Source: Rhizobacter sp. (GTDB lineage: Bacteria > Pseudomonadota > Gammaproteobacteria > Burkholderiales > Burkholderiaceae_C). From it: a stretch of DNA of 64,000 nt. The notes under the pieces are model-generated. The model searched no databases. It was not told where the DNA came from and was given only the letters and a program-made list of their open reading frames with translations. Shown here one piece after another: positions 1 to 64,000 of this stretch. A program made the position numbers and the translations under genes. Position 1 is the stretch's first letter; every line of letters begins with the position of its first letter. The stretch covers positions 36,077-100,076 of the forward strand of contig JANXWV010000119.1 in the NCBI GenBank assembly GCA_025350965.1, given 5' to 3'.

Positions 1-25
1 TGGCACCCGAACACCCTCACCCCCA

Positions 26-46
26 CCCTCTCCCAGAGGGAGAGGG
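26..46. repeat. Perfect hairpin of an interspersed REP-like repeat
   Basis: A 9-bp stem CCCTCTCCC and its exact complement GGGAGAGGG enclose a 3-base AGA loop, preceded by the C-rich run CACCCCCACC. From memory this CCCTCTCCC-AGA-GGGAGAGGG core is a common intergenic palindrome in Proteobacteria. It sits directly upstream of the first gene, whose reading frame is open through it to the window edge. Confidence 0.7.
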
Positions 47-73
47 AGTCACACCCGCCTCATCGCGACCTGC

Positions 74-661
74 TTGCTGGCATTCGCTTCCATATCCACC
101 GCGTGGAGCGCAGAGCCTGCACCAGCCGCTGTGGCCGTTGCCCCAGCCATCGCCGCCAGCGCGCCGGTCGCTGCCCTGGCCGCTCCCGCACCCGCCGCTG
201 CCGCGAGCGGCCCACCCGCCTCCCTGGACACCCGCATCCAGGACGTCAAGGGCGACGTGATCCGCCTGAACCGCGACCTTCTGGTGCTCGAAGAGGAACT
301 GCTGTTCCCGGCCAATACGCAGGTGGCGCTGTTCGTGTCGATGGACGTGGGCAAGATGTTCTCGCTCGACTCGGTGCAGATCAAACTCGACGACAAGCCC
401 GTCACCAACTACCTCTACACGCCGGCCGAAGTGAGCGCCTTGCACCGGGGCGGCGTGCAGCGCGTGTTCGTGGGCAACCTGAAGTCGGGCGAGCACACGA
501 TCGTGGCCTTCTTCACCGGCGGCGGCCCGCACGAGCGCGACTACAAGCGCGGCACCACGGTCAAGTTCGACAAGGGTGTGGAGCCCAAGTACATCGAGCT
601 GCAAATCAAGGACTCGATGGCCAAGCTGCAGCCCGAGTTCGACGTCAAGGTCTGGCAGTAA
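74..661 (+). CDS. Exported hypothetical protein, first visible gene of the TonB/Agl-like cluster
   Basis: I do not recognise the family. The protein has an Ala/Pro-rich segment after a signal peptide, then a compact domain of about 140 residues (from ...DVIRLNRDLLVLEEELLF to the end) that looks like a periplasmic beta-rich fold with FVSMDVG and YIELQIKDSM. The track start is a TTG at 74, but the hydrophobic signal-peptide core (LIATCLLAFASISTAWSA) begins upstream of it. The frame is open to the left edge through a hairpin repeat and contains no ATG or GTG, so the true start is unresolved. It lies 18 bp before the next gene and is co-directional with nine genes of an ExbB/ExbD/TonB-like system, which suggests a periplasmic accessory of that machine. 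That role is inference only. Confidence 0.75.
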   Translation: MLAFASISTAWSAEPAPAAVAVAPAIAASAPVAALAAPAPAAAASGPPASLDTRIQDVKGDVIRLNRDLLVLEEELLFPANTQVALFVSMDVGKMFSLDSVQIKLDDKPVTNYLYTPAEVSALHRGGVQRVFVGNLKSGEHTIVAFFTGGGPHERDYKRGTTVKFDKGVEPKYIELQIKDSMAKLQPEFDVKVWQ

Positions 662-679
662 GCCGTTGCGCTCACCCCG

Positions 680-2680
680 ATGAACGTGCGCCCTTTCACC
701 CTGATGCTGCTGCGGCAAGTAACCGTGGCCGCCGCGTGCATGGGCGCCATCGCGGCCCACGCTGCGGCGCCGGCAGCGCCCTTGGCAGATGCCCCCGCGA
801 GCCCCGTCAAAGACCCGCACTACGGCGACGCGCTGTTCCACTTCTACCAACCGCACTACTTCACCGCCTTGACCACGCTGATGGCCTCGCAGCAGCTCGG
901 CCGCGTGGCAAAGCATGCCGACGAAGCCGAGGTGCTGCGGGGTGGCCTGCTGCTGTCGTACGGCATGCATGTAGAAGCGGGGCAGCTCTTCACGCAACTC
1001 ATCGACAAGGGCGCGCCGCCTTCGGTGCGCGACCGTGCGTGGTACTTCCTCGCGAAGATCCGCTACCAGCGTGGCCTGCCGGCCGAAGCCCTTGCCGCGC
1101 TCGCGCGCATCGAAGCCAGCTTGCCGGCCGAGCTGGAAGACGACCGCCACCTGCTGCACGCCAACCTGCTGATGGGCAGCGGCGACTACGCGGGGGCGGC
1201 CACGGTGCTGAGCGCGATGACAGCGAACAAGGGCGGTTCGAACACCGGCTACTTCGGCTTCGGCAGGCGTGACGCCAACGCCACCGAGAAGAGTGCCGCT
1301 CGCCAGTACGCCGGCTTCAACCTCGGTGTGGCACTCATCAAGACCGGTGACCTCAGCGGTGGCACTGCCCTGCTCGACGAACTCGGCCGCGCCCCGGCCG
1401 CGTTCGAAGAGGCGCGCAGCCTGCGCGACCGGGCCAACGTGGCGCTGGGCTTCGCGGCGCTGCAAGCCAACCAACCCGAGCAGGCGCGCACCTTCCTCGA
1501 ACGCGTGCGCCTCGCGGGCCCGCAGTCGAACAAGGCCTTGCTCGGCTTCGGGTGGGCGGCCGCGAGCATGAAGAACGCGAAGCTCGCACTCGTGCCCTGG
1601 ACCGAACTCGCCGGCCGCGACGCGAGCGACGCCGCCGTGCTGGAAGCGCGCATCGCGCTGCCCTACGCCTACGCCGAACTCGGTGCGCAGGGCCAGTCGC
1701 TGGCCGGCTACAACGGCGCGATCAGCGACTTCGAGCGCGAGAACAGCGGCCTCGACGAGTCGATCAAATCGATCCGCAGCGGCAAGTTGATGAACGCGCT
1801 GCTCGCGCGCAACCCGGGCGAAGGCTCGGGCGAAGAGATGGGCTGGTTCTGGACAATGCGCGCGCTGCCCGACATGCCGCACGCGCCGCACCTGGCGCAG
1901 GTGCTCGCGAAGAACGAGTTCCAGGAGGCGTTCAAGAACTTCCGTGACCTGCGCTTCATGGCTGGCAACCTGCAGCAGTGGGCCGACAACCTGGGCGTGT
2001 TCAGCGACATGCTCGACGCCCGCCGCAAGGCCTACACCGAGCGCCTGCCGCAGGTGCTGGCGCGCGCCCGCGAAACCGGCATGACCGCAGCCAGCGAGCG
2101 CAGCGCCGGGCTCGCCAAGGAAGTGGCCGAGGCCGAACAGGCCGCCGACGGCGTGGCGCTGGCCGATACGAAGCAGCGCGATCTGATCGAGCGCCTGGCC
2201 GGCCTGCGCGCCGCGCAAGCCCAACCCGCGCCTGCCCCCGAGGTGGCTGCAATGAGCGAGCGCATGCGCCGCGTGGCGGGTGCCTTGACGTGGCAGTTGG
2301 CGCAGGAGTTCCCGGCCAAGGTGTGGGAGGCGAAGAAGGTGCTCGGCAGCATCGACTTGCAGCTCGCGCAAGCCAAGGCGCACGAGGCTGCACTCACGCA
2401 GGCACAGGTCGACGAGCCCGCGCGCTTCGAGCGCTTCGCCAAGCGCATTGCCGAATTGAAGCCGCGCCTGCAGGCGCTGATGCCGCGCATCGCCGCATTG
2501 GGTGGCGAGCAACAGCAAGCCGCGCAGGGCATTGCCGTGGCAGAACTGGCAAGCCAGAAGGAACGGCTTGCGCTGTACACCACGCAGGCGCGCTTCGCCG
2601 TTGCGCAGTTGGTGGACCGCGCGGTGACCCCACAAGCGCAGTCACAACCGCAGGAGGGCGACCGTGCTCGCAAGCCGTAA
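680..2680 (+). CDS. Exported TPR-like/coiled-coil protein
   Basis: The 666-residue protein has an N-terminal signal peptide (TVAAACMGAIAAHAAAPAAP) followed by helical repeats of TPR character (for example LLSYGMHVEAGQLFTQLI, ARQYAGFNLGVALIKTGDLSGG). Its C-terminal third is Ala/Glu/Gln-rich and probably coiled-coil. It is predicted to act in the periplasm as a scaffold. The next gene, a TPR lipoprotein, starts inside its 3' end (17-bp overlap), so the two are translationally coupled. Paired large TPR proteins next to ExbB/ExbD genes recall the TPR components of Myxococcus Agl/Glt-type complexes; this is an analogy, not a demonstrated homology. No enzyme motif is visible. The ATG at 680 lacks a convincing Shine-Dalgarno sequence. 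Confidence 0.85.
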   Translation: MNVRPFTLMLLRQVTVAAACMGAIAAHAAAPAAPLADAPASPVKDPHYGDALFHFYQPHYFTALTTLMASQQLGRVAKHADEAEVLRGGLLLSYGMHVEAGQLFTQLIDKGAPPSVRDRAWYFLAKIRYQRGLPAEALAALARIEASLPAELEDDRHLLHANLLMGSGDYAGAATVLSAMTANKGGSNTGYFGFGRRDANATEKSAARQYAGFNLGVALIKTGDLSGGTALLDELGRAPAAFEEARSLRDRANVALGFAALQANQPEQARTFLERVRLAGPQSNKALLGFGWAAASMKNAKLALVPWTELAGRDASDAAVLEARIALPYAYAELGAQGQSLAGYNGAISDFERENSGLDESIKSIRSGKLMNALLARNPGEGSGEEMGWFWTMRALPDMPHAPHLAQVLAKNEFQEAFKNFRDLRFMAGNLQQWADNLGVFSDMLDARRKAYTERLPQVLARARETGMTAASERSAGLAKEVAEAEQAADGVALADTKQRDLIERLAGLRAAQAQPAPAPEVAAMSERMRRVAGALTWQLAQEFPAKVWEAKKVLGSIDLQLAQAKAHEAALTQAQVDEPARFERFAKRIAELKPRLQALMPRIAALGGEQQQAAQGIAVAELASQKERLALYTTQARFAVAQLVDRAVTPQAQSQPQEGDRARKP

Positions 2681-5600
2681 TCACCGCCTTGCACGCCTGC
2701 CCGCCGCGCTGCTGCTGCTCGGCCTGTGCGCCTGCGGCAGCGGCAAGCTCAAGGGCACGCCCGACAACGAGCCGACGCTGAAGGCGCTGGCGAGCCGGCA
2801 GGTCAGCGTGCAAGCCGACGCGGGCGTCAAGGCCAGCGAAGAGCAGGCCATCGCCGCGTACAAGAAGTTCCTCGACGCGGCGCCGCGCGCACCGCAGCGC
2901 GCGCAGGCGATGCGCCGGCTCGGCGATCTGGAGATGGAAGTCGCCGAGAGCCGCTTCACCGATACGCCGGGTGCAACGCCGATGGCTGCCGCCGACTACC
3001 GCGCTGCCATTGCGCGCTACCGCGACTTCCTCAAGGCCTACCCCGCCGATGCGAACAACGACCGCGTGCTGTACCAGCTGGCCCGTGCGCATGAGCAGGG
3101 CGGCGCGCTCGAACTGGCGCTGGCCACACTCGACCAACTCGTGCGCGAGTACCCCGCCACCGTCTACCGCGACGAGGCCAACTTCCGCCGAGGCGAGCTG
3201 CTGTTCACGACCCGCGAGTACGCCAAGGCCGAGCAAGCCTTCGCCACGGTTCTGAAGAGCGAACGGCGCAACACCTACGAGGAACGTTCCCTCTACATGC
3301 AGGGGTGGTCGCAGTTCAAGCAAGGCCGGCTGGAAGACGCGCTGACGCCGTTCTTCGGCGTGCTCGACCGCAAGCTGGCCGGCCAGACCGGCAGCGGCGA
3401 GCTCGACACGCTGACCGGCAGACAAGGCTTCACGCGGGCCGACCGCGAGCTGGTCGAAGACACCTTCCGCGTTGCGAGCATCTGCCTGCAGAACCTGCAG
3501 GGCGCCGACTCGATTCCCCAGTTCATCACCAGCGAGGTGCGACGCGGCTACGAGTTCCGCGTGTACCAGCAGCTCGGGGAGCTGTACGTCAAGCAAGACC
3601 GCAGCAAGGACGCGGCCGACACCTTTGGCGCCTTCGCGCGCGCCCACCCGCTGCACGAGCAGGCGCCTCAGCTGCAAGCCCGCGTGGTCGAGATCTACCA
3701 GAGCGCGGGCCTCACCACGCTGGCACTTGCGGCGAAGAAGGACCACGTGTCGCGTTACGGCATCGACAGCGAGTTCCGCCGTGCCAACCCGGCCGGCTGG
3801 GCATTGGCGCAGCCGCTCGTGAAGACGCACCTCGCCGAGTTGGCGCGCCACCACCATGCGGCGGCGCAGAAGAGCCGCGCGAGTGCCGACTACCAGGAGG
3901 CGGTGCGCTGGTACCGCGCCTACCTCACGTCGTTCCCGAGCGACCCGGCTGCGGCGCAGAACAACTTCCTGCTCGCCGAGCTGCTGTTCGAAGACCAGCT
4001 CTTCAAGGAGGCTGCGGTCGAGTACGAGAAAACGGCCTATGGCTACCCGGTGCACGCCAAGAGCGCCGACGCAGGCTATGCGGCTTTGCTGTCGTATGCG
4101 CGCCTGACCAAGGATGCGGTCGCTGCTGACGCACCCGTGCTGCAGCGTTCGAGCGTTGACAGCGCCCTGCGCTTCGCCGCCGCCTTCAAGGCCGACACGC
4201 GCACCGGCACCGTGCTGACGAATGCCTCGGAGCAACTGTTCGCGCTGAAAGACCCGGCGCAGGCAGCCAAGATTGCGCAGCAGGTGCTGGCCCTCGACCC
4301 ACCCGCCGCAGCCGCGCAACGCCGCACCGCATGGACCGTGCTCGCGCACACCGCATTCGAGCGCAACGCCTTCGCCGATGCGGAACGCGCGTACGCCGAG
4401 GTGCTCGCGCTGGTGCCTGACAAAGACCCGGCACGCACGGAGTTCAAAGAGCGGCTGGCCGCGTCGGTCTACAAGCAGGGCGAAGAGGCACGCACGAAGG
4501 GCAACGCGCGTGACGCCGTCGGCCACTTCGCGCGCGTGGCGGCTGTCGCGCCGCAATCGAGCGTTCGCGCCACCGCCCAGTACGACGCGGCGGCCGCCCT
4601 CATCGGCTTGAAAGATTGGGACAACGCGGCCCGCACGCTCGAAGACTTCCGCGCCCGCTTTGCCAACCACCCGCTGCAGGACGATGTCGCCGCGAAGCTC
4701 GCGCTGGCCTACACCGAGCGCGGCCAGTGGTCGCAGGCCGCAGGTGAGTTCGAGCGGGTTGCAGCGGCGGCGAAGGACCCGCAGGTCGCACGCGCAGCGC
4801 TGTGGCAAGCGGCCGAGCTGCACGAAAAAGCCAGCGAGAAGGCCAGCGACAAACCCAACGAAAAAGGCGGCAACGCGGCCACCTCGCGCATGGCCGCGAC
4901 CAAGGCCTACGAGCGCTTCCTGAAGCTCTACCCCGAACCGCTGGAGCCAGCCGTCGAAACCCGCCACCGCCTGGCGCGGCTGGCCCGTGCCGATGGCAAC
5001 GCCGTGCGCGCGTTCGTGCTCGCCAAAGACATCTTCTTCGCCGACCAGGCCGGCGGCGCTGCCCGCACCGACCGCACCCGCTACCTCGGCGCCAGCGCCG
5101 CGCTGACGCTGGCCGAGCCGGTGCTCGCGAGCTACAAGCAGGTGCCGTTGATCGAGCCGCTGGCGAAGCAGTTGAAGCTGAAGAAGGCGAAGCTCGAGGA
5201 CGTGCTGAAGGCCTATGCCGTGGCGGCCGATTACGGCGTGGCCGACGTGACGACCGCCGCCACCTTCCACATCGCTGCGCTCTATCAAGACTTCGGCCAG
5301 GCCATGCTCGGCTCGCAGCGGCCGAAGAAGCTCAGCAAAGCCGAGCTGGAGCAATACAACGTGATGCTCGAAGAACAGGCCGATCCGTTCGCCCAGAAGG
5401 CCACCGAGCTGCACGAAGTGAATGCTCGCCGCGCCGCCACCGGCCTGTACGACGAGTGGGTGCAGAAAAGCTTCAAGGCTCTCGCCGCATTGCGCCCGCT
5501 GCGCTACGGCAAGGTGGAACGCATTGATCTGGCAAGCGCCCCGGCGGCACTGGCCGCGCCTGCCGACGCGAGCGTGGCCACGTTGGAAGCCGCCCTCGCG

Positions 5601-5906
5601 GCCAACCCGAAGCAGCCGCAACTCGCAAACCAGCTCGGCATTGCGTTGCGCAAGGCGGGCCAGTTCACGAAGGCGCGCGCGGCGTACGAGCGCGCCATCG
5701 AGCTCGACGCGAACCCTGCCAATGCGACGCTGAACCTCGCCATCCTTCACGACATTTACCTCGCTGACAGCGCCCGTGCGCTGGCCTTGTACGACCGCTA
5801 CCTCGCGCTCACCACGGGCGGTGACGCGATGGTTGCGAAGTGGGTCGCCGACCTCAAGAACCGCAAACCGCCAGCCACGTTGCTGAGCAAGAAGGACTCT
5901 TCATGA
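2664..5906 (+). CDS. Large TPR-repeat outer-membrane lipoprotein
   Basis: The 1080-residue protein starts with GTG at 2664 behind a good ribosome site (GGAGG). It has a type II signal peptide with lipobox LCAC, so Cys24 would be lipidated. Nearly the whole mature protein is tetratricopeptide repeats, with motifs such as AIARYRDFLKAYPADANNDRVL, ALATLDQLVREYPA and AYERAIELDANPANATLNLA. This resembles BamD/YbgF-like or Agl/Glt TPR lipoproteins. It is probably anchored in the outer membrane facing the periplasm, forming the docking scaffold of the ExbB/ExbD-driven machine encoded downstream. It overlaps the preceding gene by 17 bp and the following gene by 4 bp (ATGA). I cannot name a substrate. 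Confidence 0.9.
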   Translation: MLASRNHRLARLPAALLLLGLCACGSGKLKGTPDNEPTLKALASRQVSVQADAGVKASEEQAIAAYKKFLDAAPRAPQRAQAMRRLGDLEMEVAESRFTDTPGATPMAAADYRAAIARYRDFLKAYPADANNDRVLYQLARAHEQGGALELALATLDQLVREYPATVYRDEANFRRGELLFTTREYAKAEQAFATVLKSERRNTYEERSLYMQGWSQFKQGRLEDALTPFFGVLDRKLAGQTGSGELDTLTGRQGFTRADRELVEDTFRVASICLQNLQGADSIPQFITSEVRRGYEFRVYQQLGELYVKQDRSKDAADTFGAFARAHPLHEQAPQLQARVVEIYQSAGLTTLALAAKKDHVSRYGIDSEFRRANPAGWALAQPLVKTHLAELARHHHAAAQKSRASADYQEAVRWYRAYLTSFPSDPAAAQNNFLLAELLFEDQLFKEAAVEYEKTAYGYPVHAKSADAGYAALLSYARLTKDAVAADAPVLQRSSVDSALRFAAAFKADTRTGTVLTNASEQLFALKDPAQAAKIAQQVLALDPPAAAAQRRTAWTVLAHTAFERNAFADAERAYAEVLALVPDKDPARTEFKERLAASVYKQGEEARTKGNARDAVGHFARVAAVAPQSSVRATAQYDAAAALIGLKDWDNAARTLEDFRARFANHPLQDDVAAKLALAYTERGQWSQAAGEFERVAAAAKDPQVARAALWQAAELHEKASEKASDKPNEKGGNAATSRMAATKAYERFLKLYPEPLEPAVETRHRLARLARADGNAVRAFVLAKDIFFADQAGGAARTDRTRYLGASAALTLAEPVLASYKQVPLIEPLAKQLKLKKAKLEDVLKAYAVAADYGVADVTTAATFHIAALYQDFGQAMLGSQRPKKLSKAELEQYNVMLEEQADPFAQKATELHEVNARRAATGLYDEWVQKSFKALAALRPLRYGKVERIDLASAPAALAAPADASVATLEAALAANPKQPQLANQLGIALRKAGQFTKARAAYERAIELDANPANATLNLAILHDIYLADSARALALYDRYLALTTGGDAMVAKWVADLKNRKPPATLLSKKDSS

Positions 5907-6265
5907 AACCTTTCGTCTCGGCCGCCGCAGGCGCCTCGCTGGGCCTGATCGGCATGGTGCTGGTCGGCCTGGCCGTGCCGGTGGTGGCGCAGGACCGCGC
6001 CGACATCGACCGCTCGCAGATCATCGGCAACCGTGAGCTGCCCAAGGTGCTCTACATCGTGCCGTGGAAGAAGCCGTTGCCCGGCGAGCTGGCCGGCCGG
6101 CCCGTGGCGAGCGTGCTCGACGAAGCGCTGGCCCCCATCGACCGCGACGTGTTCCGCCGCCAGGTGCAGTACGGCGCGCAAGCCGCAGTGAAGCCCACTG
6201 CCGCCTCGCCCAACACGGCACCCAACGCCGCGCCGACCGTCACGGCAGCGGCGCAGCCCAAGTAG
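5903..6265 (+). CDS. Small exported protein of the TonB-like cluster
   Basis: The 120-residue product begins at ATG 5903, inside the stop of the upstream TPR gene (ATGA overlap), rather than at the track start 5840. It has a signal peptide ending near VVAQ, a conserved-looking core (DRSQIIGNRELPKVLYIVPW) and an Ala/Pro/Thr-rich low-complexity C-terminus. Function is unknown. Its position between the TPR lipoprotein and the ExbB-like channel, with tight coupling to the former, argues that it is a structural part of the same envelope complex. Confidence 0.85.
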   Translation: MKPFVSAAAGASLGLIGMVLVGLAVPVVAQDRADIDRSQIIGNRELPKVLYIVPWKKPLPGELAGRPVASVLDEALAPIDRDVFRRQVQYGAQAAVKPTAASPNTAPNAAPTVTAAAQPK

Positions 6266-6309
6266 CCACCCCGACACCCGACCCCGAGTTTTCACAGGAG
6301 AAATGTTCG

Positions 6310-6963
6310 ATGAATGCATTCAACACGGCGCTGAAGTTCTTCCAGGATTGCGGCCTGTTCATTTACCCCAGCATCCTCATCATGGCGCTGGGTGTGTCCA
6401 TCGCCATCGAGCGGCTGATCTTCCTGAACCGCGCTCGCAGCCAGAACCGCAAGGTCTGGGCGAAGGTGCTGCCGATGCTGCAAGGCGGGCAGTGGAAGGA
6501 AGTGCAAAGCGTGACCGCGAACTCCGACGCGGCCATCGGCCGAATCGTCAACTACGGTCTGACGCGCATGCAAAGCCCCGGCCGCCGCGAAGACTTCGAC
6601 GCCGCGATGGAAGAAGGCATGATGGAAGTGGTGCCGCGCCTTGAGAAGCGCACCCACTACATCGCGACCTTCGCCAACGTGATCACGCTGGTCGGCTTGC
6701 TCGGCACCATCATCGGCCTGATCAAGGGCTTCACGGCGGTGGCGCAAGTCAACCCGGCCGAGAAGGCCGAGCTGCTGTCGGCGTCGATCTCGATCGCGAT
6801 GAACAACACCGCGTTTGCACTGATGGTGGCGATTCCGTTCCTGCTCATCCATTCGTTCCTGCAGGCGCGCACGAGCGAGATCGTCGATGGCCTGGAGGCC
6901 GCGAAGATGAGCTTCCTGAACCTGGTTCAGCGCCTCAAGGCTGAACAGGCTGCGGTGCGCTAG
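6310..6963 (+). CDS. ExbB/TolQ/MotA-family proton channel protein
   Basis: The 217-residue inner-membrane protein starts at ATG 6310 after a strong CAGGAGAA ribosome site; the track ORF starts too early. It has the three-helix plan of ExbB/TolQ: TM1 at FIYPSILIMALGVSIAIERLIFL, a cytoplasmic loop, TM2 at FANVITLVGLLGTIIGLIKGF and TM3 at NNTAFALMVAIPFLLIHSFL. The GLLGTIIGLIKGF signature is characteristic of the MotA/TolQ/ExbB superfamily. Paired with two ExbD-like proteins it should form the proton-conducting stator that energises the TonB-like transducers downstream. The gene neighbourhood differs from the standard exbBD-tonB and tolQRAB-pal operons. Confidence 0.93.
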   Translation: MNAFNTALKFFQDCGLFIYPSILIMALGVSIAIERLIFLNRARSQNRKVWAKVLPMLQGGQWKEVQSVTANSDAAIGRIVNYGLTRMQSPGRREDFDAAMEEGMMEVVPRLEKRTHYIATFANVITLVGLLGTIIGLIKGFTAVAQVNPAEKAELLSASISIAMNNTAFALMVAIPFLLIHSFLQARTSEIVDGLEAAKMSFLNLVQRLKAEQAAVR

Positions 6964-6966
6964 ATC

Positions 6967-7512
6967 ATGCGCGTGCGTCGCCTGCGCAAGGAGCAGGCCC
7001 ACCTCGAGATCACCGCGTTCATCAACCTGATCGTGGTGCTGGTGCCCTTCCTGCTGTCGGTGGCGGTGTTCACGCGGCTGGCCGTCATCGACCTGTCGTT
7101 GCCGGCACAGACCTCGGGCGTCGAGCAGTTGAAGGCCGAAGACCTGAAGCTGGAAGTCGTGATCCGGCCCGACGCGCTGGAGGTGGGTGACCGCATCGGC
7201 GGCCTGATTCGCCGCATCGACAACACGCCGGCCGGCCATGACGTGAAAGCCTTGTCGAACCTGATGCAGCAGATCAAGGGCAAGTTCCCGGACCAGTTGG
7301 AGGCCACGCTCTTGGCGCAGCCCGACACGCCCTACGACACGCTGGTTCAGGTGATGGACGCGATGCGCGCCGGCATGTCGGCCGAGGGCACGAAGCTCGT
7401 GCGCACGGAGCTGTTTCCGAACATCTCGATCGGCGATGCGCCTTTGGTGAATACCGTGAATGCGGTGGCTGCGGCGAACCCGGTCAAGCCCATCACCGTG
7501 GCCAAGAAGTAA
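6967..7512 (+). CDS. ExbD/TolR-family protein, copy 1
   Basis: The 181-residue protein has one N-terminal membrane helix (INLIVVLVPFLLSVAVFTRLAV) after a short basic cytoplasmic segment, then a periplasmic domain. This is the ExbD/TolR plan. The usual membrane-helix aspartate (D-hxxLLxVFM) is not evident: the helix reads AFINLIVVLVPFLL, so this copy may be the non-proton-carrying partner. It starts 3 bp after the ExbB-like gene and 14 bp before a second, different ExbD gene. The periplasmic region includes MQQIKGKFPDQLEATLLAQPDTPYDTLVQVMDAMR, similar to ExbD C-terminal sequence. Confidence 0.9.
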   Translation: MRVRRLRKEQAHLEITAFINLIVVLVPFLLSVAVFTRLAVIDLSLPAQTSGVEQLKAEDLKLEVVIRPDALEVGDRIGGLIRRIDNTPAGHDVKALSNLMQQIKGKFPDQLEATLLAQPDTPYDTLVQVMDAMRAGMSAEGTKLVRTELFPNISIGDAPLVNTVNAVAAANPVKPITVAKK

Positions 7513-7526
7513 GAGGAACCCAAGCC

Positions 7527-8036
7527 ATGAAACTCACGCCGCGCCAGAAGCGCACCGAGAGGCGCTCGCGCAACCAGACCATGGTCGACATGAACCTGGT
7601 CTCGTTGATCGACGTGTTCACGATCCTGATCTTCTTCCTGCTCTCGAACTCGGGCGGCGTTGAAACGCTGCCGAGCCCGAAGGCGGTCAAGCTGCCCGAG
7701 TCGTTCGCGGTGGTCGCCCCACGCGACACGCTGGTGGTGGTGGTCAGCGGCACCGAGATCCTGGTCGACGGCCGCAAGGTGTCGTCGGTGCAAGACGCGA
7801 TGGCCGGGCCGGACGACCTGATCGCACCGCTGAAGGCCGAGCTCGACCTGCTGCAGACCCACCGCCAGGTCGTGCGCGCCGAGACCGTGGCGCAAAACGC
7901 CCCGTCCAACAAGGCCGTGACCATCATGGGCGACAAGGACATCCCCTACCAGTTGCTGCGCCGGGTGATGGCGACATGCGCCAAGGCGAACTTCAGCGAC
8001 GTGTCGTTCGCGGTGCGCCAAAGGGGTGAAGGGTGA
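7527..8036 (+). CDS. ExbD/TolR-family protein, copy 2
   Basis: The 169-residue protein is a canonical ExbD/TolR. The N-terminal helix DMNLVSLIDVFTILIFFLLSNSG carries the expected membrane aspartate (LIDVFTIL), the proton-carrying residue in this family. The periplasmic domain ends in KDIPYQLLRRVMATCAKANFSDVSFAV, matching the ExbD C-terminal signature. Two ExbD-type proteins per ExbB-type channel, as here, is the arrangement known for Myxococcus AglR-AglQ-AglS. The stop codon overlaps the GTG start of the AgmX/TonB-like gene by 4 bp, indicating coupled translation. Confidence 0.93.
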   Translation: MKLTPRQKRTERRSRNQTMVDMNLVSLIDVFTILIFFLLSNSGGVETLPSPKAVKLPESFAVVAPRDTLVVVVSGTEILVDGRKVSSVQDAMAGPDDLIAPLKAELDLLQTHRQVVRAETVAQNAPSNKAVTIMGDKDIPYQLLRRVMATCAKANFSDVSFAVRQRGEG

Positions 8037-9202
8037 GCGCGGGCATGGCGGCGTCGATGCTGCGCGTTTCGTTCCGCACGCCCACGCTGGCGTGGGCAGC
8101 GGCCCGCGACGACGAGGCGCGCTTCAACCGCATCACCGGTGCGGTGTTGGCGACCGCCACCCTGGCGTGCCTGTTGGTGCTGTTGCTGCCGGTCGTGCAA
8201 CCCGACCGCAGCGCACCCGCGCCGTTGCCACCGCGCTTGGCGAAGCTGCTGCTGGACCGCGTGGCGCCGCCGCTGCCACCACCGCCGGTGGCGAAGCCGC
8301 AGGCGCAGACGCAGACGCCAGCTCAGGCATCCAGTCAAGAAGCCATGCCGCAGGCACCGAAGCCGGCGGCCTTGAAAGCGCCGCCGAAGGACATGCCCAA
8401 GGCGCTCGCGCCCGAAGCCCGCGCGCCCGTGGCCAACAAGCCGCCGGGCGAGGTGCTCGACGGCATCCGCCGCAAGGCCTCGGGCGTGGGCCTGCTGGCG
8501 ATGCAGAACGAGATCGCCGAGCTGCGCGGTGCGCCGGTGGCGGTGCAGCTGCGCACCGACATCAAGCAAGGCGCCGGCGTGGGCAGCGGCGTGGGCCCCG
8601 GAGTGGGTGCGGGCAATGAAGCCGGCTTGCCGGCGCGCGCCATGATCACGTCGAACGCGGCCGGCGGCAGCGGCGGCATCAACACCGCGAGCTACAGCCG
8701 CAACACCGGCGGCGGCGGCCTGGCCGGGCGCGCGACCACGCTCGTCGAAGGCGTGGCGGGCGGCGGCGGTGGCGGAGGGGCGGGCGGTGGCGGCGCCAGC
8801 GGCAAAGGTGGCGACGGCACGGGCAACGGCGTTGGCGGGAATGGGACTGGAAATGGGACTGGAAACGGAAGCGGCAAGGGCGGCACACTGCAGCGCGGCG
8901 GCAGCGGCAAGGCCTCGCGCTCCATCGAAGAGATCAAGCTCGTATTCGAGCGCAACAAGGGCGCGATCTACGCGGTCTACAACCGCGCGCTGCGCGAAGA
9001 CCCTTCTCTGCAGGGCAAGGTGGTGGTGTCGCTCACCATCGCGCCGTCGGGCGGCATCGTCGATGTGCGCATCGTGTCGAGCGAACTGCGTGCCGCCGAG
9101 CTGGAGAGCAAGCTGCTCGCGCGCATCCGCCAGTTCGATTTCGGCCCCAAGGATGTGGACCAGATGATCGTCACGTGGCCGGTGGATTTCCTCCCCTCAT
9201 AG
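8033..9202 (+). CDS. AgmX/PglI-type energy transducer (TonB-like)
   Basis: The 389-residue protein starts at GTG 8033 (GTGA overlap with the ExbD gene). Domain order: cytoplasmic N-terminus (about 1-40), one membrane helix (AVLATATLACLLVLLLPVV), a Pro-rich then Gly-rich periplasmic spacer of about 220 residues, and a C-terminal domain of about 90 residues starting SIEEIKLVFERNKGAIYAVY. The C-terminus fits the AgmX/PglI C-terminal family found in gliding and adventurous-motility proteins. The spacer contains near-repetitive Gly codons around 8755-8880 (GGGGGGAGGGG, GNGTGNGTGNGSG). By position it is the periplasm-spanning rod moved by the ExbB/ExbD stator. Confidence 0.88.
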   Translation: MSAGMAASMLRVSFRTPTLAWAAARDDEARFNRITGAVLATATLACLLVLLLPVVQPDRSAPAPLPPRLAKLLLDRVAPPLPPPPVAKPQAQTQTPAQASSQEAMPQAPKPAALKAPPKDMPKALAPEARAPVANKPPGEVLDGIRRKASGVGLLAMQNEIAELRGAPVAVQLRTDIKQGAGVGSGVGPGVGAGNEAGLPARAMITSNAAGGSGGINTASYSRNTGGGGLAGRATTLVEGVAGGGGGGGAGGGGASGKGGDGTGNGVGGNGTGNGTGNGSGKGGTLQRGGSGKASRSIEEIKLVFERNKGAIYAVYNRALREDPSLQGKVVVSLTIAPSGGIVDVRIVSSELRAAELESKLLARIRQFDFGPKDVDQMIVTWPVDFLPS

Positions 9203-9253
9203 GGGGATGGACCAACCGTGCATCTCGTTACACTTTGAACCCATCCCCTTTTT
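9203..9253 (+). terminator. Possible weak intrinsic terminator or attenuator
   Basis: GGGGATGG directly after the AgmX-like stop pairs exactly with CCATCCCC 30 bases later, followed by TTTTTC. The loop is long, so this may be partial attenuation before the last TonB-C gene rather than a full stop. Confidence 0.3.
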
Positions 9254-9279
9254 CTTGCCAACCCTGCGGAGTGCCAGCC

Positions 9280-9735
9280 ATGATGATGAAACAAGGGCTC
9301 CTCGCAGCGTGGCTGGCAGCGTTGAGCGTGTGTTCGATGGCCGCCGAGTCGGTCTATCTGTCAGCGCCGCGCATGCCTTCGATGCAGCGCGTGTCCGCCG
9401 CCAACAACGAGCGCGAATACCGGCTCGACGCAGCCCGCCACTTCTATGACGCCTACTCCCCGCGCGTCTACAAGGGCCGCTTGCCGCCGTTGATCCACGC
9501 CGTGCTGGTGCTCGAGATGACGGTCGATGCGAACGGCGTGACGAAGTCCGTGCGCGTGGTGCGTGGCCCGTCGCACGCGCCCGAAGTGACCGCTGCGGTC
9601 ATCGAGATGATCAGCCGCGCCAGCCCGCTGCCCGTGCCCGCGAAGCTGGGCGATGAGGTGACCTACACCGAGATCTGGCTGGTCCACAAGGACGGCCGGT
9701 TCCAGCTCGATGCGCTGACCGAAGGACAGAACTGA
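9280..9735 (+). CDS. Exported TonB C-terminal domain protein
   Basis: The 151-residue protein is read from the first of three tandem ATG codons at 9280 behind GGAG; the track start at 9175 lies inside the previous gene. It has a signal peptide (LLAAWLAALSVCSMAAES). The mature part resembles a TonB C-terminal domain: LPPLIHAVLVLEMTVDANGVTKSVRVVRGPSHAPEVTAAVIEMI, followed by TEIWLVHKDGRFQLDAL. It lacks a membrane anchor and proline spacer, so it would be a free periplasmic TonB-box-binding-like domain, unusual for an energy transducer. Last gene of the cluster, 77 bp after the AgmX-like gene. Confidence 0.85.
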   Translation: MMMKQGLLAAWLAALSVCSMAAESVYLSAPRMPSMQRVSAANNEREYRLDAARHFYDAYSPRVYKGRLPPLIHAVLVLEMTVDANGVTKSVRVVRGPSHAPEVTAAVIEMISRASPLPVPAKLGDEVTYTEIWLVHKDGRFQLDALTEGQN

Positions 9736-9947
9736 GGAAATGGGAAATCGCTCGCCGCGGCGATGCTGGCGAGGCCATCGTGGCGTGCGAAGGCACCCGA
9801 GAGTAGAGCGCCTCCTCGGTGACTGGGGCGCTGTGACGGGCCGTTGTGTGGAGCGATGTCAACGAGGACGGTCGGTATTTCCGGTCCAGGGGACATGAGC
9901 GGCCCACAACGGCCCGGCGCAGCGCTCGTGCGCCAACCGCGCATGTA

Positions 9948-10862
9948 TCAAGCGAAGCGCACCGATTCATCCGCCGCCCGCGCAATCGCGCCCGGCGTCG
10001 TGATCCACACATCCGCGCGCCGCGCTGCGATGTGCTTCAGCGCGCGGCGCAGGTGGCGCAGCCGGTACGGCTGGCCAACGATGTACGGATGCAGCGCCAG
10101 GCCCATCACCAGCGGCTGCGCAGCCGACTGTTCCAGCATCTCGTCGAACTGGTCGATCACCATCTGCGCGAAGGCTGCGCCGTCCATCAGCCGGCCCACG
10201 ATCATCGGGATGTCGTTCAGCTCCTGCGGGTACGGCACTGACCAGATCGCGCCGGCGCGGGTAGTCATGCGGGTGGGCTGGTCGTCGTGGCACCAGTTCA
10301 GCGTGTAGCTGAAGCCGGCCTCGTGCAACAGGTCGGGCGTGTGCACGCTCTCCGATATCCAGGGCGACAACCAACCTGCCGGCGCCACACCGTGCGCGCG
10401 CTCCATGCGCGCGCGGCAGTGGGTGATGAGGGCGCGTTCGTCGCCCTCGGTCAGGGTGCCCTGGCGCTCGGCGTTGGTGTGGCCGTGGGCGATGAGCTCG
10501 TCGCCGCGCTCGGCGAAGGCTTGCACGACTTCCGGGCAGTGGTCGTACAAGGCCGTGTTGACGATGGCACCCACCGGCAGTGCGAGCGCATCGAACAGGT
10601 CCAGGCAGCGCCACACACCCACGCGGTTGCCGTACTCGCGCCACGAATAGTTCAGCACGTCAGGCTGCGGTTGCGCCGGCGCGATGCCGGCGCCCAGGCC
10701 CTCGCCGAACGCGAAGTGTTCGAGGTTGAAGCCGATGTACACCGCCAGCCGCGCGCCCCCCGGCCACGCCAGCGCCGGCCGCGTGGTGATGGCCGAATAG
10801 CCGAAGCGGCCGTGCGTTCGCAACGGGCCGAAGGCGCCGGCAGGGCTGCTCGCTTCTGTCAT
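9948..10862 (-). CDS. PuuE-like polysaccharide deacetylase family (CE4) hydrolase
   Basis: The 304-residue cytoplasmic protein matches the CE4/NodB fold subfamily that includes the cofactor-independent allantoinase PuuE: WPGGARLAVYIGFNLEHF, YGNRVGVWRCLDLFDAL, an HGHTN segment, GWLSPWISESVHTPDLL and LALHPYIVGQPYR. The classical TxDD metal motif is replaced by NLEH, as expected for the PuuE branch. It is the last gene of a minus-strand unit (10 bp after the GntR gene) with a PotABCD-type importer and faces a hydantoin-type racemase. Hydrolysis of an imported cyclic ureide such as allantoin is therefore a reasonable inference; peptidoglycan or chitin deacetylation is unlikely without a signal peptide. 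Confidence 0.85.
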   Translation of the reverse strand: MTEASSPAGAFGPLRTHGRFGYSAITTRPALAWPGGARLAVYIGFNLEHFAFGEGLGAGIAPAQPQPDVLNYSWREYGNRVGVWRCLDLFDALALPVGAIVNTALYDHCPEVVQAFAERGDELIAHGHTNAERQGTLTEGDERALITHCRARMERAHGVAPAGWLSPWISESVHTPDLLHEAGFSYTLNWCHDDQPTRMTTRAGAIWSVPYPQELNDIPMIVGRLMDGAAFAQMVIDQFDEMLEQSAAQPLVMGLALHPYIVGQPYRLRHLRRALKHIAARRADVWITTPGAIARAADESVRFA

Positions 10863-10872
10863 GCCCGCACCA

Positions 10873-11595
10873 TCACGCGTGCTTGCGGTAGGCCTTGAAC
10901 ACGTCGCGCAGCGGCGTGGCTTCGGGCTGTGCCGGCCTGGTCAGCGAGTGTTCGATCTCGTTCAGGTGGCGGCGCATTTCCACGGCGGCCTGCGCGCCGG
11001 GCTTGGCGCCGAGCATGCCCAGCAACTTGCGGTGGCTGTGCGCCACGCACATCGGCTCGCCGGGCGCCTTGTACAGCGCCATCAGCAGCGACGTGGTCGG
11101 CAGCAGCTCTTCGAGCAGGCGCACGAAGATCGGGTTGCCGCTCATGTGAGCGAGTTGCAGGTGGAACTCGCCGGACAGGCGAATCGCCTCCTGCTTGTTC
11201 TGTGACTTGGTGGCGCGGTCTTCGGCGTCGACGATGGCCTGCAGCGCCCGCACCTGCTCGGCCGAGAGCCGGCCGGCCAGGCGGCGCACCACCTCGCACT
11301 CGACCACGCGGCGCGCGTCGAACACATGCTCGCCGTCGCGCCGCGTGGGCTCGGGCACCACGGCACCGCGGTTCGGCCGCAACGTGATGACGCCGTCTTG
11401 CGCGAGCTTGTGCAGGGCCTGGCGCACCAGCGTGCGCGACACCGCGAAGCTCTGCGCCAGCTCTTCTTCGCGCAGCCGCATGCCGGGGGGCAACCGGTGG
11501 TCGAGCACGGCTGCATAGACGGCGCCATAGACGCGGTCGGCCGCCCCGGCAGGGGCGGCAGGTGCAGCAGGTGCGGCGGTGGCGCGGGCCTTCAA
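10873..11595 (-). CDS. GntR-family (FadR/FCD subfamily) transcriptional regulator
   Basis: The 240-residue protein has an N-terminal winged helix (LREEELAQSFAVSRTLVRQALHKLAQDGVITLRPNRGAVV) and an all-helical C-terminal FCD effector domain (VFDARRVVECEVVRRLAG...GEFHLQLAHMSGNPIFVRLLEEL), with the Asp/His residues typical of metal-binding FCD domains. It lies between the ABC permease gene and the PuuE-like gene on the same strand. A perfect TTTGTATACAAA site in the divergent promoter at 15911 fits the TNGTNNNACNA core known for the FadR subfamily, so this protein probably represses the importer and racemase genes until its ligand, perhaps a ureide or hydantoin, is present. Confidence 0.92.
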   Translation of the reverse strand: MKARATAAPAAPAAPAGAADRVYGAVYAAVLDHRLPPGMRLREEELAQSFAVSRTLVRQALHKLAQDGVITLRPNRGAVVPEPTRRDGEHVFDARRVVECEVVRRLAGRLSAEQVRALQAIVDAEDRATKSQNKQEAIRLSGEFHLQLAHMSGNPIFVRLLEELLPTTSLLMALYKAPGEPMCVAHSHRKLLGMLGAKPGAQAAVEMRRHLNEIEHSLTRPAQPEATPLRDVFKAYRKHA

Positions 11596-11617
11596 TGCGC
11601 GGCGTCCATGCGCAGGT

Positions 11618-12508
11618 TCAGCGGCTCGCGCCGCCGCCTTTGCGGCCGAGCAGCTTCATCAACGCGAGCGTGCCGCCCATCACCGCGAACGACACCACGG
11701 TGGTCACGGTGCCCAGCGCGTAGATGGCAGGGTTGGTCACGGTGCTGGTGAGGCCCTGCAGTTCGAGCGGCAAGGTGTTGACGTCGCCGATGGCCTGCGA
11801 GGTGCGGGCGATCTCGTCCCAGCTGAGCGTGAAACCGAACATGCCCACGCCGACAAGGCTGGGCGCGATGAGTGGCAGCACCACATACCGAAAGCTCTGC
11901 CACGGTGTGGCGCCCAGGTCGGCGGCGGCTTCTTCGAACGCCGGGTTGAAGCGGTTGAACACCGCCAGCATGATGAGCAGGCCGAAGGGCAGCGTCCAGG
12001 TCAGGTGCGCGCCCAGGGCCGAGGTGTAGAGGCCCATCGCAGTGCCGTAGTTCTCGAGCAGGCTGCCCAGGCCCGCCGCGTCGAGCACGCTCTTCAGGCC
12101 GGTGTCGATCAGGCGGAACTGCAAGCCGATGCCGAGCGACACCACGATCGACGGCATGATCAGGCTCGCCACCGAGGTATAGAACAGCAACGCCGAGCCG
12201 GTGAACTTCTTGCGGAACGCCAGGCCCGCGCCCAGGCTGAGAAGCACCGTGAGCAGCATCACTACCGCGCCCAGCGCCACGGAACGGCGGAACGCAGCGG
12301 CAATGTCGACGACGCCCATGCCTTCCCAGAGCTTGCCGAACCAGTGCAGCGACACGCCACGCATCGGGAACGTCAGGCCACCTTCCGGGCCCTGGAAGCT
12401 GAGCACGAAGATCGTCAGCATCGGCCCATAGAGGAACAGCACGAAGGCTGCGAACACAGCCGCCAACGCATAGAAGCTGCGGGGACGTTTGCCTTCGTTC
12501 ATGGCCAT
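11618..12508 (-). CDS. ABC transporter permease, PotC type
   Basis: The 296-residue inner-membrane protein has about six helices (YALAAVFAAFVLFLYGPMLTIFVLSF at the N-terminus). The ATPase-docking EAA loop reads EAAADLGATPWQSFRYVVLPLIAPS. Sequence and order match the second permease of polyamine/opine-type (PotABCD) importers. It starts 7 bp after the stop of the partner permease. The substrate is more likely a nitrogenous ureide or hydantoin-like compound than a polyamine, judged from the racemase and PuuE-like neighbours. Confidence 0.93.
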   Translation of the reverse strand: MAMNEGKRPRSFYALAAVFAAFVLFLYGPMLTIFVLSFQGPEGGLTFPMRGVSLHWFGKLWEGMGVVDIAAAFRRSVALGAVVMLLTVLLSLGAGLAFRKKFTGSALLFYTSVASLIMPSIVVSLGIGLQFRLIDTGLKSVLDAAGLGSLLENYGTAMGLYTSALGAHLTWTLPFGLLIMLAVFNRFNPAFEEAAADLGATPWQSFRYVVLPLIAPSLVGVGMFGFTLSWDEIARTSQAIGDVNTLPLELQGLTSTVTNPAIYALGTVTTVVSFAVMGGTLALMKLLGRKGGGASR

Positions 12509-12515
12509 GTTTTGC

Positions 12516-13394
12516 CTACAACTCTTTGCGGATATCGACCAGCCGCGTCAGGCCGAAGATCATCATCAGCGTGATGAGCAGCAAGATCACCGCATTCGCT
12601 GCCGCCATCGGGAACTGCAGGTAGGACGTTTGCACCTGGATGATCTTGCCGACCGAGGCGATCTGCTGCCCGCCCATCACGCCGATGGTGACGAAGTCGC
12701 CCATCACGATGGTGATGACGAAGATCGAGCCGATGATGATGCCGGTGCGGCTGAGCGGCACGACCACGCTCCACACGGTTTGCCAGCCGCTTGCGCCGCA
12801 GTCGCGCGCGGCCTCGATCAGTGCGCGGTCGATGCGCATCATCGAGTTGAAGATCGGCACGATCATGAACATGGTGTACAGGTGCACGAAGGCCACCACG
12901 ACCGAGAAGTTGCTGAACAGCAGCCACTCGATCGGCGAGTCGATCAGCCCCGCGCCCATCAAGCCCTGGTTGATGACGCCGTTGCGCCCGAGCAGCGGCA
13001 CCCACGAGACCATGCGGATCACGTTGCTGGTCCAGAACGGCACGGTGCAGATGATGAAGAGCAGCGTCTGCGCGCCGACCGAGCGAATGTGGAAAGCGAG
13101 GAAGTACGCGACTGCAAAGCCGATCACCAGCGTGATGAGCCAGACGAGAAAGCAGAACTTGAACGTCGACAGGTAGGTCTTGAGCGTGACGCACATGTCG
13201 GCCGTGTTGGTGCAGCCGCTCCACACGTCGATGTAGTTCTGCAGGCTGAAGGCCGGGATCAGCTCGTAGTCGGTCGCCTTCCAGAAGCTCACCGCCGCGA
13301 CCAGCATGAGCGGCAGCACCAGGAAGACGAGGAACACGAGCGTGAACGGCGTGGCTTGCAGCCACGCACTCGCACCGGCAGGTTTGTGCTTCAC
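12516..13394 (-). CDS. ABC transporter permease, PotB type
   Basis: The 292-residue membrane protein begins with a cytoplasmic MKHKPAGAS tail and a first helix FTLVFLVFLVLPLMLVAAVSF. A periplasmic loop with several cysteines (SGCTNTADMCVTLKTYL) follows, then the remaining helices and the EAA loop EAARDCGASGWQTVWSVVVPLSR. It belongs to the PotB/BinA-like first permeases of the spermidine/putrescine-type importer class. It lies between the binding-protein gene (18 bp away) and the PotC-like gene, so it is part of one operon. Confidence 0.93.
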   Translation of the reverse strand: MKHKPAGASAWLQATPFTLVFLVFLVLPLMLVAAVSFWKATDYELIPAFSLQNYIDVWSGCTNTADMCVTLKTYLSTFKFCFLVWLITLVIGFAVAYFLAFHIRSVGAQTLLFIICTVPFWTSNVIRMVSWVPLLGRNGVINQGLMGAGLIDSPIEWLLFSNFSVVVAFVHLYTMFMIVPIFNSMMRIDRALIEAARDCGASGWQTVWSVVVPLSRTGIIIGSIFVITIVMGDFVTIGVMGGQQIASVGKIIQVQTSYLQFPMAAANAVILLLITLMMIFGLTRLVDIRKEL

Positions 13395-13412
13395 GCGCGC
13401 GCCCTCAACCCG

Positions 13413-14690
13413 TCAAGCTGCAACAAATTCGTTCCACTTTTGGACCATGTACGCGTTCTCGTCCATGATCGCATTCCAGCAGGCAATGCCGCCCATGCGG
13501 GCTTCGTAGCTGCCGCCGTCGCGCAGCGCGCCGGTCTTGGCCAGCACGTCGCCGCCCGGTGACTTGATGTCTTGCGACGCGGGCTTGCCTTCCATCCAGT
13601 AGGCCCACTCATAAGCTTCCATCTTGGCCTTGGCGGTCTCGAGCACGGCGCTGTAGTAGCCCTGGCGGTTCAGGTAGGCACCGGCCCAGCCGTCGAGGAA
13701 CCAGTTGATGAACTCGTACACGCCGTCCGCCTTCTTGCCGGTCACCGACTTCGGCACGCCGAAGCCCGCCGCCCACGCGCGGTAGCCTTCCTTCAGCGGC
13801 TGGAACGTGCAGGCGATGCCCTTGGTGCGCACCGCCGTCACGGCCGGTGACCACATCGACTGGATCACCACTTCGCCCGAGGCCATCAGGTTCACGCTCT
13901 CGTTGAAGTCTTTCCAGAGCGCACGGAACTGGCCGGCCTTCTTGGCTTCGATCAGCGTCTTGATGGTGAGGTCGATTTCCTTCTTGGTCATGTTCCCCTT
14001 GTCGGGGTACTTGTACAGGCCCGAGGCCTCGACGACCATGGCCGCGTCCATGATGCCGATGCTCGGGATGTTCAGGATCGCGGCCTTGCCTTTGAACTCG
14101 GGGTTCAGCAACTCCTTCCATGATTCGATCGGCCGCTTGATGAGGTCGGGGCGAATGCCCAGCGTGTCGGCGTTGTAGACGGTGGGGATCAGCGTCATGA
14201 ACTGCGTGGGCGTGGCGCTGAAGGTCTTCGAGTCGGGTTTGTCGAGGTACATGACCTTCTTCGGCGCGGTGCCCTGGTCGCCGACCTTCTTGCCGGCCAC
14301 TTCGCCCTTGGTGAACAGCGAGGTGATCTTGTCGGCGTTCTTGATGCGCTTGGTGTCGATGCCCAGCAGGTTGCCGGTCGGGATGATCTTCTTGAGGCTG
14401 AAGTACTCGGTGTCGATCAGGTCGAAGCTGTTCGGCGCCGTCACGGCGCGCTTGGTCACGTCATCGGTCGTGACCGGGATGTACTGGATCGTGATGCCCG
14501 TGTCGGCCTTGAACTTGTCGGCGATGGCCTTGTCCTGGTTCACGGCCGTGCCGAGGTAGCGCAGCGTGATCGGCTCGGCCGCCCGCACGAACGGGAAGGC
14601 CAGCGCGCCGGTGGCAGCGGCTGCGCCCTTGATGAGGCTGCGTCGGGAAGTTTGCTTCGGGGCCAATGGGTCGTTGAACGAGTCGGTCAT
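13413..14690 (-). CDS. Tat-exported PotD-type substrate-binding protein
   Basis: The 425-residue protein is started at ATG 14690 (MTDSFND), which has AGGAG at good spacing, rather than the GTG three codons upstream. It carries a twin-arginine signal (TSRRSLIKGAAAATGALAFPF), so it is probably exported folded. The mature protein is a type II periplasmic binding protein: ITLRYLGTAVNQDKAIADKFKADTGITIQYIP at the start, and W-rich ligand-pocket segments (ALWKDFNESVNLMASGEVVIQSMWSPAVTAVR). It delivers the ligand to the two downstream permeases. The actual ligand cannot be read from sequence; the neighbouring racemase and PuuE-like hydrolase point to a ureide. Confidence 0.93.
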   Translation of the reverse strand: MTDSFNDPLAPKQTSRRSLIKGAAAATGALAFPFVRAAEPITLRYLGTAVNQDKAIADKFKADTGITIQYIPVTTDDVTKRAVTAPNSFDLIDTEYFSLKKIIPTGNLLGIDTKRIKNADKITSLFTKGEVAGKKVGDQGTAPKKVMYLDKPDSKTFSATPTQFMTLIPTVYNADTLGIRPDLIKRPIESWKELLNPEFKGKAAILNIPSIGIMDAAMVVEASGLYKYPDKGNMTKKEIDLTIKTLIEAKKAGQFRALWKDFNESVNLMASGEVVIQSMWSPAVTAVRTKGIACTFQPLKEGYRAWAAGFGVPKSVTGKKADGVYEFINWFLDGWAGAYLNRQGYYSAVLETAKAKMEAYEWAYWMEGKPASQDIKSPGGDVLAKTGALRDGGSYEARMGGIACWNAIMDENAYMVQKWNEFVAA

Positions 14691-14768
14691 GGGTCTCACT
14701 CCTGGGGTTTGGTTGGGTGGAACTCGCGGCAGGGATCAAGCAGGTTTCAAACTGATTTCAAACCGATT

Positions 14769-15758
14769 TCAAACAAGCGCATGCGCTGCGTCGGGCGCCC
14801 ACGACACGAAGGCCGCGTCACCAGCCACCAGCGGCGCGGCATCGAACGCATGGTCGGGCACGGTCACGGTCCAGTGCGCATCAGCCACCGAACGCGGCGC
14901 CACGCTGACCTGCACGTAGGTGCCCTGGTACTCGACGGCGCGCACGTCGACCGCTTGCGTGCCCGCGCCGGCCTGGCGCGCAAGCGTGAGCCGGTCAGAG
15001 CGCACCGCCACCTTGCCGGCGGGCGTGGTGATGACGTTGTGCGCACCCATGAAGCGCGCCACGAACTCGGAGTGAGGCGCGTTGAACACGTCGCGCGGCG
15101 AGCCGGTCTGTTCGATGCGGCCGTGGTTCATGACCACCACTTGGTCGGCCAGGGCCATGGCTTCTTCCTGGCTGTGGGTGACGTGCACGAAGGTGAAGCC
15201 CAGCTCCTGCTGCCAGCGCTTCAGCTCGGCGCGCATCTGCACGCGCAGGAACGGGTCGAGCGCAGACAACGGTTCGTCGAGCAGCAGCACGCGCGGCTCG
15301 GTCATGAGTGCGCGGGCCAACGCCACGCGCTGCTGCTGGCCGCCCGACAGTTCGCTGGGCAGGCGCGCGAGGTAGGGTGTCATGGCCACGAGTTGCAGCA
15401 ACTCCTTGGCGCGCGCATGGCGCTCGGCCACGGGCTTGCCGCGCATCTTCCAGCTGAAGGCCACGTTGTCGAGCACGCTGAGGTGCGGGAACAACGCGTA
15501 GCTCTGGAACATCATCGCCGTGCCGCGGTCGGCTGCAGTGGCGTGGGTGATGTACTTGCCGCCCAGCAGGATCTCGCCGCCCGACGCCAACTCGTGCCCG
15601 GCGATCATGCGCAGCGTGCTCGTCTTGCCGCACCCCGACGGGCCGAGCAGGCAGCAGTAGCTGCCGGACGGAATGGTCAGGTCGATGCCGTCGACCGCCT
15701 TGGTGTCACCGTAACGTTTGACGAGCGAGGTCAGAACCAGGGTCGAGTCGATGGCCAT
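14769..15758 (-). CDS. ABC transporter ATPase, PotA type
   Basis: The 329-residue cytoplasmic ATPase is read from ATG 15758 (MAIDSTLVLTSLVKRYG); the track ORF includes 28 upstream codons. It has Walker A GPSGCGKTS, signature LSGGQQQRVALARA, Walker B VLLLDEPLSALD and the switch histidine in VTHSQEEAMALAD. A C-terminal TOBE-like regulatory region (MGAHNVITTPAGKVAV...) follows. It is the first gene of the minus-strand importer operon and diverges from the racemase gene across a 192-bp region with the presumed GntR operator. Confidence 0.93.
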   Translation of the reverse strand: MAIDSTLVLTSLVKRYGDTKAVDGIDLTIPSGSYCCLLGPSGCGKTSTLRMIAGHELASGGEILLGGKYITHATAADRGTAMMFQSYALFPHLSVLDNVAFSWKMRGKPVAERHARAKELLQLVAMTPYLARLPSELSGGQQQRVALARALMTEPRVLLLDEPLSALDPFLRVQMRAELKRWQQELGFTFVHVTHSQEEAMALADQVVVMNHGRIEQTGSPRDVFNAPHSEFVARFMGAHNVITTPAGKVAVRSDRLTLARQAGAGTQAVDVRAVEYQGTYVQVSVAPRSVADAHWTVTVPDHAFDAAPLVAGDAAFVSWAPDAAHALV

Positions 15759-15910
15759 GGAGCCAGTGTATGCAAAACACGTGCCACGCTGCAGGGCAAT
15801 GCGGCGTTGAACACGCACGACTTTCGTGCCGTTTCCCAGCAAACATGCGCAAGTTTGGGGCGCTCGGCCAACCCGAACGGGCGCGCGATATGCTTGATGG
15901 GCTGCTTCAG

Positions 15911-15922
15911 TTTGTATACAAA
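15911..15922. promoter_or_regulatory. Predicted GntR (FadR-type) operator
   Basis: TTTGTATACAAA is a perfect 12-bp palindrome 29 bp before the racemase start, in the divergent promoter region. Its core TTGTATACAA matches the TNGTNNNACNA pattern of FadR-subfamily GntR proteins, and such a regulator is encoded in the operon. A weaker look-alike (GTGTATGCAAAAC) lies at 15766-15778, next to the ATPase start. Binding is inferred. Confidence 0.6.
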
Positions 15923-15950
15923 CCGAGTGCCCTCACCGGCCCGCACCCGC

Positions 15951-16703
15951 ATGAAGATTCGCGTCATCAACCCCAACACCACCGCCTCGATGACCGCCGC
16001 CATCGGCGCTGCCGCGCGCGCCGCAGCCGCGGTGGGCACGACCATCGAGGCGGTGAACCCGAGCTTCGGCGCCCCCAGCATCGAAGGCCATTTCGACGAC
16101 GTGTGGGCCGCCGCCGGCGTGGCCGAGCAGGTGCATGCCGGCGAGGCGGCGGGGGCCGATGCCTACGTCATCGCCTGCTTCGGCGACCCGGGCCTGCATG
16201 CCGCGCGCGAACGCGCAATCGGCCCGGTCATCGGCATCGCCGAGGCGGCCTTCCACGCCGCGAGCCTGCTGGCCACCGGCTTCTCGGTCGTCACCACGCT
16301 CACGCGCACCTGCGTGATTGCCGAGCACCTGGTGGCGCAATACGGCTTCGAGCGCCGCTGCCGGGGCATCCACGGAACGGACATCAAAGTGCTCGAACTC
16401 GATGACCCGAAGAGCGACGCGTTCGCGCGCATCCTCACCTGCGCCGAGCAGGCGCTGGTGGCCGACCGCAGCGGCGCCATCGTGCTGGGCTGCGCCGGCA
16501 TGGCCGACCTGTGCCACGCCCTGCAGCAACGCCTGGGCGTGCCGGTGATCGACGGCGTGGGCGCGGCCGTCAAGCTGGCCGAGATGCTGGTGAGCCTGGG
16601 GTTGGCGACGAGCAAGCGCGGGGACTATGCGGCGCCGCTCGCGAAGGTGTATGCGGGGTTGGCGGGGCCGTGGTCGCCGGGGTCGCCGGGGTCACCGCCA
16701 TGA
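15951..16703 (+). CDS. Asp/Glu/hydantoin racemase family protein
   Basis: The 250-residue protein starts at ATG 15951 (MKIRVINPNTTASMT), the usual start of HyuE/HpxA-type racemases. Two catalytic cysteines are visible in the expected places, ADAYVIACFGDPGL and GAIVLGCAGMADL. Enzymes of this family racemise 5-substituted hydantoins or allantoin without a cofactor. Together with the PuuE-like hydrolase of the divergent operon this gives a racemise-then-hydrolyse pair, as expected where only one enantiomer is a substrate. The last eight codons (WSPGSPGSPP) are encoded by a short GGGGTCGCC-type tandem repeat and may be variable between strains. Confidence 0.9.
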   Translation: MKIRVINPNTTASMTAAIGAAARAAAAVGTTIEAVNPSFGAPSIEGHFDDVWAAAGVAEQVHAGEAAGADAYVIACFGDPGLHAARERAIGPVIGIAEAAFHAASLLATGFSVVTTLTRTCVIAEHLVAQYGFERRCRGIHGTDIKVLELDDPKSDAFARILTCAEQALVADRSGAIVLGCAGMADLCHALQQRLGVPVIDGVGAAVKLAEMLVSLGLATSKRGDYAAPLAKVYAGLAGPWSPGSPGSPP

Positions 16704-16709
16704 CGCGCT

Positions 16710-17099
16710 ATGATCGGGGTTGAGCGCTGGGTTGATGATGCCGACGACGCTCGGGCCACCAAACAGCGGCCTGCGGCCGTCGCAGCGCTCGCTGAACGGT
16801 CGTTCGTGTCGGTGACCGTGTTGCTCGAACTGGAGTGGGTCATGCGGGCGTTCTACGGTTTGCCCACGAAGGGCATATCCCGCGTGATGAGAGCGCTGGC
16901 GAGCAACGAGCACATCGCACTCGAAGACCGCGACGCAGTTTTGGCGGCGGTCGATGCTTTCGACAAAGGGCTCGACTTTGCGGATGCGCTGCACGTGGCC
17001 TGCAGTTCCCGCGCTTCCGGACTTGCAACACTCAACCAAGGGCTGGCGAAGCGGGCCAAGGCTTTCGCGCTGACACCGACGGTTGCGTTGCTGGGCTGA
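16710..17099 (+). pseudogene. Decayed PIN-domain (VapC-like) toxin
   Basis: The 129-codon frame reads as a PIN nuclease from about residue 7: VDDADDA, VSVTVLLELEWVMRAFYGLP (second acidic residue in LELEWV) and LDFADALHVA (third acidic residue). The beginning MIGVERWVDD lacks the DTNVLVR segment that carries the first metal-binding aspartate of every active VapC, and the usual late TFDxxF aspartate is replaced (TLNQGL). No antitoxin gene precedes it; only 6 bp separate it from the racemase stop. I read it as an inactive 5'-damaged remnant. A start further upstream is excluded by the racemase frame and in-frame stops. Confidence 0.6.
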
Positions 17100-17650
17100 A
17101 GCAGCTTCGTTGCCGGCGCAGGTTTCAGCGTCGAGTTTGCGTGGCCAGGCGAATCTCAGCATCACTCGGGCATGGCAGGCCGCGAAGGCAGTACGGCCTG
17201 TGCGACGGCTTCAGGGCAGCGAGCCGATGGGGCGGCTGGCAGCAATCGACCCTTCAGCGACAGCCCTTTCCTCGATCCGACAGCGACAAGGCCGCTGTCC
17301 GCATGGTCAAGGTGTGATGGCCCGCAACACGCCCAGTTGCGACCCAGTGGCGCGCCGAGTCGCCTGCGATACCGGCGCGGACGCTGCCGCCGAAGAGCGG
17401 GAACAGAAGCACTTCAACGACGGCGGCGAGCGCTGCGTGACCTGCGACGCTGGCCACGCGCCGTCGGTGCTGGTTGAGTTACGCCCGAGCTACGTGCTAG
17501 GCGGCCAGCTCGCCAAAAATCAGCTCCCACGCGCTGAGCGGGCACTCTGGGCTGGTGTTTCAGAAGCAACTCGACGGCTGAACCGCGCCGGTACACCAAC
17601 GGGAACGATCGCTTCTGCGCCAAAGCGAAGGCGGTTGCGATCGGTGCCCG
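17100..17650. other. 551-bp stretch without a supportable gene
   Basis: Both strands contain only short GC-driven frames (17172-17477, 17254-17457, 17414-17623) with no recognisable motif, no good ribosome site and compositionally unconvincing translations. I see no tRNA, transposase remnant or clear inverted repeats. It lies between a decayed toxin gene and the 3' end of the fructan operon, consistent with an old insertion/deletion junction. Confidence 0.5.
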
Positions 17651-19777
17651 CTACTTCTTGCGCACCGCCCCCATGTAGACATGGTCGAAGCTGACGAAGC
17701 CGCAACCACCGGCTTCGTTGTCGAAGACCTGCACCTTGACTTGCTTGCCGACCTGCGCCGCAAGGTCGATCGTCATCCAGTTGCCATCGTCGGCGATGGA
17801 GGCCTGGTTGCACGAGTTGGGCGTGTAGGTCGCGATGGCCGCGCCTGCCGCGTCGAGCACCTTCAGGCCGACTGTGCCATTGGCATTGCCGCCGGACATC
17901 AAGAAGTTCAGGAACGGCCGCGCAGCCGCGACCGTGAACAGTGGCGACGTCAACGTCCCCGTGGAGGCATCGCAGCCCTTGCTGTTGCCGTTCATCTCGC
18001 AGGTCGTCACGGCCCTTGCACCGACCCGTGCCCGCCCGGACACGCCCTTCCACGCGTCGGCGTTCGCCGGGTTCTGGAAGTCGCCAGTGGCAGTCCAGGT
18101 CTGCAGCGTGACGGTCGGGTCGTCGAAGTCGCCAATGACCTGCGCGAAGGCGTCGGCGGTCACGCTCACGTTGAAGCCGAGCGTGGCCGTCATCGGGGTG
18201 GTCAGCACGACGGTGCCGCCGTCCTTGCCGTTCGCCGATGGGTTCCAGGCGTTGGGTGACTGGTACCAGTGGTCGGTACTGACGAATCCGCAGCCGGTCG
18301 TCTCTTCGTCGAACAGCTGCGCCTTGATGAACGCGGTGTTGAGGGCGGCGATGTTGATGTGCGTCCAGTCGTCGTCGTTCTGGATGAACGAGGGGCCGCA
18401 GCTCGTCGGGTTGTAAGTGAGTAGCACGTTGCCCAGCGTGTCGGTGATGCGCATGCCCACGGCCTTGCCCACGCCGCCGCCATGCATCAGGAAGTTGAAG
18501 TACGTGTCGGTCACCTTGAACGCCGGCGACGTGAGCGTGCCGGTGGGCGGGTCGCACGGCGTGCCGGCCCCCGCGATCTCGCAAGTGGTGATCGCCTTGT
18601 CGCCCACGCGCGCGGCGTTCGTATCGCGGGCCGTCGTGCCCTGCCAGCTGGTGGCCGTCGGGTTGGCGAATACGCCGGTGCCGACCCAGCCGCGTTTGGC
18701 CACCATGTCGACCGGGTTCTCGAAGCTCGCGAACGGGATCAGATTCTGGAACGCAACCGGACCTTCGAGCGTGACCTTCACCGGCGACAAGGGCTTGGAC
18801 AGCACGCCCGCCTTCGTGCCACGCGGCTGATCGGTCTGGTACACGTGATCGAAGGCGACGAAGCCGCAGCCGCCGGTCTCGTTGTCGAAGATCTTGAACT
18901 GGATCTTCTCGCCGATCAGGCCGCTGGTGTCGAAGTTCACGTAGTGCTGGTCGCCCTTGAGCACCGGGTCACTGCAGCTGTTCGGCTTGTAGGTGCCCAG
19001 CACCTGCGCGGTTTGCGAACCCGCGGGGGTGTAGAGAACCTGCGCGCCCACATCGGCCGTGCCATTGCCGCCCGACATCAGGAAGGTGATCGAGTCTTTC
19101 GTGACCGTGATGTCGTTGATCGTGATGCTGCCGGTCGGCGCGTCGCACCCGGCGCCGCCGATCTCGCAGGTCGAGACCGAGGCATCGCCAATGCGCGCCG
19201 CCACCTTGGCCAGATTGGCGTTCGCATACTCCAGGTTGTTCCAGTTCGTGGTCGTGGTGAATGCGCCGGTCAGCGTAAACTTGTTGGACTGCTGCTGGAT
19301 CTGCGCCGGGAACTCGAAGCTCGAAATGATGTTTTCGGCCACGAAGGTGGTGACGTCCGTCGTGACGTTGGCCGAGGTCGTGGCTACCTGGCACGCGGCG
19401 CACTGCGTGACTTTGATCGTCAGGGCCAGTGTCGACGGTTTCGAGTAAGTGTCGTCGGCCACGGCGTTGATGTTGTAGGTGTTGTCGTGGTTGGCATCGG
19501 CCGGTGCTCCGAAGACGGGTGGCACTGCGAAGCGAATCGAGCCGTCACCGGCAATCGAGAACAGCCCCGCGTCCGGGCCCGACAGCGACAACTTCACGGT
19601 GTTGCCGTCGGGGCTGGTCACCGCGAGCTTGGTCACCGCGCTGGTGAACTCGGGCACGCTGACGGCACCCGGGTCGGTGATCAACGGTGAGTGCGGTTGT
19701 GGGATGGGGCCGGCCGAGCCGCCGCCACACGAGACCAGCGAGACGATCAACGGCAATGCCCAAAGTAGTTTGTTCAT
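17651..19777 (-). CDS. Outer-membrane lipoprotein with three Cys-containing repeats, likely fructan-binding
   Basis: The 708-residue protein has a lipobox (LVSC, Cys17) and a cadherin-like N-terminal part of about 120 residues (LSLSGPDAGLFSIAGDGSIRF). Three repeats of about 170 residues follow. Each repeat shows ARxGD/A...TCE, CDxxTGxxTS, FNFLMxGG, PNSC/PTSC and FDxExxGCGFVxxDHxY, giving four conserved cysteines per repeat. Modules with TGTLTSPxF and FLxGGG occur, as I recall, as accessory domains in GH32 levanases. It follows the TonB receptor gene by 15 bp in an operon with an exported GH32 enzyme. The likely role is surface capture of levan or inulin, replacing SusD/SusE; binding is not demonstrated. 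Confidence 0.85.
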   Translation of the reverse strand: MNKLLWALPLIVSLVSCGGGSAGPIPQPHSPLITDPGAVSVPEFTSAVTKLAVTSPDGNTVKLSLSGPDAGLFSIAGDGSIRFAVPPVFGAPADANHDNTYNINAVADDTYSKPSTLALTIKVTQCAACQVATTSANVTTDVTTFVAENIISSFEFPAQIQQQSNKFTLTGAFTTTTNWNNLEYANANLAKVAARIGDASVSTCEIGGAGCDAPTGSITINDITVTKDSITFLMSGGNGTADVGAQVLYTPAGSQTAQVLGTYKPNSCSDPVLKGDQHYVNFDTSGLIGEKIQFKIFDNETGGCGFVAFDHVYQTDQPRGTKAGVLSKPLSPVKVTLEGPVAFQNLIPFASFENPVDMVAKRGWVGTGVFANPTATSWQGTTARDTNAARVGDKAITTCEIAGAGTPCDPPTGTLTSPAFKVTDTYFNFLMHGGGVGKAVGMRITDTLGNVLLTYNPTSCGPSFIQNDDDWTHINIAALNTAFIKAQLFDEETTGCGFVSTDHWYQSPNAWNPSANGKDGGTVVLTTPMTATLGFNVSVTADAFAQVIGDFDDPTVTLQTWTATGDFQNPANADAWKGVSGRARVGARAVTTCEMNGNSKGCDASTGTLTSPLFTVAAARPFLNFLMSGGNANGTVGLKVLDAAGAAIATYTPNSCNQASIADDGNWMTIDLAAQVGKQVKVQVFDNEAGGCGFVSFDHVYMGAVRKK

Positions 19778-19792
19778 CTTGGCGCTCCTGAA

Positions 19793-22519
19793 TCAGAAGA
19801 AGTAGGTGTACGAGGCGCGTACGGTGCGGCCGAACAGGGCGCGCCCGACGCTGCGGTTGGTGGCACCGTTGGGCCCCTTCAAGTCGGTGAACACCGGGTC
19901 GCCTTCGGTGAACGAAAGCCGGTTGGTGATGTTCGACACGTGGAGCTGGAACGCGCTGGTCTGGTTGAAGTCCCAGATGAAGCCGCCGTCAATGTGGTAG
20001 TAGGCCGGGTAAAGCGTGACGTTGATGTCCTGCGACTCCGAGTAGCGGCTGCCGAAGTAGGTGAACTTCGCGTAGGGCTTGAACGGCAGGCCGGTGTAGG
20101 GCTTGGTGTCCCAGCTGCCTTGCAGGTTGAGCATCAGGTTCGCCAGGCGCCGGGGCCTCCGGCCGTCTTCGCCGACCTTCTCGAAGGTGTAGCCGGTCAC
20201 CACGTCGTTGACGCGTACCTCCTTGACGGTGCGGTAGTTCGCATCGATGACCTTGGGGTCCTGCACCACGCCGTTGACCCGCAGCTCCAGCCCCTTCACG
20301 GCCTCCGGCCGCCAGGCCGCCTCGACCTCGATACCGAAGTTCTGGATGCCGCGGCGGTAGAACTCGGTCACTAGCGGGCAGCTGTTGATGTCGACCACAG
20401 TTCCGTTCGCCTTGCACTGGGCCGACGTGAAGTCGCGGAAGCTCACGTACTGGTCGCGCGGGCTGAACTTGTTGTAGAAGAACGCGATCTGCGTGTCCCA
20501 GGTGTTGGCGTAGAAGCGCAGGCCGGTCTCGTACTGCATGATCTTCTCGACTTTGTTGCCCGGCGTGTTCGGGTCGAACTGCAATTGGTTCAGTTGCTCC
20601 AGGCTCGGCAGGCGGAACGAGCTCGACACGAGTGCATAGACCGCCAGGTCGGGCCGGATCGCGTAGTTGCCGCCGACCGACCAGCCCGTGGCGCTCAACG
20701 ACGAGTTGAGGTACTGGTTCGCGCCGGGCAGGAACACCTCGTTGTCGGCCAGATTGTCGGCCGCACTGCCCACAATGGTGCCGGCCGGCGTCAGGTCGGT
20801 GACCTGATCACGGTTGTTGTAGACCACGCTGGCCTTCTGCCGTTGGTGGCGAACGCCGAGGTCGAGTTTGAGGCGGTTGTCGAGCGCGTCCCAGTGGTCG
20901 TGCAGGTACACGGCCTGCCCTTTGACCTGGGTGTCCGCCAGGTAGCCATCGAGCCCCGAGCGCATCACGCCGTTGGCGGTCAGCGACGGCCCGACCGGGG
21001 TTCCGGTCGCGTCGACCGCGCGCAGGTTGATGAGTTGTGGCCGCTCCTCCAGCGTCGAGACCAGCAGCGACTGCTGCGAGTTCTGCTTGTTGGAATAGTC
21101 CGTGAGGTAGCCGCCCAGTGTGAGCTGGTGCTTGCCGTTCCAGTCGAACGCCTTGCTCACCTTCAGATCGAGTGATGTGCTGCGCGCGTCGGTGGTGGCG
21201 ACGAACGGCTTCAGGTAGTCCACATAGGTGCCGTCGGCCACCCGGGCGTTGGTGTTGACGTAGAACGCCGCCACGCCGGTGGCGGTCGGGTAGTACTGCG
21301 AGAAGCGCGACACGTCGTTGACGAAACGCGCGTTGTTAAAGCGCGCCGCAGTCGTCGAGTCGTTCATCGTGAACAGGGCGTTGAAGCCGCTGGTGCCGGT
21401 CGAGTGGCGCAGGCCGCCGTCGAAGGCCCAGCCGCCATCGAACTCATGGCGCAGCTTCAGCGTGTAGATGCTGAAGTCGGGGTGAATCCCGTCGGCCATG
21501 TCGACCGTGCGTTGGCCATATTCGCCCAGCATCGTCGAGTAGCGGTTCGATGGCGACGCCACGGTGCCGTGCGCGAAGTCGATGCCGATCGGCCAGACTT
21601 GGCCCATGTTCACCTTGACCGGGTTGGCCGGCGTTCCCGCCCGCGTGATGGCGGGGATCTGGAACGGCACGTTCTGGTAGAACGCCGTTCGGTCGTTGAT
21701 CTTCAGCGCATGAAACTGCAGCTCGGTGCGGTCGTCGTCGGAGGTGTAGACGAGGTTGCCGCGCAGTTGCCCGCCTTTGTCGGCTGTGTAGCCTGTGTTT
21801 CGCAGGCCGTCCGACGTGCGGTAGAAGCCGCCCACCGCGAAGGTCAGGTTCTGACTGATCGGGCCCGACACGAACACGTCATTGCGCAGGAAGTGGTAGT
21901 CGGCCACTTCGAGCTTGTAGCCGCCTTCGAACTTCTGGCTGCCAATGCGCGTGATGTGGTTGACGGTGGCGCCCAGACCGTTGGAATACAGGATGCCACC
22001 GGTGCCGCCTTTCACGACCTCGACGCGCTTGGTCATCAGGTCGTCGCGCACGGCCACGTCGTTGTTCATGAAGGGCACCTCGGGTTCTTCGAACCACGGA
22101 AGGCCGTCGATCAGCTGCGGCGCATATCGGTAGCCGCCGGTCACCGGCAGGCCGCGCACGGTGATGTTGTTGCTGGCCTCACCGGCCGAGCTGCCCTCGG
22201 CAAAGATGCCTGGCACGTTTTGCAGCAGGTCGGCGGTGCTGATCGGCGCAAGGCGCCGGATGTCTTCGGCCGAGAGCGTGTTGATCGTCAGCGTCGAGTC
22301 CTTCTTCAACGTCTTGCGGCCTGAGCCCGTGACAACGACTTCCTGCAGCTGCGTCACGCCGTCTTTGGTGACGCCGCCTGCCGGCGCCGCAGCAGTGGCC
22401 GCCGGCGGTGTGGCGGCCTCGGGCTTGGGGCTCGCAGCCTGGTCCTGCGCAAAGGCCGATTGAATCGCAAGTGCCAACGGCAATATGCGGAAGGTGACGA
22501 CTCGCCTCTTGATGCTCAT
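19793..22519 (-). CDS. TonB-dependent outer-membrane receptor
   Basis: The 908-residue receptor starts at ATG 22519 (MSIKRRVVTFRIL) behind CAGGAGA; the track start is 11 codons early. It has a signal peptide ending AIQSAFA. The plug domain begins at TQLQEVVVTGSGRKTLKKDSTLTINTLSAEDIRRL and includes NNITVRGLP; the 22-strand barrel ends in the outer-membrane C-terminal signature RASYTYFF (terminal Phe). It lies between the exported GH32 gene and the triple-repeat lipoprotein, under the LacI operators, so it probably imports oligofructans or sucrose. No SusD gene is present, which separates this from Bacteroidetes systems and resembles proteobacterial CUT loci. Confidence 0.95.
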   Translation of the reverse strand: MSIKRRVVTFRILPLALAIQSAFAQDQAASPKPEAATPPAATAAAPAGGVTKDGVTQLQEVVVTGSGRKTLKKDSTLTINTLSAEDIRRLAPISTADLLQNVPGIFAEGSSAGEASNNITVRGLPVTGGYRYAPQLIDGLPWFEEPEVPFMNNDVAVRDDLMTKRVEVVKGGTGGILYSNGLGATVNHITRIGSQKFEGGYKLEVADYHFLRNDVFVSGPISQNLTFAVGGFYRTSDGLRNTGYTADKGGQLRGNLVYTSDDDRTELQFHALKINDRTAFYQNVPFQIPAITRAGTPANPVKVNMGQVWPIGIDFAHGTVASPSNRYSTMLGEYGQRTVDMADGIHPDFSIYTLKLRHEFDGGWAFDGGLRHSTGTSGFNALFTMNDSTTAARFNNARFVNDVSRFSQYYPTATGVAAFYVNTNARVADGTYVDYLKPFVATTDARSTSLDLKVSKAFDWNGKHQLTLGGYLTDYSNKQNSQQSLLVSTLEERPQLINLRAVDATGTPVGPSLTANGVMRSGLDGYLADTQVKGQAVYLHDHWDALDNRLKLDLGVRHQRQKASVVYNNRDQVTDLTPAGTIVGSAADNLADNEVFLPGANQYLNSSLSATGWSVGGNYAIRPDLAVYALVSSSFRLPSLEQLNQLQFDPNTPGNKVEKIMQYETGLRFYANTWDTQIAFFYNKFSPRDQYVSFRDFTSAQCKANGTVVDINSCPLVTEFYRRGIQNFGIEVEAAWRPEAVKGLELRVNGVVQDPKVIDANYRTVKEVRVNDVVTGYTFEKVGEDGRRPRRLANLMLNLQGSWDTKPYTGLPFKPYAKFTYFGSRYSESQDINVTLYPAYYHIDGGFIWDFNQTSAFQLHVSNITNRLSFTEGDPVFTDLKGPNGATNRSVGRALFGRTVRASYTYFF

Positions 22520-22576
22520 GGTCTGGTCTCCTGTGGAATGGGGTGGTCTCATGGGTCTCGAACCGGTGCGGCGCGG

Positions 22577-24835
22577 TCATCCGGAGGGCCGCCGCAGCGG
22601 CCAAACGCGCACCGTGGCCGTGGCCGACGCGGCGGCTGTGCCGAGCACCGACAACCGGGCCTGCGTGCTGCCCGCAAGCGACGGGTAGCTGCGCACCGCA
22701 TAGGCCGCCACGTCGTTCACGAACACTTCGACGGACGAGCCGTCGACGAACACGCGCAGCGTGCGCATCGGGCCGAAGGCCGTGCTGTCGTATGCGCCGT
22801 CTTGAACCTGCGGGCCTTCGCCATCGGCCGACAGCGTCGAGCGCGACCGGTCGGCGGTGACGCTGCCCATGACCGGGTCGAACAACAGCCTGGTGAATTC
22901 GCGCCCGTCGTCCGATGCCATCACGTCGATGGCGATCGGCGCCATCGGCGCGGCGGCCAGGTCGACCTGCAACTCGTAGGCGTGCAGGCCGCTCGCCACG
23001 CGCGTGGGCTCCGTACCGATGGCCATGCCCGTGCGCGTCGGCAGGGGTGTATCGCGCAGTGCGGTCAGCTCGGGCGCCGGCGCCTGGCCGAGCGTGCGCT
23101 GGTCGGGCAGCAAGCGCCAAGTACGCGCGAGGCTCAGCGTGTGCGCCCAGCCGGCACGCTCTTGCGCCCGGGGTGAGCGCCGCTCGTCGATGATGCCGAT
23201 GGCGCGCAAGCTGCCATCGGCGGCTCGCCCGACCGTGGGGGCCAGGTGCCCAGGCACGAGATCCAAGTACTTGGGCGTGCGGAAGAAAGGTTTGAAGATG
23301 CCGCCCGACCACTCGCCGGTCCAGTAGAGCGCCCGCGTGGCTTGCTCGCCATACTTGCTGAATTTGCCACCGATGGGGTTGATGACCAGCACCGACACTT
23401 GTTCCGACAGGCGCTCGAACACCGGCATTTCCCACAGCACGGAGCCCGGGTCGAGCAGGCGAAAGCCAGGCTCGGTGAAACGCTGCTGCGGCTGCCAGAC
23501 GGCACCCTTCTCGCCAGGCCGCAACACAAGATATTGAAGGCCGCCACCCGACTCGAGCGCAGCACCGATGATCATGTGCCAGGTGTTCCCTTCCTTCCAC
23601 AGAAAGGGATCGCGGAAGTCCTTGACGCCGACCGTGTTGATGATCGGCCCGAGCTTGCGCCAATCGCGAAGTTGCGGGTCTTCGCTCACCGCCATCGCGA
23701 TGCCCGGGTTGCTGGCCGCGAGGCGGTCACCATGGTTCACGCTGGTGTAGAACGCAAACGCTTTGCCGTCATCGGCGATCGCGTGGCCCGACCAGATGCC
23801 TTTCATGTCGAAGCCGAAGTCGGGTGTCTGCAGCTCGGGCCACCGCGCATCGGGCAGATGCGCCCAGGTGACGAGGTCGCGGCTCGTCATGTGGCCCCAG
23901 TGCATTAAGGTCTTGAAAGGGCCGTTGGGTGTGCGCTGGTAGAACAAGTGCCAGGCGTCACCGAAGCGCAGCAGCCCGTGCGGCTCGTTGGTCCAGTTGG
24001 CCGGCGGCAATGCGTGCACGCGCGGGCGCTGAAAGTCGCCGGCGAAGCGGCTCTCAGGCACCACCAGCGAGGGGCCAGCGTCGGGTACCTTGCCCTGTGG
24101 CGGCGCCGGCAACTGCGCCATTTGAGATTCGGTCAGTGGCTCGCCGTAAACAGCGACGAGATCGAACGCGGCGTTCAGCCGGTTCACGTGGAAGTCGAGG
24201 ATCCGCACCTCGACGGCCGGCACGGCCAGCCGGAACGGCACCAGCGCGAGTTGCAGGCTCAGGCCGGGTCGGCCCTTCGCGCTGCCCACGAGCGCGTTGT
24301 CTTGGTAGAGGTTCACCACGCCGTCCCCCGCATCGACGCTTGCCACCAGATGCACCCAGCGGCGAAGCGGGAACCTGGCCGGCGCCGCCACGCGCAGCAC
24401 GCCGGCCGACGTGGCCACTCGAAACCCCCAGCGGCCGAATGCATCGATGTGCAGGTCGAACCCGGCGTCACCCGCCGCCTGCTGCGCGAACGACGACGGC
24501 GACAACTGCTTCACCGGCACTTCCAGGTCCGACGGATAGCTTTCGAGCGCCACCCATAACGACAGCGTGAAGCCGCTGCGCGCATCGAGGGCCAGGGCGG
24601 TTTGCGCATAGCTCGAAAAGCCGTCGCTGCGCCACGCGCCGCCGATGACGCCGGGCACCACGTCGGGCGCGGCGAACTGCGTGGTGATCGACCAGCCTGC
24701 CGGCAGCACGCCTTGCGCGAGGCGGTCGAAGTCGACCTCGGCGCGCGGAGTGGGCAAACGCTGCGCCATGGCGGTCGCCGTGGCCAGGCCGAGACAAAGA
24801 ACCCAGGCAATTCGCTTACCGGCGGTTTTGGCCAT
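22577..24835 (-). CDS. Exported LamG-GH32 fructan hydrolase with Glu at the nucleophile position
   Basis: The 752-residue protein has a signal peptide (WVLCLGLATATAMAQ), a LamG/concanavalin-like module (about residues 35-245) and a GH32 five-bladed propeller plus beta-sandwich (about 265-752). The catalytic triad regions are WTNEPHG at 281-287, FRDP at 407-410 and WEMP at 468-471. The first motif is normally WMNDPNG with Asp as nucleophile; here Glu284 takes its place. RDP and the acid/base Glu469 are intact. It should act in the periplasm or outside on levan, inulin or sucrose, but the altered nucleophile could change specificity or activity. First gene of the minus-strand operon; operator-like sequence overlaps its start codon. 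Confidence 0.92.
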   Translation of the reverse strand: MAKTAGKRIAWVLCLGLATATAMAQRLPTPRAEVDFDRLAQGVLPAGWSITTQFAAPDVVPGVIGGAWRSDGFSSYAQTALALDARSGFTLSLWVALESYPSDLEVPVKQLSPSSFAQQAAGDAGFDLHIDAFGRWGFRVATSAGVLRVAAPARFPLRRWVHLVASVDAGDGVVNLYQDNALVGSAKGRPGLSLQLALVPFRLAVPAVEVRILDFHVNRLNAAFDLVAVYGEPLTESQMAQLPAPPQGKVPDAGPSLVVPESRFAGDFQRPRVHALPPANWTNEPHGLLRFGDAWHLFYQRTPNGPFKTLMHWGHMTSRDLVTWAHLPDARWPELQTPDFGFDMKGIWSGHAIADDGKAFAFYTSVNHGDRLAASNPGIAMAVSEDPQLRDWRKLGPIINTVGVKDFRDPFLWKEGNTWHMIIGAALESGGGLQYLVLRPGEKGAVWQPQQRFTEPGFRLLDPGSVLWEMPVFERLSEQVSVLVINPIGGKFSKYGEQATRALYWTGEWSGGIFKPFFRTPKYLDLVPGHLAPTVGRAADGSLRAIGIIDERRSPRAQERAGWAHTLSLARTWRLLPDQRTLGQAPAPELTALRDTPLPTRTGMAIGTEPTRVASGLHAYELQVDLAAAPMAPIAIDVMASDDGREFTRLLFDPVMGSVTADRSRSTLSADGEGPQVQDGAYDSTAFGPMRTLRVFVDGSSVEVFVNDVAAYAVRSYPSLAGSTQARLSVLGTAAASATATVRVWPLRRPSG

Positions 24836-24841
24836 CGATAG
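24832..24841. promoter_or_regulatory. Operator-like half of the LacI regulon, overlapping the GH32 start
   Basis: CCATCGATAG differs by one base from the CTATCGATAG core at 24917 and 25016 and covers the ATG of the exported GH32 gene. A longer view gives GGCTATCGATGGCC on the minus strand. It could be an auxiliary operator; chance similarity is possible. Confidence 0.4.
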
Positions 24842-24913
24842 CCATCCTTGTTGAAAAAATAGCCGCGAGTGCGGTGGGTGCTTCCAAAGCGTTCAACGCG
24901 CGCCGCTTCAAAA

Positions 24914-24929
24914 TGTCTATCGATAGTAG
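24914..24929. promoter_or_regulatory. LacI-family operator O1 (GH32 side)
   Basis: TGTCTATCGATAGTAG has the perfect 10-bp palindrome CTATCGATAG with a central CG, as usual for LacI-family sites. Its exact reverse complement occurs at 25013-25028, 99 bp centre to centre. It lies about 80 bp upstream of the exported GH32 gene, so it probably governs the minus-strand operon. Confidence 0.75.
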
Positions 24930-24950
24930 TCAAGCAAGAACAGCTTGTCG

Positions 24951-24990
24951 TTGGTACTTCCCCGAAGTTCGCGCCAAGGGAAAATACCAA
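24951..24990. promoter_or_regulatory. Central imperfect dyad of the divergent fructan promoter region
   Basis: TTGGTACTTCCC at 24951 is mirrored by GGGAAAATACCAA at 24978-24990. The centre, about 24970.5, coincides with the midpoint of the two flanking LacI operators (about 24971), so the whole 115-bp segment is a nested inverted repeat. It probably holds the two divergent promoters or another activator site; I cannot assign the protein. Confidence 0.5.
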
Positions 24991-25012
24991 GAAGCAGACG
25001 ACAGCGCAGAAA

Positions 25013-25028
25013 CTACTATCGATAGACA
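25013..25028. promoter_or_regulatory. LacI-family operator O2 (repressor side)
   Basis: CTACTATCGATAGACA is the exact 16-bp reverse complement of O1 and lies 51 bp upstream of the lacI-type gene start. It would give autoregulation of the repressor and the ABC importer operon, and could loop with O1. Confidence 0.75.
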
Positions 25029-25079
25029 AATCGACCCGTGCCACCGCATGTCACACCTCGCCGCCGCACACCCCGAACC

Positions 25080-26108
25080 ATGAGTGAAGCCGCGACCATC
25101 TACGAGGTTGCCGACACGGCCAATGTGTCGGTGCGCACCGTCTCGCGCTACCTCAACGACCCGACCTGCGTGTCGAAGAAGACCTCGGCTCTCATCGTGG
25201 AGGCGATGCGCAGCTTGCAGTTCCGCCCGTCCAAGGCCGCACGTGCACTCAAGGGCGTCAAGCCCAACCTGATCGGCGTGGTCTCCGACCGCATCACCAC
25301 CAGCCCCGATTCGTTCGAGCTCATCAAAGGCCTGCAGCTCGCCGCGAAGGACCTGGGCAAGCGCCTGCTGATCGCCGAATGCGCCGGCGTAGAAGACGAG
25401 GTGCCGCCGCTGATCGACGAGTTGATCGAGCACCGCGTCGACGCCCTTATCTTCGCCACCCACTTTCACCGCCCCATCGATCGGGCGTTGCTCGATCTGG
25501 CGGCCGGCACGCGCCTCGTGCTCTTGAATTGCTATGCGCCGCGCGGCGACCACCCCAGCGTGCTGCCGAATGACGAGCAAGGCGCCCACGACGGTCTTGC
25601 GCACCTGTACGCGCTCGGGCACCGCCGCGTCGTCGTGTTCGAACTGTTCCCCGACATGCGCGCCACGCAACTGCGCCACCGCGGTTGTGTGAAGGCGGCG
25701 CGCGACGCGGGGCTGCATGAGCCGGTGTTCGTGCAAGGCTCGCAAGGCGCCCTCGCCGGGGACGAGTTCGCCGCCATCGACGCGCTCGTGGGCCAGGTGC
25801 TGCTCGAGCACCGGCCGACTGCCCTCTTTGCGGGCAACGACAAGATGGCCGCGCGCATCATCCAGTGCTTGCACAAGCGGCAGGTCGCCGTGCCGAGCCA
25901 GGTGTCCGTGCTGGGCTTCGACGACCACGCGATGCTGGTCCACGCCACCGACCCGCCGCTCACCAGCGTTCGCCTTCCATACCTCCAGATGGGTCGCCGG
26001 GCCGCCGAGGTGGCTTGCGACGAGACCGCGTCGGGCACGTTTCGCGAACGCTGCGATGTGCAGGTGCGGGCCTCGGTCGAAGCGCCACCGCGCGGCAGGG
26101 CTCGATGA
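25080..26108 (+). CDS. LacI-family repressor of the fructan regulon
   Basis: The 342-residue protein starts at ATG 25080 (MSEAATIYEVAD); the track ORF begins 14 codons early. The N-terminus is a LacI helix-turn-helix (IYEVADTANVSVRTVSRYLN) and hinge helix (RPSKAARALKG), then a periplasmic-binding-protein-like effector domain (LIGVVSDRI...PTALFAGNDKMAARIIQCL...VSVLGFDDHAML). Four sites with the CTATCGATAG-type core lie at the two divergent promoters, the GH32 start and the ATPase promoter. Sucrose, fructose or a fructo-oligosaccharide is the likely inducer. It is coupled by ATGA overlap to the binding-protein gene. Confidence 0.93.
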   Translation: MSEAATIYEVADTANVSVRTVSRYLNDPTCVSKKTSALIVEAMRSLQFRPSKAARALKGVKPNLIGVVSDRITTSPDSFELIKGLQLAAKDLGKRLLIAECAGVEDEVPPLIDELIEHRVDALIFATHFHRPIDRALLDLAAGTRLVLLNCYAPRGDHPSVLPNDEQGAHDGLAHLYALGHRRVVVFELFPDMRATQLRHRGCVKAARDAGLHEPVFVQGSQGALAGDEFAAIDALVGQVLLEHRPTALFAGNDKMAARIIQCLHKRQVAVPSQVSVLGFDDHAMLVHATDPPLTSVRLPYLQMGRRAAEVACDETASGTFRERCDVQVRASVEAPPRGRAR

Positions 26109-27361
26109 GATCGCTAGGGCTGTCGCTCTGTCTGTCGGCCGGCTTCCTGGGCCTGAACGCCGCCACCGCGGCGCCCATCGACATCAAGGTCTGGCGCCAT
26201 GAAACCGGCGACAGCGACATGCAGGCCAGCGCCGGCGCAGAAGCCCGCTTCAACAGCCGGCAGGCCGCGTACCGCGTCGTCACCGAAACCTTGCCGCAGG
26301 GCTCGTACCAGCAGGCTGTGGTGGCAGCGGCCATGACCAAGAAGCTGCCCTGCGTGCTCGACCTCGACCAGCCCACCGTACCCAACTTCGCGTGGGCCGG
26401 GCACATTCAGGCGCTCGAAGGCGCACTGCGGCCAGCGGGGGCCGATGCGCTGATTCTCGGCGCTCGCTCCACCTACCGGCACCGGCTCTACGCCGTCGGG
26501 CAGTTCGACGTGGCGTTGGCGCTCCTGGCGCGCAAGAGCGTGCTGGCGCAACACGGTGTGCGCCCCGCCACGATCAACCAGCCGTACAGCGCCGAGGAGT
26601 TCCGCAACATCCTGCGCAAGCTCAAGCGCGAAGGCTTCAACTACCCGCTCGACCTGAACGCACAGTGGGGTGGCGAATGGGTGTCCTATGCGTTCTCACC
26701 CTGGCTGCAAAGTGCCGGCGCCGACCTCATTGACCGCAGAACCTTCACCGTGGTCGACGGCCATCTCAACAGCGAAGCCGCGCTCACTGTCGTCGACTAC
26801 TACCGCTCGCTGTTCGACGAACGCCTCGCGGCGCGCAAGCCGGTCGACGACCAGTCGTTTCCGAGTGGCCGAGCCGCCTTCCACTACACCGGCTCGTGGG
26901 CCGCGAAGGACTACCGCAAGGCCATCGGGGCCGACCTCGCCATTCTGCCGCCACCGGCCTTCGGCGCCAGGCCGCGCATCGGCGCCGGCTCATGGCAATG
27001 GGCGGTGGCCAGCAGCTGCCCGCACCCCGAAGGCGCACGGCGCTTCATCGAACATCTCATCAGCACCGACGAGATCGCCGCGTTCTCGCGAGCCACCGGC
27101 CTGATGCCGACCAGCGAGGCAGCTGCCGACGCGACCGACCTGTACCGCAAGGGCGCGTTCGGCCGCGACTTCTTCGAGTTCGCTCGCACTTTCGCGGTGG
27201 TGCGGCCCGAGACGCCGGGGTATCCGATGATCTCCAGCAGCTTCGAGCGGGCTCTGAAAGACGTGCGCGAAGGCGCCGACGCCGCCGAAGCGCTCGACCG
27301 AGCGGTCGAAGCCATCCAGCAAGACCTGAAGCGCAACCGCAACTATGGCTTCCAGCCCTGA
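26105..27361 (+). CDS. ABC sugar-binding protein (MalE/UgpB class)
   Basis: The 418-residue protein starts at ATG 26105, overlapping the stop of the LacI gene; the track ORF is far too long at the N-terminus. It has a signal peptide (LSLCLSAGFLGLNAATAAP). The mature part is a cluster B solute-binding protein: IDIKVWRHETGDSDMQ, LPCVLDLDQPTVPNFAWAG, GRAAFHYTGSWAAKDYRKAIGADLAILPPPAFG. The protein probably binds sucrose or short fructo-oligosaccharides released by the exported GH32 and imported through the TonB receptor. Its 3' end overlaps the permease gene by 17 bp. Confidence 0.92.
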   Translation: MRSLGLSLCLSAGFLGLNAATAAPIDIKVWRHETGDSDMQASAGAEARFNSRQAAYRVVTETLPQGSYQQAVVAAAMTKKLPCVLDLDQPTVPNFAWAGHIQALEGALRPAGADALILGARSTYRHRLYAVGQFDVALALLARKSVLAQHGVRPATINQPYSAEEFRNILRKLKREGFNYPLDLNAQWGGEWVSYAFSPWLQSAGADLIDRRTFTVVDGHLNSEAALTVVDYYRSLFDERLAARKPVDDQSFPSGRAAFHYTGSWAAKDYRKAIGADLAILPPPAFGARPRIGAGSWQWAVASSCPHPEGARRFIEHLISTDEIAAFSRATGLMPTSEAAADATDLYRKGAFGRDFFEFARTFAVVRPETPGYPMISSSFERALKDVREGADAAEALDRAVEAIQQDLKRNRNYGFQP

Positions 27362-28406
27362 CCGTTTCGGCCATGCCCGCTGGGCCGAGGTGGCCACGAT
27401 GGTGGGCCCCGCGCTGCTGCTGTTCTTCGGCTTCGTGCTCGTGCCGTTCGTGATGGCGGTGGGCTTCAGCTTCACCAACGTCAAGCTGCTGCAAACCGAC
27501 CGCATCGAGTGGACTGGCCTCGACAACTACACCCGCATGTTTGCCATCAAGGTGGTCGAGGCGCCGCCTGCGGTCAACGCGGTCGAAGCGCACATCCCAT
27601 CGCGCCAATGGCGCCGGCTGAAGCGCGCCGAGCCCGCCGCGCACGAGGGCTACCAGTTCCTGACCGACGTGGCCTGGGGCGACACGCGCTACCTGATCGT
27701 GGCACGCGACCCACAGTTCCTGCGCTCGGTCGCGAACACCTTCCTGTTCGCGCTGCTGGTGGTGCCGATCCAGACAGCCCTCGCGCTGGCGATGGCGCTG
27801 TGGGTCAACCAGCACTTCCGTGGCCGGGTGGCGCTGCGCACGGTGTTCTTCTCGCCGGTAGTTACTTCGATGGTGGTGGTCTCGGCCGTCTGGGGGCTGA
27901 TCTTGCACACCGAGGCGGGCTTGGCCAATCAGGTGCTGCGCCAGGTGTTCGGCGAGAACGCGCCGCAGCCCGACTGGCTCGGCAACCCACGCGTCGCGAT
28001 GCTGTCGATCGCTATTATGTCGGCCTGGCAGGGCGCGGGCTTCCAGATGCTGATCTTTCTGTCGGGCCTGCAGGGCATCTCGATCGACCAATACGAAGCA
28101 GCCAGCGTGATGGGTGCTAACCGCTGCCAGAAGTTCATCTACATCACCCTGCCGGGCCTTCGACGCACACTGGTGTTCGTGGTGCTCTCGACCACGATCA
28201 TGGCGTTCGGCCTGTTCACGCAGGTCGACGTGCTCACCGGTGGTGGCCCGCAAGACGCTACCAGCACCATCATCTTCCACTCAGTGCGGGTGGGCTTTCG
28301 CGAACTGGACATTGCCTACGGCTCGGCGATGACGCTGTTCTTCTTCCTGTTCGTGTTGCTGATGTCCTTGGGGCAGAAGAAGATCATGGAAAGGCTGGGC
28401 GCATGA
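27345..28406 (+). CDS. ABC sugar permease, MalF type, with enlarged periplasmic loop
   Basis: The 353-residue permease has a first helix MVGPALLLFFGFVLVPFVMAVGFSF and then a loop of about 90 residues (NYTRMFAIKVVEAPPAVNAVEAHIPSR...) before the second helix. This is longer than in ordinary 290-residue CUT1 permeases. The ATPase-contact EAA motif is EAASVMGANRCQKFIYITLPG. The enlarged first loop recalls, on a smaller scale, the P2 loop of MalF that grips the binding protein. It overlaps both neighbours (17 bp and 4 bp), so the importer genes are translated in sequence. Confidence 0.93.
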   Translation: MASSPDRFGHARWAEVATMVGPALLLFFGFVLVPFVMAVGFSFTNVKLLQTDRIEWTGLDNYTRMFAIKVVEAPPAVNAVEAHIPSRQWRRLKRAEPAAHEGYQFLTDVAWGDTRYLIVARDPQFLRSVANTFLFALLVVPIQTALALAMALWVNQHFRGRVALRTVFFSPVVTSMVVVSAVWGLILHTEAGLANQVLRQVFGENAPQPDWLGNPRVAMLSIAIMSAWQGAGFQMLIFLSGLQGISIDQYEAASVMGANRCQKFIYITLPGLRRTLVFVVLSTTIMAFGLFTQVDVLTGGGPQDATSTIIFHSVRVGFRELDIAYGSAMTLFFFLFVLLMSLGQKKIMERLGA

Positions 28407-29287
28407 ACAGCAGTACCGGCTCCAGGCAGGTGGCGGCCACCGTGCTGCACACCGCGCTGATGCTGGTCGCCGGCATCGTGTTCGCGTACCCGTTGCTGTT
28501 CATGCTCGCGGCGGGCTTCAAGCCCGGCGATGCGATCTTCACCGAGCTGGGCAGCCCGACGGCACTGATCCCCGACGCGCGCTGGTCGTTGGCCAATTAC
28601 CGTGCGGTGTTCGAGAAAGGTTCCATCGGCCCGTACCTCATCAACTCGGGCGTGATTGCGGTGGTCACCGTGGTGGTCGGCATCTTCATCAACAGCGCAG
28701 CCGCATTCGCGCTGGCCAAACTGAAATGGCGGGGGCAGGGCGTGGTGATGACCTTGATCATCGCGCTGCTGATCGTGCCGTTCGAGGTGCTTGCCATCCC
28801 GCTGCTGCTGATCGTCTCGAAGCTGCCCTGGGTCGACTTCGCCAATGGTGGGTTGGCCACCGGCTGGCTCGACACCCTGCATGTCCAGATGGTGCCGTTC
28901 CTGGCGAATGCGTTCTGCGTCTTCCTGTTCTACCAGTTCTTTAAGGACGTGCCCGACGAGCTGGTCGAGGCCGGCCGGATGGACGGCGCCGGGGCGCTGA
29001 CGATCTACCTGCGCATCGTCATGCCGGTGTGCAAGCCGGTGATCGTGACGGCCGCGATCGTGCTCTTCCTCGGCATGTGGAATCAGTACCTGTGGCCGGT
29101 GATGACGGTGCACACCGCGCACGCCCGGCCTGTGATGGTGGGCCTGCAACAGTACTTCGGCCGCACCAACCAATGGGGCGAGATCATGGCCTACGCAACG
29201 GTCATCACTTTGCCTGTGCTGGTGTTCTTCCTCGTGTTCCAGAAACAGTTCATCCGCTCGGTTGTCGGCGCGGGCATCAAGGGCTGA
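28403..29287 (+). CDS. ABC sugar permease, MalG type
   Basis: The 294-residue inner-membrane protein has an N-terminal helix ([22 protein letters not shown]), further helices, and the EAA loop [25 protein letters not shown]. It is the second permease of the CUT1-type importer. After it come 73 bp without a gene, holding a LacI-type operator, before the ATPase gene. The ATPase and cytosolic GH32 therefore may form a separately controlled unit. Confidence 0.94.
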
Positions 29288-29319
29288 ACGCCCGCCAGCG
29301 CCCTGCTACCTGACGTGCT

Positions 29320-29335
29320 TGTCTATCGGTAGCTA
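29320..29335. promoter_or_regulatory. LacI-family operator O3 (ATPase/GH32 unit)
   Basis: TGTCTATCGGTAGCTA shares TGTCTATCG and TAG with O1; the core CTATCGGTAG is a one-step variant of CTATCGATAG. It lies 25 bp before the ATPase start in the only gap of the importer operon, implying a second repressible promoter. Confidence 0.6.
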
Positions 29336-29360
29336 TTTTCGATCTTTCGCGAATCGACAC

Positions 29361-30403
<1,043 letters not shown>

Positions 30404-30407
<4 letters not shown>

Positions 30408-31963
30408 TCCCTGTCCCTCTTTCCCCGCAACCCGTGGTCTCGGAAGCCGAGACTTGGCGACCGCGCTTCCACTACACGCCGTCGCAACACTGGATGAACG
30501 ACCCGAACGGGCTGTGCTTCTTCGACGGCGAATACCATCTCTACTATCAGTACAACCCGCTCGGCATCGACTGGGGCCACATTAGCTGGGGCCATGCGGT
30601 CAGCACGGACTTAGCCACATGGCAGGAGCTGCCGGTGGCCATCGCAGACACCGACCGGTCGATGGCATTCTCGGGCTCGGTGGTCGTGGACCATGACAAC
30701 GCCGGCGGCTTCGCACTCGTGGGCGCGGCAGCGCCGGCACTGGTCGCCTTCTTCACGGGGTTCGACCCGGTCACGAAGATCCAGTCGCAACACCTCGCGT
30801 ACAGCCTGGATCGCGGGCGCAGCTACACCCGCTATGCCGGCAACCCGGTGATCGATATCGGCTCGACCGAGTTCCGCGACCCGAAGGTGTTCTGGTACGC
30901 GCCCAAACAGCGCTGGGTCATGCTGGTGGTGGCCGCGCTGCATCAGCAGGTGTGGTTCTACACGTCCACCGACCTCAGACAATGGGACAAGGTCTCAACC
31001 TTCGGGCCGGCGGGCTCGGCCGCCGGCAATATCTGGGAGGTGCCAGAACTGTTCGAGCTGCCGGTCGACGGCGACGCCGCGCATCGGCGCTGGGTGCTGG
31101 TCGTCTCGGTCAACCACGGCTCGCTGTGGGGCGGCAGCGGCGTGCAGTACTTCGTGGGCGACTTCGACGGCGAGTGTTTCGCGGCCGACCCCTCCGAGCC
31201 CGCCAATCCCGCGCCCGGCAGCAACGCGTTGCCCGCCATCGCCCACATCACGCTGTGGGCCGACCATGGGCGCGACTTCTACGCACCCATTACCTTCGCC
31301 AACCTGCCCGACGAGCGCGTGCTCTGGCTCGGCTGGGTCAGCAACTGGGACTACGCCCGCGCGCTGCCCACCCCCGCCTGGCGCGGCCAGCAATCGGGGG
31401 TGCGCCAACTCGACCTCGCTGCCACACCGAGAGGCACGCGGCTGCGCCAGCGCATGGCCGACGAGATGTTGGCGCTGGTCGAGCCCGAGGCCTGCGTCGC
31501 GCTGCGCGCCATGCCCGCCACTCGGGCAGCTGCCGGACTGGCCACTGCCAACGTCAACGAGCGGCAGTGCGTTGCCCGCCTGTCGGTGTTGGCGTCGAGC
31601 ATTGCAACGCCCATCGGTTTTGAACTGTTCAAAGGCAAGGCCGAAGCGGTGAAGGTGGGCTTCGACCCGCAGCAAAACACCTTCTTCGTCGACCGCCGTA
31701 CGGCGCTGCCGAAGTTCGCCGGCCAGTCGGAGCGCCACGATGCCCAACGGCTGCTCGATGCACGAGAGATCACGCTCGAAGCCTGGGTCGACGGCAGCGT
31801 GCTCGAGGTCTTCTGCGACGACGGTACCGTGGTGCTCACCGACCTGGTCTACGCCGAGATAGACGCCACCGGTGTGGGCCTGTTTCACGGCGCTGAGAAC
31901 CCGCAGGTCGAGCGGCTGGACGTGCACACCGTGCGCTCAACGCTGAAAGCGCCTACTGGATAG
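30404..31963 (+). CDS. Cytosolic GH32 beta-fructosidase (sucrase/levanase type)
   Basis: The 519-residue enzyme has no signal peptide and a fully canonical active site: WMNDPNG at 30-36 (nucleophile Asp33), FRDP at 157-160 and WEVP with acid/base Glu212, plus the C-terminal beta-sandwich of GH32 ([20 protein letters not shown]). It would cleave imported sucrose or fructo-oligosaccharides to fructose plus the remainder. It is therefore the inner counterpart of the exported, Glu-variant GH32. No fructokinase is visible in the window, so fructose phosphorylation must be encoded elsewhere. Confidence 0.95.
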
Positions 31964-32202
31964 CGCTACGGAAGTACGGTCTCCGCCGGCCCCGTATTTC
32001 TGCGCGCCGCATGCCAGCACCTCGGCCCCGGTCATATGGTAATTCTCAGACCAGAACCAAGCGAGCAGCGCATCGCGTTTGCGTGCCAGCAAGTTCTAAC
32101 TCAAGCTGCTCCGTAGCGGACCGTCGCTAGCACCCGCCTCTGGCCGAACTGCGACTCCCAAAAAACTTTCGGATCGCGGCCGTTTCGCACCTGTCGCATT
32201 CG

Positions 32203-32637
32203 TCAGCGCGTCTCACGCAGCGCAAGCAGCTTGATCTTGGCGCGCTGCGCATTCCGCCCCAGCGCATCGTCCAGCGTCGCGATGCGCTTCGCACCTGCGG
32301 CCTCGGCGCATGGAAGGTGCAACGCATCGCCGGCGCGCAAGGCGCTGGCGGCATCCATCACCAACTCGGCGGCGCGGTGGAAGTTGGCCGGAGTCACCGG
32401 AAGTAGTCGAAGGTCAGCCACCACCCTGCGCTCGAAGCGCGCCCAGGCGCTTTGCGCCTGCTGCGCGTTGACCACACCCGTGCGCTGCTTGATGCCCAGT
32501 GCGCTGGCGAACTCGGGAACGCACCAAGCTGCTGCGACCAGCTCGCTCTTCTCGCGCGCATACCAGCCGGCGGCGGCCAAGCTGTGCGGCTCGTGCAGCA
32601 ACAGCGGCACGAGCACGCTGGTGTCGACATAGACCAT
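32203..32637 (-). CDS. PIN-domain ribonuclease toxin (VapC-like)
   Basis: The 144-residue protein is a PIN nuclease: MVYVDTSVLVPLL carries the first catalytic Asp, WCVPEFASAL the Glu, and RAGDALHLPCA with ATLDDALG the later Asp residues. Active members cut specific RNAs. The upstream neighbour (3 bp away, same strand) looks like an AbrB/VapB-type antitoxin, giving the normal antitoxin-toxin order. Unlike the remnant at 16710, all expected acidic residues are present, so it is probably functional. Confidence 0.85.
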   Translation of the reverse strand: MVYVDTSVLVPLLLHEPHSLAAAGWYAREKSELVAAAWCVPEFASALGIKQRTGVVNAQQAQSAWARFERRVVADLRLLPVTPANFHRAAELVMDAASALRAGDALHLPCAEAAGAKRIATLDDALGRNAQRAKIKLLALRETR

Positions 32638-32640
32638 GTG

Positions 32641-32874
32641 TCAGTACCGCGCCCTACTGCGCAGTTCCTGAATCACGGGCTCACTCATGGGCATGGCACT
32701 GCGGCTCTCCGTCAGCTCAATGGCAAAGGCCTTACGGTCCCACTGCGGGGGCCGAATGGACCAAGCGCCATGGACTGTGAGCTGCGCCTCGACCGTTGCG
32801 CCCACGCGCAGGCCAGGCCGCCGCACCACTTCGGCCGCGATTCTCAAGGCAAGGCGCGGGCCCGCCGGAGACAT
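32641..32874 (-). CDS. Probable VapB/AbrB-type antitoxin
   Basis: The 77-residue frame from ATG 32874 (GGAAG upstream) reads LALRIAAEVVRRPGLRVGATVEAQLTVHGAWSIRPP, which fits a swapped-hairpin AbrB/MazE DNA-binding domain. A C-terminal toxin-binding tail (RKAFAIELTESRSAMPMSEPVIQELRSRARY) follows. The first residues (MSPAGPR) differ from the usual KWGNSLALR start, so the N-terminus may be altered or the start may lie upstream in the track ORF (32955). It lies 3 bp before the PIN toxin gene. Confidence 0.7.
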   Translation of the reverse strand: MSPAGPRLALRIAAEVVRRPGLRVGATVEAQLTVHGAWSIRPPQWDRKAFAIELTESRSAMPMSEPVIQELRSRARY

Positions 32875-32964
32875 GTTCTTCCATCCCTGAAAGGCACGGC
32901 AGTCGGCCTCGAACGCGGCTAGTCTCACGCCACCGCTCCGCCCGGGGCTTCGCATGGAGAACGC

Positions 32965-33843
32965 ATGAGCGATTCAAACGCCTACATCCCCCCCAAGGTC
33001 TGGACCTGGCAACAAGGCAGTGGCGGCCAGTTCGCCAACATCAACCGCCCGGTGTCCGGCGCCACCTTCGAGCAAGACCTGCCTGTCGGCCGCCACCCCT
33101 TGCAGCTGTACTCGCTGGCCACGCCCAACGGCGTCAAGGTGACGGTGATGCTGGAAGAGCTGCTGGCGCTCGGCCACAGCGGCGCCGAATACGACGCCTG
33201 GCTCATCCGCATCAGTGAAGGCCAGCAGTTCGGCAGCGGCTTTGTGGCCGCCAACCCCAACTCGAAAATTCCCGCACTGGTGGACCGCAGCGGCGCCCAG
33301 CCCGTGCGCGTGTTCGAGAGCGGCGCGATCCTGCTGCACCTCGCCGAAAAGTTCGGTGCCTTCCTGCCCAGCGGCGCAGCGCGGGCCGAGGCCTTGAGCT
33401 GGCTGTTCTGGCAAATGGGCAGCGCGCCGTACCTGGGCGGTGGCTTCGGGCACTTCTACGCGTACGCGCCCAGCAAGATGGAATACCCCATCGACCGCTT
33501 TGCGATGGAAGTCAAACGCCAACTCGATGTGCTCGACCAGCGCCTCGCCCTCAACCCCTACCTCGCAGGGGACGACTACAGCATCGCCGACATCGCCGTG
33601 TGGCCCTGGTACGGCGCGTTGGCCAAAGGCCAGCTGTACAACGCCGGCGAGTTTCTGGACGTGGCCGCGTACACCCACGTGGTGCGCTGGGCGGACCAGA
33701 TCGCGCAACGCCCGGCGGCCAAGCGTGGGCGCATGGTCAACCGGGCCTGGGGGCCGCTCGATACGCAGCTCCACGAGCGCCACGAAGCCAGCGACTTCGA
33801 CACCCAGACCGAAGACAAAAAGCAAGCGACGAAAGCGAGTTGA
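32965..33843 (+). CDS. yghU: Glutathione-dependent disulfide-bond oxidoreductase (YghU-like)
   Basis: The 292-residue protein matches E. coli YghU/YfcG-type nu-class glutathione transferases: SNAYIPPKVWTWQQGSGGQFANINRPVSGATFE at the start, the thioredoxin-fold glutathione site LYSLATPNGVKVTVMLEEL, IPALVD and ESGAILLHLAEKFG, and the helical domain ending KRGRMVNRAWG. These enzymes reduce disulfides using two bound glutathiones. It is followed after 2 bp by another GST gene on the same strand. I see no dedicated regulator. Confidence 0.92.
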   Translation: MSDSNAYIPPKVWTWQQGSGGQFANINRPVSGATFEQDLPVGRHPLQLYSLATPNGVKVTVMLEELLALGHSGAEYDAWLIRISEGQQFGSGFVAANPNSKIPALVDRSGAQPVRVFESGAILLHLAEKFGAFLPSGAARAEALSWLFWQMGSAPYLGGGFGHFYAYAPSKMEYPIDRFAMEVKRQLDVLDQRLALNPYLAGDDYSIADIAVWPWYGALAKGQLYNAGEFLDVAAYTHVVRWADQIAQRPAAKRGRMVNRAWGPLDTQLHERHEASDFDTQTEDKKQATKAS

Positions 33844-33845
33844 AG

Positions 33846-34478
33846 ATGTTCACCCTCTACGACTGTTCCACCGCGCCCAGCCCGCGCCGTGCGCGCATCT
33901 TCCTGGCCGAAAAAGGGGTCGCCCACGCCACCGTTCAGGTCGACCTGCGCAGCGGCGAACAGCTCGGCGCGGCCTACCGGCTGATCAACCCGCAGTGCAC
34001 GGTGCCCGCCTTGCGCTGCGACGACGGTTTGCTGCTGACCGACAACGCCGCCATTGCCGCCTACCTGGAAGCGCGCTTTCCCGAACCGGCCCTGATGGGG
34101 GTCACGCCCGTAGAGAAGGCCGACATCGCCAGCTGGAATTGGCGCGTCGAGTTCGAGGGCCTTCTGGCGATTGCCGAGGCCCTGCGCAACAGCTCGCCGG
34201 CCATGGTGGACCGGGCGCTGCCCGGGCCGCACAACTACCCGCAAATCAACGAGCTGGCGCAGCGCGGTGTGGCCCGCGTGCAGCAGCTTCTGGTGACCTT
34301 GAACCGCCACCTCGAAGGCCGCGAGTTCGTGGCGGCCGGGCGCTTCAGCGTGGCCGACATCACTGCAGCGGTGGCCGTGGACTTTGCGCGGGTGGTCAAG
34401 GTCAAGCCCGGTGAGGCACACCCGCACCTGCTGCGTTGGCGGGAGCGAATGGCGGCAAGGCCGCCGATGACGCTGTAA
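33846..34478 (+). CDS. Glutathione S-transferase family protein
   Basis: The 210-residue protein is read from ATG 33846; the track ORF begins within yghU in another frame. The thioredoxin-like half has LYDCSTAPSPRRARIFLAEKG, CTVPALRCDDGLLLTDNAAIAAYLEARFP; the helical half ends FSVADITAAVAVDFARVV...HPHLLRWRERMAARPP. The S-P-R-R motif in place of a catalytic Ser/Cys-Pro dipeptide resembles the beta/GstA-like bacterial GSTs. The substrate is unknown. It is co-transcribed with the YghU gene (2-bp gap), suggesting a shared thiol-stress or detoxification role. Confidence 0.9.
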   Translation: MFTLYDCSTAPSPRRARIFLAEKGVAHATVQVDLRSGEQLGAAYRLINPQCTVPALRCDDGLLLTDNAAIAAYLEARFPEPALMGVTPVEKADIASWNWRVEFEGLLAIAEALRNSSPAMVDRALPGPHNYPQINELAQRGVARVQQLLVTLNRHLEGREFVAAGRFSVADITAAVAVDFARVVKVKPGEAHPHLLRWRERMAARPPMTL

Positions 34479-34567
34479 CGGCCGCGCACCCGCCACGCGC
34501 CTGACTAGCCAACTGGCGCCCGGGCGGTCATGATCGACCGCACCCGCCAGAACCACGGACTTGCACT

Positions 34568-35335
34568 ATGGCCGCCGGCATCTTCATCAGTTATCGCCGC
34601 GACGAGTCGCGCCATGCCGCCGGGCGGCTGGCCGACGACTTGAGCCAGGCCTTCGGCGCAGAGCACATCTTTCGCGACATCGAAGGCATCGAGCTGGGTG
34701 TGGAGTTCGCCAAGTCCCTGGAGCAGGCGCTGGCGGCGTGTTCGGTGATGCTGGTGCTCATCGGCCCGCAGTGGCTGGGCATGCCCGACCGCAAGCGCGG
34801 CGGGCGGCGCCTGGACCAGGCCGACGACTGGATACGGCAAGAGATTGCCACTGCGTTGCGGCGCGATGTGCGGGTGGTGCCTGTGCTGCTGGAAGGCACC
34901 GCGTTGCCCGACGCCACCGAGCTGCCCGCCGACATCCGTTCGCTCGTGGCGCGGCAGGCCATGGAGCTGTCGGACGTGCGCTGGCGTGGCGACCTGCAGC
35001 GGCTGGTCGAGGCCTTGGCCAAACTGCCGGGCTTCAAAGACCAGCGCAAGATGGAGACCACGGGCATCAGCCGCAAGAAGCTCTGGTGGTGGGGCGCCGG
35101 CCTGGCCGTGCTGGCGGCCGGCGCGGTGCAGTCGGTGCTGGAAACATCGCAGCCCGCCGCGCCGCCGGTGCAGCAAGGCTTGCCTTCAGGCTACGGCATG
35201 CAAACCTGCGCTTGCCTGAACGGCCCCGCGCAGTTGGCGCCCGAAGCCCGCTGCGCCAGCGGTCAGGTGCGGATGAACGTGTGCACCATCGGGTGCCCGA
35301 ACGGCCAGCCGCAGGTGGCCTATGTGTGCCGGTGA
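34568..35335 (+). CDS. TIR-domain membrane protein with Cys-rich C-terminus
   Basis: The 255-residue protein has an N-terminal TIR domain (about 1-150): IFISYRRDESRHAAGRLADDL, FRDIEGIELGVEF, SVMLVLIGPQW and VRVVPVLLEGTALP. One membrane helix follows (about 172-191, KLWWWGAGLAVLAAGAVQSVL). The C-terminal tail of about 60 residues has six cysteines (214, 216, 229, 239, 243, 254), presumably disulfide-bonded in the periplasm. Bacterial TIR domains can be NAD-cleaving enzymes in phage defence or scaffolds. A membrane-tethered TIR with an exposed Cys-rich sensor-like domain would suit transmembrane signalling. No defence partner gene is adjacent, so function is open. Confidence 0.85.
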   Translation: MAAGIFISYRRDESRHAAGRLADDLSQAFGAEHIFRDIEGIELGVEFAKSLEQALAACSVMLVLIGPQWLGMPDRKRGGRRLDQADDWIRQEIATALRRDVRVVPVLLEGTALPDATELPADIRSLVARQAMELSDVRWRGDLQRLVEALAKLPGFKDQRKMETTGISRKKLWWWGAGLAVLAAGAVQSVLETSQPAAPPVQQGLPSGYGMQTCACLNGPAQLAPEARCASGQVRMNVCTIGCPNGQPQVAYVCR

Positions 35336-35420
35336 CCATCGGTTCAACGCGAGCGGCTGTTCGCCACCGTCCAGTCGTACGGCGTGAAGCGCAGCGCGTA
35401 GTCGAGCGGCGCTGCTTGCC

Positions 35421-35657
35421 GTGTCGCACCAGGCCTGGTACGCGGCAGTGAACGCGCTGTTCGACCCGTTCAAGAAATTCACCGCCGACGACCGCGTGAT
35501 TCCTGCTGCGGGCAAAGACCGCATCCTCGGCGCCATCCACACCTGCCCGACCATGGGCGAGGCCAACAAGTCCGCCACCGGCAACTGGAAACGCGCGCAC
35601 GCGCCGCAGTGGGCGCTGGCATGTGCCGACCGGTTCCATGCGTGGCGGCGGGGGTAG
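35421..35657 (+). CDS. Small hypothetical protein, possibly a gene remnant
   Basis: The 78-codon frame starts at GTG 35421 (MSHQAWYAAVNALFDPFKKF) and has amino-acid composition of a real protein (ADDRVIPAAGKDRILGAIHTCP, GNWKRAHAPQWALACADRFHAW) rather than an Arg/Pro-rich shadow. I do not recognise it. No good ribosome site precedes it and the upstream 85 bp look degraded, so it may be the surviving 3' part of a longer gene. Confidence 0.4.
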   Translation: MSHQAWYAAVNALFDPFKKFTADDRVIPAAGKDRILGAIHTCPTMGEANKSATGNWKRAHAPQWALACADRFHAWRRG

Positions 35658-35666
35658 GCCGCTGGG

Positions 35667-35864
35667 TCAGTGGTGGTCGTCTTCGCGTTGACGCCGAACG
35701 ACGAGGATGTTGACCGTGGCTTGGCCCTCGATCTCATAGAGGGCGACACAGCCCGACCCTCGGCACGGCACGACCAGTTCGCGCACGAACGGGCTTTGAA
35801 GAACGGGCTTTGAAGAGCGGGCTTTGAAGTCACGCATCACCCGAGGCCTCGCGCAGGTCGGCAT
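35667..35864 (-). pseudogene. Truncated RelE/ParE-family toxin remnant
   Basis: The last 40 residues (VRELVVPCRGSGCVALYEIEGQATVNILVVRRQREDDHH) match the C-terminal half of ParE/RelE toxins (VRELVVPxGxxGYVxLYxIxxxxVxILAVRHQREDDY). The preceding segment (FKARSSKPVLQSPF) is encoded by a 14-bp tandem repeat and does not resemble ParE, and the N-terminal helix pair is missing. No antitoxin gene is adjacent. I read it as a damaged toxin gene whose 5' end was replaced by repeat expansion. Confidence 0.6.
35790..35831. repeat. 14-bp tandem repeat, three copies
   Basis: CGGGCTTTGAAGAA, CGGGCTTTGAAGAG and CGGGCTTTGAAGTC follow one another without spacing. As 14 is not a multiple of three, each gain or loss of a unit changes the reading frame of the ParE-like remnant it sits in. 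Confidence 0.8.
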
Positions 35865-35870
35865 CGGCTC

Positions 35871-36857
35871 TCAATCGAACACTGGCACAACGTCGTCCTT
35901 CAGCCGGCCGCGCGCATGCTCGTAGTCGGGCAGCACCGAGCGCACCACGTCCCAGAAGCGCGGGCTGTGGTTCATCTCGCGCAGGTGCGCGAGTTCGTGG
36001 GCCACCACGTAGTCGATGGTCGACATCGTGAAGTGAATGAGCCGCCAGTTCAGGCGGATCGAGCCATCAGCGCTGGCGCTGCCCCAGCGGGTTTGCGCTG
36101 ACGACAAACTGAGCCGTGTGTAGCGCACGCCGAGCTGCGCGGTGAAGTGCTGGCAGCGCTCTTCGAACACGCGCCGCGCCTGGCGCTGCAGCCAGCTCTG
36201 CACGCTGTCGCGGATCTGCGCGGCGGTCGCCGTGTGCGGCAAGCCGATGTGCAGCGTGAGGCGCGGCATGCCGGGCAGCGCGGCGGCGTCGGTGTTCAGC
36301 AACGCACCACCTTTCGTGGTGCCGGCGCGCGGGTCGAGCACCACGATCACAGGCTCGCCGAGGAAGGGGATCTGCGTGCCGTCGCGCCAGTCGACCTTCG
36401 CGGCCTGCAGGCGTTGCGCACGCTCCTGCTGCTCGGCGAGCTTGCGCAGGATCCACGCGCCCTTCTCGCGGAGTGCACTCTCGACGTCGCCGATGCCGAC
36501 CCACTTCGGCGCGTTCACGCTGAGGCCGTCGACGCCGACGATGAAGCCGATGCTGCGGCGCTTGGAGCGCTTGAATTCATAGGCCACGAGGTGGTCGCGC
36601 AGGACGATCTCGCGCGCGGCCTGCGGGTGGCGGAAAACGGCGGGGGCGAGCACGCTGTACAAGGTGGCGGAGGGGCCTGGGTTTGTTTGCGACTCGGGAG
36701 CCGCTGGCGGTTGCGTCGCCTGCCAGACGGGCGCTCGCGGCCGGGGTTGCGCCACCAGCACGTCGACTGCAACGGCAGCCGGTAGGGCGGCCGGCGCCGG
36801 CGCGTCACCGAACAGCTGCAGCTGCGAGGCGTCGGGGGCGGCGGCACGGCGCGTCAT
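35871..36857 (-). CDS. YgjP/WLM-type zinc metallopeptidase-like protein (DUF45)
   Basis: The 328-residue protein has a variable Pro/Ala-rich N-terminal third and a conserved C-terminal domain with RSKRRSIGFIVGVDGLSVNAPKWV, TRWGSASADGSIRLNWRLIHF and the zinc motif VAHELAHLREMNHSPRFW (HExxH plus a downstream His). This is the YgjP family, of uncertain role; E. coli YgjP has been reported to act on UTP, while the fold is that of minigluzincins. It lies 11 bp after plsC on the same strand, the usual place in this Burkholderiales block. Confidence 0.9.
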   Translation of the reverse strand: MTRRAAAPDASQLQLFGDAPAPAALPAAVAVDVLVAQPRPRAPVWQATQPPAAPESQTNPGPSATLYSVLAPAVFRHPQAAREIVLRDHLVAYEFKRSKRRSIGFIVGVDGLSVNAPKWVGIGDVESALREKGAWILRKLAEQQERAQRLQAAKVDWRDGTQIPFLGEPVIVVLDPRAGTTKGGALLNTDAAALPGMPRLTLHIGLPHTATAAQIRDSVQSWLQRQARRVFEERCQHFTAQLGVRYTRLSLSSAQTRWGSASADGSIRLNWRLIHFTMSTIDYVVAHELAHLREMNHSPRFWDVVRSVLPDYEHARGRLKDDVVPVFD

Positions 36858-36868
36858 GGGCGCGGAGT

Positions 36869-37674
36869 TTAGCGGGGCGCTCCGCTCGTGCTGGCGTTGG
36901 CGCTGGCGTTGGCGCCGGTGCCGGTGCCGGTGCCGGTACCGCTGTAGGCCTCAGGGTCGAGGCGGTGCATTTCGGCTTCGATCCAGGCCTCCACCTCGCG
37001 CATCAGCTCGTCGGGCTCGCGGCCCGTGGTGGGGATGGGGTGGCCGATGGACACGTCGATCACTCCCGGGCGCAGCACGAAGCTCTTGCGCGGCCAGCAG
37101 CGCGCCGAGGTCACGGCAATGGGCACCACCGGCCGCCCGGTGGTGATGGCCAGCCGCGTGCCGCCGCTCTTGTAGGTGCCGCGCCCGCCGCGGGCCGCGC
37201 GCGTGCCTTCGGGAAACATGATGACCCAGTGGCCCTTGTCCATGAAGCGCTTGCCCTGCTCGGCCACCAGGTTCCAGGCCTGCGCGCGCTTGCTGCGGTC
37301 GATGTGGATCATGTCCATGCGCGCCATGGCCCAGCCGAAGAACGGGATGTAGAGCAGCTCGCGCTTGAACACGTAGCAAAGCGGGTGCGGCATGAGGCCG
37401 GGGAAGGCGAAGGTCTCCCAGGTCGACTGGTGTTTGGGCAGCAGCACCACCGGTGAGTCGGGCAGGCGCTCGAAGCCATGCAGCCGCGCATGCACGCCGC
37501 AAATCACCTTCGCGCCCCAGATGCTGGTGCGCAGCCAGCCCACGCACATCCAGTAGACGGTGTCGCCACGCACGAAGATGGAAACCAGCAGCACGGCCAA
37601 TGCCCACGGCACGACGGTGACCGCCATGAACAGCACGAACAGAACCGAGCGAATGGGGTTGAAGAAGGCGCGCA

Positions 37675-37675
<1 letters not shown>
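36869..37675 (-). CDS. plsC: 1-acyl-sn-glycerol-3-phosphate acyltransferase (PlsC-like)
   Basis: The 268-residue inner-membrane enzyme is read from ATG 37675, which overlaps the gmhB stop; the track ORF adds out-of-gene residues. It has an N-terminal helix (SVLFVLFMAVTVVPWALAVLLVSIFV), the acyltransferase block LLPKHQSTWETF, GWAMARMDMIHIDR, VIMFPEGTR and RPVVPIAVTSA. The catalytic HX4D is HX4E here (HQSTWE), which I recall as normal in the betaproteobacterial subfamily. It acylates lysophosphatidate in phospholipid synthesis. The C-terminal tail GTGTGTGTGANASANAS is encoded by hexamer repeats. Confidence 0.92.
36891..36938. repeat. Short tandem repeats in the plsC 3' end
   Basis: Two copies of CTGGCGTTGGCG and four of CCGGTG (the last ending in A) run together and encode the Gly-Thr/Ala-Asn-Ala-Ser tail. 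Units of 12 and 6 bp keep the frame, so length changes would only vary the tail. Confidence 0.7.
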
Positions 37676-38288
<613 letters not shown>

Positions 38289-38292
<4 letters not shown>

Positions 38293-38357
38293 GTTTGGGA
38301 CTCTTTGACGACCGCCGAAGCAGCGTGGATGACGTGCTCGAGTTGTTCGCGCGTCAT
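38289..38357 (-). other. 22-codon mini-ORF overlapping the gmhB start
   Basis: MTREQLEHVIHAASAVVKESQT ends in TGA interlocked with the gmhB ATG (ATGA). It could be a translational-coupling leader, or the surviving start of a DUF6036/nucleotidyltransferase-like gene, whose N-termini look like MTREQLxHxxxAA. The sequence is too short to decide. Confidence 0.25.
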
Positions 38358-38450
38358 GTGCGACGTGCCTCGCGCAAGAGTTCGCGGCGCGGCAAGAAGA
38401 CCTCGATTCGTCGCTGGCGATCCATGGTCGCGATTATCGGGTTTGCCGTG

Positions 38451-40568
38451 TCAACTCGCGAGCTTGGACAGGTCGGCCACCCGATTCATCGCGGCGTGCA
38501 GCATGGCGAGCAAGCCGAGGCGGTTGGTGCGCAGCGCCGGGTCTTCGGCGTTGACCATCACGGTGTCGAAGAAGGCGTCGACCGGCGCCTTCAATGCGGC
38601 GAGCGTCTTGAGCGAGCCGGCGTAGTCGCCGCCTTCGTACTGCGCATCGGCCTGTGGGCCGAGCATCTTCAACGCGCTGGCCAGCGCCTGCTCGGCGGGC
38701 TCGTGCAGCAACTCGGCGGACACGTTGGCCACCATCGGGTCGCTACTCTTCTTCAGGATGTTGGTCACGCGCTTGTTCGCGGCCGCCAGCGAGGCGGCTT
38801 CGGGCAGGGCGGCGAAGGCACGCACTGCATCCATGCGCTGGCGCACGTCGGCCAGGTGCTGCGGCTTCAGCGACAGCACGGCGTCGACCTCTTGGGCGCT
38901 GAAGCCTTCGTCGCGCAGCGTCACGGCCAGGCGGTCGAGCACGAAGGCGCCGAGTTCGGCACGCGGGTCGTGCGACAGCAGGCCGGCGAACGTGGGCACG
39001 GCGATTTCGATCAGCTGGTTCAGGCCCAGGGGAAGGCGCTTTTCGACCAGCAGGCGGATCACGCCGAGCGCGTGGCGGCGCAGGGCGAACGGGTCCTTGT
39101 CGCCGGTGGGCAACTGGCCGATGCCGAACATGCCGACCAGGGTTTCGAGCTTGTCGGCCAAGGCCACCACCTCACCCACCGGGCCGCGCGGCAAGGCGTC
39201 GCCAGCGAAGCGCGGTTTGTAGTGGTCTTCGATGGCCCAGGCCACGTCGGCGGCGATGCCTTCGTGCTGTGCGTAGTAGCGGCCCATCGTGCCTTGAAGC
39301 TCAGGGAACTCGCCGACCATGTCGGACACGAGGTCGGCCTTCGCCAGGGTTGCAGCGTGGGCCGCCGAGGCCGCGAGCGCGTCCCCGCCGATGGCCGCTC
39401 CGATGTGGCGTGCAATCGCCGCCACGCGCACTGAGCGCGCACCCAGGCTCCCGAGCTTGCCGTGATAGACCACCTTGTCGAGCCCCGCCAGGCGCGACTC
39501 CAACGTGCGCTTGCGGTCCTGGTCGAAGAAGAACTTCGCATCCGCCAGCCGTGGTCGGACCACGCGCTCGTTGCCCTCGATCACGCGGCTCGCATCAGGC
39601 GGGGTGATGTTGCTGACGACGAGGAACTGGTTCGTGAGCGCGCCGGCGGCGTCGAGCAGCGGGAAGTACTTCTGGTTCGCCTTCATCGTGAGGATCAGGC
39701 ACTCTTGCGGCACGCTCAGGAACTCGGCCTCGAAGCGGCACAGCAGCACGTTGGGGCGCTCGACGAGTGCAGTGACTTCGTCGAGCAAGGCGTCGTCATG
39801 GATGGGCGTGAGGCGGGGGCCTGCCGTGGCGGCCACAGCGGCCAGCTGGCGCACGATCTCGGCGCGGCGCGCGGCGAAGCTGGCGATCACCGCGCCGTCT
39901 GCTTCGAGGCGCTGCGCGTACTCGTCGGCATGCGCGAGTTCGATGCGGTCAAGGCGCGCTTCGAACCGGTGGCCGTGCGTTATGCGGCCTGCGGTGAGAC
40001 CGAGCGCGTGCACCCGCACCACGTCGGCGCCGTAGAGTGCCACGAGGCCATGCGCAGGGCGAACAAAGTTCACGGTGGTCCAGCCATCGGCCAGTTGGTA
40101 CTGCATGACCTTCGGGATAGGCAGCTTGGCGATGGCCTGTTCGAGTGCCTTCTGCAAGCCCTCGGCGAGCGTGGCGCCCTTGACCCGGCTGTCGAGGAAA
40201 AGCGCCTCGGCCTTGCCGTCCATCTGGCGCTTGAGGTGCGGCACGGCTGATGCATCAGCGCCCACGCTGGCGAGCTTTTTCAGCAGCGCCGGCGTGGCCT
40301 GCCCGTCCGCGGTCAACCCGACGCTCACCGGCATTAGCTTGTTCGACTGCGCCTTGTCGGCCGCTTGCCTGCTCACGGCGCTCACGTGCGCTGCTAACCG
40401 CCGCGGTGACGCGTAGCCTTGTGAGTAGTTCCCAGGTTCCGCCAACCCACAGTGTTGAAGTTCGGCATGGAGCACGTTGGCGAACGCAATGCCCAAGAAC
40501 TGCAACACCTTCGGAGGCAGCTCTTCAACAAACAACTCGACAAGAAGATTTTGGGTCGTCATCGTCAT
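38451..40568 (-). CDS. glyS: Glycyl-tRNA synthetase beta subunit
   Basis: The 705-residue protein begins [26 protein letters not shown], the standard GlyS N-terminus, and contains [46 protein letters not shown] and a C-terminal anticodon-binding DALR-like region ([24 protein letters not shown]). With GlyQ it forms the heterotetrameric bacterial GlyRS that charges tRNA-Gly. It overlaps the glyQ stop by 4 bp. Length is normal for the family. Confidence 0.98.
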
Positions 40569-41482
40569 GCCGCCTTCTTCGCAATCTGCGCCGCAACTTC
40601 ATCGGCCCACGCCTTCGGCGCCATCGGGAAGCCGAGCCGCGCGCGGCTGTCGAGGTAGCTCTGCGCCACGGCCCGCGCAAGGTTGCGGATGCGGCCGATG
40701 TAGGCGGCCCGCTCGGTCACGCTGATGGCACCGCGCGCGTCGAGCAGGTTGAAGCTGTGGCCGGCCTTCAGCAACTGCTCGTAGGCCGGCAGCGCGAGCT
40801 GTTGTTCCATCAAATGCTTGGACTGCTTCTCGTGCGCAGTGAATGCAAGGAGCAGGAACTCCACGTCGCTGTGCTCGAAGTTGTAGGTGCTCTGCTCGAC
40901 CTCGTTCTGCTTGTAGACATCACCGTAGGTCAACCCTTGCGTCCACGTCAGGTCGTAGACGTTGTCCACGCCTTGCAGGTACATGGCCAGCCGCTCCAGG
41001 CCGTAGGTGATCTCGCCGGTGATGGGCTTGCAGTCGATGCCGCCGACCTGCTGGAAGTAGGTGAACTGCGTCACCTCCATGCCGTTCAGCCAAACCTCCC
41101 ACCCCAGGCCCCAGCAGCCGAGCGTGGGATTCTCCCAGTCGTCTTCGACGAAGCGGATGTCGTTCTGCTTCAGGTCGAAGCCCAACGAAGTGAGCGAGCC
41201 GAGGTAGAGCTCCAGGATGTTCGCCGGCGCGGGCTTCAACACCACCTGGTATTGGTAGTAGTGCTGCAGGCGGTTCGGGTTCTGGCCGTAGCGCCCGTCT
41301 TTCGGCCGGCGGCTCGGCTGCACGTATGCCGCCTTCCAGGGCTCGGGCCCGAGCGCGCGCAGGAAGGTGGCCGTGTGGCTGGTGCCCGCGCCCACTTCCA
41401 TGTCGTAGGGCTGGAGCAGCGCACAGCCCTGGCGGGCCCAGTAGTCCTGCAGCGTGAGGATGATTTGCTGGAAGCTGAGCAT
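40565..41482 (-). CDS. glyQ: Glycyl-tRNA synthetase alpha subunit
   Basis: The 305-residue class II synthetase subunit starts [49 protein letters not shown], typical of GlyQ. It has the characteristic segments [45 protein letters not shown] and [20 protein letters not shown]. It carries the aminoacylation active site, while GlyS provides tRNA recognition. It is the upstream partner in glyQS, with a 4-bp overlap, and lies 79 bp downstream of lnt. Confidence 0.98.
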
Positions 41483-41561
41483 GGGCGGGTGGCAGGTGAG
41501 CGCCGAAGCGGGCGTGACAGGTTGTGCTGCGAATTTTAGGGGCGCGCCGGGGGCGGGGCCG

Positions 41562-43094
41562 TCAGCGCGTTGGCAAGCGGGGCCGCTTCACGGCGGCACA
41601 GGCCGCAACGATCACCATCGCGAGCACCAGCAGCGGCCACAAGCCGAAGCGCTGTGCCCACTGTGCGAACGGCGTCAGGCCGGTGCGGCCCTGCACGGTG
41701 GCGATGAGCACGCCCTGCGTGAACGGCGCGAGGCTCGCGTCAACCCGGCCGGTGTGGTCGATCGCGACCGTGGCGCCGGTGTTCGTGGCGCGCAGCATGG
41801 GGCGCTGGAACTCGAGGGTGCGCATGCGCGAGATCTGCAGGTGCTGGTGCACGGCGATGGTGTCGCCGAACCAGCCGATGTTGCTGATGTTGGCGAAGAT
41901 CGTGGGCGCCGCCTCGGTGCTGGTGAAGCGGGCTGCGAGCTCTTCGCCGAACAGGTCTTCGTAGCAAATGTTTGCGGCGATGCGCTCGCCTTTCACGTCG
42001 AACGGCGGCGCGCTGACAGACCCGCGGTTGAAGTCGCCCAGCGGAATGTTCATCAACTCGGTGAACCACCGGAAGCCGGTGGGAATGAACTCGCCGAACG
42101 GCACCAGGTGGTGCTTGTCGTAGCGGTAGAAGCCGCCGGGCAGCGTGGCTGTGGCGGTGCTGAGGCCGGCTGCCGAGTTCGTGTAGCCGTGCTCCTCGTC
42201 GCCCAGCGGCAGGCCGATCAACGCGGCGCGGCCGGGCTGGCGGAAGTGCTGCAGCAGCTCTTGCCAGTAGCCGGGGTCGAGCTGGCTCGGGAGCAGCGGG
42301 ATCACGGTCTCGGGCGCCAGCACGAGGTCGGCATCGGCCGCCAGCAGGTGTTCGCGCGCCCACGCCAGCGCCTTGGGCATCAGTTCCAGCGCGAACTTCT
42401 CGTCTTGCGCCACGTTGCCTTGCAGCAGCGCTACGCGCAAGGTGCCGCTCGGCTGCGTGAAGCTGCCGGGGCCGATCAGGGGCGTGGCCGCGAGCACGGC
42501 CAACACCGCCGCCAGCGCGATCGCACGCGAGCGCCGCGGCCGCGCCAGCACCGGCCACGCCGCGAGTGCTGCCACCATGAAGCCGATGCCATATGCGCCG
42601 ACCCACGGGGCGAATGCGGCGAGCGGCCCGTCCACTTGCGCGTAGCCGCTCGCGACCCACGGAAAGCCGGTGAAGATCACGCCGCGCGCCATTTCCGCCA
42701 GCAGCCAGAGCGCCGCGAAGAGCAGCGCGTCACGCCAGCCACAGCCACTGCGCCAACGCGCGAACAGCGCCATGCCGAGTGCCAGGTACAGCGCGAGGAA
42801 CGCGCTGAGCAGGGCAATGGCCAGCACCGTCAGCCATGCCGGCAGGCCACCGTAGTCGTGCATGCTGATGAAGAGCCACCAGGTGCCCGCACCGAACCAC
42901 GCCGTGCCGAATGCCAGGCCCAGCCCGCCGGCACGCCACACCCGTGCGCGCCGCACCCGCCACACGAGCAAGGCGATCACCACGATTTGCAGCGGCCACG
43001 CGAGCGGGCGAACGAACGCCAGGCTGTGCAGCGCGCCGAGCCCGAGCGCGAACGCCAGCTCCGCCGCGAGCGGCCAGCGGCGCTCCTCGCGCAT
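41562..43094 (-). CDS. lnt: Apolipoprotein N-acyltransferase
   Basis: The 510-residue inner-membrane protein has an N-terminal block of six or so helices and a periplasmic nitrilase-like domain. The catalytic triad is visible: Glu in [12 protein letters not shown], Lys in [14 protein letters not shown] and Cys in NICYEDLF. Lnt adds the third acyl chain to lipoproteins, and so serves the two lipoproteins seen in this window as well. Its ATG overlaps the corC stop, matching the corC-lnt pairing common in Proteobacteria. Confidence 0.97.
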
Positions 43095-43987
43095 CAGATG
43101 TCTTGGGCGCCGGCCACGAACTCGGGGGCGCGCGTGACCTTGAACCAGCGCACCGCCCCGCCGCGCGTGAGCATCACCGAGAACACCAGCGCACCGATGG
43201 TCACCGACTCGCCGCGCCGTGGCACGCGGCCCAGCTCGTGGGCGACGAGGCCGCCGATGCTGTCGAATTCATCGTGCGCGAACGCGGTGCCGAAGGTCTC
43301 GTTCACGGCCGTGATGTCCACATCGCCCGCGACGCGCTGGCTGCCATCAGCCAGGGTGTAGATGCCCGACTCGCCGTCCTTGTCGTCGAATTCGTCTTCG
43401 ATCTCGCCAACGATCTCTTCCAGAACGTCTTCGATGGTGATGAGCCCGGCCGTGCTGCCGAACTCATCGATCACGATGGCGAGGTGGTTGCGGTTCGAGC
43501 GGAAGTCTCTGAGCAACTCGTTCAAGCCCTTCGACTCCGGCACGAACACCGCCGGGCGCAGCAGCGTGCGCAGGTTCAGGTCGGGCGAGCGCTGCAGCTT
43601 GAGCAGGTCTTTGGCCATCAGGATGCCGATGACGTTCTCGCGCCGGCTCTCGTAGACCGGGAAGCGCGTGTGGCCGGTTGCGATGACGCTGTGCAACAGG
43701 TCGTCGTAAGCCGCGTCGATGTCGAGCTGGTCCATGCGGCCGGCGGGCACCATCACGTCGCCGGCCGTCATGTCGGCCATGCGGATCACGCCTTCGAGCA
43801 TCATGCGCGACTCGGGCGCGATCAGCTCGCGCTGCTCGGCGTCGGCCAGCGACTCCATCAACTCGTCGCGCGAGTCGGGGCCCGGAGAGACCAGCTCGAT
43901 CAGCTTCTGGAACAGCGTGCGCTTGTCGGCCGGCGCCGGGGGCTTGCCGCCACCGCGTTGAGGGCGGCCGGGGTGGGGGTCGGACAT
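43094..43987 (-). CDS. corC: CorC/HlyC-type CBS-domain protein (magnesium/cobalt efflux)
   Basis: The 297-residue protein is read from ATG 43987 (MSDPHPGRPQRGGG); the track ORF extends too far upstream. It has two CBS domains (about 70-190; GDVMVPAGRMDQLDID, TRFPVYESRRENVIGILMAKDLL, HLAIVIDEFGSTAGLITIEDVLEEIVGEIEDE) and a C-terminal CorC_HlyC domain (ADGSQRVAGDVDITAVNE...FDSIGGLVAHELGRVPRRGE). It lacks the DUF21 membrane domain, as CorC proper does. It is implicated in Mg/Co efflux and is normally joined to lnt. Confidence 0.95.
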   Translation of the reverse strand: MSDPHPGRPQRGGGKPPAPADKRTLFQKLIELVSPGPDSRDELMESLADAEQRELIAPESRMMLEGVIRMADMTAGDVMVPAGRMDQLDIDAAYDDLLHSVIATGHTRFPVYESRRENVIGILMAKDLLKLQRSPDLNLRTLLRPAVFVPESKGLNELLRDFRSNRNHLAIVIDEFGSTAGLITIEDVLEEIVGEIEDEFDDKDGESGIYTLADGSQRVAGDVDITAVNETFGTAFAHDEFDSIGGLVAHELGRVPRRGESVTIGALVFSVMLTRGGAVRWFKVTRAPEFVAGAQDI

Positions 43988-44197
43988 CGCACGGGATGCG
44001 CGGCGGGGGCGGGCGCGGAGTTCAGTGGGAATCAAGCTTAACCGAAGCGCTGCGGGGCGCCGGCGCACCTGTGCACTGCGCGGCTTGACACATCTGCTAC
44101 CTTGAACGAGAGTCATCGACCCCCATTTGCGTGGGCTTGCCCGTGCGACACACCTCTACCGCACACCCCCGCGAACCCCTTCAAGGCAGCAACCCTC

Positions 44198-45253
44198 ATG
44201 GCACTGATCCCCGCCACCATCCTCACCGGCTTTCTCGGCTCCGGCAAGACCACGCTGCTCAAGCGCGTGCTGACCGAGGCCCACGGCCAGAAGATCGCCG
44301 TGATCGAGAACGAGTTCGGCGACGAGAACATCGACAACGAAATACTCGTGCAAGACAGCCGCGAGCAGATCATCCAGCTCAACAACGGCTGCGTGTGCTG
44401 CTCGATTCGCGAAGACCTGCGCACCACCTTGTCCGACCTGGCCGAGAAGAAGCGCAAGGGCGAGTTCGACTTCGACCGCGTCGTGATCGAGACCACCGGC
44501 CTCGCCGACCCCGGCCCGGTAGCGCAGACCTTCTTCATGGACGACGAAATCGCCGAAAGCTACCTGCTCGACTCGATCCTGACGCTGGTCGATGCGGTGC
44601 ACGGCGACCAGCAGCTGAACGACCGCCAGGAGGCACGGCGCCAGATCGGCTTTGCCGATCAGATCTTCATCAGCAAGACCGATCTCGCGAGTGCCGACAG
44701 CGTTGACGCGCTGATCCACCGAGTCAAGCACATGAACCCGCGCGCGCCGCTGACCAAGGTGAACTTCGGCGAGGTGCCGATCGCGTCGGTGTTCGACCTG
44801 AAGGGCTTCAACCTGAATGCCAAGCTCGATATCGACCCCGAGTTCCTGAACGCCGACCCGCACGCCGGCCACGACCACGGCAAACACGACGGCCACGAGG
44901 GGCACGACCACGCGCCCGGTGAACACTGCGACCACCCGCACCACCACGTGCACGACGACGACGTCAAGTCCTTCGTGTTCCGCTCCGACAAGGCCTTCAA
45001 CCCGGCCAAGCTCGAAGACTTCCTGGGGGCCATCGTCCAGGTCTACGGCCCGAAGATGCTGCGCTACAAGGGCGTTCTGAACATGAAGGGGAGCGACCGC
45101 AAGGTCATCTTCCAGGGCGTGCACCAGTTGATGGGCAGCGACCTGGGCCCGAAGTGGGCGCCAGGCGAGAAAAAGACCAGCAAGATGGTGTTCATCGGCC
45201 TGGACCTGCCGCGCGACGTGTTCCTGCAAGGGCTCGAAGGCTGCCTCGTCTGA
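44198..45253 (+). CDS. COG0523-family metallochaperone GTPase (CobW/ZinT-partner type)
   Basis: The 351-residue G3E GTPase is read from ATG 44198 (MALIPATILTGFLGSGKTTLLKR); the track start adds 32 unlikely residues. Walker A is GFLGSGKTT, the metal-binding CxCC motif is GCVCCSI, and a His/Asp-rich linker (HDHGKHDGHEGHDH, DHPHHHVHDDD) precedes the C-terminal CobW_C domain. Such proteins deliver zinc or another metal under limitation. It lies upstream of a DksA that has lost most zinc ligands; a COG0523-DksA pairing is known in zinc-starvation loci. I found no Zur-like palindrome in its leader. Confidence 0.92.
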   Translation: MALIPATILTGFLGSGKTTLLKRVLTEAHGQKIAVIENEFGDENIDNEILVQDSREQIIQLNNGCVCCSIREDLRTTLSDLAEKKRKGEFDFDRVVIETTGLADPGPVAQTFFMDDEIAESYLLDSILTLVDAVHGDQQLNDRQEARRQIGFADQIFISKTDLASADSVDALIHRVKHMNPRAPLTKVNFGEVPIASVFDLKGFNLNAKLDIDPEFLNADPHAGHDHGKHDGHEGHDHAPGEHCDHPHHHVHDDDVKSFVFRSDKAFNPAKLEDFLGAIVQVYGPKMLRYKGVLNMKGSDRKVIFQGVHQLMGSDLGPKWAPGEKKTSKMVFIGLDLPRDVFLQGLEGCLV

Positions 45254-45313
45254 CTGCCGGGGGCGGGGCCGGCAACGTGAAGTTTTCCCGGTTCAGGCCG
45301 GGCACAACGTGAC

Positions 45314-45319
45314 TACAAT
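45314..45319 (+). promoter_or_regulatory. Possible -10 element of the dksA promoter
   Basis: TACAAT in GTGACTACAATCC lies about 80 bp before the GTG start of dksA. A matching -35 is weak (GTTCAG 17 bp upstream). The only other candidate, TATAAC at 45374, has a poorly placed TTGCGC. Tentative. Confidence 0.3.
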
Positions 45320-45400
45320 CCGCGGCTGCCAAAACCGCGGCGCCAGCCTTGCGCCCCGCCCTGAAGCACAGGGTATAACCGCCGATGCGAGGAGACTCCT

Positions 45401-46441
45401 GTGAGCAAGACACCGGCAAAGAAAGCGCCCTTGACCCGACACAGCCCTGCAAAAACAGTGGCGAAGGCGGTGGTCAAGGTGGCCGCCAAGACCGCCCGAC
45501 CCGCCGCCAAGCCGGCGCCGAAGACCCCACTGAGACCGGTACCGAGGCCAGCTGCGCCCGCCCCCACCGCAAAGGGCGCCAAGCCCATCTCTCACGCCAA
45601 GCCTCACGCCCTACCCGCCGCATCCAAATCTGCCCCGGTCAAACCGGTGGCAGCCAAGCCTGCCCCTGTCAAGGCTGCTGCCGCACCTGCGCGCAGCAAG
45701 CCAGCGCCAGCACCCGCCCCGGAGCGCAAGCCCGTGGCCGTTGCGGCCAAGCCTGCCCCGACCATGAAACCTGCACCCGCGCCAGAACCCGTCCCCGTTG
45801 TCACCTCAGGCCCTGCCCCGCTGATCCCGCGCAAGTCCTCGCGCGGTGCGTCGAAGTACGCCGCCCCGGCGGTACAGGCACCGTTGCCGCCGCCCACGTC
45901 GCGCTTTGCCGACCGCTTTGCGCCGCCGCGCCCGCCGACGCGCCAGATGAAAAACCTGGAGCTCGACACCCCGCGCCACGAGCAGAAGTTCGACCCCAAG
46001 CTGGCCAACGCCTGGAAGACGAAGTCCGGGCGAGACCTGACCGAGCCCGAACTGCTGGCCATGCCCGAGGCCGAGTACATGAACGACAAGCAGCTGGAAT
46101 TCTTCCGCATGAAGCTGCAAACGTTGAAGGACGACTTGCTCAGCAACGCCGGTGAAACCACCGAACACCTGCGCGAAGACACCTCCATCGTGCCCGACCC
46201 GGCCGACCGCGCCACCATCGAGGAAGAGCACGCTCTGGAACTGCGCACGCGCGACCGCGAGCGCAAGCTGCTGAAGAAGATTTCCCAATCTCTGGTGCGC
46301 ATCGACGCCGGCGACTACGGCTTCTGTGACGAAACCGGCGAGCCGATCGGCCTCGGGCGTTTGATCGCGCGCCCCACCGCTACACTGTCGCTCGAAGCGC
46401 AGCAGCGGCGCGAACTCAAGCAGAAGATGTTCGGCGACTGA
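45401..46441 (+). CDS. dksA: DksA-family RNA polymerase regulator with long basic N-terminal tail
   Basis: The 346-residue product starts at GTG 45401 behind GAGGAG. Residues about 1-180 are Lys/Ala/Pro-rich, histone H1-like (KTVAKAVVKVAAKTARPAAKPAPK); residues about 205-346 are DksA: coiled coil, acidic tip DPADRATIEEEHALELRTRDRERKLLKKI with both key Asp residues, and globular end. E. coli DksA has 151 residues and four zinc Cys. Here only the first remains (FCDETG; the others are Thr, Ser, Ala), so no zinc site can form. It should still bind the polymerase secondary channel with ppGpp. The tail could bind nucleic acid. Gene name by domain similarity. Confidence 0.9.
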   Translation: MSKTPAKKAPLTRHSPAKTVAKAVVKVAAKTARPAAKPAPKTPLRPVPRPAAPAPTAKGAKPISHAKPHALPAASKSAPVKPVAAKPAPVKAAAAPARSKPAPAPAPERKPVAVAAKPAPTMKPAPAPEPVPVVTSGPAPLIPRKSSRGASKYAAPAVQAPLPPPTSRFADRFAPPRPPTRQMKNLELDTPRHEQKFDPKLANAWKTKSGRDLTEPELLAMPEAEYMNDKQLEFFRMKLQTLKDDLLSNAGETTEHLREDTSIVPDPADRATIEEEHALELRTRDRERKLLKKISQSLVRIDAGDYGFCDETGEPIGLGRLIARPTATLSLEAQQRRELKQKMFGD

Positions 46442-46500
46442 CCGCGCGGCTGCCCGCAAACCCGCGCCCACGCGCCCGCCCAACCCGCGCCCTTCGCGAC

Positions 46501-48222
46501 ATGTCGGAACCCAAAGACACGACAAGCTTCTTCCGCAAGGTGGTCAAGTTCGTGGCCAACCCGACAACGGAGTGGGCGGAACTGGGCGTGCCGACCGAAG
46601 AGGCGCGCGAAACCGAGTACGCCAAAGGTGAACTCAAGGCCATGATCGAGCGCAAGCGGCGCAACGACTTCGTGCGCAAGCGCGAGTTCGACGTCCTGCG
46701 CAAGGTGCGCCGCGAGGGCCTGACAAGCGAACAGCTCGCTGCGCTGGGCGGCTCGTCGCGCATCGACGACTCCGAAGCCCGCATCGGCGACAGCGGCGCC
46801 CGCCCCGACAGCGGCGTCAAGGCCAAGATCGACGAGATCGAGCAGCAGATGGTGGGCGACAACGCCTATGGCAATGCGCAGCGGCGCACCCCCGAGTTCT
46901 ACAACGCGCCCACTGAGCCCGCAGCCATGGACATGTCGGCGGCGCGCAAGACACCGCCGGTGCTGCACGAAGGCGCACGCGTCGACGACCACACGCTCGA
47001 GCGCATGAGTCTCGCGCCGCCGCCGCCCGTATCGGCTGCGGTGATGGGCGCCGGCATGTCGCCGCTGAGCCCGATCAGCCCGATCAACCTCGACGCGGTG
47101 GCCAGCGACTTCTCGAACCCGTTTGCGGTCGAACTGAGCGACGTCGCCCACGATCCCGATCTCGACGAAGCCGTGATTGCGTTCGCCAATGCCGACTTCG
47201 AGCAGTGCGAGCAGGCGATAGCCACGCTCACCGGCACCAGCGGGCCGCGCGCGCAGCATGCAGAAACCTGGCTGGTGCTGTTCGACCTGTACCGCGCCAT
47301 CGGGCAGCAGCACAAGTTCGAGAGTCTCGCGCTCGACTACGCACAGCAGTTCGGTTGGTCTGCACCGCAGTGGTTTTCGATGCCCAAGCTCGTGGCCGAA
47401 GCGGCCACTGACGACCGGCCGCGCAGCGCGCGCATCGAAGGCCAGGTGGGCTGGGTGTGCCCGGAGTATGTGGACGCCGAGGCCGTTGCCAAGCTGGCGT
47501 CGCTGTCTCTGCAGATGCCGCTGCCGTGGGTATTCGACTGGAGCGCACTGCGCGGCATCGATGCCGAAGCCTGCGGCCGCCTGAGCGAGGTGTTCCGCAA
47601 CTGGATCGGCCAGAACCTCGACATGCGGTGGATCAGCGGTGAGCGCCTGTTCACGGTGCTGGTGGATGCCGCGCCAACCGGCGTGCGCGACGCCGACCCG
47701 GCGTACTGGCAGTTGCGCCTGGACGCGCTGCGCATGACGAACCGGCCCGACCAGTTCGACGAAGCCGCCATCGACTACTGCGTGACCTACGAAGTGTCGC
47801 CGCCGTCGTGGGAGCCGGCCCGCTGCCAGGTGCGCGTGAGCGGCTCGGGCCAGAGCACCACCTCGCCGCCGCTGTCGGTGGTGAGCGACGTGTCCACGAG
47901 CTTCCTCGAATCGCGCCTGACCGAAGACACGGGCGTGGTCAACGTGCGAACAGTCGAGTTGTCGGGCCAGCTCGTTGGCGACATCAGCGCCACGCTGAAG
48001 AAGATGGACGCCGAACTGGGCGAGGCCACGATCGTGAAGGTGTCGTGCGCGCGCCTGATCCGCGTCGACTTCATCGCCGCCGGCGACCTTCTGAACTGGG
48101 TGCTTGCACGGCGCGCCGAGAACCGCAGTGTGAGCTTCATCGAGGCGCACCGCCTGGTGGCGCTGTTCTTCGGCGCCATGGGCATCAACGAGCATGCCCG
48201 GGTCAGGGTGCGAACGGTGTAG
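46501..48222 (+). CDS. Conserved STAS/MlaB-like domain protein of unknown function
   Basis: The 573-residue cytoplasmic protein has a basic N-terminus (TSFFRKVVKFVANPTTEWAEL, then AKGELKAMIERKRRNDFVRKREFDVLRKVRR), a low-complexity Pro-rich linker and a conserved core (DLDEAVIAFANADFEQCEQAIATLTG...). The C-terminal STAS-like domain (VRTVELSGQLVGDISATLKKMDAELGEATIVKVSCARLIRVDFIAAGDLLNW) holds the Arg-hydrophobic-Asp loop but no obvious phosphorylatable Ser. There may be two STAS-like folds. It lies between dksA and hslV with no signal peptide; I infer a protein-interaction role but cannot name it. Confidence 0.85.
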   Translation: MSEPKDTTSFFRKVVKFVANPTTEWAELGVPTEEARETEYAKGELKAMIERKRRNDFVRKREFDVLRKVRREGLTSEQLAALGGSSRIDDSEARIGDSGARPDSGVKAKIDEIEQQMVGDNAYGNAQRRTPEFYNAPTEPAAMDMSAARKTPPVLHEGARVDDHTLERMSLAPPPPVSAAVMGAGMSPLSPISPINLDAVASDFSNPFAVELSDVAHDPDLDEAVIAFANADFEQCEQAIATLTGTSGPRAQHAETWLVLFDLYRAIGQQHKFESLALDYAQQFGWSAPQWFSMPKLVAEAATDDRPRSARIEGQVGWVCPEYVDAEAVAKLASLSLQMPLPWVFDWSALRGIDAEACGRLSEVFRNWIGQNLDMRWISGERLFTVLVDAAPTGVRDADPAYWQLRLDALRMTNRPDQFDEAAIDYCVTYEVSPPSWEPARCQVRVSGSGQSTTSPPLSVVSDVSTSFLESRLTEDTGVVNVRTVELSGQLVGDISATLKKMDAELGEATIVKVSCARLIRVDFIAAGDLLNWVLARRAENRSVSFIEAHRLVALFFGAMGINEHARVRVRTV

Positions 48223-48224
48223 AT

Positions 48225-48273
48225 GGTGCCCCCGGCTGCGAGTACGCAGCCACCCCCCGCGGGGGTCGGGCCG
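48225..48273. repeat. REP-like direct repeat, copy 1
   Basis: GGTGCCCCCGGCTGCGAGTA... begins two bases after the STAS gene stop. It contains two hairpins, GGCTGCG-AGTA-CGCAGCC and CCCCCGCGGGGG. Copy 2 lies 91 bp downstream. The stems could act as a terminator or mRNA-stability element. Confidence 0.8.
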
Positions 48274-48315
48274 GCTTGGGGCGGCCCGGCGCTCGGCCCG
48301 TCGCGCCGATCAGAC

Positions 48316-48365
48316 GGTGCCCCCGGCTGCGAGTACGCAGCCAACCCCCCGCGGGGGTCGGGCCG
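48316..48365. repeat. REP-like direct repeat, copy 2
   Basis: Same 49-50 bp sequence as copy 1 with one extra A in the linker between the two hairpins. It ends about 54 bp before the hslV start. Nearly identical copies suggest a recent duplication or two members of a genome-wide family. Confidence 0.8.
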
Positions 48366-48419
48366 ATCAATCGGCACCTTGCCCCTTGACCTTGTCCGCT
48401 TCGGGCCAACCTTCTGCAC

Positions 48420-48956
48420 ATGGAAAACTATCACGGTACGACCATCCTGAGCGTGCGGCGAGGCAACGTCGTTGCGCTCGGCGGCGACGGTCAGGTGACG
48501 CTCGGCACGATCATCGTCAAGTCGTCGGCGCGCAAGGTGCGCAAGCTCTACCGCGAGCAGGTGCTGGCCGGCTTCGCAGGGGCCACGGCCGATGCATTCA
48601 CCTTGTTCGAACGCTTCGAAGCCAAGCTGGAAAAGCACCAGGGTCATCTCGTGCGGGCTGCCATCGACCTGACGAAGGACTGGCGCACCGACCGCGTGCT
48701 GCGCCGCCTGGAGGCGATGCTCGCGGTCGCCGACCGCGAGGCCTCGCTCATCATCACCGGAAACGGCGATGTGCTCGAGCCGGAGTACGGGATCGTCGCC
48801 ATCGGCTCCGGTGGCGCCTATGCGCAGGCGGCAGCGCGGGCGCTGCTGCTGAACAGCGAACTGGCGCCGAAAGACATCGTCAAGAAGTCGCTTGAGATCG
48901 CTGGCGAAATTTGCATCTACACCAACCAAAGTCACATCATCGAGACGCTGGACTGA
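48420..48956 (+). CDS. hslV: HslV peptidase subunit of HslUV (ClpYQ)
   Basis: The 178-residue protein begins [29 protein letters not shown]. After removal of the six-residue propeptide, Thr7 becomes the N-terminal nucleophile of this proteasome-like peptidase. The segments [29 protein letters not shown] and [29 protein letters not shown] are typical. It forms double hexamers capped by HslU and degrades unfolded proteins. hslU starts 3 bp after its stop. The leader carries the REP-like repeats rather than an evident heat-shock promoter. Confidence 0.98.
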
Positions 48957-48959
48957 CTG

Positions 48960-50333
48960 ATGAACATTGAACCCAAGTCCAGCATGACGCCTCAAGAGAT
49001 CGTCACCGAGCTCGACCGCCACATCGTCGGCCAGGCCGGCGCGAAGCGGGCCGTGGCCATTGCGCTGCGCAACCGCTGGCGGCGCCAGCAGGTGAACGAG
49101 GCGATGCGCGGCGAGATCACGCCGAAGAACATCCTGATGATCGGGCCGACCGGCGTGGGCAAGACCGAGATCGCGCGGCGTCTGGCGCGGCTCGCCGATG
49201 CGCCGTTCATCAAGGTCGAGGCGACCAAGTTCACCGAGGTCGGCTATGTCGGCAAGGATGTGGACTCGATCATCCGCGACCTGGTCGACATGGCCGTGAA
49301 GCAGGAGCGCGAGCAGGCCATGAAACGCCACCGCACGCGCGCCGAAGACGCCGCCGAGGAGCGCGTGCTCGACATCCTGGTGCCGCCTGCGCGCACATCA
49401 GTCAGCGAGTTCGGTTTCGCGCCCACGGGCGCGACGCCGGCCCCTCCGGTCACCGACAGCACGGCTCGCCAGGTGATGCGCAAACGCCTGCGCGAAGGCT
49501 TGCTCGCAGACAAGGAAATAGAGATCGACGTGGCCGAGCCGAAGGCCACGCTCGAGATCATGGGTCCGCCGGGCATGGAAGAGATGACCGAGCAGCTGAA
49601 GGGCATGTTTGCGAGCGCCGGCCAGACCAGGCGCAAGGCGCGGAAGCTCCGCATTGCCGACGCGCAGAAGCTGCTGATCGAAGAGGAAGCGGCCAAGCTG
49701 GTGAACGACGACGACGTCAAGACGGCAGCGCTGTTCAATGCCGAGCAGAACGGCATCGTCTTCATCGACGAGATCGACAAGGTGACTTCGCGAAGCGAAT
49801 CGACCGGCGCCGAGGTGTCACGCCAGGGCGTGCAGCGAGACCTGCTGCCGCTGGTGGAAGGCACGACCGTGAACACCAAGTACGGCATGGTCAAGACCGA
49901 CCACATGCTGTTCATCGCCTCGGGCGCATTCCACCTCAGCAAGCCGAGCGACCTGATCCCCGAGCTGCAAGGCCGCTTCCCGATTCGCGTGGAGCTGGGC
50001 TCGCTCGGCGTCGATGATTTCGAGGCCATCCTGACGCAAACGCACGCGAGCCTGGTCAAGCAGTACACGCTGCTGCTCGCCACCGAAGGCGTGACCCTGG
50101 CGCTGCAACCCGGTGCCATCCGGCGCATCGCGCAGATCGCGTTCGACGTGAACGAGCGCACCGAGAACATCGGCGCGCGCCGCTTGTCCACCGTGATGGA
50201 GCGGCTGCTCGACGAGCTGAGTTTCGACGCGCCGAACCGGGGTGGGCAGACGGTTGAAATAGACGCCGCCGAGGTCGATGCCAAGCTCGCCGAGCTGGCG
50301 AAGAACGAGGACTTGTCGCGCTACATCCTGTAG
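48960..50333 (+). CDS. hslU: HslU ATPase/unfoldase subunit of HslUV
   Basis: The 457-residue AAA+ protein has Walker [18 protein letters not shown], the family pore motif [10 protein letters not shown], Walker [12 protein letters not shown] and the sensor/arginine regions [23 protein letters not shown]. The C-terminal NEDLSRYIL tail docks into HslV. The I-domain is normal. The true start could be ATG 48960 or the internal MTPQEIV at 48984. Coupled to hslV. Confidence 0.98.
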
Positions 50334-50367
50334 TCGATTTGCGCGGTACCGGCGGCGCGGGCAGGCG

Positions 50368-50859
50368 CTACCGAACCGGCTCGATCACCATTTCGCTCTT
50401 CACCGAGTTGGCGATGTAGCACTCTTCATGCGCCTTGTGGTGCAGCGCGTCGAGCTCATCCGACGTGGGCAGGTGCTCGCCGGAAAACACGGCCTTCGGG
50501 CGCAGCGTGACGCGGGTGACGGCCATGCGGCCTTCGGCATTCCGAGACATCACACCCACGGCTGAGTCGGCATAGTGGTCGACGATGAAACGGCGCTTCC
50601 CCGCAATCGACAGGAACCACAGCATGTGGCAACTCGCAATTGCCGCGACAAAGGCTTCTTCGGGGTCGACCGCGCTCGCGTCCGACATCGGCAGGGGCAC
50701 CGAGTGCGGTGACGACGAGCCCGGCACTTCAGCGCCACCGTCGAAGCGCATCACGTGGCGGCGGCTGTACCGGTTGGAGGCGAAGTCCTGCCCGTCGCGC
50801 GACCACACCACTTCGGCGCCGTATTCGTTGGCGGGGTGGACTGCGGGGTCGGTGCTCAC
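50368..50859 (-). CDS. OsmC/Ohr-family protein
   Basis: The 163-residue protein has the OsmC fold pattern: [56 protein letters not shown] with the first redox Cys, and [19 protein letters not shown] with the second Cys. Members reduce organic hydroperoxides. The spacing and HMLWFL motif point to the OsmC-like subgroup rather than Ohr proper. It overlaps coaX by 4 bp and is the last gene of the unit. Confidence 0.92.
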
Positions 50860-51623
50860 AGCGCCAACCGGTGCGATTGCAGTTGCAGCAGGCCGTCGAA
50901 GATCAGCGTGTCCACCGTCTCGAAGGCCAGGTCGGTGATCGGCGCCAGCTTCACCGCCGCACCGCCGGTCATGATGAGCGCCGGCGCCTCGCCGGTGCGC
51001 GCGAGCAGCTTGCGGTGCATGCGTTCGACGGCGCCGGCCATGGCGTCGGCGCCACCGCTCATCAGCGCGTCACTGGTGTTGGTGGGGAATTCGGCCACCT
51101 CGCCGGTGGGCGCCTTCAGCCCGGCGGTGCCCATCTCGAGCGCACGCAGCATCAAACCGAAGCCCGGCAGGATGAGGCCCCCGAGGAAGCGGCCGCTCGC
51201 ATCGAGCGCATCGACCGTGACCGCTGTGCCCACCATCACCACCAGCGCCGGCCGCGCCGGGCCCTGCGCGAGCACGCGCTGGCGCGCGCCGATGAGCGCG
51301 ACCCAGCGGTCCACACCGAGCCGGCCGGGGTGATCGTAGCCATTGACCACGCCACACGCCTGCGCGCTCGACGCCACCCACCGCGGCTCGACATCCCACA
51401 GTTCGAGCTGCTCTTCGACGCGGCGCTTCACCGCCTCGCCGGCCACCACGCAGCCCAGCACACTGCCCGGTGCCGCCAGCGCGCGCCATTCGGCCTCGGC
51501 CAGGTTGTCGATGGTTTCGAGGAACACCGCGCCCTGATTGAGCAGGCGTGCGCCGGGCACCGGGGCGCTGTATTGGGCCCACTTCAAGCGGGTGTTGCCG
51601 ATGTCGATCGCGAGAAAAGTCAT
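50856..51623 (-). CDS. coaX: Type III pantothenate kinase
   Basis: The 255-residue enzyme starts [18 protein letters not shown] (phosphate-binding DIGNTR) and has [48 protein letters not shown] and [11 protein letters not shown], the pattern of CoaX of the ASKHA fold. It performs the first step of coenzyme A synthesis, has no feedback inhibition by CoA and typically needs a monovalent cation. In most betaproteobacteria birA precedes it; here a gene of unknown function (4-bp overlap) takes that place. Confidence 0.95.
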
Positions 51624-52270
51624 GTGGGCACTGGGGCGCTCGTGCGCCCTTCCAGCAAGTCGCGCACGCGTCGCAGGGTTTGCGCAGCAGCCAGCGGGCG
51701 GGGCGGCCGGGCGATGCGCTGCTCGACTTCGTCGAGCAGACCCGCCAGTTCTTCGCGGGTGCGCGCTCGGCGCAGGCGCAGCAGCGTCAGCGAGCCGGCC
51801 ACCGGCGCGACGCTGCGTACAGCGCGCAACAGGATCGCGCGGGCTTCGGTGACAGCGGGGTCGGCGGTCGAGGCGTCTTCATCGTCGGCATCTTGCGGCT
51901 CGGGCCAGGCTCCGGCCAGCGCGCGGTCCTCGAAGCGTGAATCGACCAAGACCGACTCGGGCGACAGGGTGCGCGAAGCCGGCAGCACCGAGTCGAGACT
52001 CGCGGGCACGGTGTCGGGCACCGGCAGCGGCAGGTCCACCTCGCGCAGCGCCAGGCCGACTGGCGCAGCGATCAGGCCGAGCAGCACGAGGTCGTCGAAA
52101 CAGGTGTCGGGCACGCCGGCCTGGATGGCCATGGTGCGCACTTCGGCTTCGCTGTGCTTGCCGTCAGCCAGGAACAGCACGGTGCGGTGGCGCTGGCTCA
52201 AGCGAAGCGCGCGGGTGCTCAGCTCGGTCTGGCCGGCGGCAGTCTTGATCGGATGCGGTGCTGCGTCCAA
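51620..52270 (-). CDS. Conserved hypothetical protein upstream of coaX
   Basis: The real gene probably starts at TTG 52270 ([29 protein letters not shown]), which has a strong GAGGAG site seven bases upstream; the track ORF runs on into Arg/Cys-rich nonsense. The 216-residue product has a conserved-looking N-terminal part ([38 protein letters not shown]), an acidic linker and a helical C-terminal part ([43 protein letters not shown]). No signal peptide. I do not know the family. Confidence 0.7.
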
Positions 52271-52421
52271 GTGGCTCTCCTCAAAATGCGGCCCGCAGTG
52301 GCAGGAATCGCTTCCTGGCCCGCTGACCTGCCCATCCCAACGGGCGCGATTGTGCCGGCAAACCCGACGCCGGGCGATGCCGACAGACCCGCAGCCGCTG
52401 GCCCGGCCAGCGCCGACTCGA

Positions 52422-54125
52422 TCAGGCCGGCAAGGACTCTGCCAGCAGCATCGATGCCACCGGCGCCGCCGAGTCCGGCTCCGCCGCTGCGGGGCCTTGC
52501 AGCAACGCGCGCAGGGCCGTCCCGTCGACGGCCGGGTAGGCGCGCTGCGCGTCACGCAGCATGTCGGCCGCGAGCCGGTGCAGTTGAGCGGTCGAGGCGC
52601 GCAGGCGGGCGCGAAACTGAGCGTCGTCCAGCGTGTCCAGCAGGCTGCGGTTCAGCTCGGCGAACCACGGCAGCGCCGCCTGGTCGAGCATCACCGCCGG
52701 GTTGCGTTTCGCGCTGTGCGCCGACCACTCGCGCAGGAAGGCCTGCACCGCCAGGTTGAGCTGCTGGCACCGCGCCAGCTCGGTGCGCAAGTGCGCCAGG
52801 GCGCCCAGGTCGGTGAGCCGGTTCTGAAAGAACAGCTGCGACAGCACGCCCCAGTAGTACGCGTAGTCCCAGATGACCTTTGCGGGCAGCACCTCGGGGT
52901 CGCCGAACAGGCCGTACTGGTCGGTGTAGAGCGCCAGCGTGCTGTCGTAGAACGAGTGGTAGATCTGATCGAAGAGCTGGGCGTGCGCGCCCAGCGGGCG
53001 GCCGGCGCGGTCGAGCGCTATCAGCTCGGTGATGTAGGTATTGCCGATGGCGATGAAGTCGCTGCCAGGCGAATAGAACGGGTCGAGGAACAGGCCGGCC
53101 TCGCCGGTGAGCGCCCAACGCTCGGCCGAGAACACCTGCTTGCAGCCGTACGAAAAGTTGCGAAAGAACGCGAAGTCCTGCAGCAGGTGGCGCTTCGGAT
53201 CGAGCTCGTCGAACAGGCGCGGCTGGTACTGCTCGAACCACGCCATCGCCTTGTCGAAGGTGTCGAAGCGTTCCAGCGGGTGCACGCGCGGGTCGGCCAC
53301 GATGCCCACCGAGTGCGAGCCCGACGCCAGCGGGATCAGCCACACCCAGTAGCCGTTGCCGACGAGGTGGTTGGTCGACAGCCACCGCGCACGCGGCGTG
53401 CAACGTGCCTGCCAGGCCGGGTTGTCGGACCACTCGTCGATCACGATGCGGCTCTGGATGCGGAACCACACCGCGTTGCACGTGTGCGCATTCGGCCGCG
53501 CCAGCCCGAGCTGGCGCTTGATCAGCCCGGCGCGGCCGCAGGCGTCGACCACCCAGCGCGCGCTGAACGCATGCGCCACGCCGGCGCGCTCAGCCGTGAC
53601 ACGGTGTTCACCGCCATCCGCCGCCAGCACGATGCTGCGCGCCAGCGTCGCATCCATGAAGCGCACGCCGCGCCGCAGCGCTTCTTCGCCGAGAAAGTTC
53701 TCGAAGATGCCGCGGTCGAGCTGGTAGCTGGTGACCGCCAGCGGCGTGCTCGCGCCGATCTCGGTGACCTGGTCGATGTCGCGCCGGCCTTCGCTGAAGA
53801 AGAAGCGGAAGCCGAACTTCTTCAGCTGCGACGCCTCGAGGTGGCTCTTCAGGCCGAGCACCTCGCTGAAATAGTGCGCGCCGATCTCGACTGTCGATTC
53901 ACCGACCTTGTGCGCCGCTTCGGGCACCGGGTGGCTGCGGCGCTCGAGCACGAGCACGTCGATGTCGGCGAAGCGCCGCTTCAGTTGCAGCGCAAGCGAC
54001 AGGCCGGCCAGGCCGCCGCCGACGATGACGACATCGTGGTGTTGATGCGTTGCGGCGTCAGCAACGCCGTGCATGCGCTCATTCGTCGGCTCATTCATCG
54101 GCGGCTCACTCAGCGGCTCACTCAT
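52422..54125 (-). CDS. FAD-dependent halogenase-like monooxygenase
   Basis: The protein of about 567 residues has the FAD dinucleotide motif VVIVGGGLAGLSLALQL, PEAAHKVGESTVEIGAHYF typical of flavin-dependent halogenase-like proteins (GESxx), GYWVWLIPLASGSHSVGIV and GEAGLFLDPFYSPGSDFIAIGN. A true tryptophan halogenase has WxWxIP; here VWLIPL keeps the pattern only loosely, so halogenation is unproven and hydroxylation is possible. The start is uncertain: ATG 54125 overlaps the upstream gene, while ATG 54074 gives MHGVADAATHQHHDVVIVG without the repetitive MSEPLSEPPMNEP leader. Last of three co-directional genes with two KS-fold proteins, which suggests modification of a polyketide or aryl-polyene-like product. 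Confidence 0.85.
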   Translation of the reverse strand: MSEPLSEPPMNEPTNERMHGVADAATHQHHDVVIVGGGLAGLSLALQLKRRFADIDVLVLERRSHPVPEAAHKVGESTVEIGAHYFSEVLGLKSHLEASQLKKFGFRFFFSEGRRDIDQVTEIGASTPLAVTSYQLDRGIFENFLGEEALRRGVRFMDATLARSIVLAADGGEHRVTAERAGVAHAFSARWVVDACGRAGLIKRQLGLARPNAHTCNAVWFRIQSRIVIDEWSDNPAWQARCTPRARWLSTNHLVGNGYWVWLIPLASGSHSVGIVADPRVHPLERFDTFDKAMAWFEQYQPRLFDELDPKRHLLQDFAFFRNFSYGCKQVFSAERWALTGEAGLFLDPFYSPGSDFIAIGNTYITELIALDRAGRPLGAHAQLFDQIYHSFYDSTLALYTDQYGLFGDPEVLPAKVIWDYAYYWGVLSQLFFQNRLTDLGALAHLRTELARCQQLNLAVQAFLREWSAHSAKRNPAVMLDQAALPWFAELNRSLLDTLDDAQFRARLRASTAQLHRLAADMLRDAQRAYPAVDGTALRALLQGPAAAEPDSAAPVASMLLAESLPA

Positions 54126-54999
54126 CGGCACATTCATCGGCGCAGTATGAGCGTTCGTCCCGCAGCGCCCGCACGCTGACGTGCAATGCCATTTGCGCGG
54201 ACAAAGGCAGTGCGAGCGCATCGCTGCACGCGCGCGCCAGCGCTTCGAAGAGCGGCAGCGCGTCGGCCATCGCATTGCCTTGCAGCGCTTGGGCCGCCGG
54301 TGACCGCAACGCGGCGCCCTCGCACGCACCGGGCTGCAGGGCCCATTCGAGGCTCGCCACGCTGCGCTCGTTGCGCTCGGGCGAGAGCACCAGCGCCACC
54401 GCCAGCACGCCCTCGCTCGCGGTGACCGAGGCGAGCGGGCCGCAGGCCGCCATGTCGTAGCCCACCAGCAGCACCGGGCGCGACTCGGCCGCACATTGCA
54501 CCAGTGCTTCCAGCAGGCCTGCCGCGAAGCTGCACAGATGCGCGCTGACAGCGGTGCTGGCCTGCATGCAGCCGGCACTCATGGTCCAGTGGCCCGACGC
54601 GGCGTTGTGCACCGAGTTGTGGAACTTCGTCGGCGACAGCAGGAGCGGCGTGTTCACGAGCGTGCCGCACACATAGTCGGTCAGGCCCAGGTCACCGTGC
54701 GCCGAGGTGAACACGCTGAGCAGCGCGGCCGGCGGAGTGCCCGCAAGTGCCACCGCGTGCTGCGCCACTTCAAGCGCGAGCGCCACCGTGTCGGGTGCGC
54801 GGCGGCGCTCGGCCGCGGGCAGCAACTCGGCGAGGGGCCGGCGCAGCGGCGGCGTCACCGCCTCGCCTTCGCCACGGAACGCGGCACGCGCCACGCCCCA
54901 ACCCGGCAGCCCGGGCGACCACAGGGCGACGGCGTCGATGAACGCGGTGCGAGCGGCGTGCGCTGCCGGCGTCATGCCGCTGGTGATGCCACTCGTCAT
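54118..54999 (-). CDS. Beta-ketoacyl synthase-like chain-length-factor protein
   Basis: The 293-residue protein starts at ATG 54999, interlocked with the stop of the KS gene (TGATG). It resembles the N-terminal KS-like family seen next to aryl-polyene and xanthomonadin synthases: IDAVALWSPGLPGWG, LLSVFTSAHGDLGLTDYVCGTLV, SPTKFHNSVHNAASGHWTMSAGCMQASTAVSAH and a final EALARACSDALALPLSAQMALHVSVRAL. The active-site Cys of a working KS is not in a TACSS context, so it likely pairs with the upstream KS as a heterodimer partner. It overlaps the halogenase-like gene. Confidence 0.85.
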   Translation of the reverse strand: MTSGITSGMTPAAHAARTAFIDAVALWSPGLPGWGVARAAFRGEGEAVTPPLRRPLAELLPAAERRRAPDTVALALEVAQHAVALAGTPPAALLSVFTSAHGDLGLTDYVCGTLVNTPLLLSPTKFHNSVHNAASGHWTMSAGCMQASTAVSAHLCSFAAGLLEALVQCAAESRPVLLVGYDMAACGPLASVTASEGVLAVALVLSPERNERSVASLEWALQPGACEGAALRSPAAQALQGNAMADALPLFEALARACSDALALPLSAQMALHVSVRALRDERSYCADECADE

Positions 55000-56210
55000 G
55001 CCGCTCCACGCCCATCGCCACGGCCGAACACCAGCACGCAGTTCGTGCCGCCGAAGCCGAACGCGTGGGTCACTGCACGGCGCACATCGGCCTCGGCCGG
55101 GCGCAGGCGGATCTGCGGGCCGCAGGTGGCGTCGAGCGCTTCGCTGTTCACGGTGCCGGGCATCCACCCGGTCTCGATGGCGAGCAGGCTGAACACGGCA
55201 CCCAGAACGCCTGCCGCACCCAGCGTGTGGCCGGTGAAGCCCTTGGTCGAACTGGCATGCGTGTGCGGCGGGAAGGCGCGTGCCACCAGCGCCGCTTCGA
55301 CCTCGTCGTTCTTCGCGCTGGCGGTGCCGTGCAAGTGGATGAAATCGACATCGCCCGGCGCCACACTGGCACGCGCGAGTGCATCGGCCAACGCGCGTTC
55401 GGCGCCCGCGCCGCCGGGGTGCGGGGCCGACATGTGGTGGGCATCGCTGGCCTCGCCGTGGCCGAGCAACTGCAGCGGCCCGGCGCCGCGTTCGAGCAAT
55501 GCGTAGCCGGCCGCTTCGCCGAGGTTGATGCCGCAGCGTTGCGCATCGAACGGGCGGCAGCGCTCGGCGGCCACGAGCTGCAGCGCATTGAAGCCGAACA
55601 GCACGCTGCCGCACAGCGAGTCAACGCCCCCGACCACCACGGCGTCGGCCAGGTTCAGGCGCAGCAGGCGCTCGGCCGCCGCGAACGCCTTGGCGCTGGA
55701 CGAACAGGCGGTCGACACCGTCAGGCACGAGCCGGCCAGGTTCAGCGCGTGCTGCACGAAGGCGGCCAGCGAATGCGGGGTGTGCACATCGTGACGCTGC
55801 ATGTGCGCCGGGAAGCGGCCTTCGCCGTCGAGCGTTCGGTAGGCCTCTTCGGTTGCGTGGATGCTGGACGTGGACGTGCCCATCACCACCGCCACCCGCG
55901 CCGCGCCGTAGCGCTGTCGTGCAGTGGCGGCCGCGCCCGCAAAACCATCGGCATGCAAGCCGAGCCAGGCGAGGCGGTTGTTGCGGCAATCCCAATGCGC
56001 CAGTGCGTCGGGCAGTGGCACGTCCAGCCCGTCGACCTGGCCGACCCAGGTGGCCAGCGGCGCGTGGCTGAAGCGGTTGGGGCGCAGGCCACTGCGGTGT
56101 GACTGGACTGCCTGCAGCAGCGCCGCCTTGCCACGGCCGACCGCCGACGTGGCGGTGTAGGCGCTGACGCAAACGGGGGTGACTTGAGCGGGGTTGATGC
56201 GAGGGAGCAC
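54996..56210 (-). CDS. Beta-ketoacyl-ACP synthase (FabF-like, with full Cys-His-His triad)
   Basis: The 404-residue enzyme is read from GTG 56210 (MLPRINPAQVTPVCVSAYTATSAVG), since upstream codons look non-coding; no clear ribosome site supports this. Catalytic residues are visible: Cys in LTVSTACSSSAKAF, His in DFIHLHGTASAKNDEVE and His in STKGFTGHTLGAAGVLG, with the C-terminal AFGFGGTNCVLVFG. It condenses malonyl-type extender units with an acyl-ACP. With the chain-length-factor-like and halogenase-like genes it forms a small operon; no ACP, ketoreductase or dehydratase is adjacent, unlike complete aryl-polyene clusters. Confidence 0.92.
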   Translation of the reverse strand: MLPRINPAQVTPVCVSAYTATSAVGRGKAALLQAVQSHRSGLRPNRFSHAPLATWVGQVDGLDVPLPDALAHWDCRNNRLAWLGLHADGFAGAAATARQRYGAARVAVVMGTSTSSIHATEEAYRTLDGEGRFPAHMQRHDVHTPHSLAAFVQHALNLAGSCLTVSTACSSSAKAFAAAERLLRLNLADAVVVGGVDSLCGSVLFGFNALQLVAAERCRPFDAQRCGINLGEAAGYALLERGAGPLQLLGHGEASDAHHMSAPHPGGAGAERALADALARASVAPGDVDFIHLHGTASAKNDEVEAALVARAFPPHTHASSTKGFTGHTLGAAGVLGAVFSLLAIETGWMPGTVNSEALDATCGPQIRLRPAEADVRRAVTHAFGFGGTNCVLVFGRGDGRGAA

Positions 56211-56322
56211 GGTACGGCGCGGTGCGTGTCTGGGCGAGATGGCCCACGAACGCGACGCTGTCGATTGTAGGAACGGCCCCGTTTCCCTGCACGAGCGCTG
56301 GCGATACACTGAGGGCACGCAG

Positions 56323-56338
56323 TTGACGTATACGTCAA
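56323..56338. promoter_or_regulatory. Perfect 16-bp palindrome, probable operator of ppk2-icmF
   Basis: TTGACGTATACGTCAA is fully self-complementary and lies 27 bp before the PPK2 start, in the 154-bp region shared with the divergent KS operon. From memory it resembles the ACGTxxACGT sites of MerR-family LiuR-type regulators of branched-chain acyl-CoA catabolism, which would fit icmF. No such regulator is encoded in the window. Confidence 0.6.
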
Positions 56339-56364
56339 TCAGCATCCCACCCACCGGAGACGAT

Positions 56365-57204
56365 GTGGCAAAGACCCCACCCGCATTGGCGGACCAGCAA
56401 TACAGCGCCGCGTTGTCGGGTAAGGGCAAGCCCTTCGACCTGACCCGATTCGACCCGGGCGCCAAGCCCTTTTCAAGCGGTGACAAGGCCGCCGACAAGC
56501 TTGCGACCGAGGCCCTGGCGCACGAACTCGACGTGCTGCAGAACTTGTTCTATGCCGACAAGCGCTTCAAGCTGCTGGTGGTGCTGCAAGGCACCGACAC
56601 CAGCGGCAAGGACGGCACCATTCGCGGCGTCTTCGGGCAGATGAGCGCACTCGGCGTGCACACCGTCGGCTGGAAGGCGCCCAGCGAGAACGAGCGCGCG
56701 CACGACTACCTGTGGCGCATTCACGGCCAGGTGCCACCGGCCGGCGAGGTGATGGTGTTCAACCGCAGCCACTACGAAGACGTGCTCGTGCCGGTGGTGA
56801 ACCAAACGATCACGCCCGAGCAGACGAAGCAGCGCTACGCCCACATCAACGACTTCGAGCGCCTGCTCTGCGAGACCGGCACCGTGGTGTGCAAGTTCAT
56901 GTTGCACATCTCGAAAGAAGAGCAGCGCATCCGTTTGCAGGACCGGCTCGACGACCCGACCAAACGCTGGAAGTTCGCGCTCGGCGACATCGAGGCCCGC
57001 AAGCACTGGGACGCGTATCAGCAGGCCTACAGCAACGCGATTGCCGCCACCGGTACGCCATGGGCACCGTGGACCATTGTGCCGGCCGACTCGAAGCTGC
57101 ACCGCAACCTGATGATCGCCACGGCCCTGAAGCAGACCTTTGATGCCCTGAAGTTGCGGTACCCGCCCGACGACCCTGCGCTGAAGAAGATCAAGGTCGT
57201 CTGA
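56365..57204 (+). CDS. PPK2-family polyphosphate kinase
   Basis: The 279-residue protein is read from GTG 56365 (MAKTPPALADQQY) behind CGGAGAC; the track ORF runs upstream through the operator. It shows the PPK2 motifs VVLQGTDTSGKDGTIRGVFGQM (Walker A-like), GEVMVFNRSHYEDVLVPVV (Walker B region) and the lid RIRLQDRLDDPTKRWKFALGD. These enzymes use polyphosphate to phosphorylate nucleotides. The PPK2 class (AMP- or ADP-phosphorylating) cannot be called by eye. It lies 21 bp upstream of icmF and is likely co-transcribed; the purpose of this pairing is unknown. Confidence 0.93.
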   Translation: MAKTPPALADQQYSAALSGKGKPFDLTRFDPGAKPFSSGDKAADKLATEALAHELDVLQNLFYADKRFKLLVVLQGTDTSGKDGTIRGVFGQMSALGVHTVGWKAPSENERAHDYLWRIHGQVPPAGEVMVFNRSHYEDVLVPVVNQTITPEQTKQRYAHINDFERLLCETGTVVCKFMLHISKEEQRIRLQDRLDDPTKRWKFALGDIEARKHWDAYQQAYSNAIAATGTPWAPWTIVPADSKLHRNLMIATALKQTFDALKLRYPPDDPALKKIKVV

Positions 57205-57225
57205 ACCCCCGTTCCCGAGAGCGAA

Positions 57226-60200
57226 ATGCCCATGACCGACCTGTCTGCCGAATTCAAGGCCCTGGCCGCCTACCGCCCCAAGCACAAGGTGCGCTTCGTC
57301 ACGGCTGCGAGCCTGTTCGACGGGCACGACGCCGCCATCAACATCATGCGGCGCATCCTGCAAGGCATGGGCGCCGAGGTCGTGCACCTCGGGCACAACC
57401 GCTCGGTCGATGAAGTCGTCACGGCCGCCTTGCAGGAAGACGCGCAAGGCATCGCCATCAGCAGCTATCAGGGCGGCCACGTCGAGTACTTCAAGTACAT
57501 GGTCGACCTGCTCAAGGCGCGAGGCGGTGCGCACATCCAGGTGTTCGGCGGCGGCGGCGGGGTGATCGTGGGCAGCGAAATCGCCGAGCTGCAAGGTTAC
57601 GGCGTGACCCGCATCTACAGCCCCGAAGACGGCCAGCGCATGGGCCTGGCCGGCATGATCGGCGAGATGGTGATGCGGTGTGACCACGACCTGTCGGCAC
57701 ATGCGCCGAAGGCGTTGGCCGCAATCCAGGGCAGAACCGAAGCGCACTGGCGCGCGTTGGCGCAACTCATCACCGCGCTCGAGAACGGCGCGGTCAGCGA
57801 CGCGCTCAAGGCGGCCCTGCACACCGAGGCCGCCGCCCGCAAGACGCCCGTGCTCGGAATCACCGGCACCGGCGGGGCGGGCAAGTCGAGCCTGACCGAT
57901 GAGCTGATCCGCCGCCTGCGGCTCGACCAGTTCGATGCGCGGCACATCGCCGTCATCAGCATCGACCCGAGCCGGCGCAAGAGCGGTGGCGCGCTGCTCG
58001 GCGACCGGATTCGCATGAACGCCATTCAACCCTGGGCGAAGCCCCTGCTCCCGCCTTCCCCCCCTGGGGAAAGGCCGGGATGGGGGTCTGGTGGTGACAC
58101 CGGCCAACGCGTCTTCATGCGGTCGCTGGCCACGCGCGACTTCGGCAGCGAACTCAGCCAGGCCCTGCCCGACGTGCTGGCGGCCGTCAAGGCCAGCGGC
58201 AGCTTCGACCTCGTCATCGTCGAGACCTCCGGCATCGGCCAGGGCGACGCGGCCATCGTGCCGCTGGTCGACGTGCCCATGTACGTGATGACGCCCGAGT
58301 TCGGCGCCGCCAGCCAGCTGGAGAAGATCGACATGCTCGACTTCGCCGAGTTCGTGGCGATCAACAAGTTCGACCGCAAGGGCGCGGCCGACGCGCTGCG
58401 CGATGTGGCCAAGCAGGTGCAACGCAACAAGGAAGCGTGGACCACGAAGACCGAGGAGATGCCGGTCTTCGGCACCATGGCCAGCCGCTTCAACGACGAC
58501 GGCGTGACCGCCCTCTACCAGGCGCTGCTGCCGCGCCTGGCCGCCCTCGGCATGCCGGTGGTCGATGGCATGTTGCCGCGCGCCGCCACCCGCCACAGCA
58601 CGCACCAGGTGCCCATCGTGCCGGGTGCGCGCGTGCGCTACCTGGCCGACATTGCCGACACCGTGCGCGGCTACAAGAAGCATTCGCTCGCGCAAGCCCG
58701 ACTCGCCCGCGAAGTGCAGCAACTGCGCGCGTCGGCGGCCATGCTGGTGGTCGACAAGCCCGACCGTTCACGGGCGGCCGAGGCCGTGGTGAACCTGGCC
58801 GAACAGCGCGAGGCGCGCCAAGACCCGCTGAGCGCGAAGCTGCTGGCCATGTGGCCCGATATGCGCAAGGCCTACGCCGGCGACGAGTACGTGGTGAAGA
58901 TCCGCGACAAGGAGATCCGCACCGACCTGGTCTACACGACGCTGTCGGGAAGCAAGGTGCGCAAGGTCGCGCTGCCGACCTTCGAGGACCACGGCGAACT
59001 CGTCAAGTGGCTGTTGCTGGACAACGTGCCGGGCTCGTTCCCCTACACCGCCGGCACCTTCGCCTTCAAGCGCGAAGGCGAAGACCCGACGCGCATGTTC
59101 GCCGGCGAGGGCGACGCCTTCCGCACGAACACGCGCTTCAAGCTGCTCAGCTCGGGCATGGCGGCCAAGCGCCTGAGCACCGCGTTCGACAGCGTCACGC
59201 TCTACGGCAACGACCCCGCCGTGCGGCCCGACATCTACGGCAAGGTCGGCAACTCGGGGGTGAGCATCGCCACCCTCGACGACATGAAGGTGCTGTACGG
59301 CGGCTTCGACCTGACGAATCCGGCCACGAGCGTGAGCATGACCATCAACGGCCCGGCGCCGACGATCCTGGCGATGTTCATGAACACCGCCATCGACCAG
59401 AACCTCGACAAGTTCAGGGCCGACAACCACCGCGAGCCCACGTCCGATGAGGCGCAGAAGATCACCGCCTGGGTGAAGCAGAACGTGCGCGGCACGGTGC
59501 AGGCCGACATCCTGAAAGAAGACCAGGGCCAGAACACCTGCATTTTCAGCACCGAGTTCAGCCTGAAGGTCATGGGCGACATCGCCGAGTACTTCGTGCA
59601 CCACCAGGTGCGCAACTTCTACTCGGTCTCGATCTCGGGTTATCACATCGCCGAAGCCGGGGCGAACCCGATCAGCCAGCTCGCGTTCACACTCAGCAAC
59701 GGCTTCACGTTCGTCGAAGCGTACCTCGCGCGCGGCATGCACATCGACGACTTCGCGCCGAACCTGTCGTTCTTCTTCAGCAACGGCATGGACCCGGAGT
59801 ACACGGTGCTGGGCCGTGTGGCGCGGCGCATCTGGGCGGTGGCGATGCGGGATCGCTATGGCGCCAATGAGCGCAGCCAGAAGCTGAAGTACCACGTGCA
59901 GACATCGGGCCGCAGCCTGCATGCGCAGGAGATCCAGTTCAACGACATCCGCACCACGCTGCAGGCGCTGATTGCGATCTACGACAACTGCAACAGCCTG
60001 CACACGAATGCGTTCGACGAGGCCATCACCACCCCGACCGAAGACTCGGTGCGCCGCGCAATGGCGATCCAGCTCATCATCAACCGCGAGTGGGGCCTGG
60101 CGAAGAACGAGAACCCGAACCAGGGCGCTTTCATCATCGACGAGCTGACCGAGATCGTCGAGGAAGCGGTGCTGGCCGAGTTCGAGAAGATCGCCGAGCG

Positions 60201-60588
60201 CGGCGGCGTGCTGGGTGCCATGGAGACCGGCTACCAGCGCGGCAAGATCCAGGAAGAGTCGATGCACTACGAGATGCTGAAGCACACCGGCGAGTACCCG
60301 ATCATCGGCGTCAACACCTTCCGCAACCCGCACGGTGATGCCGCGCCCGACACGCTGGAACTGGCGCGCTCGACCGATGACGAGAAGCAGTCGCAACTGC
60401 GGCGGCTGGCCGAGTTCCACACGCTGCACGCGAACGAAGCACCGGCAATGCTGGCGCGGCTGAAGCAGGCCGTCATCGAGAGCCGCAACGTGTTCGAGGT
60501 GCTGATGGACGCGGTGCGCTGCTGCTCGCTCGGGCAGATCACCGATGCGCTGTTCGAGGTGGGCGGGCAGTACCGAAGGAGCATGTAG
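57226..60588 (+). CDS. icmF: Fused isobutyryl-CoA mutase IcmF (B12-domain, GTPase, mutase)
   Basis: The 1120-residue protein has the IcmF order: B12-binding domain (about 20-160; [18 protein letters not shown] with the cobalt His, [19 protein letters not shown]), MeaB-like GTPase chaperone (about 200-480; [41 protein letters not shown]) and TIM-barrel mutase (about 560-1100; [52 protein letters not shown]). It interconverts isobutyryl- and n-butyryl-CoA with self-contained reactivation. Oddity: about 20 extra residues (272-292) in the GTPase are encoded by an interspersed-repeat-like sequence. It may thus alter chaperone function. Confidence 0.95.
58041..58093. repeat. Interspersed repeat inserted in frame within icmF
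   Basis: CCTTCCCC-CCCT-GGGGAAAGG lies inside the GTPase part of icmF, followed by CCGGGATGGGGG. The translation [12 protein letters not shown] is the typical read-through of a Proteobacterial intergenic palindrome (compare the VTPSPSGRGWG read-through of the repeat at 26-46). The frame is kept on both sides. Confidence 0.65.
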
Positions 60589-60607
60589 GCCCGGCGGTCG
60601 TTGCCGC

Positions 60608-61192
60608 ATGAAACGCCTCATCGGCATCGCGCTGCTGCTCGCGCTTTGCCTGCTCGCTTGGCAGGTGTACTCGCTCTCTCTCGACCGCAAACGTGCGCGC
60701 GACGCGCAGCAAACCGCGGTGCGAGCGGCCGCCGCGCGGGCCTCCGCGAGCGCCGCTGACGGCGCACCGCCCGCCGCGCGCGGCATCGGCCACGGCCTGA
60801 CCTTTGCGCGCGTCGATGACGCTGCCGGCAGCGGCACGACCCAGTTGAACTGCAACGGCGAGCCGCGCGAACTTGCCCGACCTCACCTCGGCGGGTGCAA
60901 CCCGATCAGTGGCGACACCTCGTGCCGCACGGTGCTGCCGGTCGCCTGCTTCCAGCCCGGCACGGGCGGCGTGGGCGCGACGCAGCCCACGATGGGCGCG
61001 CTGCTCAAGTCGGCCGACGCGGGCACGCAGCGCTGTGCCGCCGAGCTGGGCGCGGGCTGGCGCATGGCAGAGTTGCACGACGGGCCGGGCACGGCCATCA
61101 CGGGCACGCGTGGCGCAGGGCTCGCGGGCAGCACACGCTACTGGGTGCACGTGAACGACCAGCCCGGCAACTGTTGGGACAGCCCGCCGTAG
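60608..61192 (+). CDS. Small membrane-anchored or exported hypothetical protein
   Basis: The 194-residue protein starts at ATG 60608 (MKRLIGIALLLALCLLAWQVYSL), giving an N-terminal hydrophobic signal/anchor; the track start at 60545 lies within icmF. The mature part has an Ala/Arg-rich stalk and a Cys/Gly-rich domain (LNCNGEPRELARPHLGGCNPISGDTSCRTVLPVACFQPG..., GNCWDSPP) with six cysteines, so probably disulfide-bonded in the periplasm. The segment CAAELGAGWRMAELHDG resembles the start of C-type lectin-like or fibronectin-binding motifs only weakly. I do not recognise the family. It lies 19 bp after icmF. Confidence 0.75.
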   Translation: MKRLIGIALLLALCLLAWQVYSLSLDRKRARDAQQTAVRAAAARASASAADGAPPAARGIGHGLTFARVDDAAGSGTTQLNCNGEPRELARPHLGGCNPISGDTSCRTVLPVACFQPGTGGVGATQPTMGALLKSADAGTQRCAAELGAGWRMAELHDGPGTAITGTRGAGLAGSTRYWVHVNDQPGNCWDSPP

Positions 61193-61223
61193 CCAGGGCG
61201 GGCACCGATTCGGGAGACTGTCG

Positions 61224-61865
61224 ATGACCCTGCTGTTGATCCGCCACGGCGAGACTGCGCTCAACGCGGCGCGCATGCTGCAGCCGGCCGAGACGCCGCT
61301 GAGCGAGCGCGGCCTCGCCCAGGCGCGTGCGCTCGCGTTGCGTATGAGCGGCGCGGGCAGTGTGGGCGACTCAGGCGGCCAGCGCATTGCGGGCATCGTG
61401 TCGAGCGACTTGCCGCGTGCATTGCAAACCGCCCAGGCGATTGCGGCGGCCACCGGCCTGCCGGTGGCCACGAGCGCCTGGCTGCAAGAGCGCAACTTCG
61501 GCGGCTGGCGCGGCTTGCCGCACGCCAGCTTCGGCTTCGACCCGCTGGCGCACGCCGGCGCGCCGCCGGGCGGGGAGTCGCACGCCGCATTCGCGCTGCG
61601 TGCGGCGCTCGCCTTCGCGCACGTCCTCGATGTTCAACGGGCGCTCGGCGGCCCGCTGGTGGTGGTGACGCATGGCCTGGTGCTGCGCGAGTGGCTGACG
61701 ACCCACGTGGTGCGCGCGCCCGGCGTGCCGCTGCCCACGCACCTGGCCAACACCGGCGTCACGGTCATCGAGGCCGAACCGCCCTACTGCGCAACCCTGA
61801 TCGACTGCACCCGGCACCTCGACGCACTGGCCGCCGACAACGCGCAAGCGCTGTCAGGCGGCTAG
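61224..61865 (+). CDS. Histidine phosphatase family protein
   Basis: The 213-residue protein has the RHG catalytic motif LLIRHGETALNAARMLQP, the second block SDLPRALQTAQAIAAATGLPV, acid residue region WLQERNFGGWRGLPH, and the second His in VVVTHGLVLREWL. This is a cofactor-dependent-mutase-like/phosphatase branch protein. The substrate (small phosphate ester) cannot be read. It starts at ATG 61224 after GGGAGACTG, 31 bp after the preceding hypothetical, and converges on the Nudix-MBL gene. Confidence 0.92.
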   Translation: MTLLLIRHGETALNAARMLQPAETPLSERGLAQARALALRMSGAGSVGDSGGQRIAGIVSSDLPRALQTAQAIAAATGLPVATSAWLQERNFGGWRGLPHASFGFDPLAHAGAPPGGESHAAFALRAALAFAHVLDVQRALGGPLVVVTHGLVLREWLTTHVVRAPGVPLPTHLANTGVTVIEAEPPYCATLIDCTRHLDALAADNAQALSGG

Positions 61866-61877
61866 GGCCTGTTCACA

Positions 61878-63572
61878 CTACGCGGCCGTCGACCACGCGC
61901 CATCGGCCTCGGCCACCACGCCGTCATCGCGCAGCTTGATGAGGTGCGCCGTCAGCGAGCGCAGCGCCACGGGGTGCATGCGCTCGGGCACGTCGGCATA
62001 GACCGTGGCGAGCAGCGCGGGCGCCTCGGCCGGCCCGTGCGCCTGCACGGCCGCCAGCACCTTGGCCTCGCGCCGCAGCCGGTGCTGGACGATCCCCTGC
62101 ATCGCCTCGCGCGGCTGGGCCATCAGGAAGCCGTGGCCGGGGGCGAGCCATTCCAGGTCGCGCTCGGTCAGCGCACGCAGTGAATCGACGTAGGCCGCCA
62201 TGTTGCCGTCGGGCGGGTTGATGACGACGGTGGACGACTGCATCACGTGGTCGCCGGTGAAGAGCAGCTTCTCTTCTTCGAGCAGGTAGCACAGGTGGTT
62301 CGAGGCGTGGCCGGGGGTGTGGATCACGTGCAGCGTGGTGTCGCCGGGCAGTTCGATGCGCTCGCCGCCTTCGAGCGTTTCGTCGGGCTCGAAGCTCGCG
62401 TCCTGCCCTTCGTCATGGTCCGGCAGCGCGCCCAGCACCTGAGCGCCGGTGCGGGCGGCCAGCATCATCGCGGCGGGTGAATGGTCGAGGTGGGTGTGGG
62501 TCACGAAGATCCAGCGCACCGGGCCGGGCGTGGCCTTCATGATGGCCTCGATGTGCTCCAGGTCGAGCGGGCCCGGGTCGATCACGGCCCACTCGTTGGC
62601 CGCACCGCCGCCGACGATGTAGGTGTTGGTGCCGGGGCCCGTCATCACACTGCCGTTGTTGGCGGTCACGCGGACCACGCGCGCCGACAGGCGCACCGCC
62701 ACGCCGGGCTGGATGTCGTAGCACGCGGTGCCGGTGCGCTCGGGGTCGAGCCGGCCGATCTCGGCATAGGCTGGCTCGTCGGGCGTGACGGGCTGGGTGC
62801 CCTGGCTGCCGGTGCCCATGCGCGGCATCGTCAGCGGCACGCTGCGCGCCGAGCCGGCCCACGCCAGCAGCGCCTCGACGCTGTCGTGGCGGCCGATCAG
62901 CGCCAGCGTCTTGCTGGTGGGTGTGAGCAGCTTCAACCCGCTGCCGGCGGCCAGCGCATCGGCCGGGCGCAGCCAGCGCTGCTCGACCATTTCGGTGCCG
63001 TCGAACGCGGCCGTCTGCGTGGGCGGCAAGGACGCGATGAAAAAGCGCGTGTCGAAGCGTTTGGGGCGGCCGAAAGGCGTGAGCCAGTGGCTCAGGTAGA
63101 CGAGCCGGTCGACCGCCAGGCGCAGGCCGAACTCGCTGCAGAACGCGCTCAGCGAGCGTTCGCCGCGGTGCAGCGGGCCGCGCCACGGGCCGAGCGTGTC
63201 GCCGCGCACGTGGTCGAGCTCGACAAGTTCGCCGGTCTCGTCCACCGCCAGCAGCAAACCCGATTCCTCGAAACATTCGCGCACCGCCGCGATGTAGTAG
63301 TCGAGCCCTCCGCTTTCCAGCCCGAGCCGCGTGCTCGCCGCGGCATCGTCGAGGCCGACACAGTGTTGATGCGCCACGCGGTCACCCGCGTCGACGATGC
63401 CCCCGGGAAAGACCCAGGCGCCGCTGAACTGGTCGTTGCTCTGGGTGCGGCGCGACAGCAGCACTTCGATGCCGGCCGCGCCATCGCGCACGACCACGAG
63501 CGTGGATGCAGGGCGGGCCGGGCGCTCGACGGCGGAAGGGCTGGGCGGCGAAACGGTGTCGGTGGCTTGCAT
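61878..63572 (-). CDS. Nudix hydrolase fused to a metallo-beta-lactamase-fold hydrolase
   Basis: The 564-residue protein starts at ATG 63572 (MQATDTVSPP). Residues about 20-270 form a Nudix domain whose box begins GAWVFPGGIVDAGDR and resumes about 35 residues later with AAVRECFEESGLLLAV. Such an insertion inside the Nudix box is known for the NUDT19/CoA-diphosphatase-like group. Residues about 300-564 are an MBL fold: FVTHTHLDHSPAAMML (HxHxDH), IHTPGHASNHLCYLLEEEKLLFTGDHV, APGHGFLM, then a LACTB2-like winged helix. The fusion suggests two consecutive hydrolytic steps on one metabolite, perhaps an acyl-CoA derivative. Confidence 0.9.
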   Translation of the reverse strand: MQATDTVSPPSPSAVERPARPASTLVVVRDGAAGIEVLLSRRTQSNDQFSGAWVFPGGIVDAGDRVAHQHCVGLDDAAASTRLGLESGGLDYYIAAVRECFEESGLLLAVDETGELVELDHVRGDTLGPWRGPLHRGERSLSAFCSEFGLRLAVDRLVYLSHWLTPFGRPKRFDTRFFIASLPPTQTAAFDGTEMVEQRWLRPADALAAGSGLKLLTPTSKTLALIGRHDSVEALLAWAGSARSVPLTMPRMGTGSQGTQPVTPDEPAYAEIGRLDPERTGTACYDIQPGVAVRLSARVVRVTANNGSVMTGPGTNTYIVGGGAANEWAVIDPGPLDLEHIEAIMKATPGPVRWIFVTHTHLDHSPAAMMLAARTGAQVLGALPDHDEGQDASFEPDETLEGGERIELPGDTTLHVIHTPGHASNHLCYLLEEEKLLFTGDHVMQSSTVVINPPDGNMAAYVDSLRALTERDLEWLAPGHGFLMAQPREAMQGIVQHRLRREAKVLAAVQAHGPAEAPALLATVYADVPERMHPVALRSLTAHLIKLRDDGVVAEADGAWSTAA

Positions 63573-63622
63573 GGCAAAAAGTTGCGCGGAGCGAGGACGG
63601 AGTCTGGCACGGAGCGCCGGCT

Positions 63623-64000
63623 TCAGCCGAGGCGCTGCAACAAGGCCATGGCTGCAGCCGGTGCCTTCTCTTTCGCGCCGCTGATGAAATACAGGAACAC
63701 GTCGCGCGGCGCGGCACGGGCCGCGACGGGCTCGATGCGCGGCAGGCCATCGGGCTCGCCGCCATCGCGCCACCGGGTCGCGCACAAGGCCAGCGCGTCG
63801 AGCACACGCGGCTCCACGCCGGCCGCGTGGGTCGGCTCGGTGCGCATCAGCCGCGCGTACAGGAAGTCACCCGTGAGATCGGCGAACGACGGGTAATCGT
63901 CGGAGTCGGTGAACACGGTCGCGCACCGGTACTTTCGGGCCAGCGCAAGGTACGCGGCGCTCTTGAAGCTCTCATGGCGAACGTCGAGCACATGGCGCAG
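63623..64000 (-). CDS. DUF72-family protein, 5' end beyond the window
   Basis: The visible 125 codons are the C-terminal part of a DUF72 (YecE-like) TIM-barrel protein: LRHVLDVRHESFKS, VFTDSDDYPSFADLTGDFLYARLMRTE and DVFLYFISGAKEKAPAAAMALLQRLG. The frame is open at the right edge, so the listed GTG at 63991 is internal. The function of the family is not established. It lies 51 bp upstream of the Nudix-MBL gene on the same strand and may share a transcript. Confidence 0.85.
   Translation of the reverse strand: MRHVLDVRHESFKSAAYLALARKYRCATVFTDSDDYPSFADLTGDFLYARLMRTEPTHAAGVEPRVLDALALCATRWRDGGEPDGLPRIEPVAARAAPRDVFLYFISGAKEKAPAAAMALLQRLG

Follow-up and report, generated by a model that had tools for sequence, protein, structure and literature searches.

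An Agl/Glt-type gene set in Rhizobacter sp. and the outer-membrane redox gene block beside it

The window analysed here is a stretch of 64,000 nucleotides from contig JANXWV010000119.1 of Rhizobacter sp. (assembly GCA_025350965.1). Nine co-directional open reading frames occupy positions 74 to 9735 of its plus strand (Table 1), as the initial annotation had described, although it had also called them mostly overlapping. Overlap occurs at just three of the eight junctions, the remaining genes lying 3 to 77 bp apart, and the set is closely packed. Genes 1-8, which encode one ExbB channel, two ExbDs, a transducer with an AgmX/PglI domain, two TPR proteins and two small exported proteins, are kept together across Burkholderiales and Gammaproteobacteria in the related loci that are sufficiently long. 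Gene 9 had been counted in the same set as a free TonB-C protein: it is an exported protein whose TonB_C match is weak, and membership in the machine appears doubtful because no relative was found in the other 55 loci compared. Gene 3, used as a query against a plasmid collection, gave no match.

Table 1. Genes of the locus with their positions in the window; the upstream block lies outside it on the contig.
Feature	Position	Strand	Product and features
Gene 1	74..661	+	small exported protein; N-terminal helix and predicted Ig-like beta sandwich
Gene 2	680..2680	+	exported TPR protein, 666 aa; size of GltC (673 aa)
Gene 3	2664..5906	+	TPR protein, 1080 aa; lipobox by eye
Gene 4	5903..6265	+	small exported protein; conserved in cores; PKVLYIVPWK motif
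Gene 5	6310..6963	+	MotA/TolQ/ExbB-family channel, AglR-like; PF01618 MotA_ExbB, 89 bits
Gene 6	6967..7512	+	ExbD family (PF02472); membrane helix with Asn at the site of the proton-binding Asp
Gene 7	7527..8036	+	ExbD family (PF02472); membrane-helix Asp kept
Gene 8	8033..9202	+	transducer: one membrane helix without His; Pro-rich, then Gly-rich spacer; AgmX/PglI C-terminal domain
Gene 9	9280..9735	+	exported protein; weak TonB_C similarity, below every cut-off
Upstream block		same as core	ApbE; HZS-alpha-like heme lipoprotein; small CX4CH lipoprotein; two OMP_myx_plus barrels; TlpA; CxC lipoprotein; DUF3570 barrel

Neither of the small proteins of genes 1 and 4 matched a Pfam or NCBIfam family. 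Gene 1 is conserved in nearly every core among the related loci; its TTG start codon at position 74 is uncertain and abuts a repeat array, and comparison of its predicted structure gave no convincing match, the best TM being about 0.4. The description of genes 2 and 3 as two TPR proteins, one of them a lipoprotein, held for the repeats in both, the lipoprotein part depending on a lipobox recognised in gene 3 by eye. Gene 3 is a fusion in this genome: residues 1-955 are GltD-like by size and content and residues from about 960 to 1080 are GltE-like (37-39 bits with the GltE-type model NF033758, whose cut-off is 225), and the two parts are separate genes in most relatives.

Profile searches matched PF01618 once and PF02472 twice, in agreement with the one ExbB-type channel and two ExbD-type proteins of the initial annotation, and judged by these families the machine is a PMF-type motor. 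The ExbDs of genes 6 and 7 scored 50 and 53 bits, and two ExbD ORFs are present in 42 related loci. Across the loci, the membrane-helix Asp is constant in the ExbD of the gene 7 type, and in the gene 6 type its position is taken by Asn or Ser, with the single exception of L051. This differs from the Agl/Glt machine, for which AglQ and AglS are both stated to carry the membrane Asp (PMC9389320); the same paper calls it unknown whether these two form homo- or heterodimers. The locus offers a natural motor in which the usual proton binding would be possible in only one of two ExbDs, and so bears on how mixed-axle 5:2 motors work.

The C-terminal domain of the gene 8 transducer, which is TonB-like, passes the AgmX/PglI model NF033768 (61 bits, cut-off 40), confirming the earlier assignment, and a family profile search detected no FHA domain in the protein. 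The helix through which TonB and TolA bind their motors has the motif Ser-x-His-x-Leu-x-Ser (PMC12204202), whereas the conserved His is absent from the transducer membrane helix in 42 loci, an isolated His at its edge occurring only in L030 and L079. These residues bear on the idea that the set is a described TonB2/Ttp or Tol-Pal system. With Tol-Pal and ExbBD-TonB it has in common the ExbB/ExbD motor families, a TonB-like tip and, in a partner protein encoded upstream, a TolB-like propeller fold, and gene 3 scores above the cut-off of the YbgF TPR model (96 against 90 bits). However, gene 5 stays far from the cut-offs of the TolQ and ExbB equivalogs (53 of 221 and 33 of 206 bits, respectively), the composition differs, with two ExbDs of which one lacks the Asp and with tolB, pal and a receptor gene absent, and the motor-binding His is missing. 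On equivalog scores, composition and the transducer His we rejected a TonB/Tol system, which is hardly credible here.

The family assignments upheld instead the composition of Agl/Glt/Nfs machines, proposed from the outset as distinct from tol-pal or exbBD-tonB. This reading of the core is right but not new: the core had already been reported in non-gliding proteobacteria (Luciano 2011, PMC3169522). That paper describes a clustered core, of unknown function, made up of aglR, aglQ, aglS, gltC, gltD, gltE and gltG plus one extra gene, in bacteria that do not glide: several Gammaproteobacteria, a single betaproteobacterium and Geobacter. The window set has the same plan: one ExbB, two ExbDs, a transducer tipped with AgmX/PglI, three presumed TPR functions and one extra gene, all in a single cluster, gene 1, or possibly gene 4, being a candidate for the "additional gene". 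Myxococcus proteins were compared through NCBIfam models, protein size and TPR content rather than through M. xanthus sequences. By the models, the shared AgmX/PglI domain passes and the cut-offs of the full GltG (28 of 650 bits for gene 8), GltJ and GltE equivalogs are unreached; for GltC and GltD, the agreement is one of TPR content and size. Besides the Asn of gene 6, the window set departs from Agl/Glt in its transducer without FHA domain and in the fusion of GltD- and GltE-like parts, and its genome adds a redox block that the accessible text of PMC3169522 does not mention.

The statement that no receptor or motility gene lies adjacent was misleading: base 1 of the window falls inside a gene cluster. 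Upstream on the contig, on the same strand, seven further extracytoplasmic genes and apbE follow, and with such partner genes adjacent, the client of the motor is therefore not without clues. A simple scan found neither promoter nor terminator between the DUF3570 gene and gene 1. Profile scores in the block were 265 bits for ApbE (PF02424), 115 bits for DUF3570 (PF12094) and 119 bits for redoxin, and the CxC lipoprotein was assigned to the DUF4266 type from the CxC at its tail and its resemblance to standalone copies. The two barrels are mutually paralogous, match the NCBIfam model OMP_myx_plus and resemble GltA/GltB in size and layout, one having a longer N-terminal part. In Myxococcus, an outer-membrane subcomplex is formed by the interaction of GltA, GltB and GltC (PMC4488436), and two paralogous small barrels with a GltC-size TPR protein recur here; in contrast to GltA/GltB, one barrel bears an SH3 domain, and the likeness runs through the OMP_myx_plus model only. 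This adjacent barrel pair and the similarity of the components would suit a surface-motility machine like Agl-Glt. But the core, according to PMC3169522, occurs in bacteria without known gliding and was concluded to be insufficient for motility, the partner genes encode redox proteins, and an adhesin-like gene was not seen in the Burkholderiales block. We rejected gliding, a very improbable function for this set, on the non-gliding carriers and the redox partners.

Two known systems help in reading the block. Its HZS-alpha-like propeller protein has two or three c-heme motifs and was judged a lipoprotein by eye; full-length copies, whether from linked loci or from the unlinked blocks L092 and L097-L102, have two CXXCH motifs. 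The middle domain is PF18582 (71 bits), and the predicted model, of moderate confidence (pLDDT 60), had hydrazine synthase alpha as its first match in structure comparison, along its length, and TolB as the next. Against this likeness in middle domain and overall fold, the hydrazine synthase alpha equivalog NF052339 stays unreached (60 of 800 bits), the protein is apparently a lipoprotein, and hydrazine synthase beta or gamma subunit genes were not noticed nearby. The clusters of Meheust et al. 2021 (PMC8238504), whose function was left open, also join ApbE, DUF3570, a thioredoxin-like protein and a DUF4266-type CxC protein, and the main text of that paper mentions neither ExbB nor TPR. Unlike in those flavinylation clusters, the DUF3570 barrel of this genome has lost the Gly at both [ST]GA[ST] flavin sites (SNAS and TQAS, the final Ser being kept) and shares its locus with a motor, two barrels and the HZS-alpha-like heme protein; the standalone DUF3570 copies L085 and L087 retain two SGA[ST] sites.

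Among 398 Pseudomonadota genomes, 15 carry the core. The HZS-alpha-like heme protein (>300 bits) was found in 11 genomes, all of them core-bearing, and these 11 are also the ones with the full-length SH3-barrel (>200 bits), whereas none of the 383 genomes without core has either (hypergeometric 1.6e-18, phylogeny ignored); OMP_myx_plus above 140 bits picked out the same 11 of the 80 genomes tested. The order HZS-alpha-like protein, SH3-barrel, barrel, TlpA, DUF4266-type protein, DUF3570, genes 1-8 is kept, with tight spacing, in Burkholderiales, in Hahella and in six other gammaproteobacterial loci. Core and block are both present but unlinked in G203 (107 kb apart) and in the genomes of L048, L052, L053, L055 and L050; in G203 and the genome of L052, apbE adjoins the core and the redox block lies elsewhere. 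Genomes G043, G082, G160 and G344 and three Marinobacter have the core without the redox block, and the core must therefore have another job or other clients. In a tree built without testing, the linked cores do not form a single clade. Cores without a block would also be expected if the core did a general envelope or polysaccharide job and the redox block were merely co-regulated, and Agl-Nfs indeed acts on a surface polysaccharide, the spore coat (PMC3858216). Nevertheless, the block never occurs without the core in the 398 genomes, even when the two are unlinked, and gene order is conserved across Beta- and Gammaproteobacteria, which makes shared regulation by itself quite unlikely.

Starting from the gene content, conserved order, co-occurrence and motifs, we infer a physical coupling of motor and block, with a direction of force and a redox role. 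Genes 1-8 probably constitute an Agl/Glt-type trans-envelope machine whose client is the upstream outer-membrane redox module. Protons would drive a motor in the inner membrane, made of ExbB and two dissimilar ExbDs, the transducer with its TonB-like tip would span the periplasm, and the TPR proteins would act as scaffolds at the outer membrane. The client would consist of the two OMP_myx_plus barrels, the DUF3570 barrel, the HZS-alpha-like and small heme-motif lipoproteins, TlpA, the CxC lipoprotein and ApbE. Most likely the work of the motor at the outer membrane would be to assemble, position or cycle these redox proteins, by which electrons or a redox reaction may reach the cell surface. 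Together, these data suggest work on outer-membrane barrels and heme redox proteins rather than movement, here and in relatives. The degenerate DUF3570 flavin-attachment motif in this genome counts against such a client, as do the cores without block, the linked cores that are not one clade and the pLDDT of the HZS-alpha-like model.

The outer-membrane barrels of the block and the TonB-like transducer tip could also belong to an uptake motor, in which DUF3570 or the small barrels would form a gated pore, the tip would pull as TonB does, and the heme, flavin and thiol proteins would reduce an incoming cargo, e.g., a metal; some DUF3570 clusters sit with an iron transporter (PMC8238504). We consider uptake fairly unlikely, since no TonB-dependent receptor is found among the block genes, the barrels being OMP_myx_plus-like and not receptor-like, and since the transducer has no conserved membrane His of the TonB/TolA type. 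For the redox-module client, a tentative possibility is a mechanically driven redox machine, whose proton motor would move or gate barrels and heme (possibly flavin) proteins, turning PMF into mechanical work on surface electron transfer or redox catalysis. Such redox use may have been among the original functions of the Glt core, predating its recruitment for gliding and sporulation. What the Agl/Glt core does outside Myxococcota had been left open in 2011 (PMC3169522); the union of this core with the DUF3570 cluster into a single gene set, seen in many Beta- and Gammaproteobacteria, provides each with a concrete and testable partner.

Two loci needed separate treatment. L038, a candidate Burkholderiales core without block, was rejected as such: a scaffold gap with N runs interrupts it, and the block adjoining gene 1 is found elsewhere in the assembly. 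L050, a candidate member of another phylum, has match coordinates identical to those of the Pseudomonadota set and was not counted as such.

The nine open reading frames of the initial annotation, all on the + strand within 74-9735, were borne out by an ORF check of the window. Pfam and NCBIfam assigned gene 5 to MotA_ExbB, genes 6 and 7 to ExbD and genes 2 and 3 to TPR families, and recovered the AgmX/PglI C-terminal domain in gene 8 (NF033768, 61 bits versus a cut-off of 40); gene 9 matched TonB_C below threshold and genes 1 and 4 matched no family in these two collections. This genome, a draft of 88% completeness with eight MotA/ExbB-family places in all, encodes gene 3 as a fusion; most relatives split residues 1-955 and about 960-1080 over two genes. 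The solved structures closest to the gene 5 family are TolQ and ExbB, and the gene 1 model (pLDDT 77) presents an Ig-like sandwich plus a helix, for which structural comparison gave no clear relative.

On L009, the window's own contig, the cluster runs on upstream past the window edge, on the same strand, with a set of genes called here the redox block (see table; lipoboxes and signal peptides were assigned by eye). Its second barrel scores 144 bits against the NCBIfam model OMP_myx_plus, above the cut-off of 60; 15/15 members of this barrel's family and 11/11 members of the SH3-barrel family match the model. An hhalign comparison shows the two families to be paralogues (probability 97%, E 7e-10). 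The DUF3570 barrel is followed by a 275-base stretch holding 33-base repeats, in which a simple scan gave neither promoter nor terminator, and then by gene 1, whose start codon is uncertain because the repeat array adjoins it.

Features of the redox block, its surroundings and related loci (L009:12078 = window base 1)
Feature	Location	Strand
apbE	L009:3807-4859	+ (as gene 1)
HZS-alpha-domain lipoprotein, about 990 aa	L009:4907-7873	+ (as gene 1)
Small lipoprotein with CX4CH motif	L009: about 7870-8511	+ (as gene 1)
SH3-domain barrel	L009:8496-9287	+ (as gene 1)
Second barrel	L009:9324-9956	+ (as gene 1)
TlpA/ResA-like thioredoxin	L009:9983-10510	+ (as gene 1)
Short lipoprotein, C-terminal CGCN	L009:10507-10761	+ (as gene 1)
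DUF3570 barrel	L009:10763-11875	+ (as gene 1)
Array of 33-base repeats, CCCTCTCCCTCTGGGAGAGG type, inverted copies included	L009:11922-12128 (overlaps window 1-51)	
Gene 6	window 6967-7512	+
Polysaccharide-deacetylase-type enzyme, GntR-type regulator, polyamine-type ABC transporter (by eye)	window 9948-14699	-
Gammaproteobacterial far-side genes: cytochrome with weak DUF1585 similarity; LamG-plus-cytochrome lipoprotein; Tat-signal protein	L104-L108; L050:1806-7239	divergent
Standalone TlpA-DUF4266-DUF3570-ApbE cluster (locus L085), window's genome	G000:C113:1-8531	

We compared 35 related loci and 20 regions from other genomes, annotated by iterated profiles. Across the Burkholderiales, where the initial annotation had suggested comparing gene order, every sufficiently long locus shares one order, with overlapping or short junctions throughout: HZS-alpha-like, (small lipoprotein), SH3-barrel, barrel, TlpA, CxC lipoprotein, DUF3570, genes 1-8. 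Locus L038, the sole candidate exception, was rejected as an assembly artefact, since runs of N break the cluster in this MAG 'chromosome'. Hahella and six other gammaproteobacterial loci keep the order minus the small lipoprotein, and gammaproteobacterial loci carry three divergent genes past the heme gene, on its far side. The DUF1585-like cytochrome occurs in 13 genomes, each carrying the block, and in 0/3 Burkholderiales genomes tested. Within the genome collection, locus L050 behaves like a member of Pseudomonadota although it is titled Verrucomicrobiaceae; the title is probably wrong.

Using the gene 3 profile to detect the core (genes 1-8) in a single even draw of 398 Pseudomonadota genomes, we found it in 15 genomes (18 loci). 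DUF3570 was present in 29, 12 of these with the core, and lay within about 6 kb of it at 9 of the 18 core loci. The HZS-alpha-like protein (>300 bits) and the full-length SH3-barrel (>200 bits) were found in the identical 11 genomes, all with the core, an overlap whose chance probability is 1.6e-18 with relatedness ignored; they span 11 genera and five family labels. OMP_myx_plus (>140 bits) marked the same 11 among 80 genomes tested, 65 of them without the core. Linkage alone is insufficient for this co-occurrence because the block is unlinked in several genomes: core and block are separated by 107 kb in G203, and the L048, L052, L053, L055 and L050 genomes have the block on a different contig, in some other place or in opposite orientation. 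The core stands without the block in G043, G082, G160, G344 and three Marinobacter genomes, while G197, G325 and G350 have two core copies, one alone and the other beside block genes (which in G197 lack DUF3570), a duplication reminiscent of Glt/Nfs specialisation. The pattern, core without block included, therefore gives the direction of dependence: the block depends on the core and the core does not depend on the block. The linked loci do not all group in the core tree (FastTree, midpoint root, branches without support test), a result that fits either an ancient association with repeated loss or else recurrent gain.

Motor residues were read by eye from an alignment of 42 loci, in two of which (L031 and L034) the gene order is swapped. 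The gene 7-type ExbD has a constant membrane Asp; at this site the gene 6-type has Asn in 39, Ser in 2 and Asp only in L051, unlike M. xanthus AglQ and AglS, both said to carry Asp (PMC9389320), where aglQ D28N abolishes function (PMC3858216). In the window's gene 6, Asn replaces the proton-binding Asp and is kept in nearly all relatives. In TolA and TonB, a Ser-x-His-x-Leu-x-Ser motif mediates motor binding (PMC12204202), whereas no conserved His was found in the transducer helix across the 42 loci.

Two CXXCH motifs are retained in the HZS-alpha-like proteins, and those of Burkholderiales have a third motif, CX2-3CH, close to the C-terminus. In the first survey, a pair of shorter and divergent matches (L050 and L082) had no CXXCH inside the matched part; the L050 genome carries two in its full-length copy. 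Structurally, the model (pLDDT 60) matches 5c2v, hydrazine synthase alpha, across 961 columns (E 7e-23) and, next, TolB propellers (E 6e-9); at sequence level the 5c2v match covers the middle domain only. In block DUF3570 proteins the first site reads SNAS, SSAS or SGAS, the second is mostly T-x-AS, and the final Ser is kept. Given the published flavinylation rule, [S/T]GA[S/T] (PMC8238504), flavinylation here is uncertain despite the nearby apbE, which in most block genomes adjoins the block, lies within about 12 kb of it or adjoins the core. Each of the standalone DUF3570 copies compared, L085 and L087, has a pair of SGA[ST] sites; L085, a second cluster in the window's genome, has both SGAT flavin motifs intact.

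From the observed composition, order, co-occurrence and motifs of core and block, we infer how motor, barrels and heme lipoproteins might be linked. A mixed ExbD axle in the proton motor would drive the transducer, whose tip would use the TPR proteins to act on the pair of barrels and on DUF3570, so that heme lipoproteins would be assembled, positioned or cycled at the outer membrane; TlpA and the CxC protein would handle thiols and ApbE would possibly load flavin. GltA and GltB are paralogous outer membrane barrels forming a subcomplex with GltC (PMC4488436).

A search with subscription papers mostly outside its reach found no literature linking the Agl/Glt core with DUF3570 clusters. Luciano 2011 (PMC3169522) describes the clustered core in non-gliding bacteria and leaves its function open, and Wartel 2013 considers the core a basal transport machinery. 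Full texts searched for DUF3570 or DUF4266 yielded only Meheust 2021 (PMC8238504), which describes DUF3570, CxC and thioredoxin clusters, leaves their function open, and mentions neither ExbB nor TPR in its main text. The minus-strand genes of the window listed in the table are apparently unrelated to the machine.

Follow-up and report, generated by a model that had tools for sequence, protein, structure and literature searches.

The window analyzed here, a stretch of 64,000 nucleotides from a Rhizobacter sp. draft genome (4.3 Mb, 155 contigs, 88% complete), carries on contig C33 three minus-strand genes for a ketosynthase (KS), a chain-length factor (CLF) and a flavin-dependent halogenase-like enzyme (flavoenzyme), referred to below as the trio. 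The features of the locus are as follows.

54996..56210, minus strand: KS, 404 aa, an ApeO-type beta-ketoacyl-ACP synthase (type B)
54118..54999, minus strand: CLF, about 294 aa, an ApeC-type half-size chain-length factor, PF13723
52422..54137, minus strand: flavin-dependent halogenase-like enzyme, 571 aa counted from the first Met, PF04820
56211..56362: gap between the KS operon and the divergent PPK2 gene, the expected place for the operon promoter
51620..52270, minus strand: flanking gene without a Pfam match, part of the neighbourhood and outside the module
50856-51623: coaX, beyond the 51620..52270 gene, likewise neighbourhood and outside the module

The preliminary description had placed three interlocked genes here, and both their positions and their interlocking were confirmed: the KS stop and CLF start overlap as ATGA, and the flavoenzyme ATG lies within the last codons of the CLF, so that the trio forms a tightly overlapping operon. 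Dozens of genomes show the same KS-CLF-flavoenzyme order, so the arrangement is not a product of chance. A promoter/terminator scan returned 0 promoter-like sites of sigma-70 consensus in 56211..56362, PADLOC gave no match, and no gene for an ACP, ketoreductase or dehydratase adjoins the operon.

The KS has an intact catalytic triad (Cys169, His294 and His328), whose Cys and both His residues are invariant across 77 aligned KSs. It exceeds the cut-off of NCBIfam PRK09185 (472 bits against 407), and its best PDB matches are the KS (ApeO) chains 7f28_B and 6qsp_A. The CLF is approximately two-thirds the length of the KS, lacks the active-site Cys and scores 83 bits against Pfam PF13723. Its best PDB sequence matches are 7f28_A and 6qsp_B, and its AlphaFold model (pLDDT 88) finds ApeC (6qsp_B) as the top fold match (E 2.6e-12). 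The pair is thus of the aryl-polyene ApeO/ApeC kind. The earlier characterization of a catalytically complete KS beside a KS-like partner without a normal active-site Cys holds on these data, as does the proposed link of the gene set to aryl polyenes and xanthomonadin. A natural KS-CLF fusion was also present in the KS set when CLF and KS were compared with hhalign.

The flavoenzyme scores 55.8 bits against Pfam PF04820 and has CmlS, PltA and ChlB4 among its phmmer matches. It contains GGGLAG (a GxGxxG-type FAD motif), Lys107, W264-V-W-L-I-P269 and FLDPFYSPG, followed by a C-terminal helical extension. An alignment of 73 orthologs, the check that had been proposed for the halogenase Lys and WxWxIP residues, found the Lys, both Trp and the LIP of WxWLIP, and FLDPFYSPG to be invariant. 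The AlphaFold model (pLDDT 88) matches the folds of 3nix, CmlS, CtcP, PltM, PltA and Bmp2, with E values of about 1e-22 to 1e-20 for the five halogenases. The halogenase-like designation is therefore sound as to family, fold, catalytic Lys and WxWxIP. The third gene most likely encodes a phenol/carrier-type flavin halogenase acting on the aryl head group. Halogenation is favoured by a correlation with bromination: a halogenase gene lies beside the KS-CLF genes in brominating Xanthomonas, and none is present in nonbrominating Lysobacter (PMC3691225).

A search of the whole draft for the KS, CLF and halogenase families, which the preliminary description had suggested as a route to an aryl-polyene cluster, led besides the window to contig C80. 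There, positions 16000-52000 (loci L011 and L012) hold a full xanthomonadin-type cluster with genes for a halogenase-family flavoenzyme, an FkbO/Hyg5-type chorismatase, an acyltransferase, a GT2 protein, a FabG-like ketoreductase, a dehydratase-like protein, a CLF, a KS, a polysaccharide deacetylase, a large exporter-like protein, a LolA-like protein, a second acyltransferase, an AMP-ligase and an ACP. The ketoreductase, dehydratase and exporter, which have no Pfam match, were named from their sequence, their position and their homologues in other clusters; no ApeR-like KS was seen on C80. By this annotation, the gene set is that of the xanthomonadin and arcuflavin clusters (PMC3691225, PMC3949708). 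The earlier statement that the three genes stand alone is accordingly correct locally and incorrect genome-wide. The aryl-polyene/xanthomonadin pathway genes of this genome are not gathered in a single cluster, the trio being on C33 and the rest on C80, and a one-cluster arrangement is not obligatory for such a pigment pathway (PMC3949708). As the draft is 88% complete, C33 and C80 could conceivably be linked in the source genome, although in Rhizobacter sp. Root404 separate megabase contigs carry the trio site and the cluster site.

The flavoenzyme was found at 80 loci when genome contigs were scanned. The trio is located inside aryl-polyene clusters, often beside a second KS-CLF pair, in Hydrogenophaga, Rubrivivax, Piscinibacter sakaiensis and Steroidobacter; standalone trios occur in Rhizobacter and Variovorax. 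Rhizobacter sp. Root404 has the window's arrangement of polyphosphate kinase 2, trio, unknown gene and coaX, and matching neighbours were found at the loci L049 (Rhizobacter) and L052, whereas the Variovorax trio is flanked by a response regulator, a histidine kinase and an O-antigen ligase. The Variovorax neighbours were considered as additional conserved genes of the standalone module; they were not found beside the Rhizobacter trio, and none was added. A single detachment event was considered: all 30 standalone KSs fall into one clade (support 1.0), but the flavoenzyme tree does not bring those genomes together.

Across 301 genomes of the family, the flavoenzyme is present in 24 and the cluster exporter in 67. 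All 24 flavoenzyme genomes contain the exporter (hypergeometric P = 5e-18 over the 301 genomes, with relatedness ignored), and all 24 contain an ApeO-type KS. Where the trio or the flavoenzyme stands by itself (31 genomes), the exporter is encoded elsewhere in 30. The clusters of Variovorax (5/5; L224-L233), of Schlegelella koreensis (L236/L237) and at L234/L235 and L238 contain no KS-CLF but do have ACP, ligase, exporter, dehydratase and GT2 genes, among others, and the trio supplies the single ApeO-type KS of each genome with such a cluster. In Variovorax sp. WS11, 2.93 Mb of a 4.2 Mb contig separate trio and cluster. Because its cluster lacks a KS-CLF and its genome has a single ApeO-type KS, the trio is the only condensing-enzyme candidate of the ApeO kind in Variovorax.

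The window's genome is among those with two KS-CLF pairs, an arrangement that was less expected. The KSs of C80 and the window share 50% identity, and the two fall into separate types in the KS tree, A (C80; support 0.85) and B (trio; support 0.26). At least two ApeO-type KSs occur in 9 of the 301 genomes, including all four sampled from the window's genus; in Rubrivivax, Piscinibacter and Hydrogenophaga, both pairs lie in one cluster, and many genomes have type A alone or type B alone. Since C80 has its own KS-CLF, the trio of the window's genome may be redundant or specialized rather than required.

The two pairs also differ at a Gln of CLF helix alpha6. A CLF residue, Q166, has been reported as essential in Lysobacter (PMC3691225); judged by conservation, its equivalent would be a nearly invariant family Gln, which is kept in the window CLF (GLLEALVQC) and occupies its column in 71 of 82 CLFs. 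The same column holds Leu in the C80 CLF and Ser in other Rhizobacter type A CLFs. A rule that one of the two CLFs per genome always keeps this Gln is true in two-pair loci; it was dropped on account of a Rhizobacter MAG (L255) in which the only CLF found is of type A and lacks the residue. Because a draft genome with a Ser-type CLF only was found, a pair can probably work without the alpha6 Gln.

Taken together, the full cluster on C80, the presence of the trio inside the clusters of relatives, its co-occurrence with the exporter and the Variovorax pattern point to the trio as a detached module of a xanthomonadin/arcuflavin-type aryl-polyene pathway whose remaining genes are clustered on C80, a reading to which we assign a probability of about 0.83. 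On this reading, the trio looks isolated only because it has become separated from the other pigment genes; it is a rearrangement of a known pathway and not a new minimal one. We infer that it works in trans, most likely serving elongation and tailoring in the C80-type pathway. In such a scheme, the C80 chorismatase would supply hydroxybenzoate, which the AMP-ligase would load onto the cluster ACP. KS-CLF heterodimers, including the ApeO/ApeC-type pair of the trio acting in trans, would extend it iteratively by malonyl units, each converted to a conjugated double bond by the cluster ketoreductase and dehydratase. After attachment of the chain to a lipid or glycolipid, the exporter and LolA-like protein would deliver it to the outer membrane; the trio flavoenzyme would halogenate the aryl head group.

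The preliminary description had left two readings side by side, a satellite of a distant cluster and a reduced pathway using housekeeping ACP. The former gains support from C80, from co-occurrence and from the trio-containing clusters of relatives. A free-standing reduced pathway, in which housekeeping ACP and fatty-acid enzymes would make a small product of their own, accords with the missing ACP, ketoreductase and dehydratase genes beside the operon, but it is hard to reconcile with strict co-occurrence with complete aryl-polyene clusters, which elsewhere enclose the trio, or with the presence on C80 of ACP, ligase, ketoreductase, dehydratase and exporter genes dedicated to the pathway; we regard it as highly improbable. 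The same description took a standard cluster elsewhere lacking the three functions as a sign of ordinary dispersal. Variovorax has such a cluster as far as KS-CLF is concerned; the window's genome does not exactly, for both a KS-CLF and a halogenase-like enzyme are also encoded on C80. That second pair raises the thought that the trio is a relic of relocation or acquisition contributing little beside the C80 KS-CLF, as the loss of KS-CLF from the window site in two Rhizobacter MAGs (L050 and L051, which keep the flavoenzyme there and have type A only) might suggest. Against this, the trio has intact motifs and open frames, is conserved at 71-76% identity in same-genus relatives and retains in its CLF the conserved alpha6 Gln, where the C80 CLF has Leu, which makes a relic rather unlikely.

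A tentative but credible refinement of the detached-module reading, and no negation of it, is that the C80 (A) and trio (B) pairs have different jobs, for instance different chain lengths or a halogenated starter, and give two pigment variants. The separation of A and B in the KS tree, with its support for A, the recurrence of multiple ApeO-type KSs throughout the sampled members of the window's genus and the clusters holding both pairs argue for such specialization; the low support for group B and the many genomes in which A or B alone suffices, so that neither is obligatory, argue against it. The third enzyme, in turn, might be a related flavin hydroxylase or dehydrogenase that works on the pigment and is no halogenase. 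The fold search placed 3nix first, an uncharacterised flavoprotein annotated as a dehydrogenase, the enzyme's matches to the named halogenases of NCBIfam fall far under the cut-offs (CmlS, 69.6 against 900 bits), and C80 carries a halogenase-like flavoenzyme of its own. We consider this somewhat unlikely given the invariance of the catalytic Lys, WxWxIP and FxxPxxSxG in the 73 orthologs, the resemblance to five halogenase folds and the gene distribution in Xanthomonas and Lysobacter (PMC3691225). More speculatively, and with less than even odds in our estimation, a subset of Burkholderiales may employ two KS-CLF heterodimers in aryl-polyene synthesis, with the unlinked, separately regulated pair of the halogenase operon setting chain length or halogenation through action in trans upon the ACP of the cluster.

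KS-CLF pairs of this kind and adjacent halogenases (PMC3691225), as well as unlinked loci in Azoarcus (PMC3949708), are already known. We found no report in the open-licence literature of a detached KS-CLF-halogenase unit as sole condensing enzyme, or of two KS-CLF pairs in one pathway. Genome mining scored by linkage would call the trio an orphan KS-CLF, or would overlook the aryl-polyene condensing enzyme of Variovorax. Variovorax permits a direct genetic test, its sole KS-CLF lying far from the remaining pathway, and genomes with two pairs could reveal determinants of chain length and halogenation in a very widespread pigment class.

Among characterized systems, ApeO-ApeC of Xenorhabdus (6QSP) and Acinetobacter (7F28) shares with the trio a full-triad KS beside a Cys-less, half-size CLF (PMC8358021); the trio differs in that its pair is unlinked from the other pathway genes and precedes a halogenase-like gene, and in that its genome encodes a second KS-CLF. 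The flavoenzyme has in common with CmlS, PltA, PltM, CtcP and Bmp2 the FAD fold, catalytic Lys, WxWxIP and FxxPxxSxG; unlike these enzymes, to which it is about 20% identical and beside which its activity is putative, it has the variant motif DPFYSPGSDFI and a long C-terminal helical part. Lysobacter ORF17/ORF16, where the KS and half-size CLF are essential, and the Xanthomonas xanthomonadin cluster likewise contain a KS/half-CLF pair, together with chorismatase-type starter supply, GT2, LolA and an exporter (PMC3691225). Their pairs are drawn within the gene clusters, whereas the window trio is detached; a halogenase adjoining the KS-CLF pair, as in the trio, was drawn for Xanthomonas and Variovorax in 2013 (Figure 5 legend, PMC3691225). 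The arcuflavin pathway of Azoarcus is split between two unlinked arc loci, both needed for pigment, and shares with the trio this divided arrangement and the halogenase-like arcA (PMC3949708). Each arc locus comprises many genes, whereas the detached piece described here consists of KS, CLF and halogenase only.

At the site in two Rhizobacter MAGs (loci L050 and L051) that corresponds to that of the window, PPK2 (polyphosphate kinase 2) and coaX still flank the halogenase-like flavoenzyme, and both KS and CLF are missing; the flavoenzyme is therefore retained independently of KS and CLF in these MAGs. Within the window, PPK2 adjoins a long ORF in which mutase-like, GTPase, and cobalamin-binding parts were read by eye, and which on that reading is apparently a fused isobutyryl-CoA mutase.

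Window 56194-57204, PPK2
Window 57226-60588, 1120-aa ORF, IcmF-like (by eye)

Coding regions outside the window that include a CLF:

L109:7683-9794, fused KS-CLF ORF of Piscinibacter sakaiensis, about 700 aa
L011:13118-13681, type A CLF of the window's own genome (contig C80)

The Piscinibacter sakaiensis ORF, a single frame joining KS and CLF via a Gly/Pro-rich linker, is a natural KS-CLF fusion. In Rhizobacter-group type A CLFs (the C80 protein and those of L219, L221, and L255), the elsewhere conserved alpha6 Gln is replaced by Leu or Ser. Genome G304 (locus L052), a close relative of the window's genome, carries two aryl-polyene exporters together with three complete ApeO-type KSs and one KS fragment (contigs C152 and C85), which suggests two aryl-polyene clusters.
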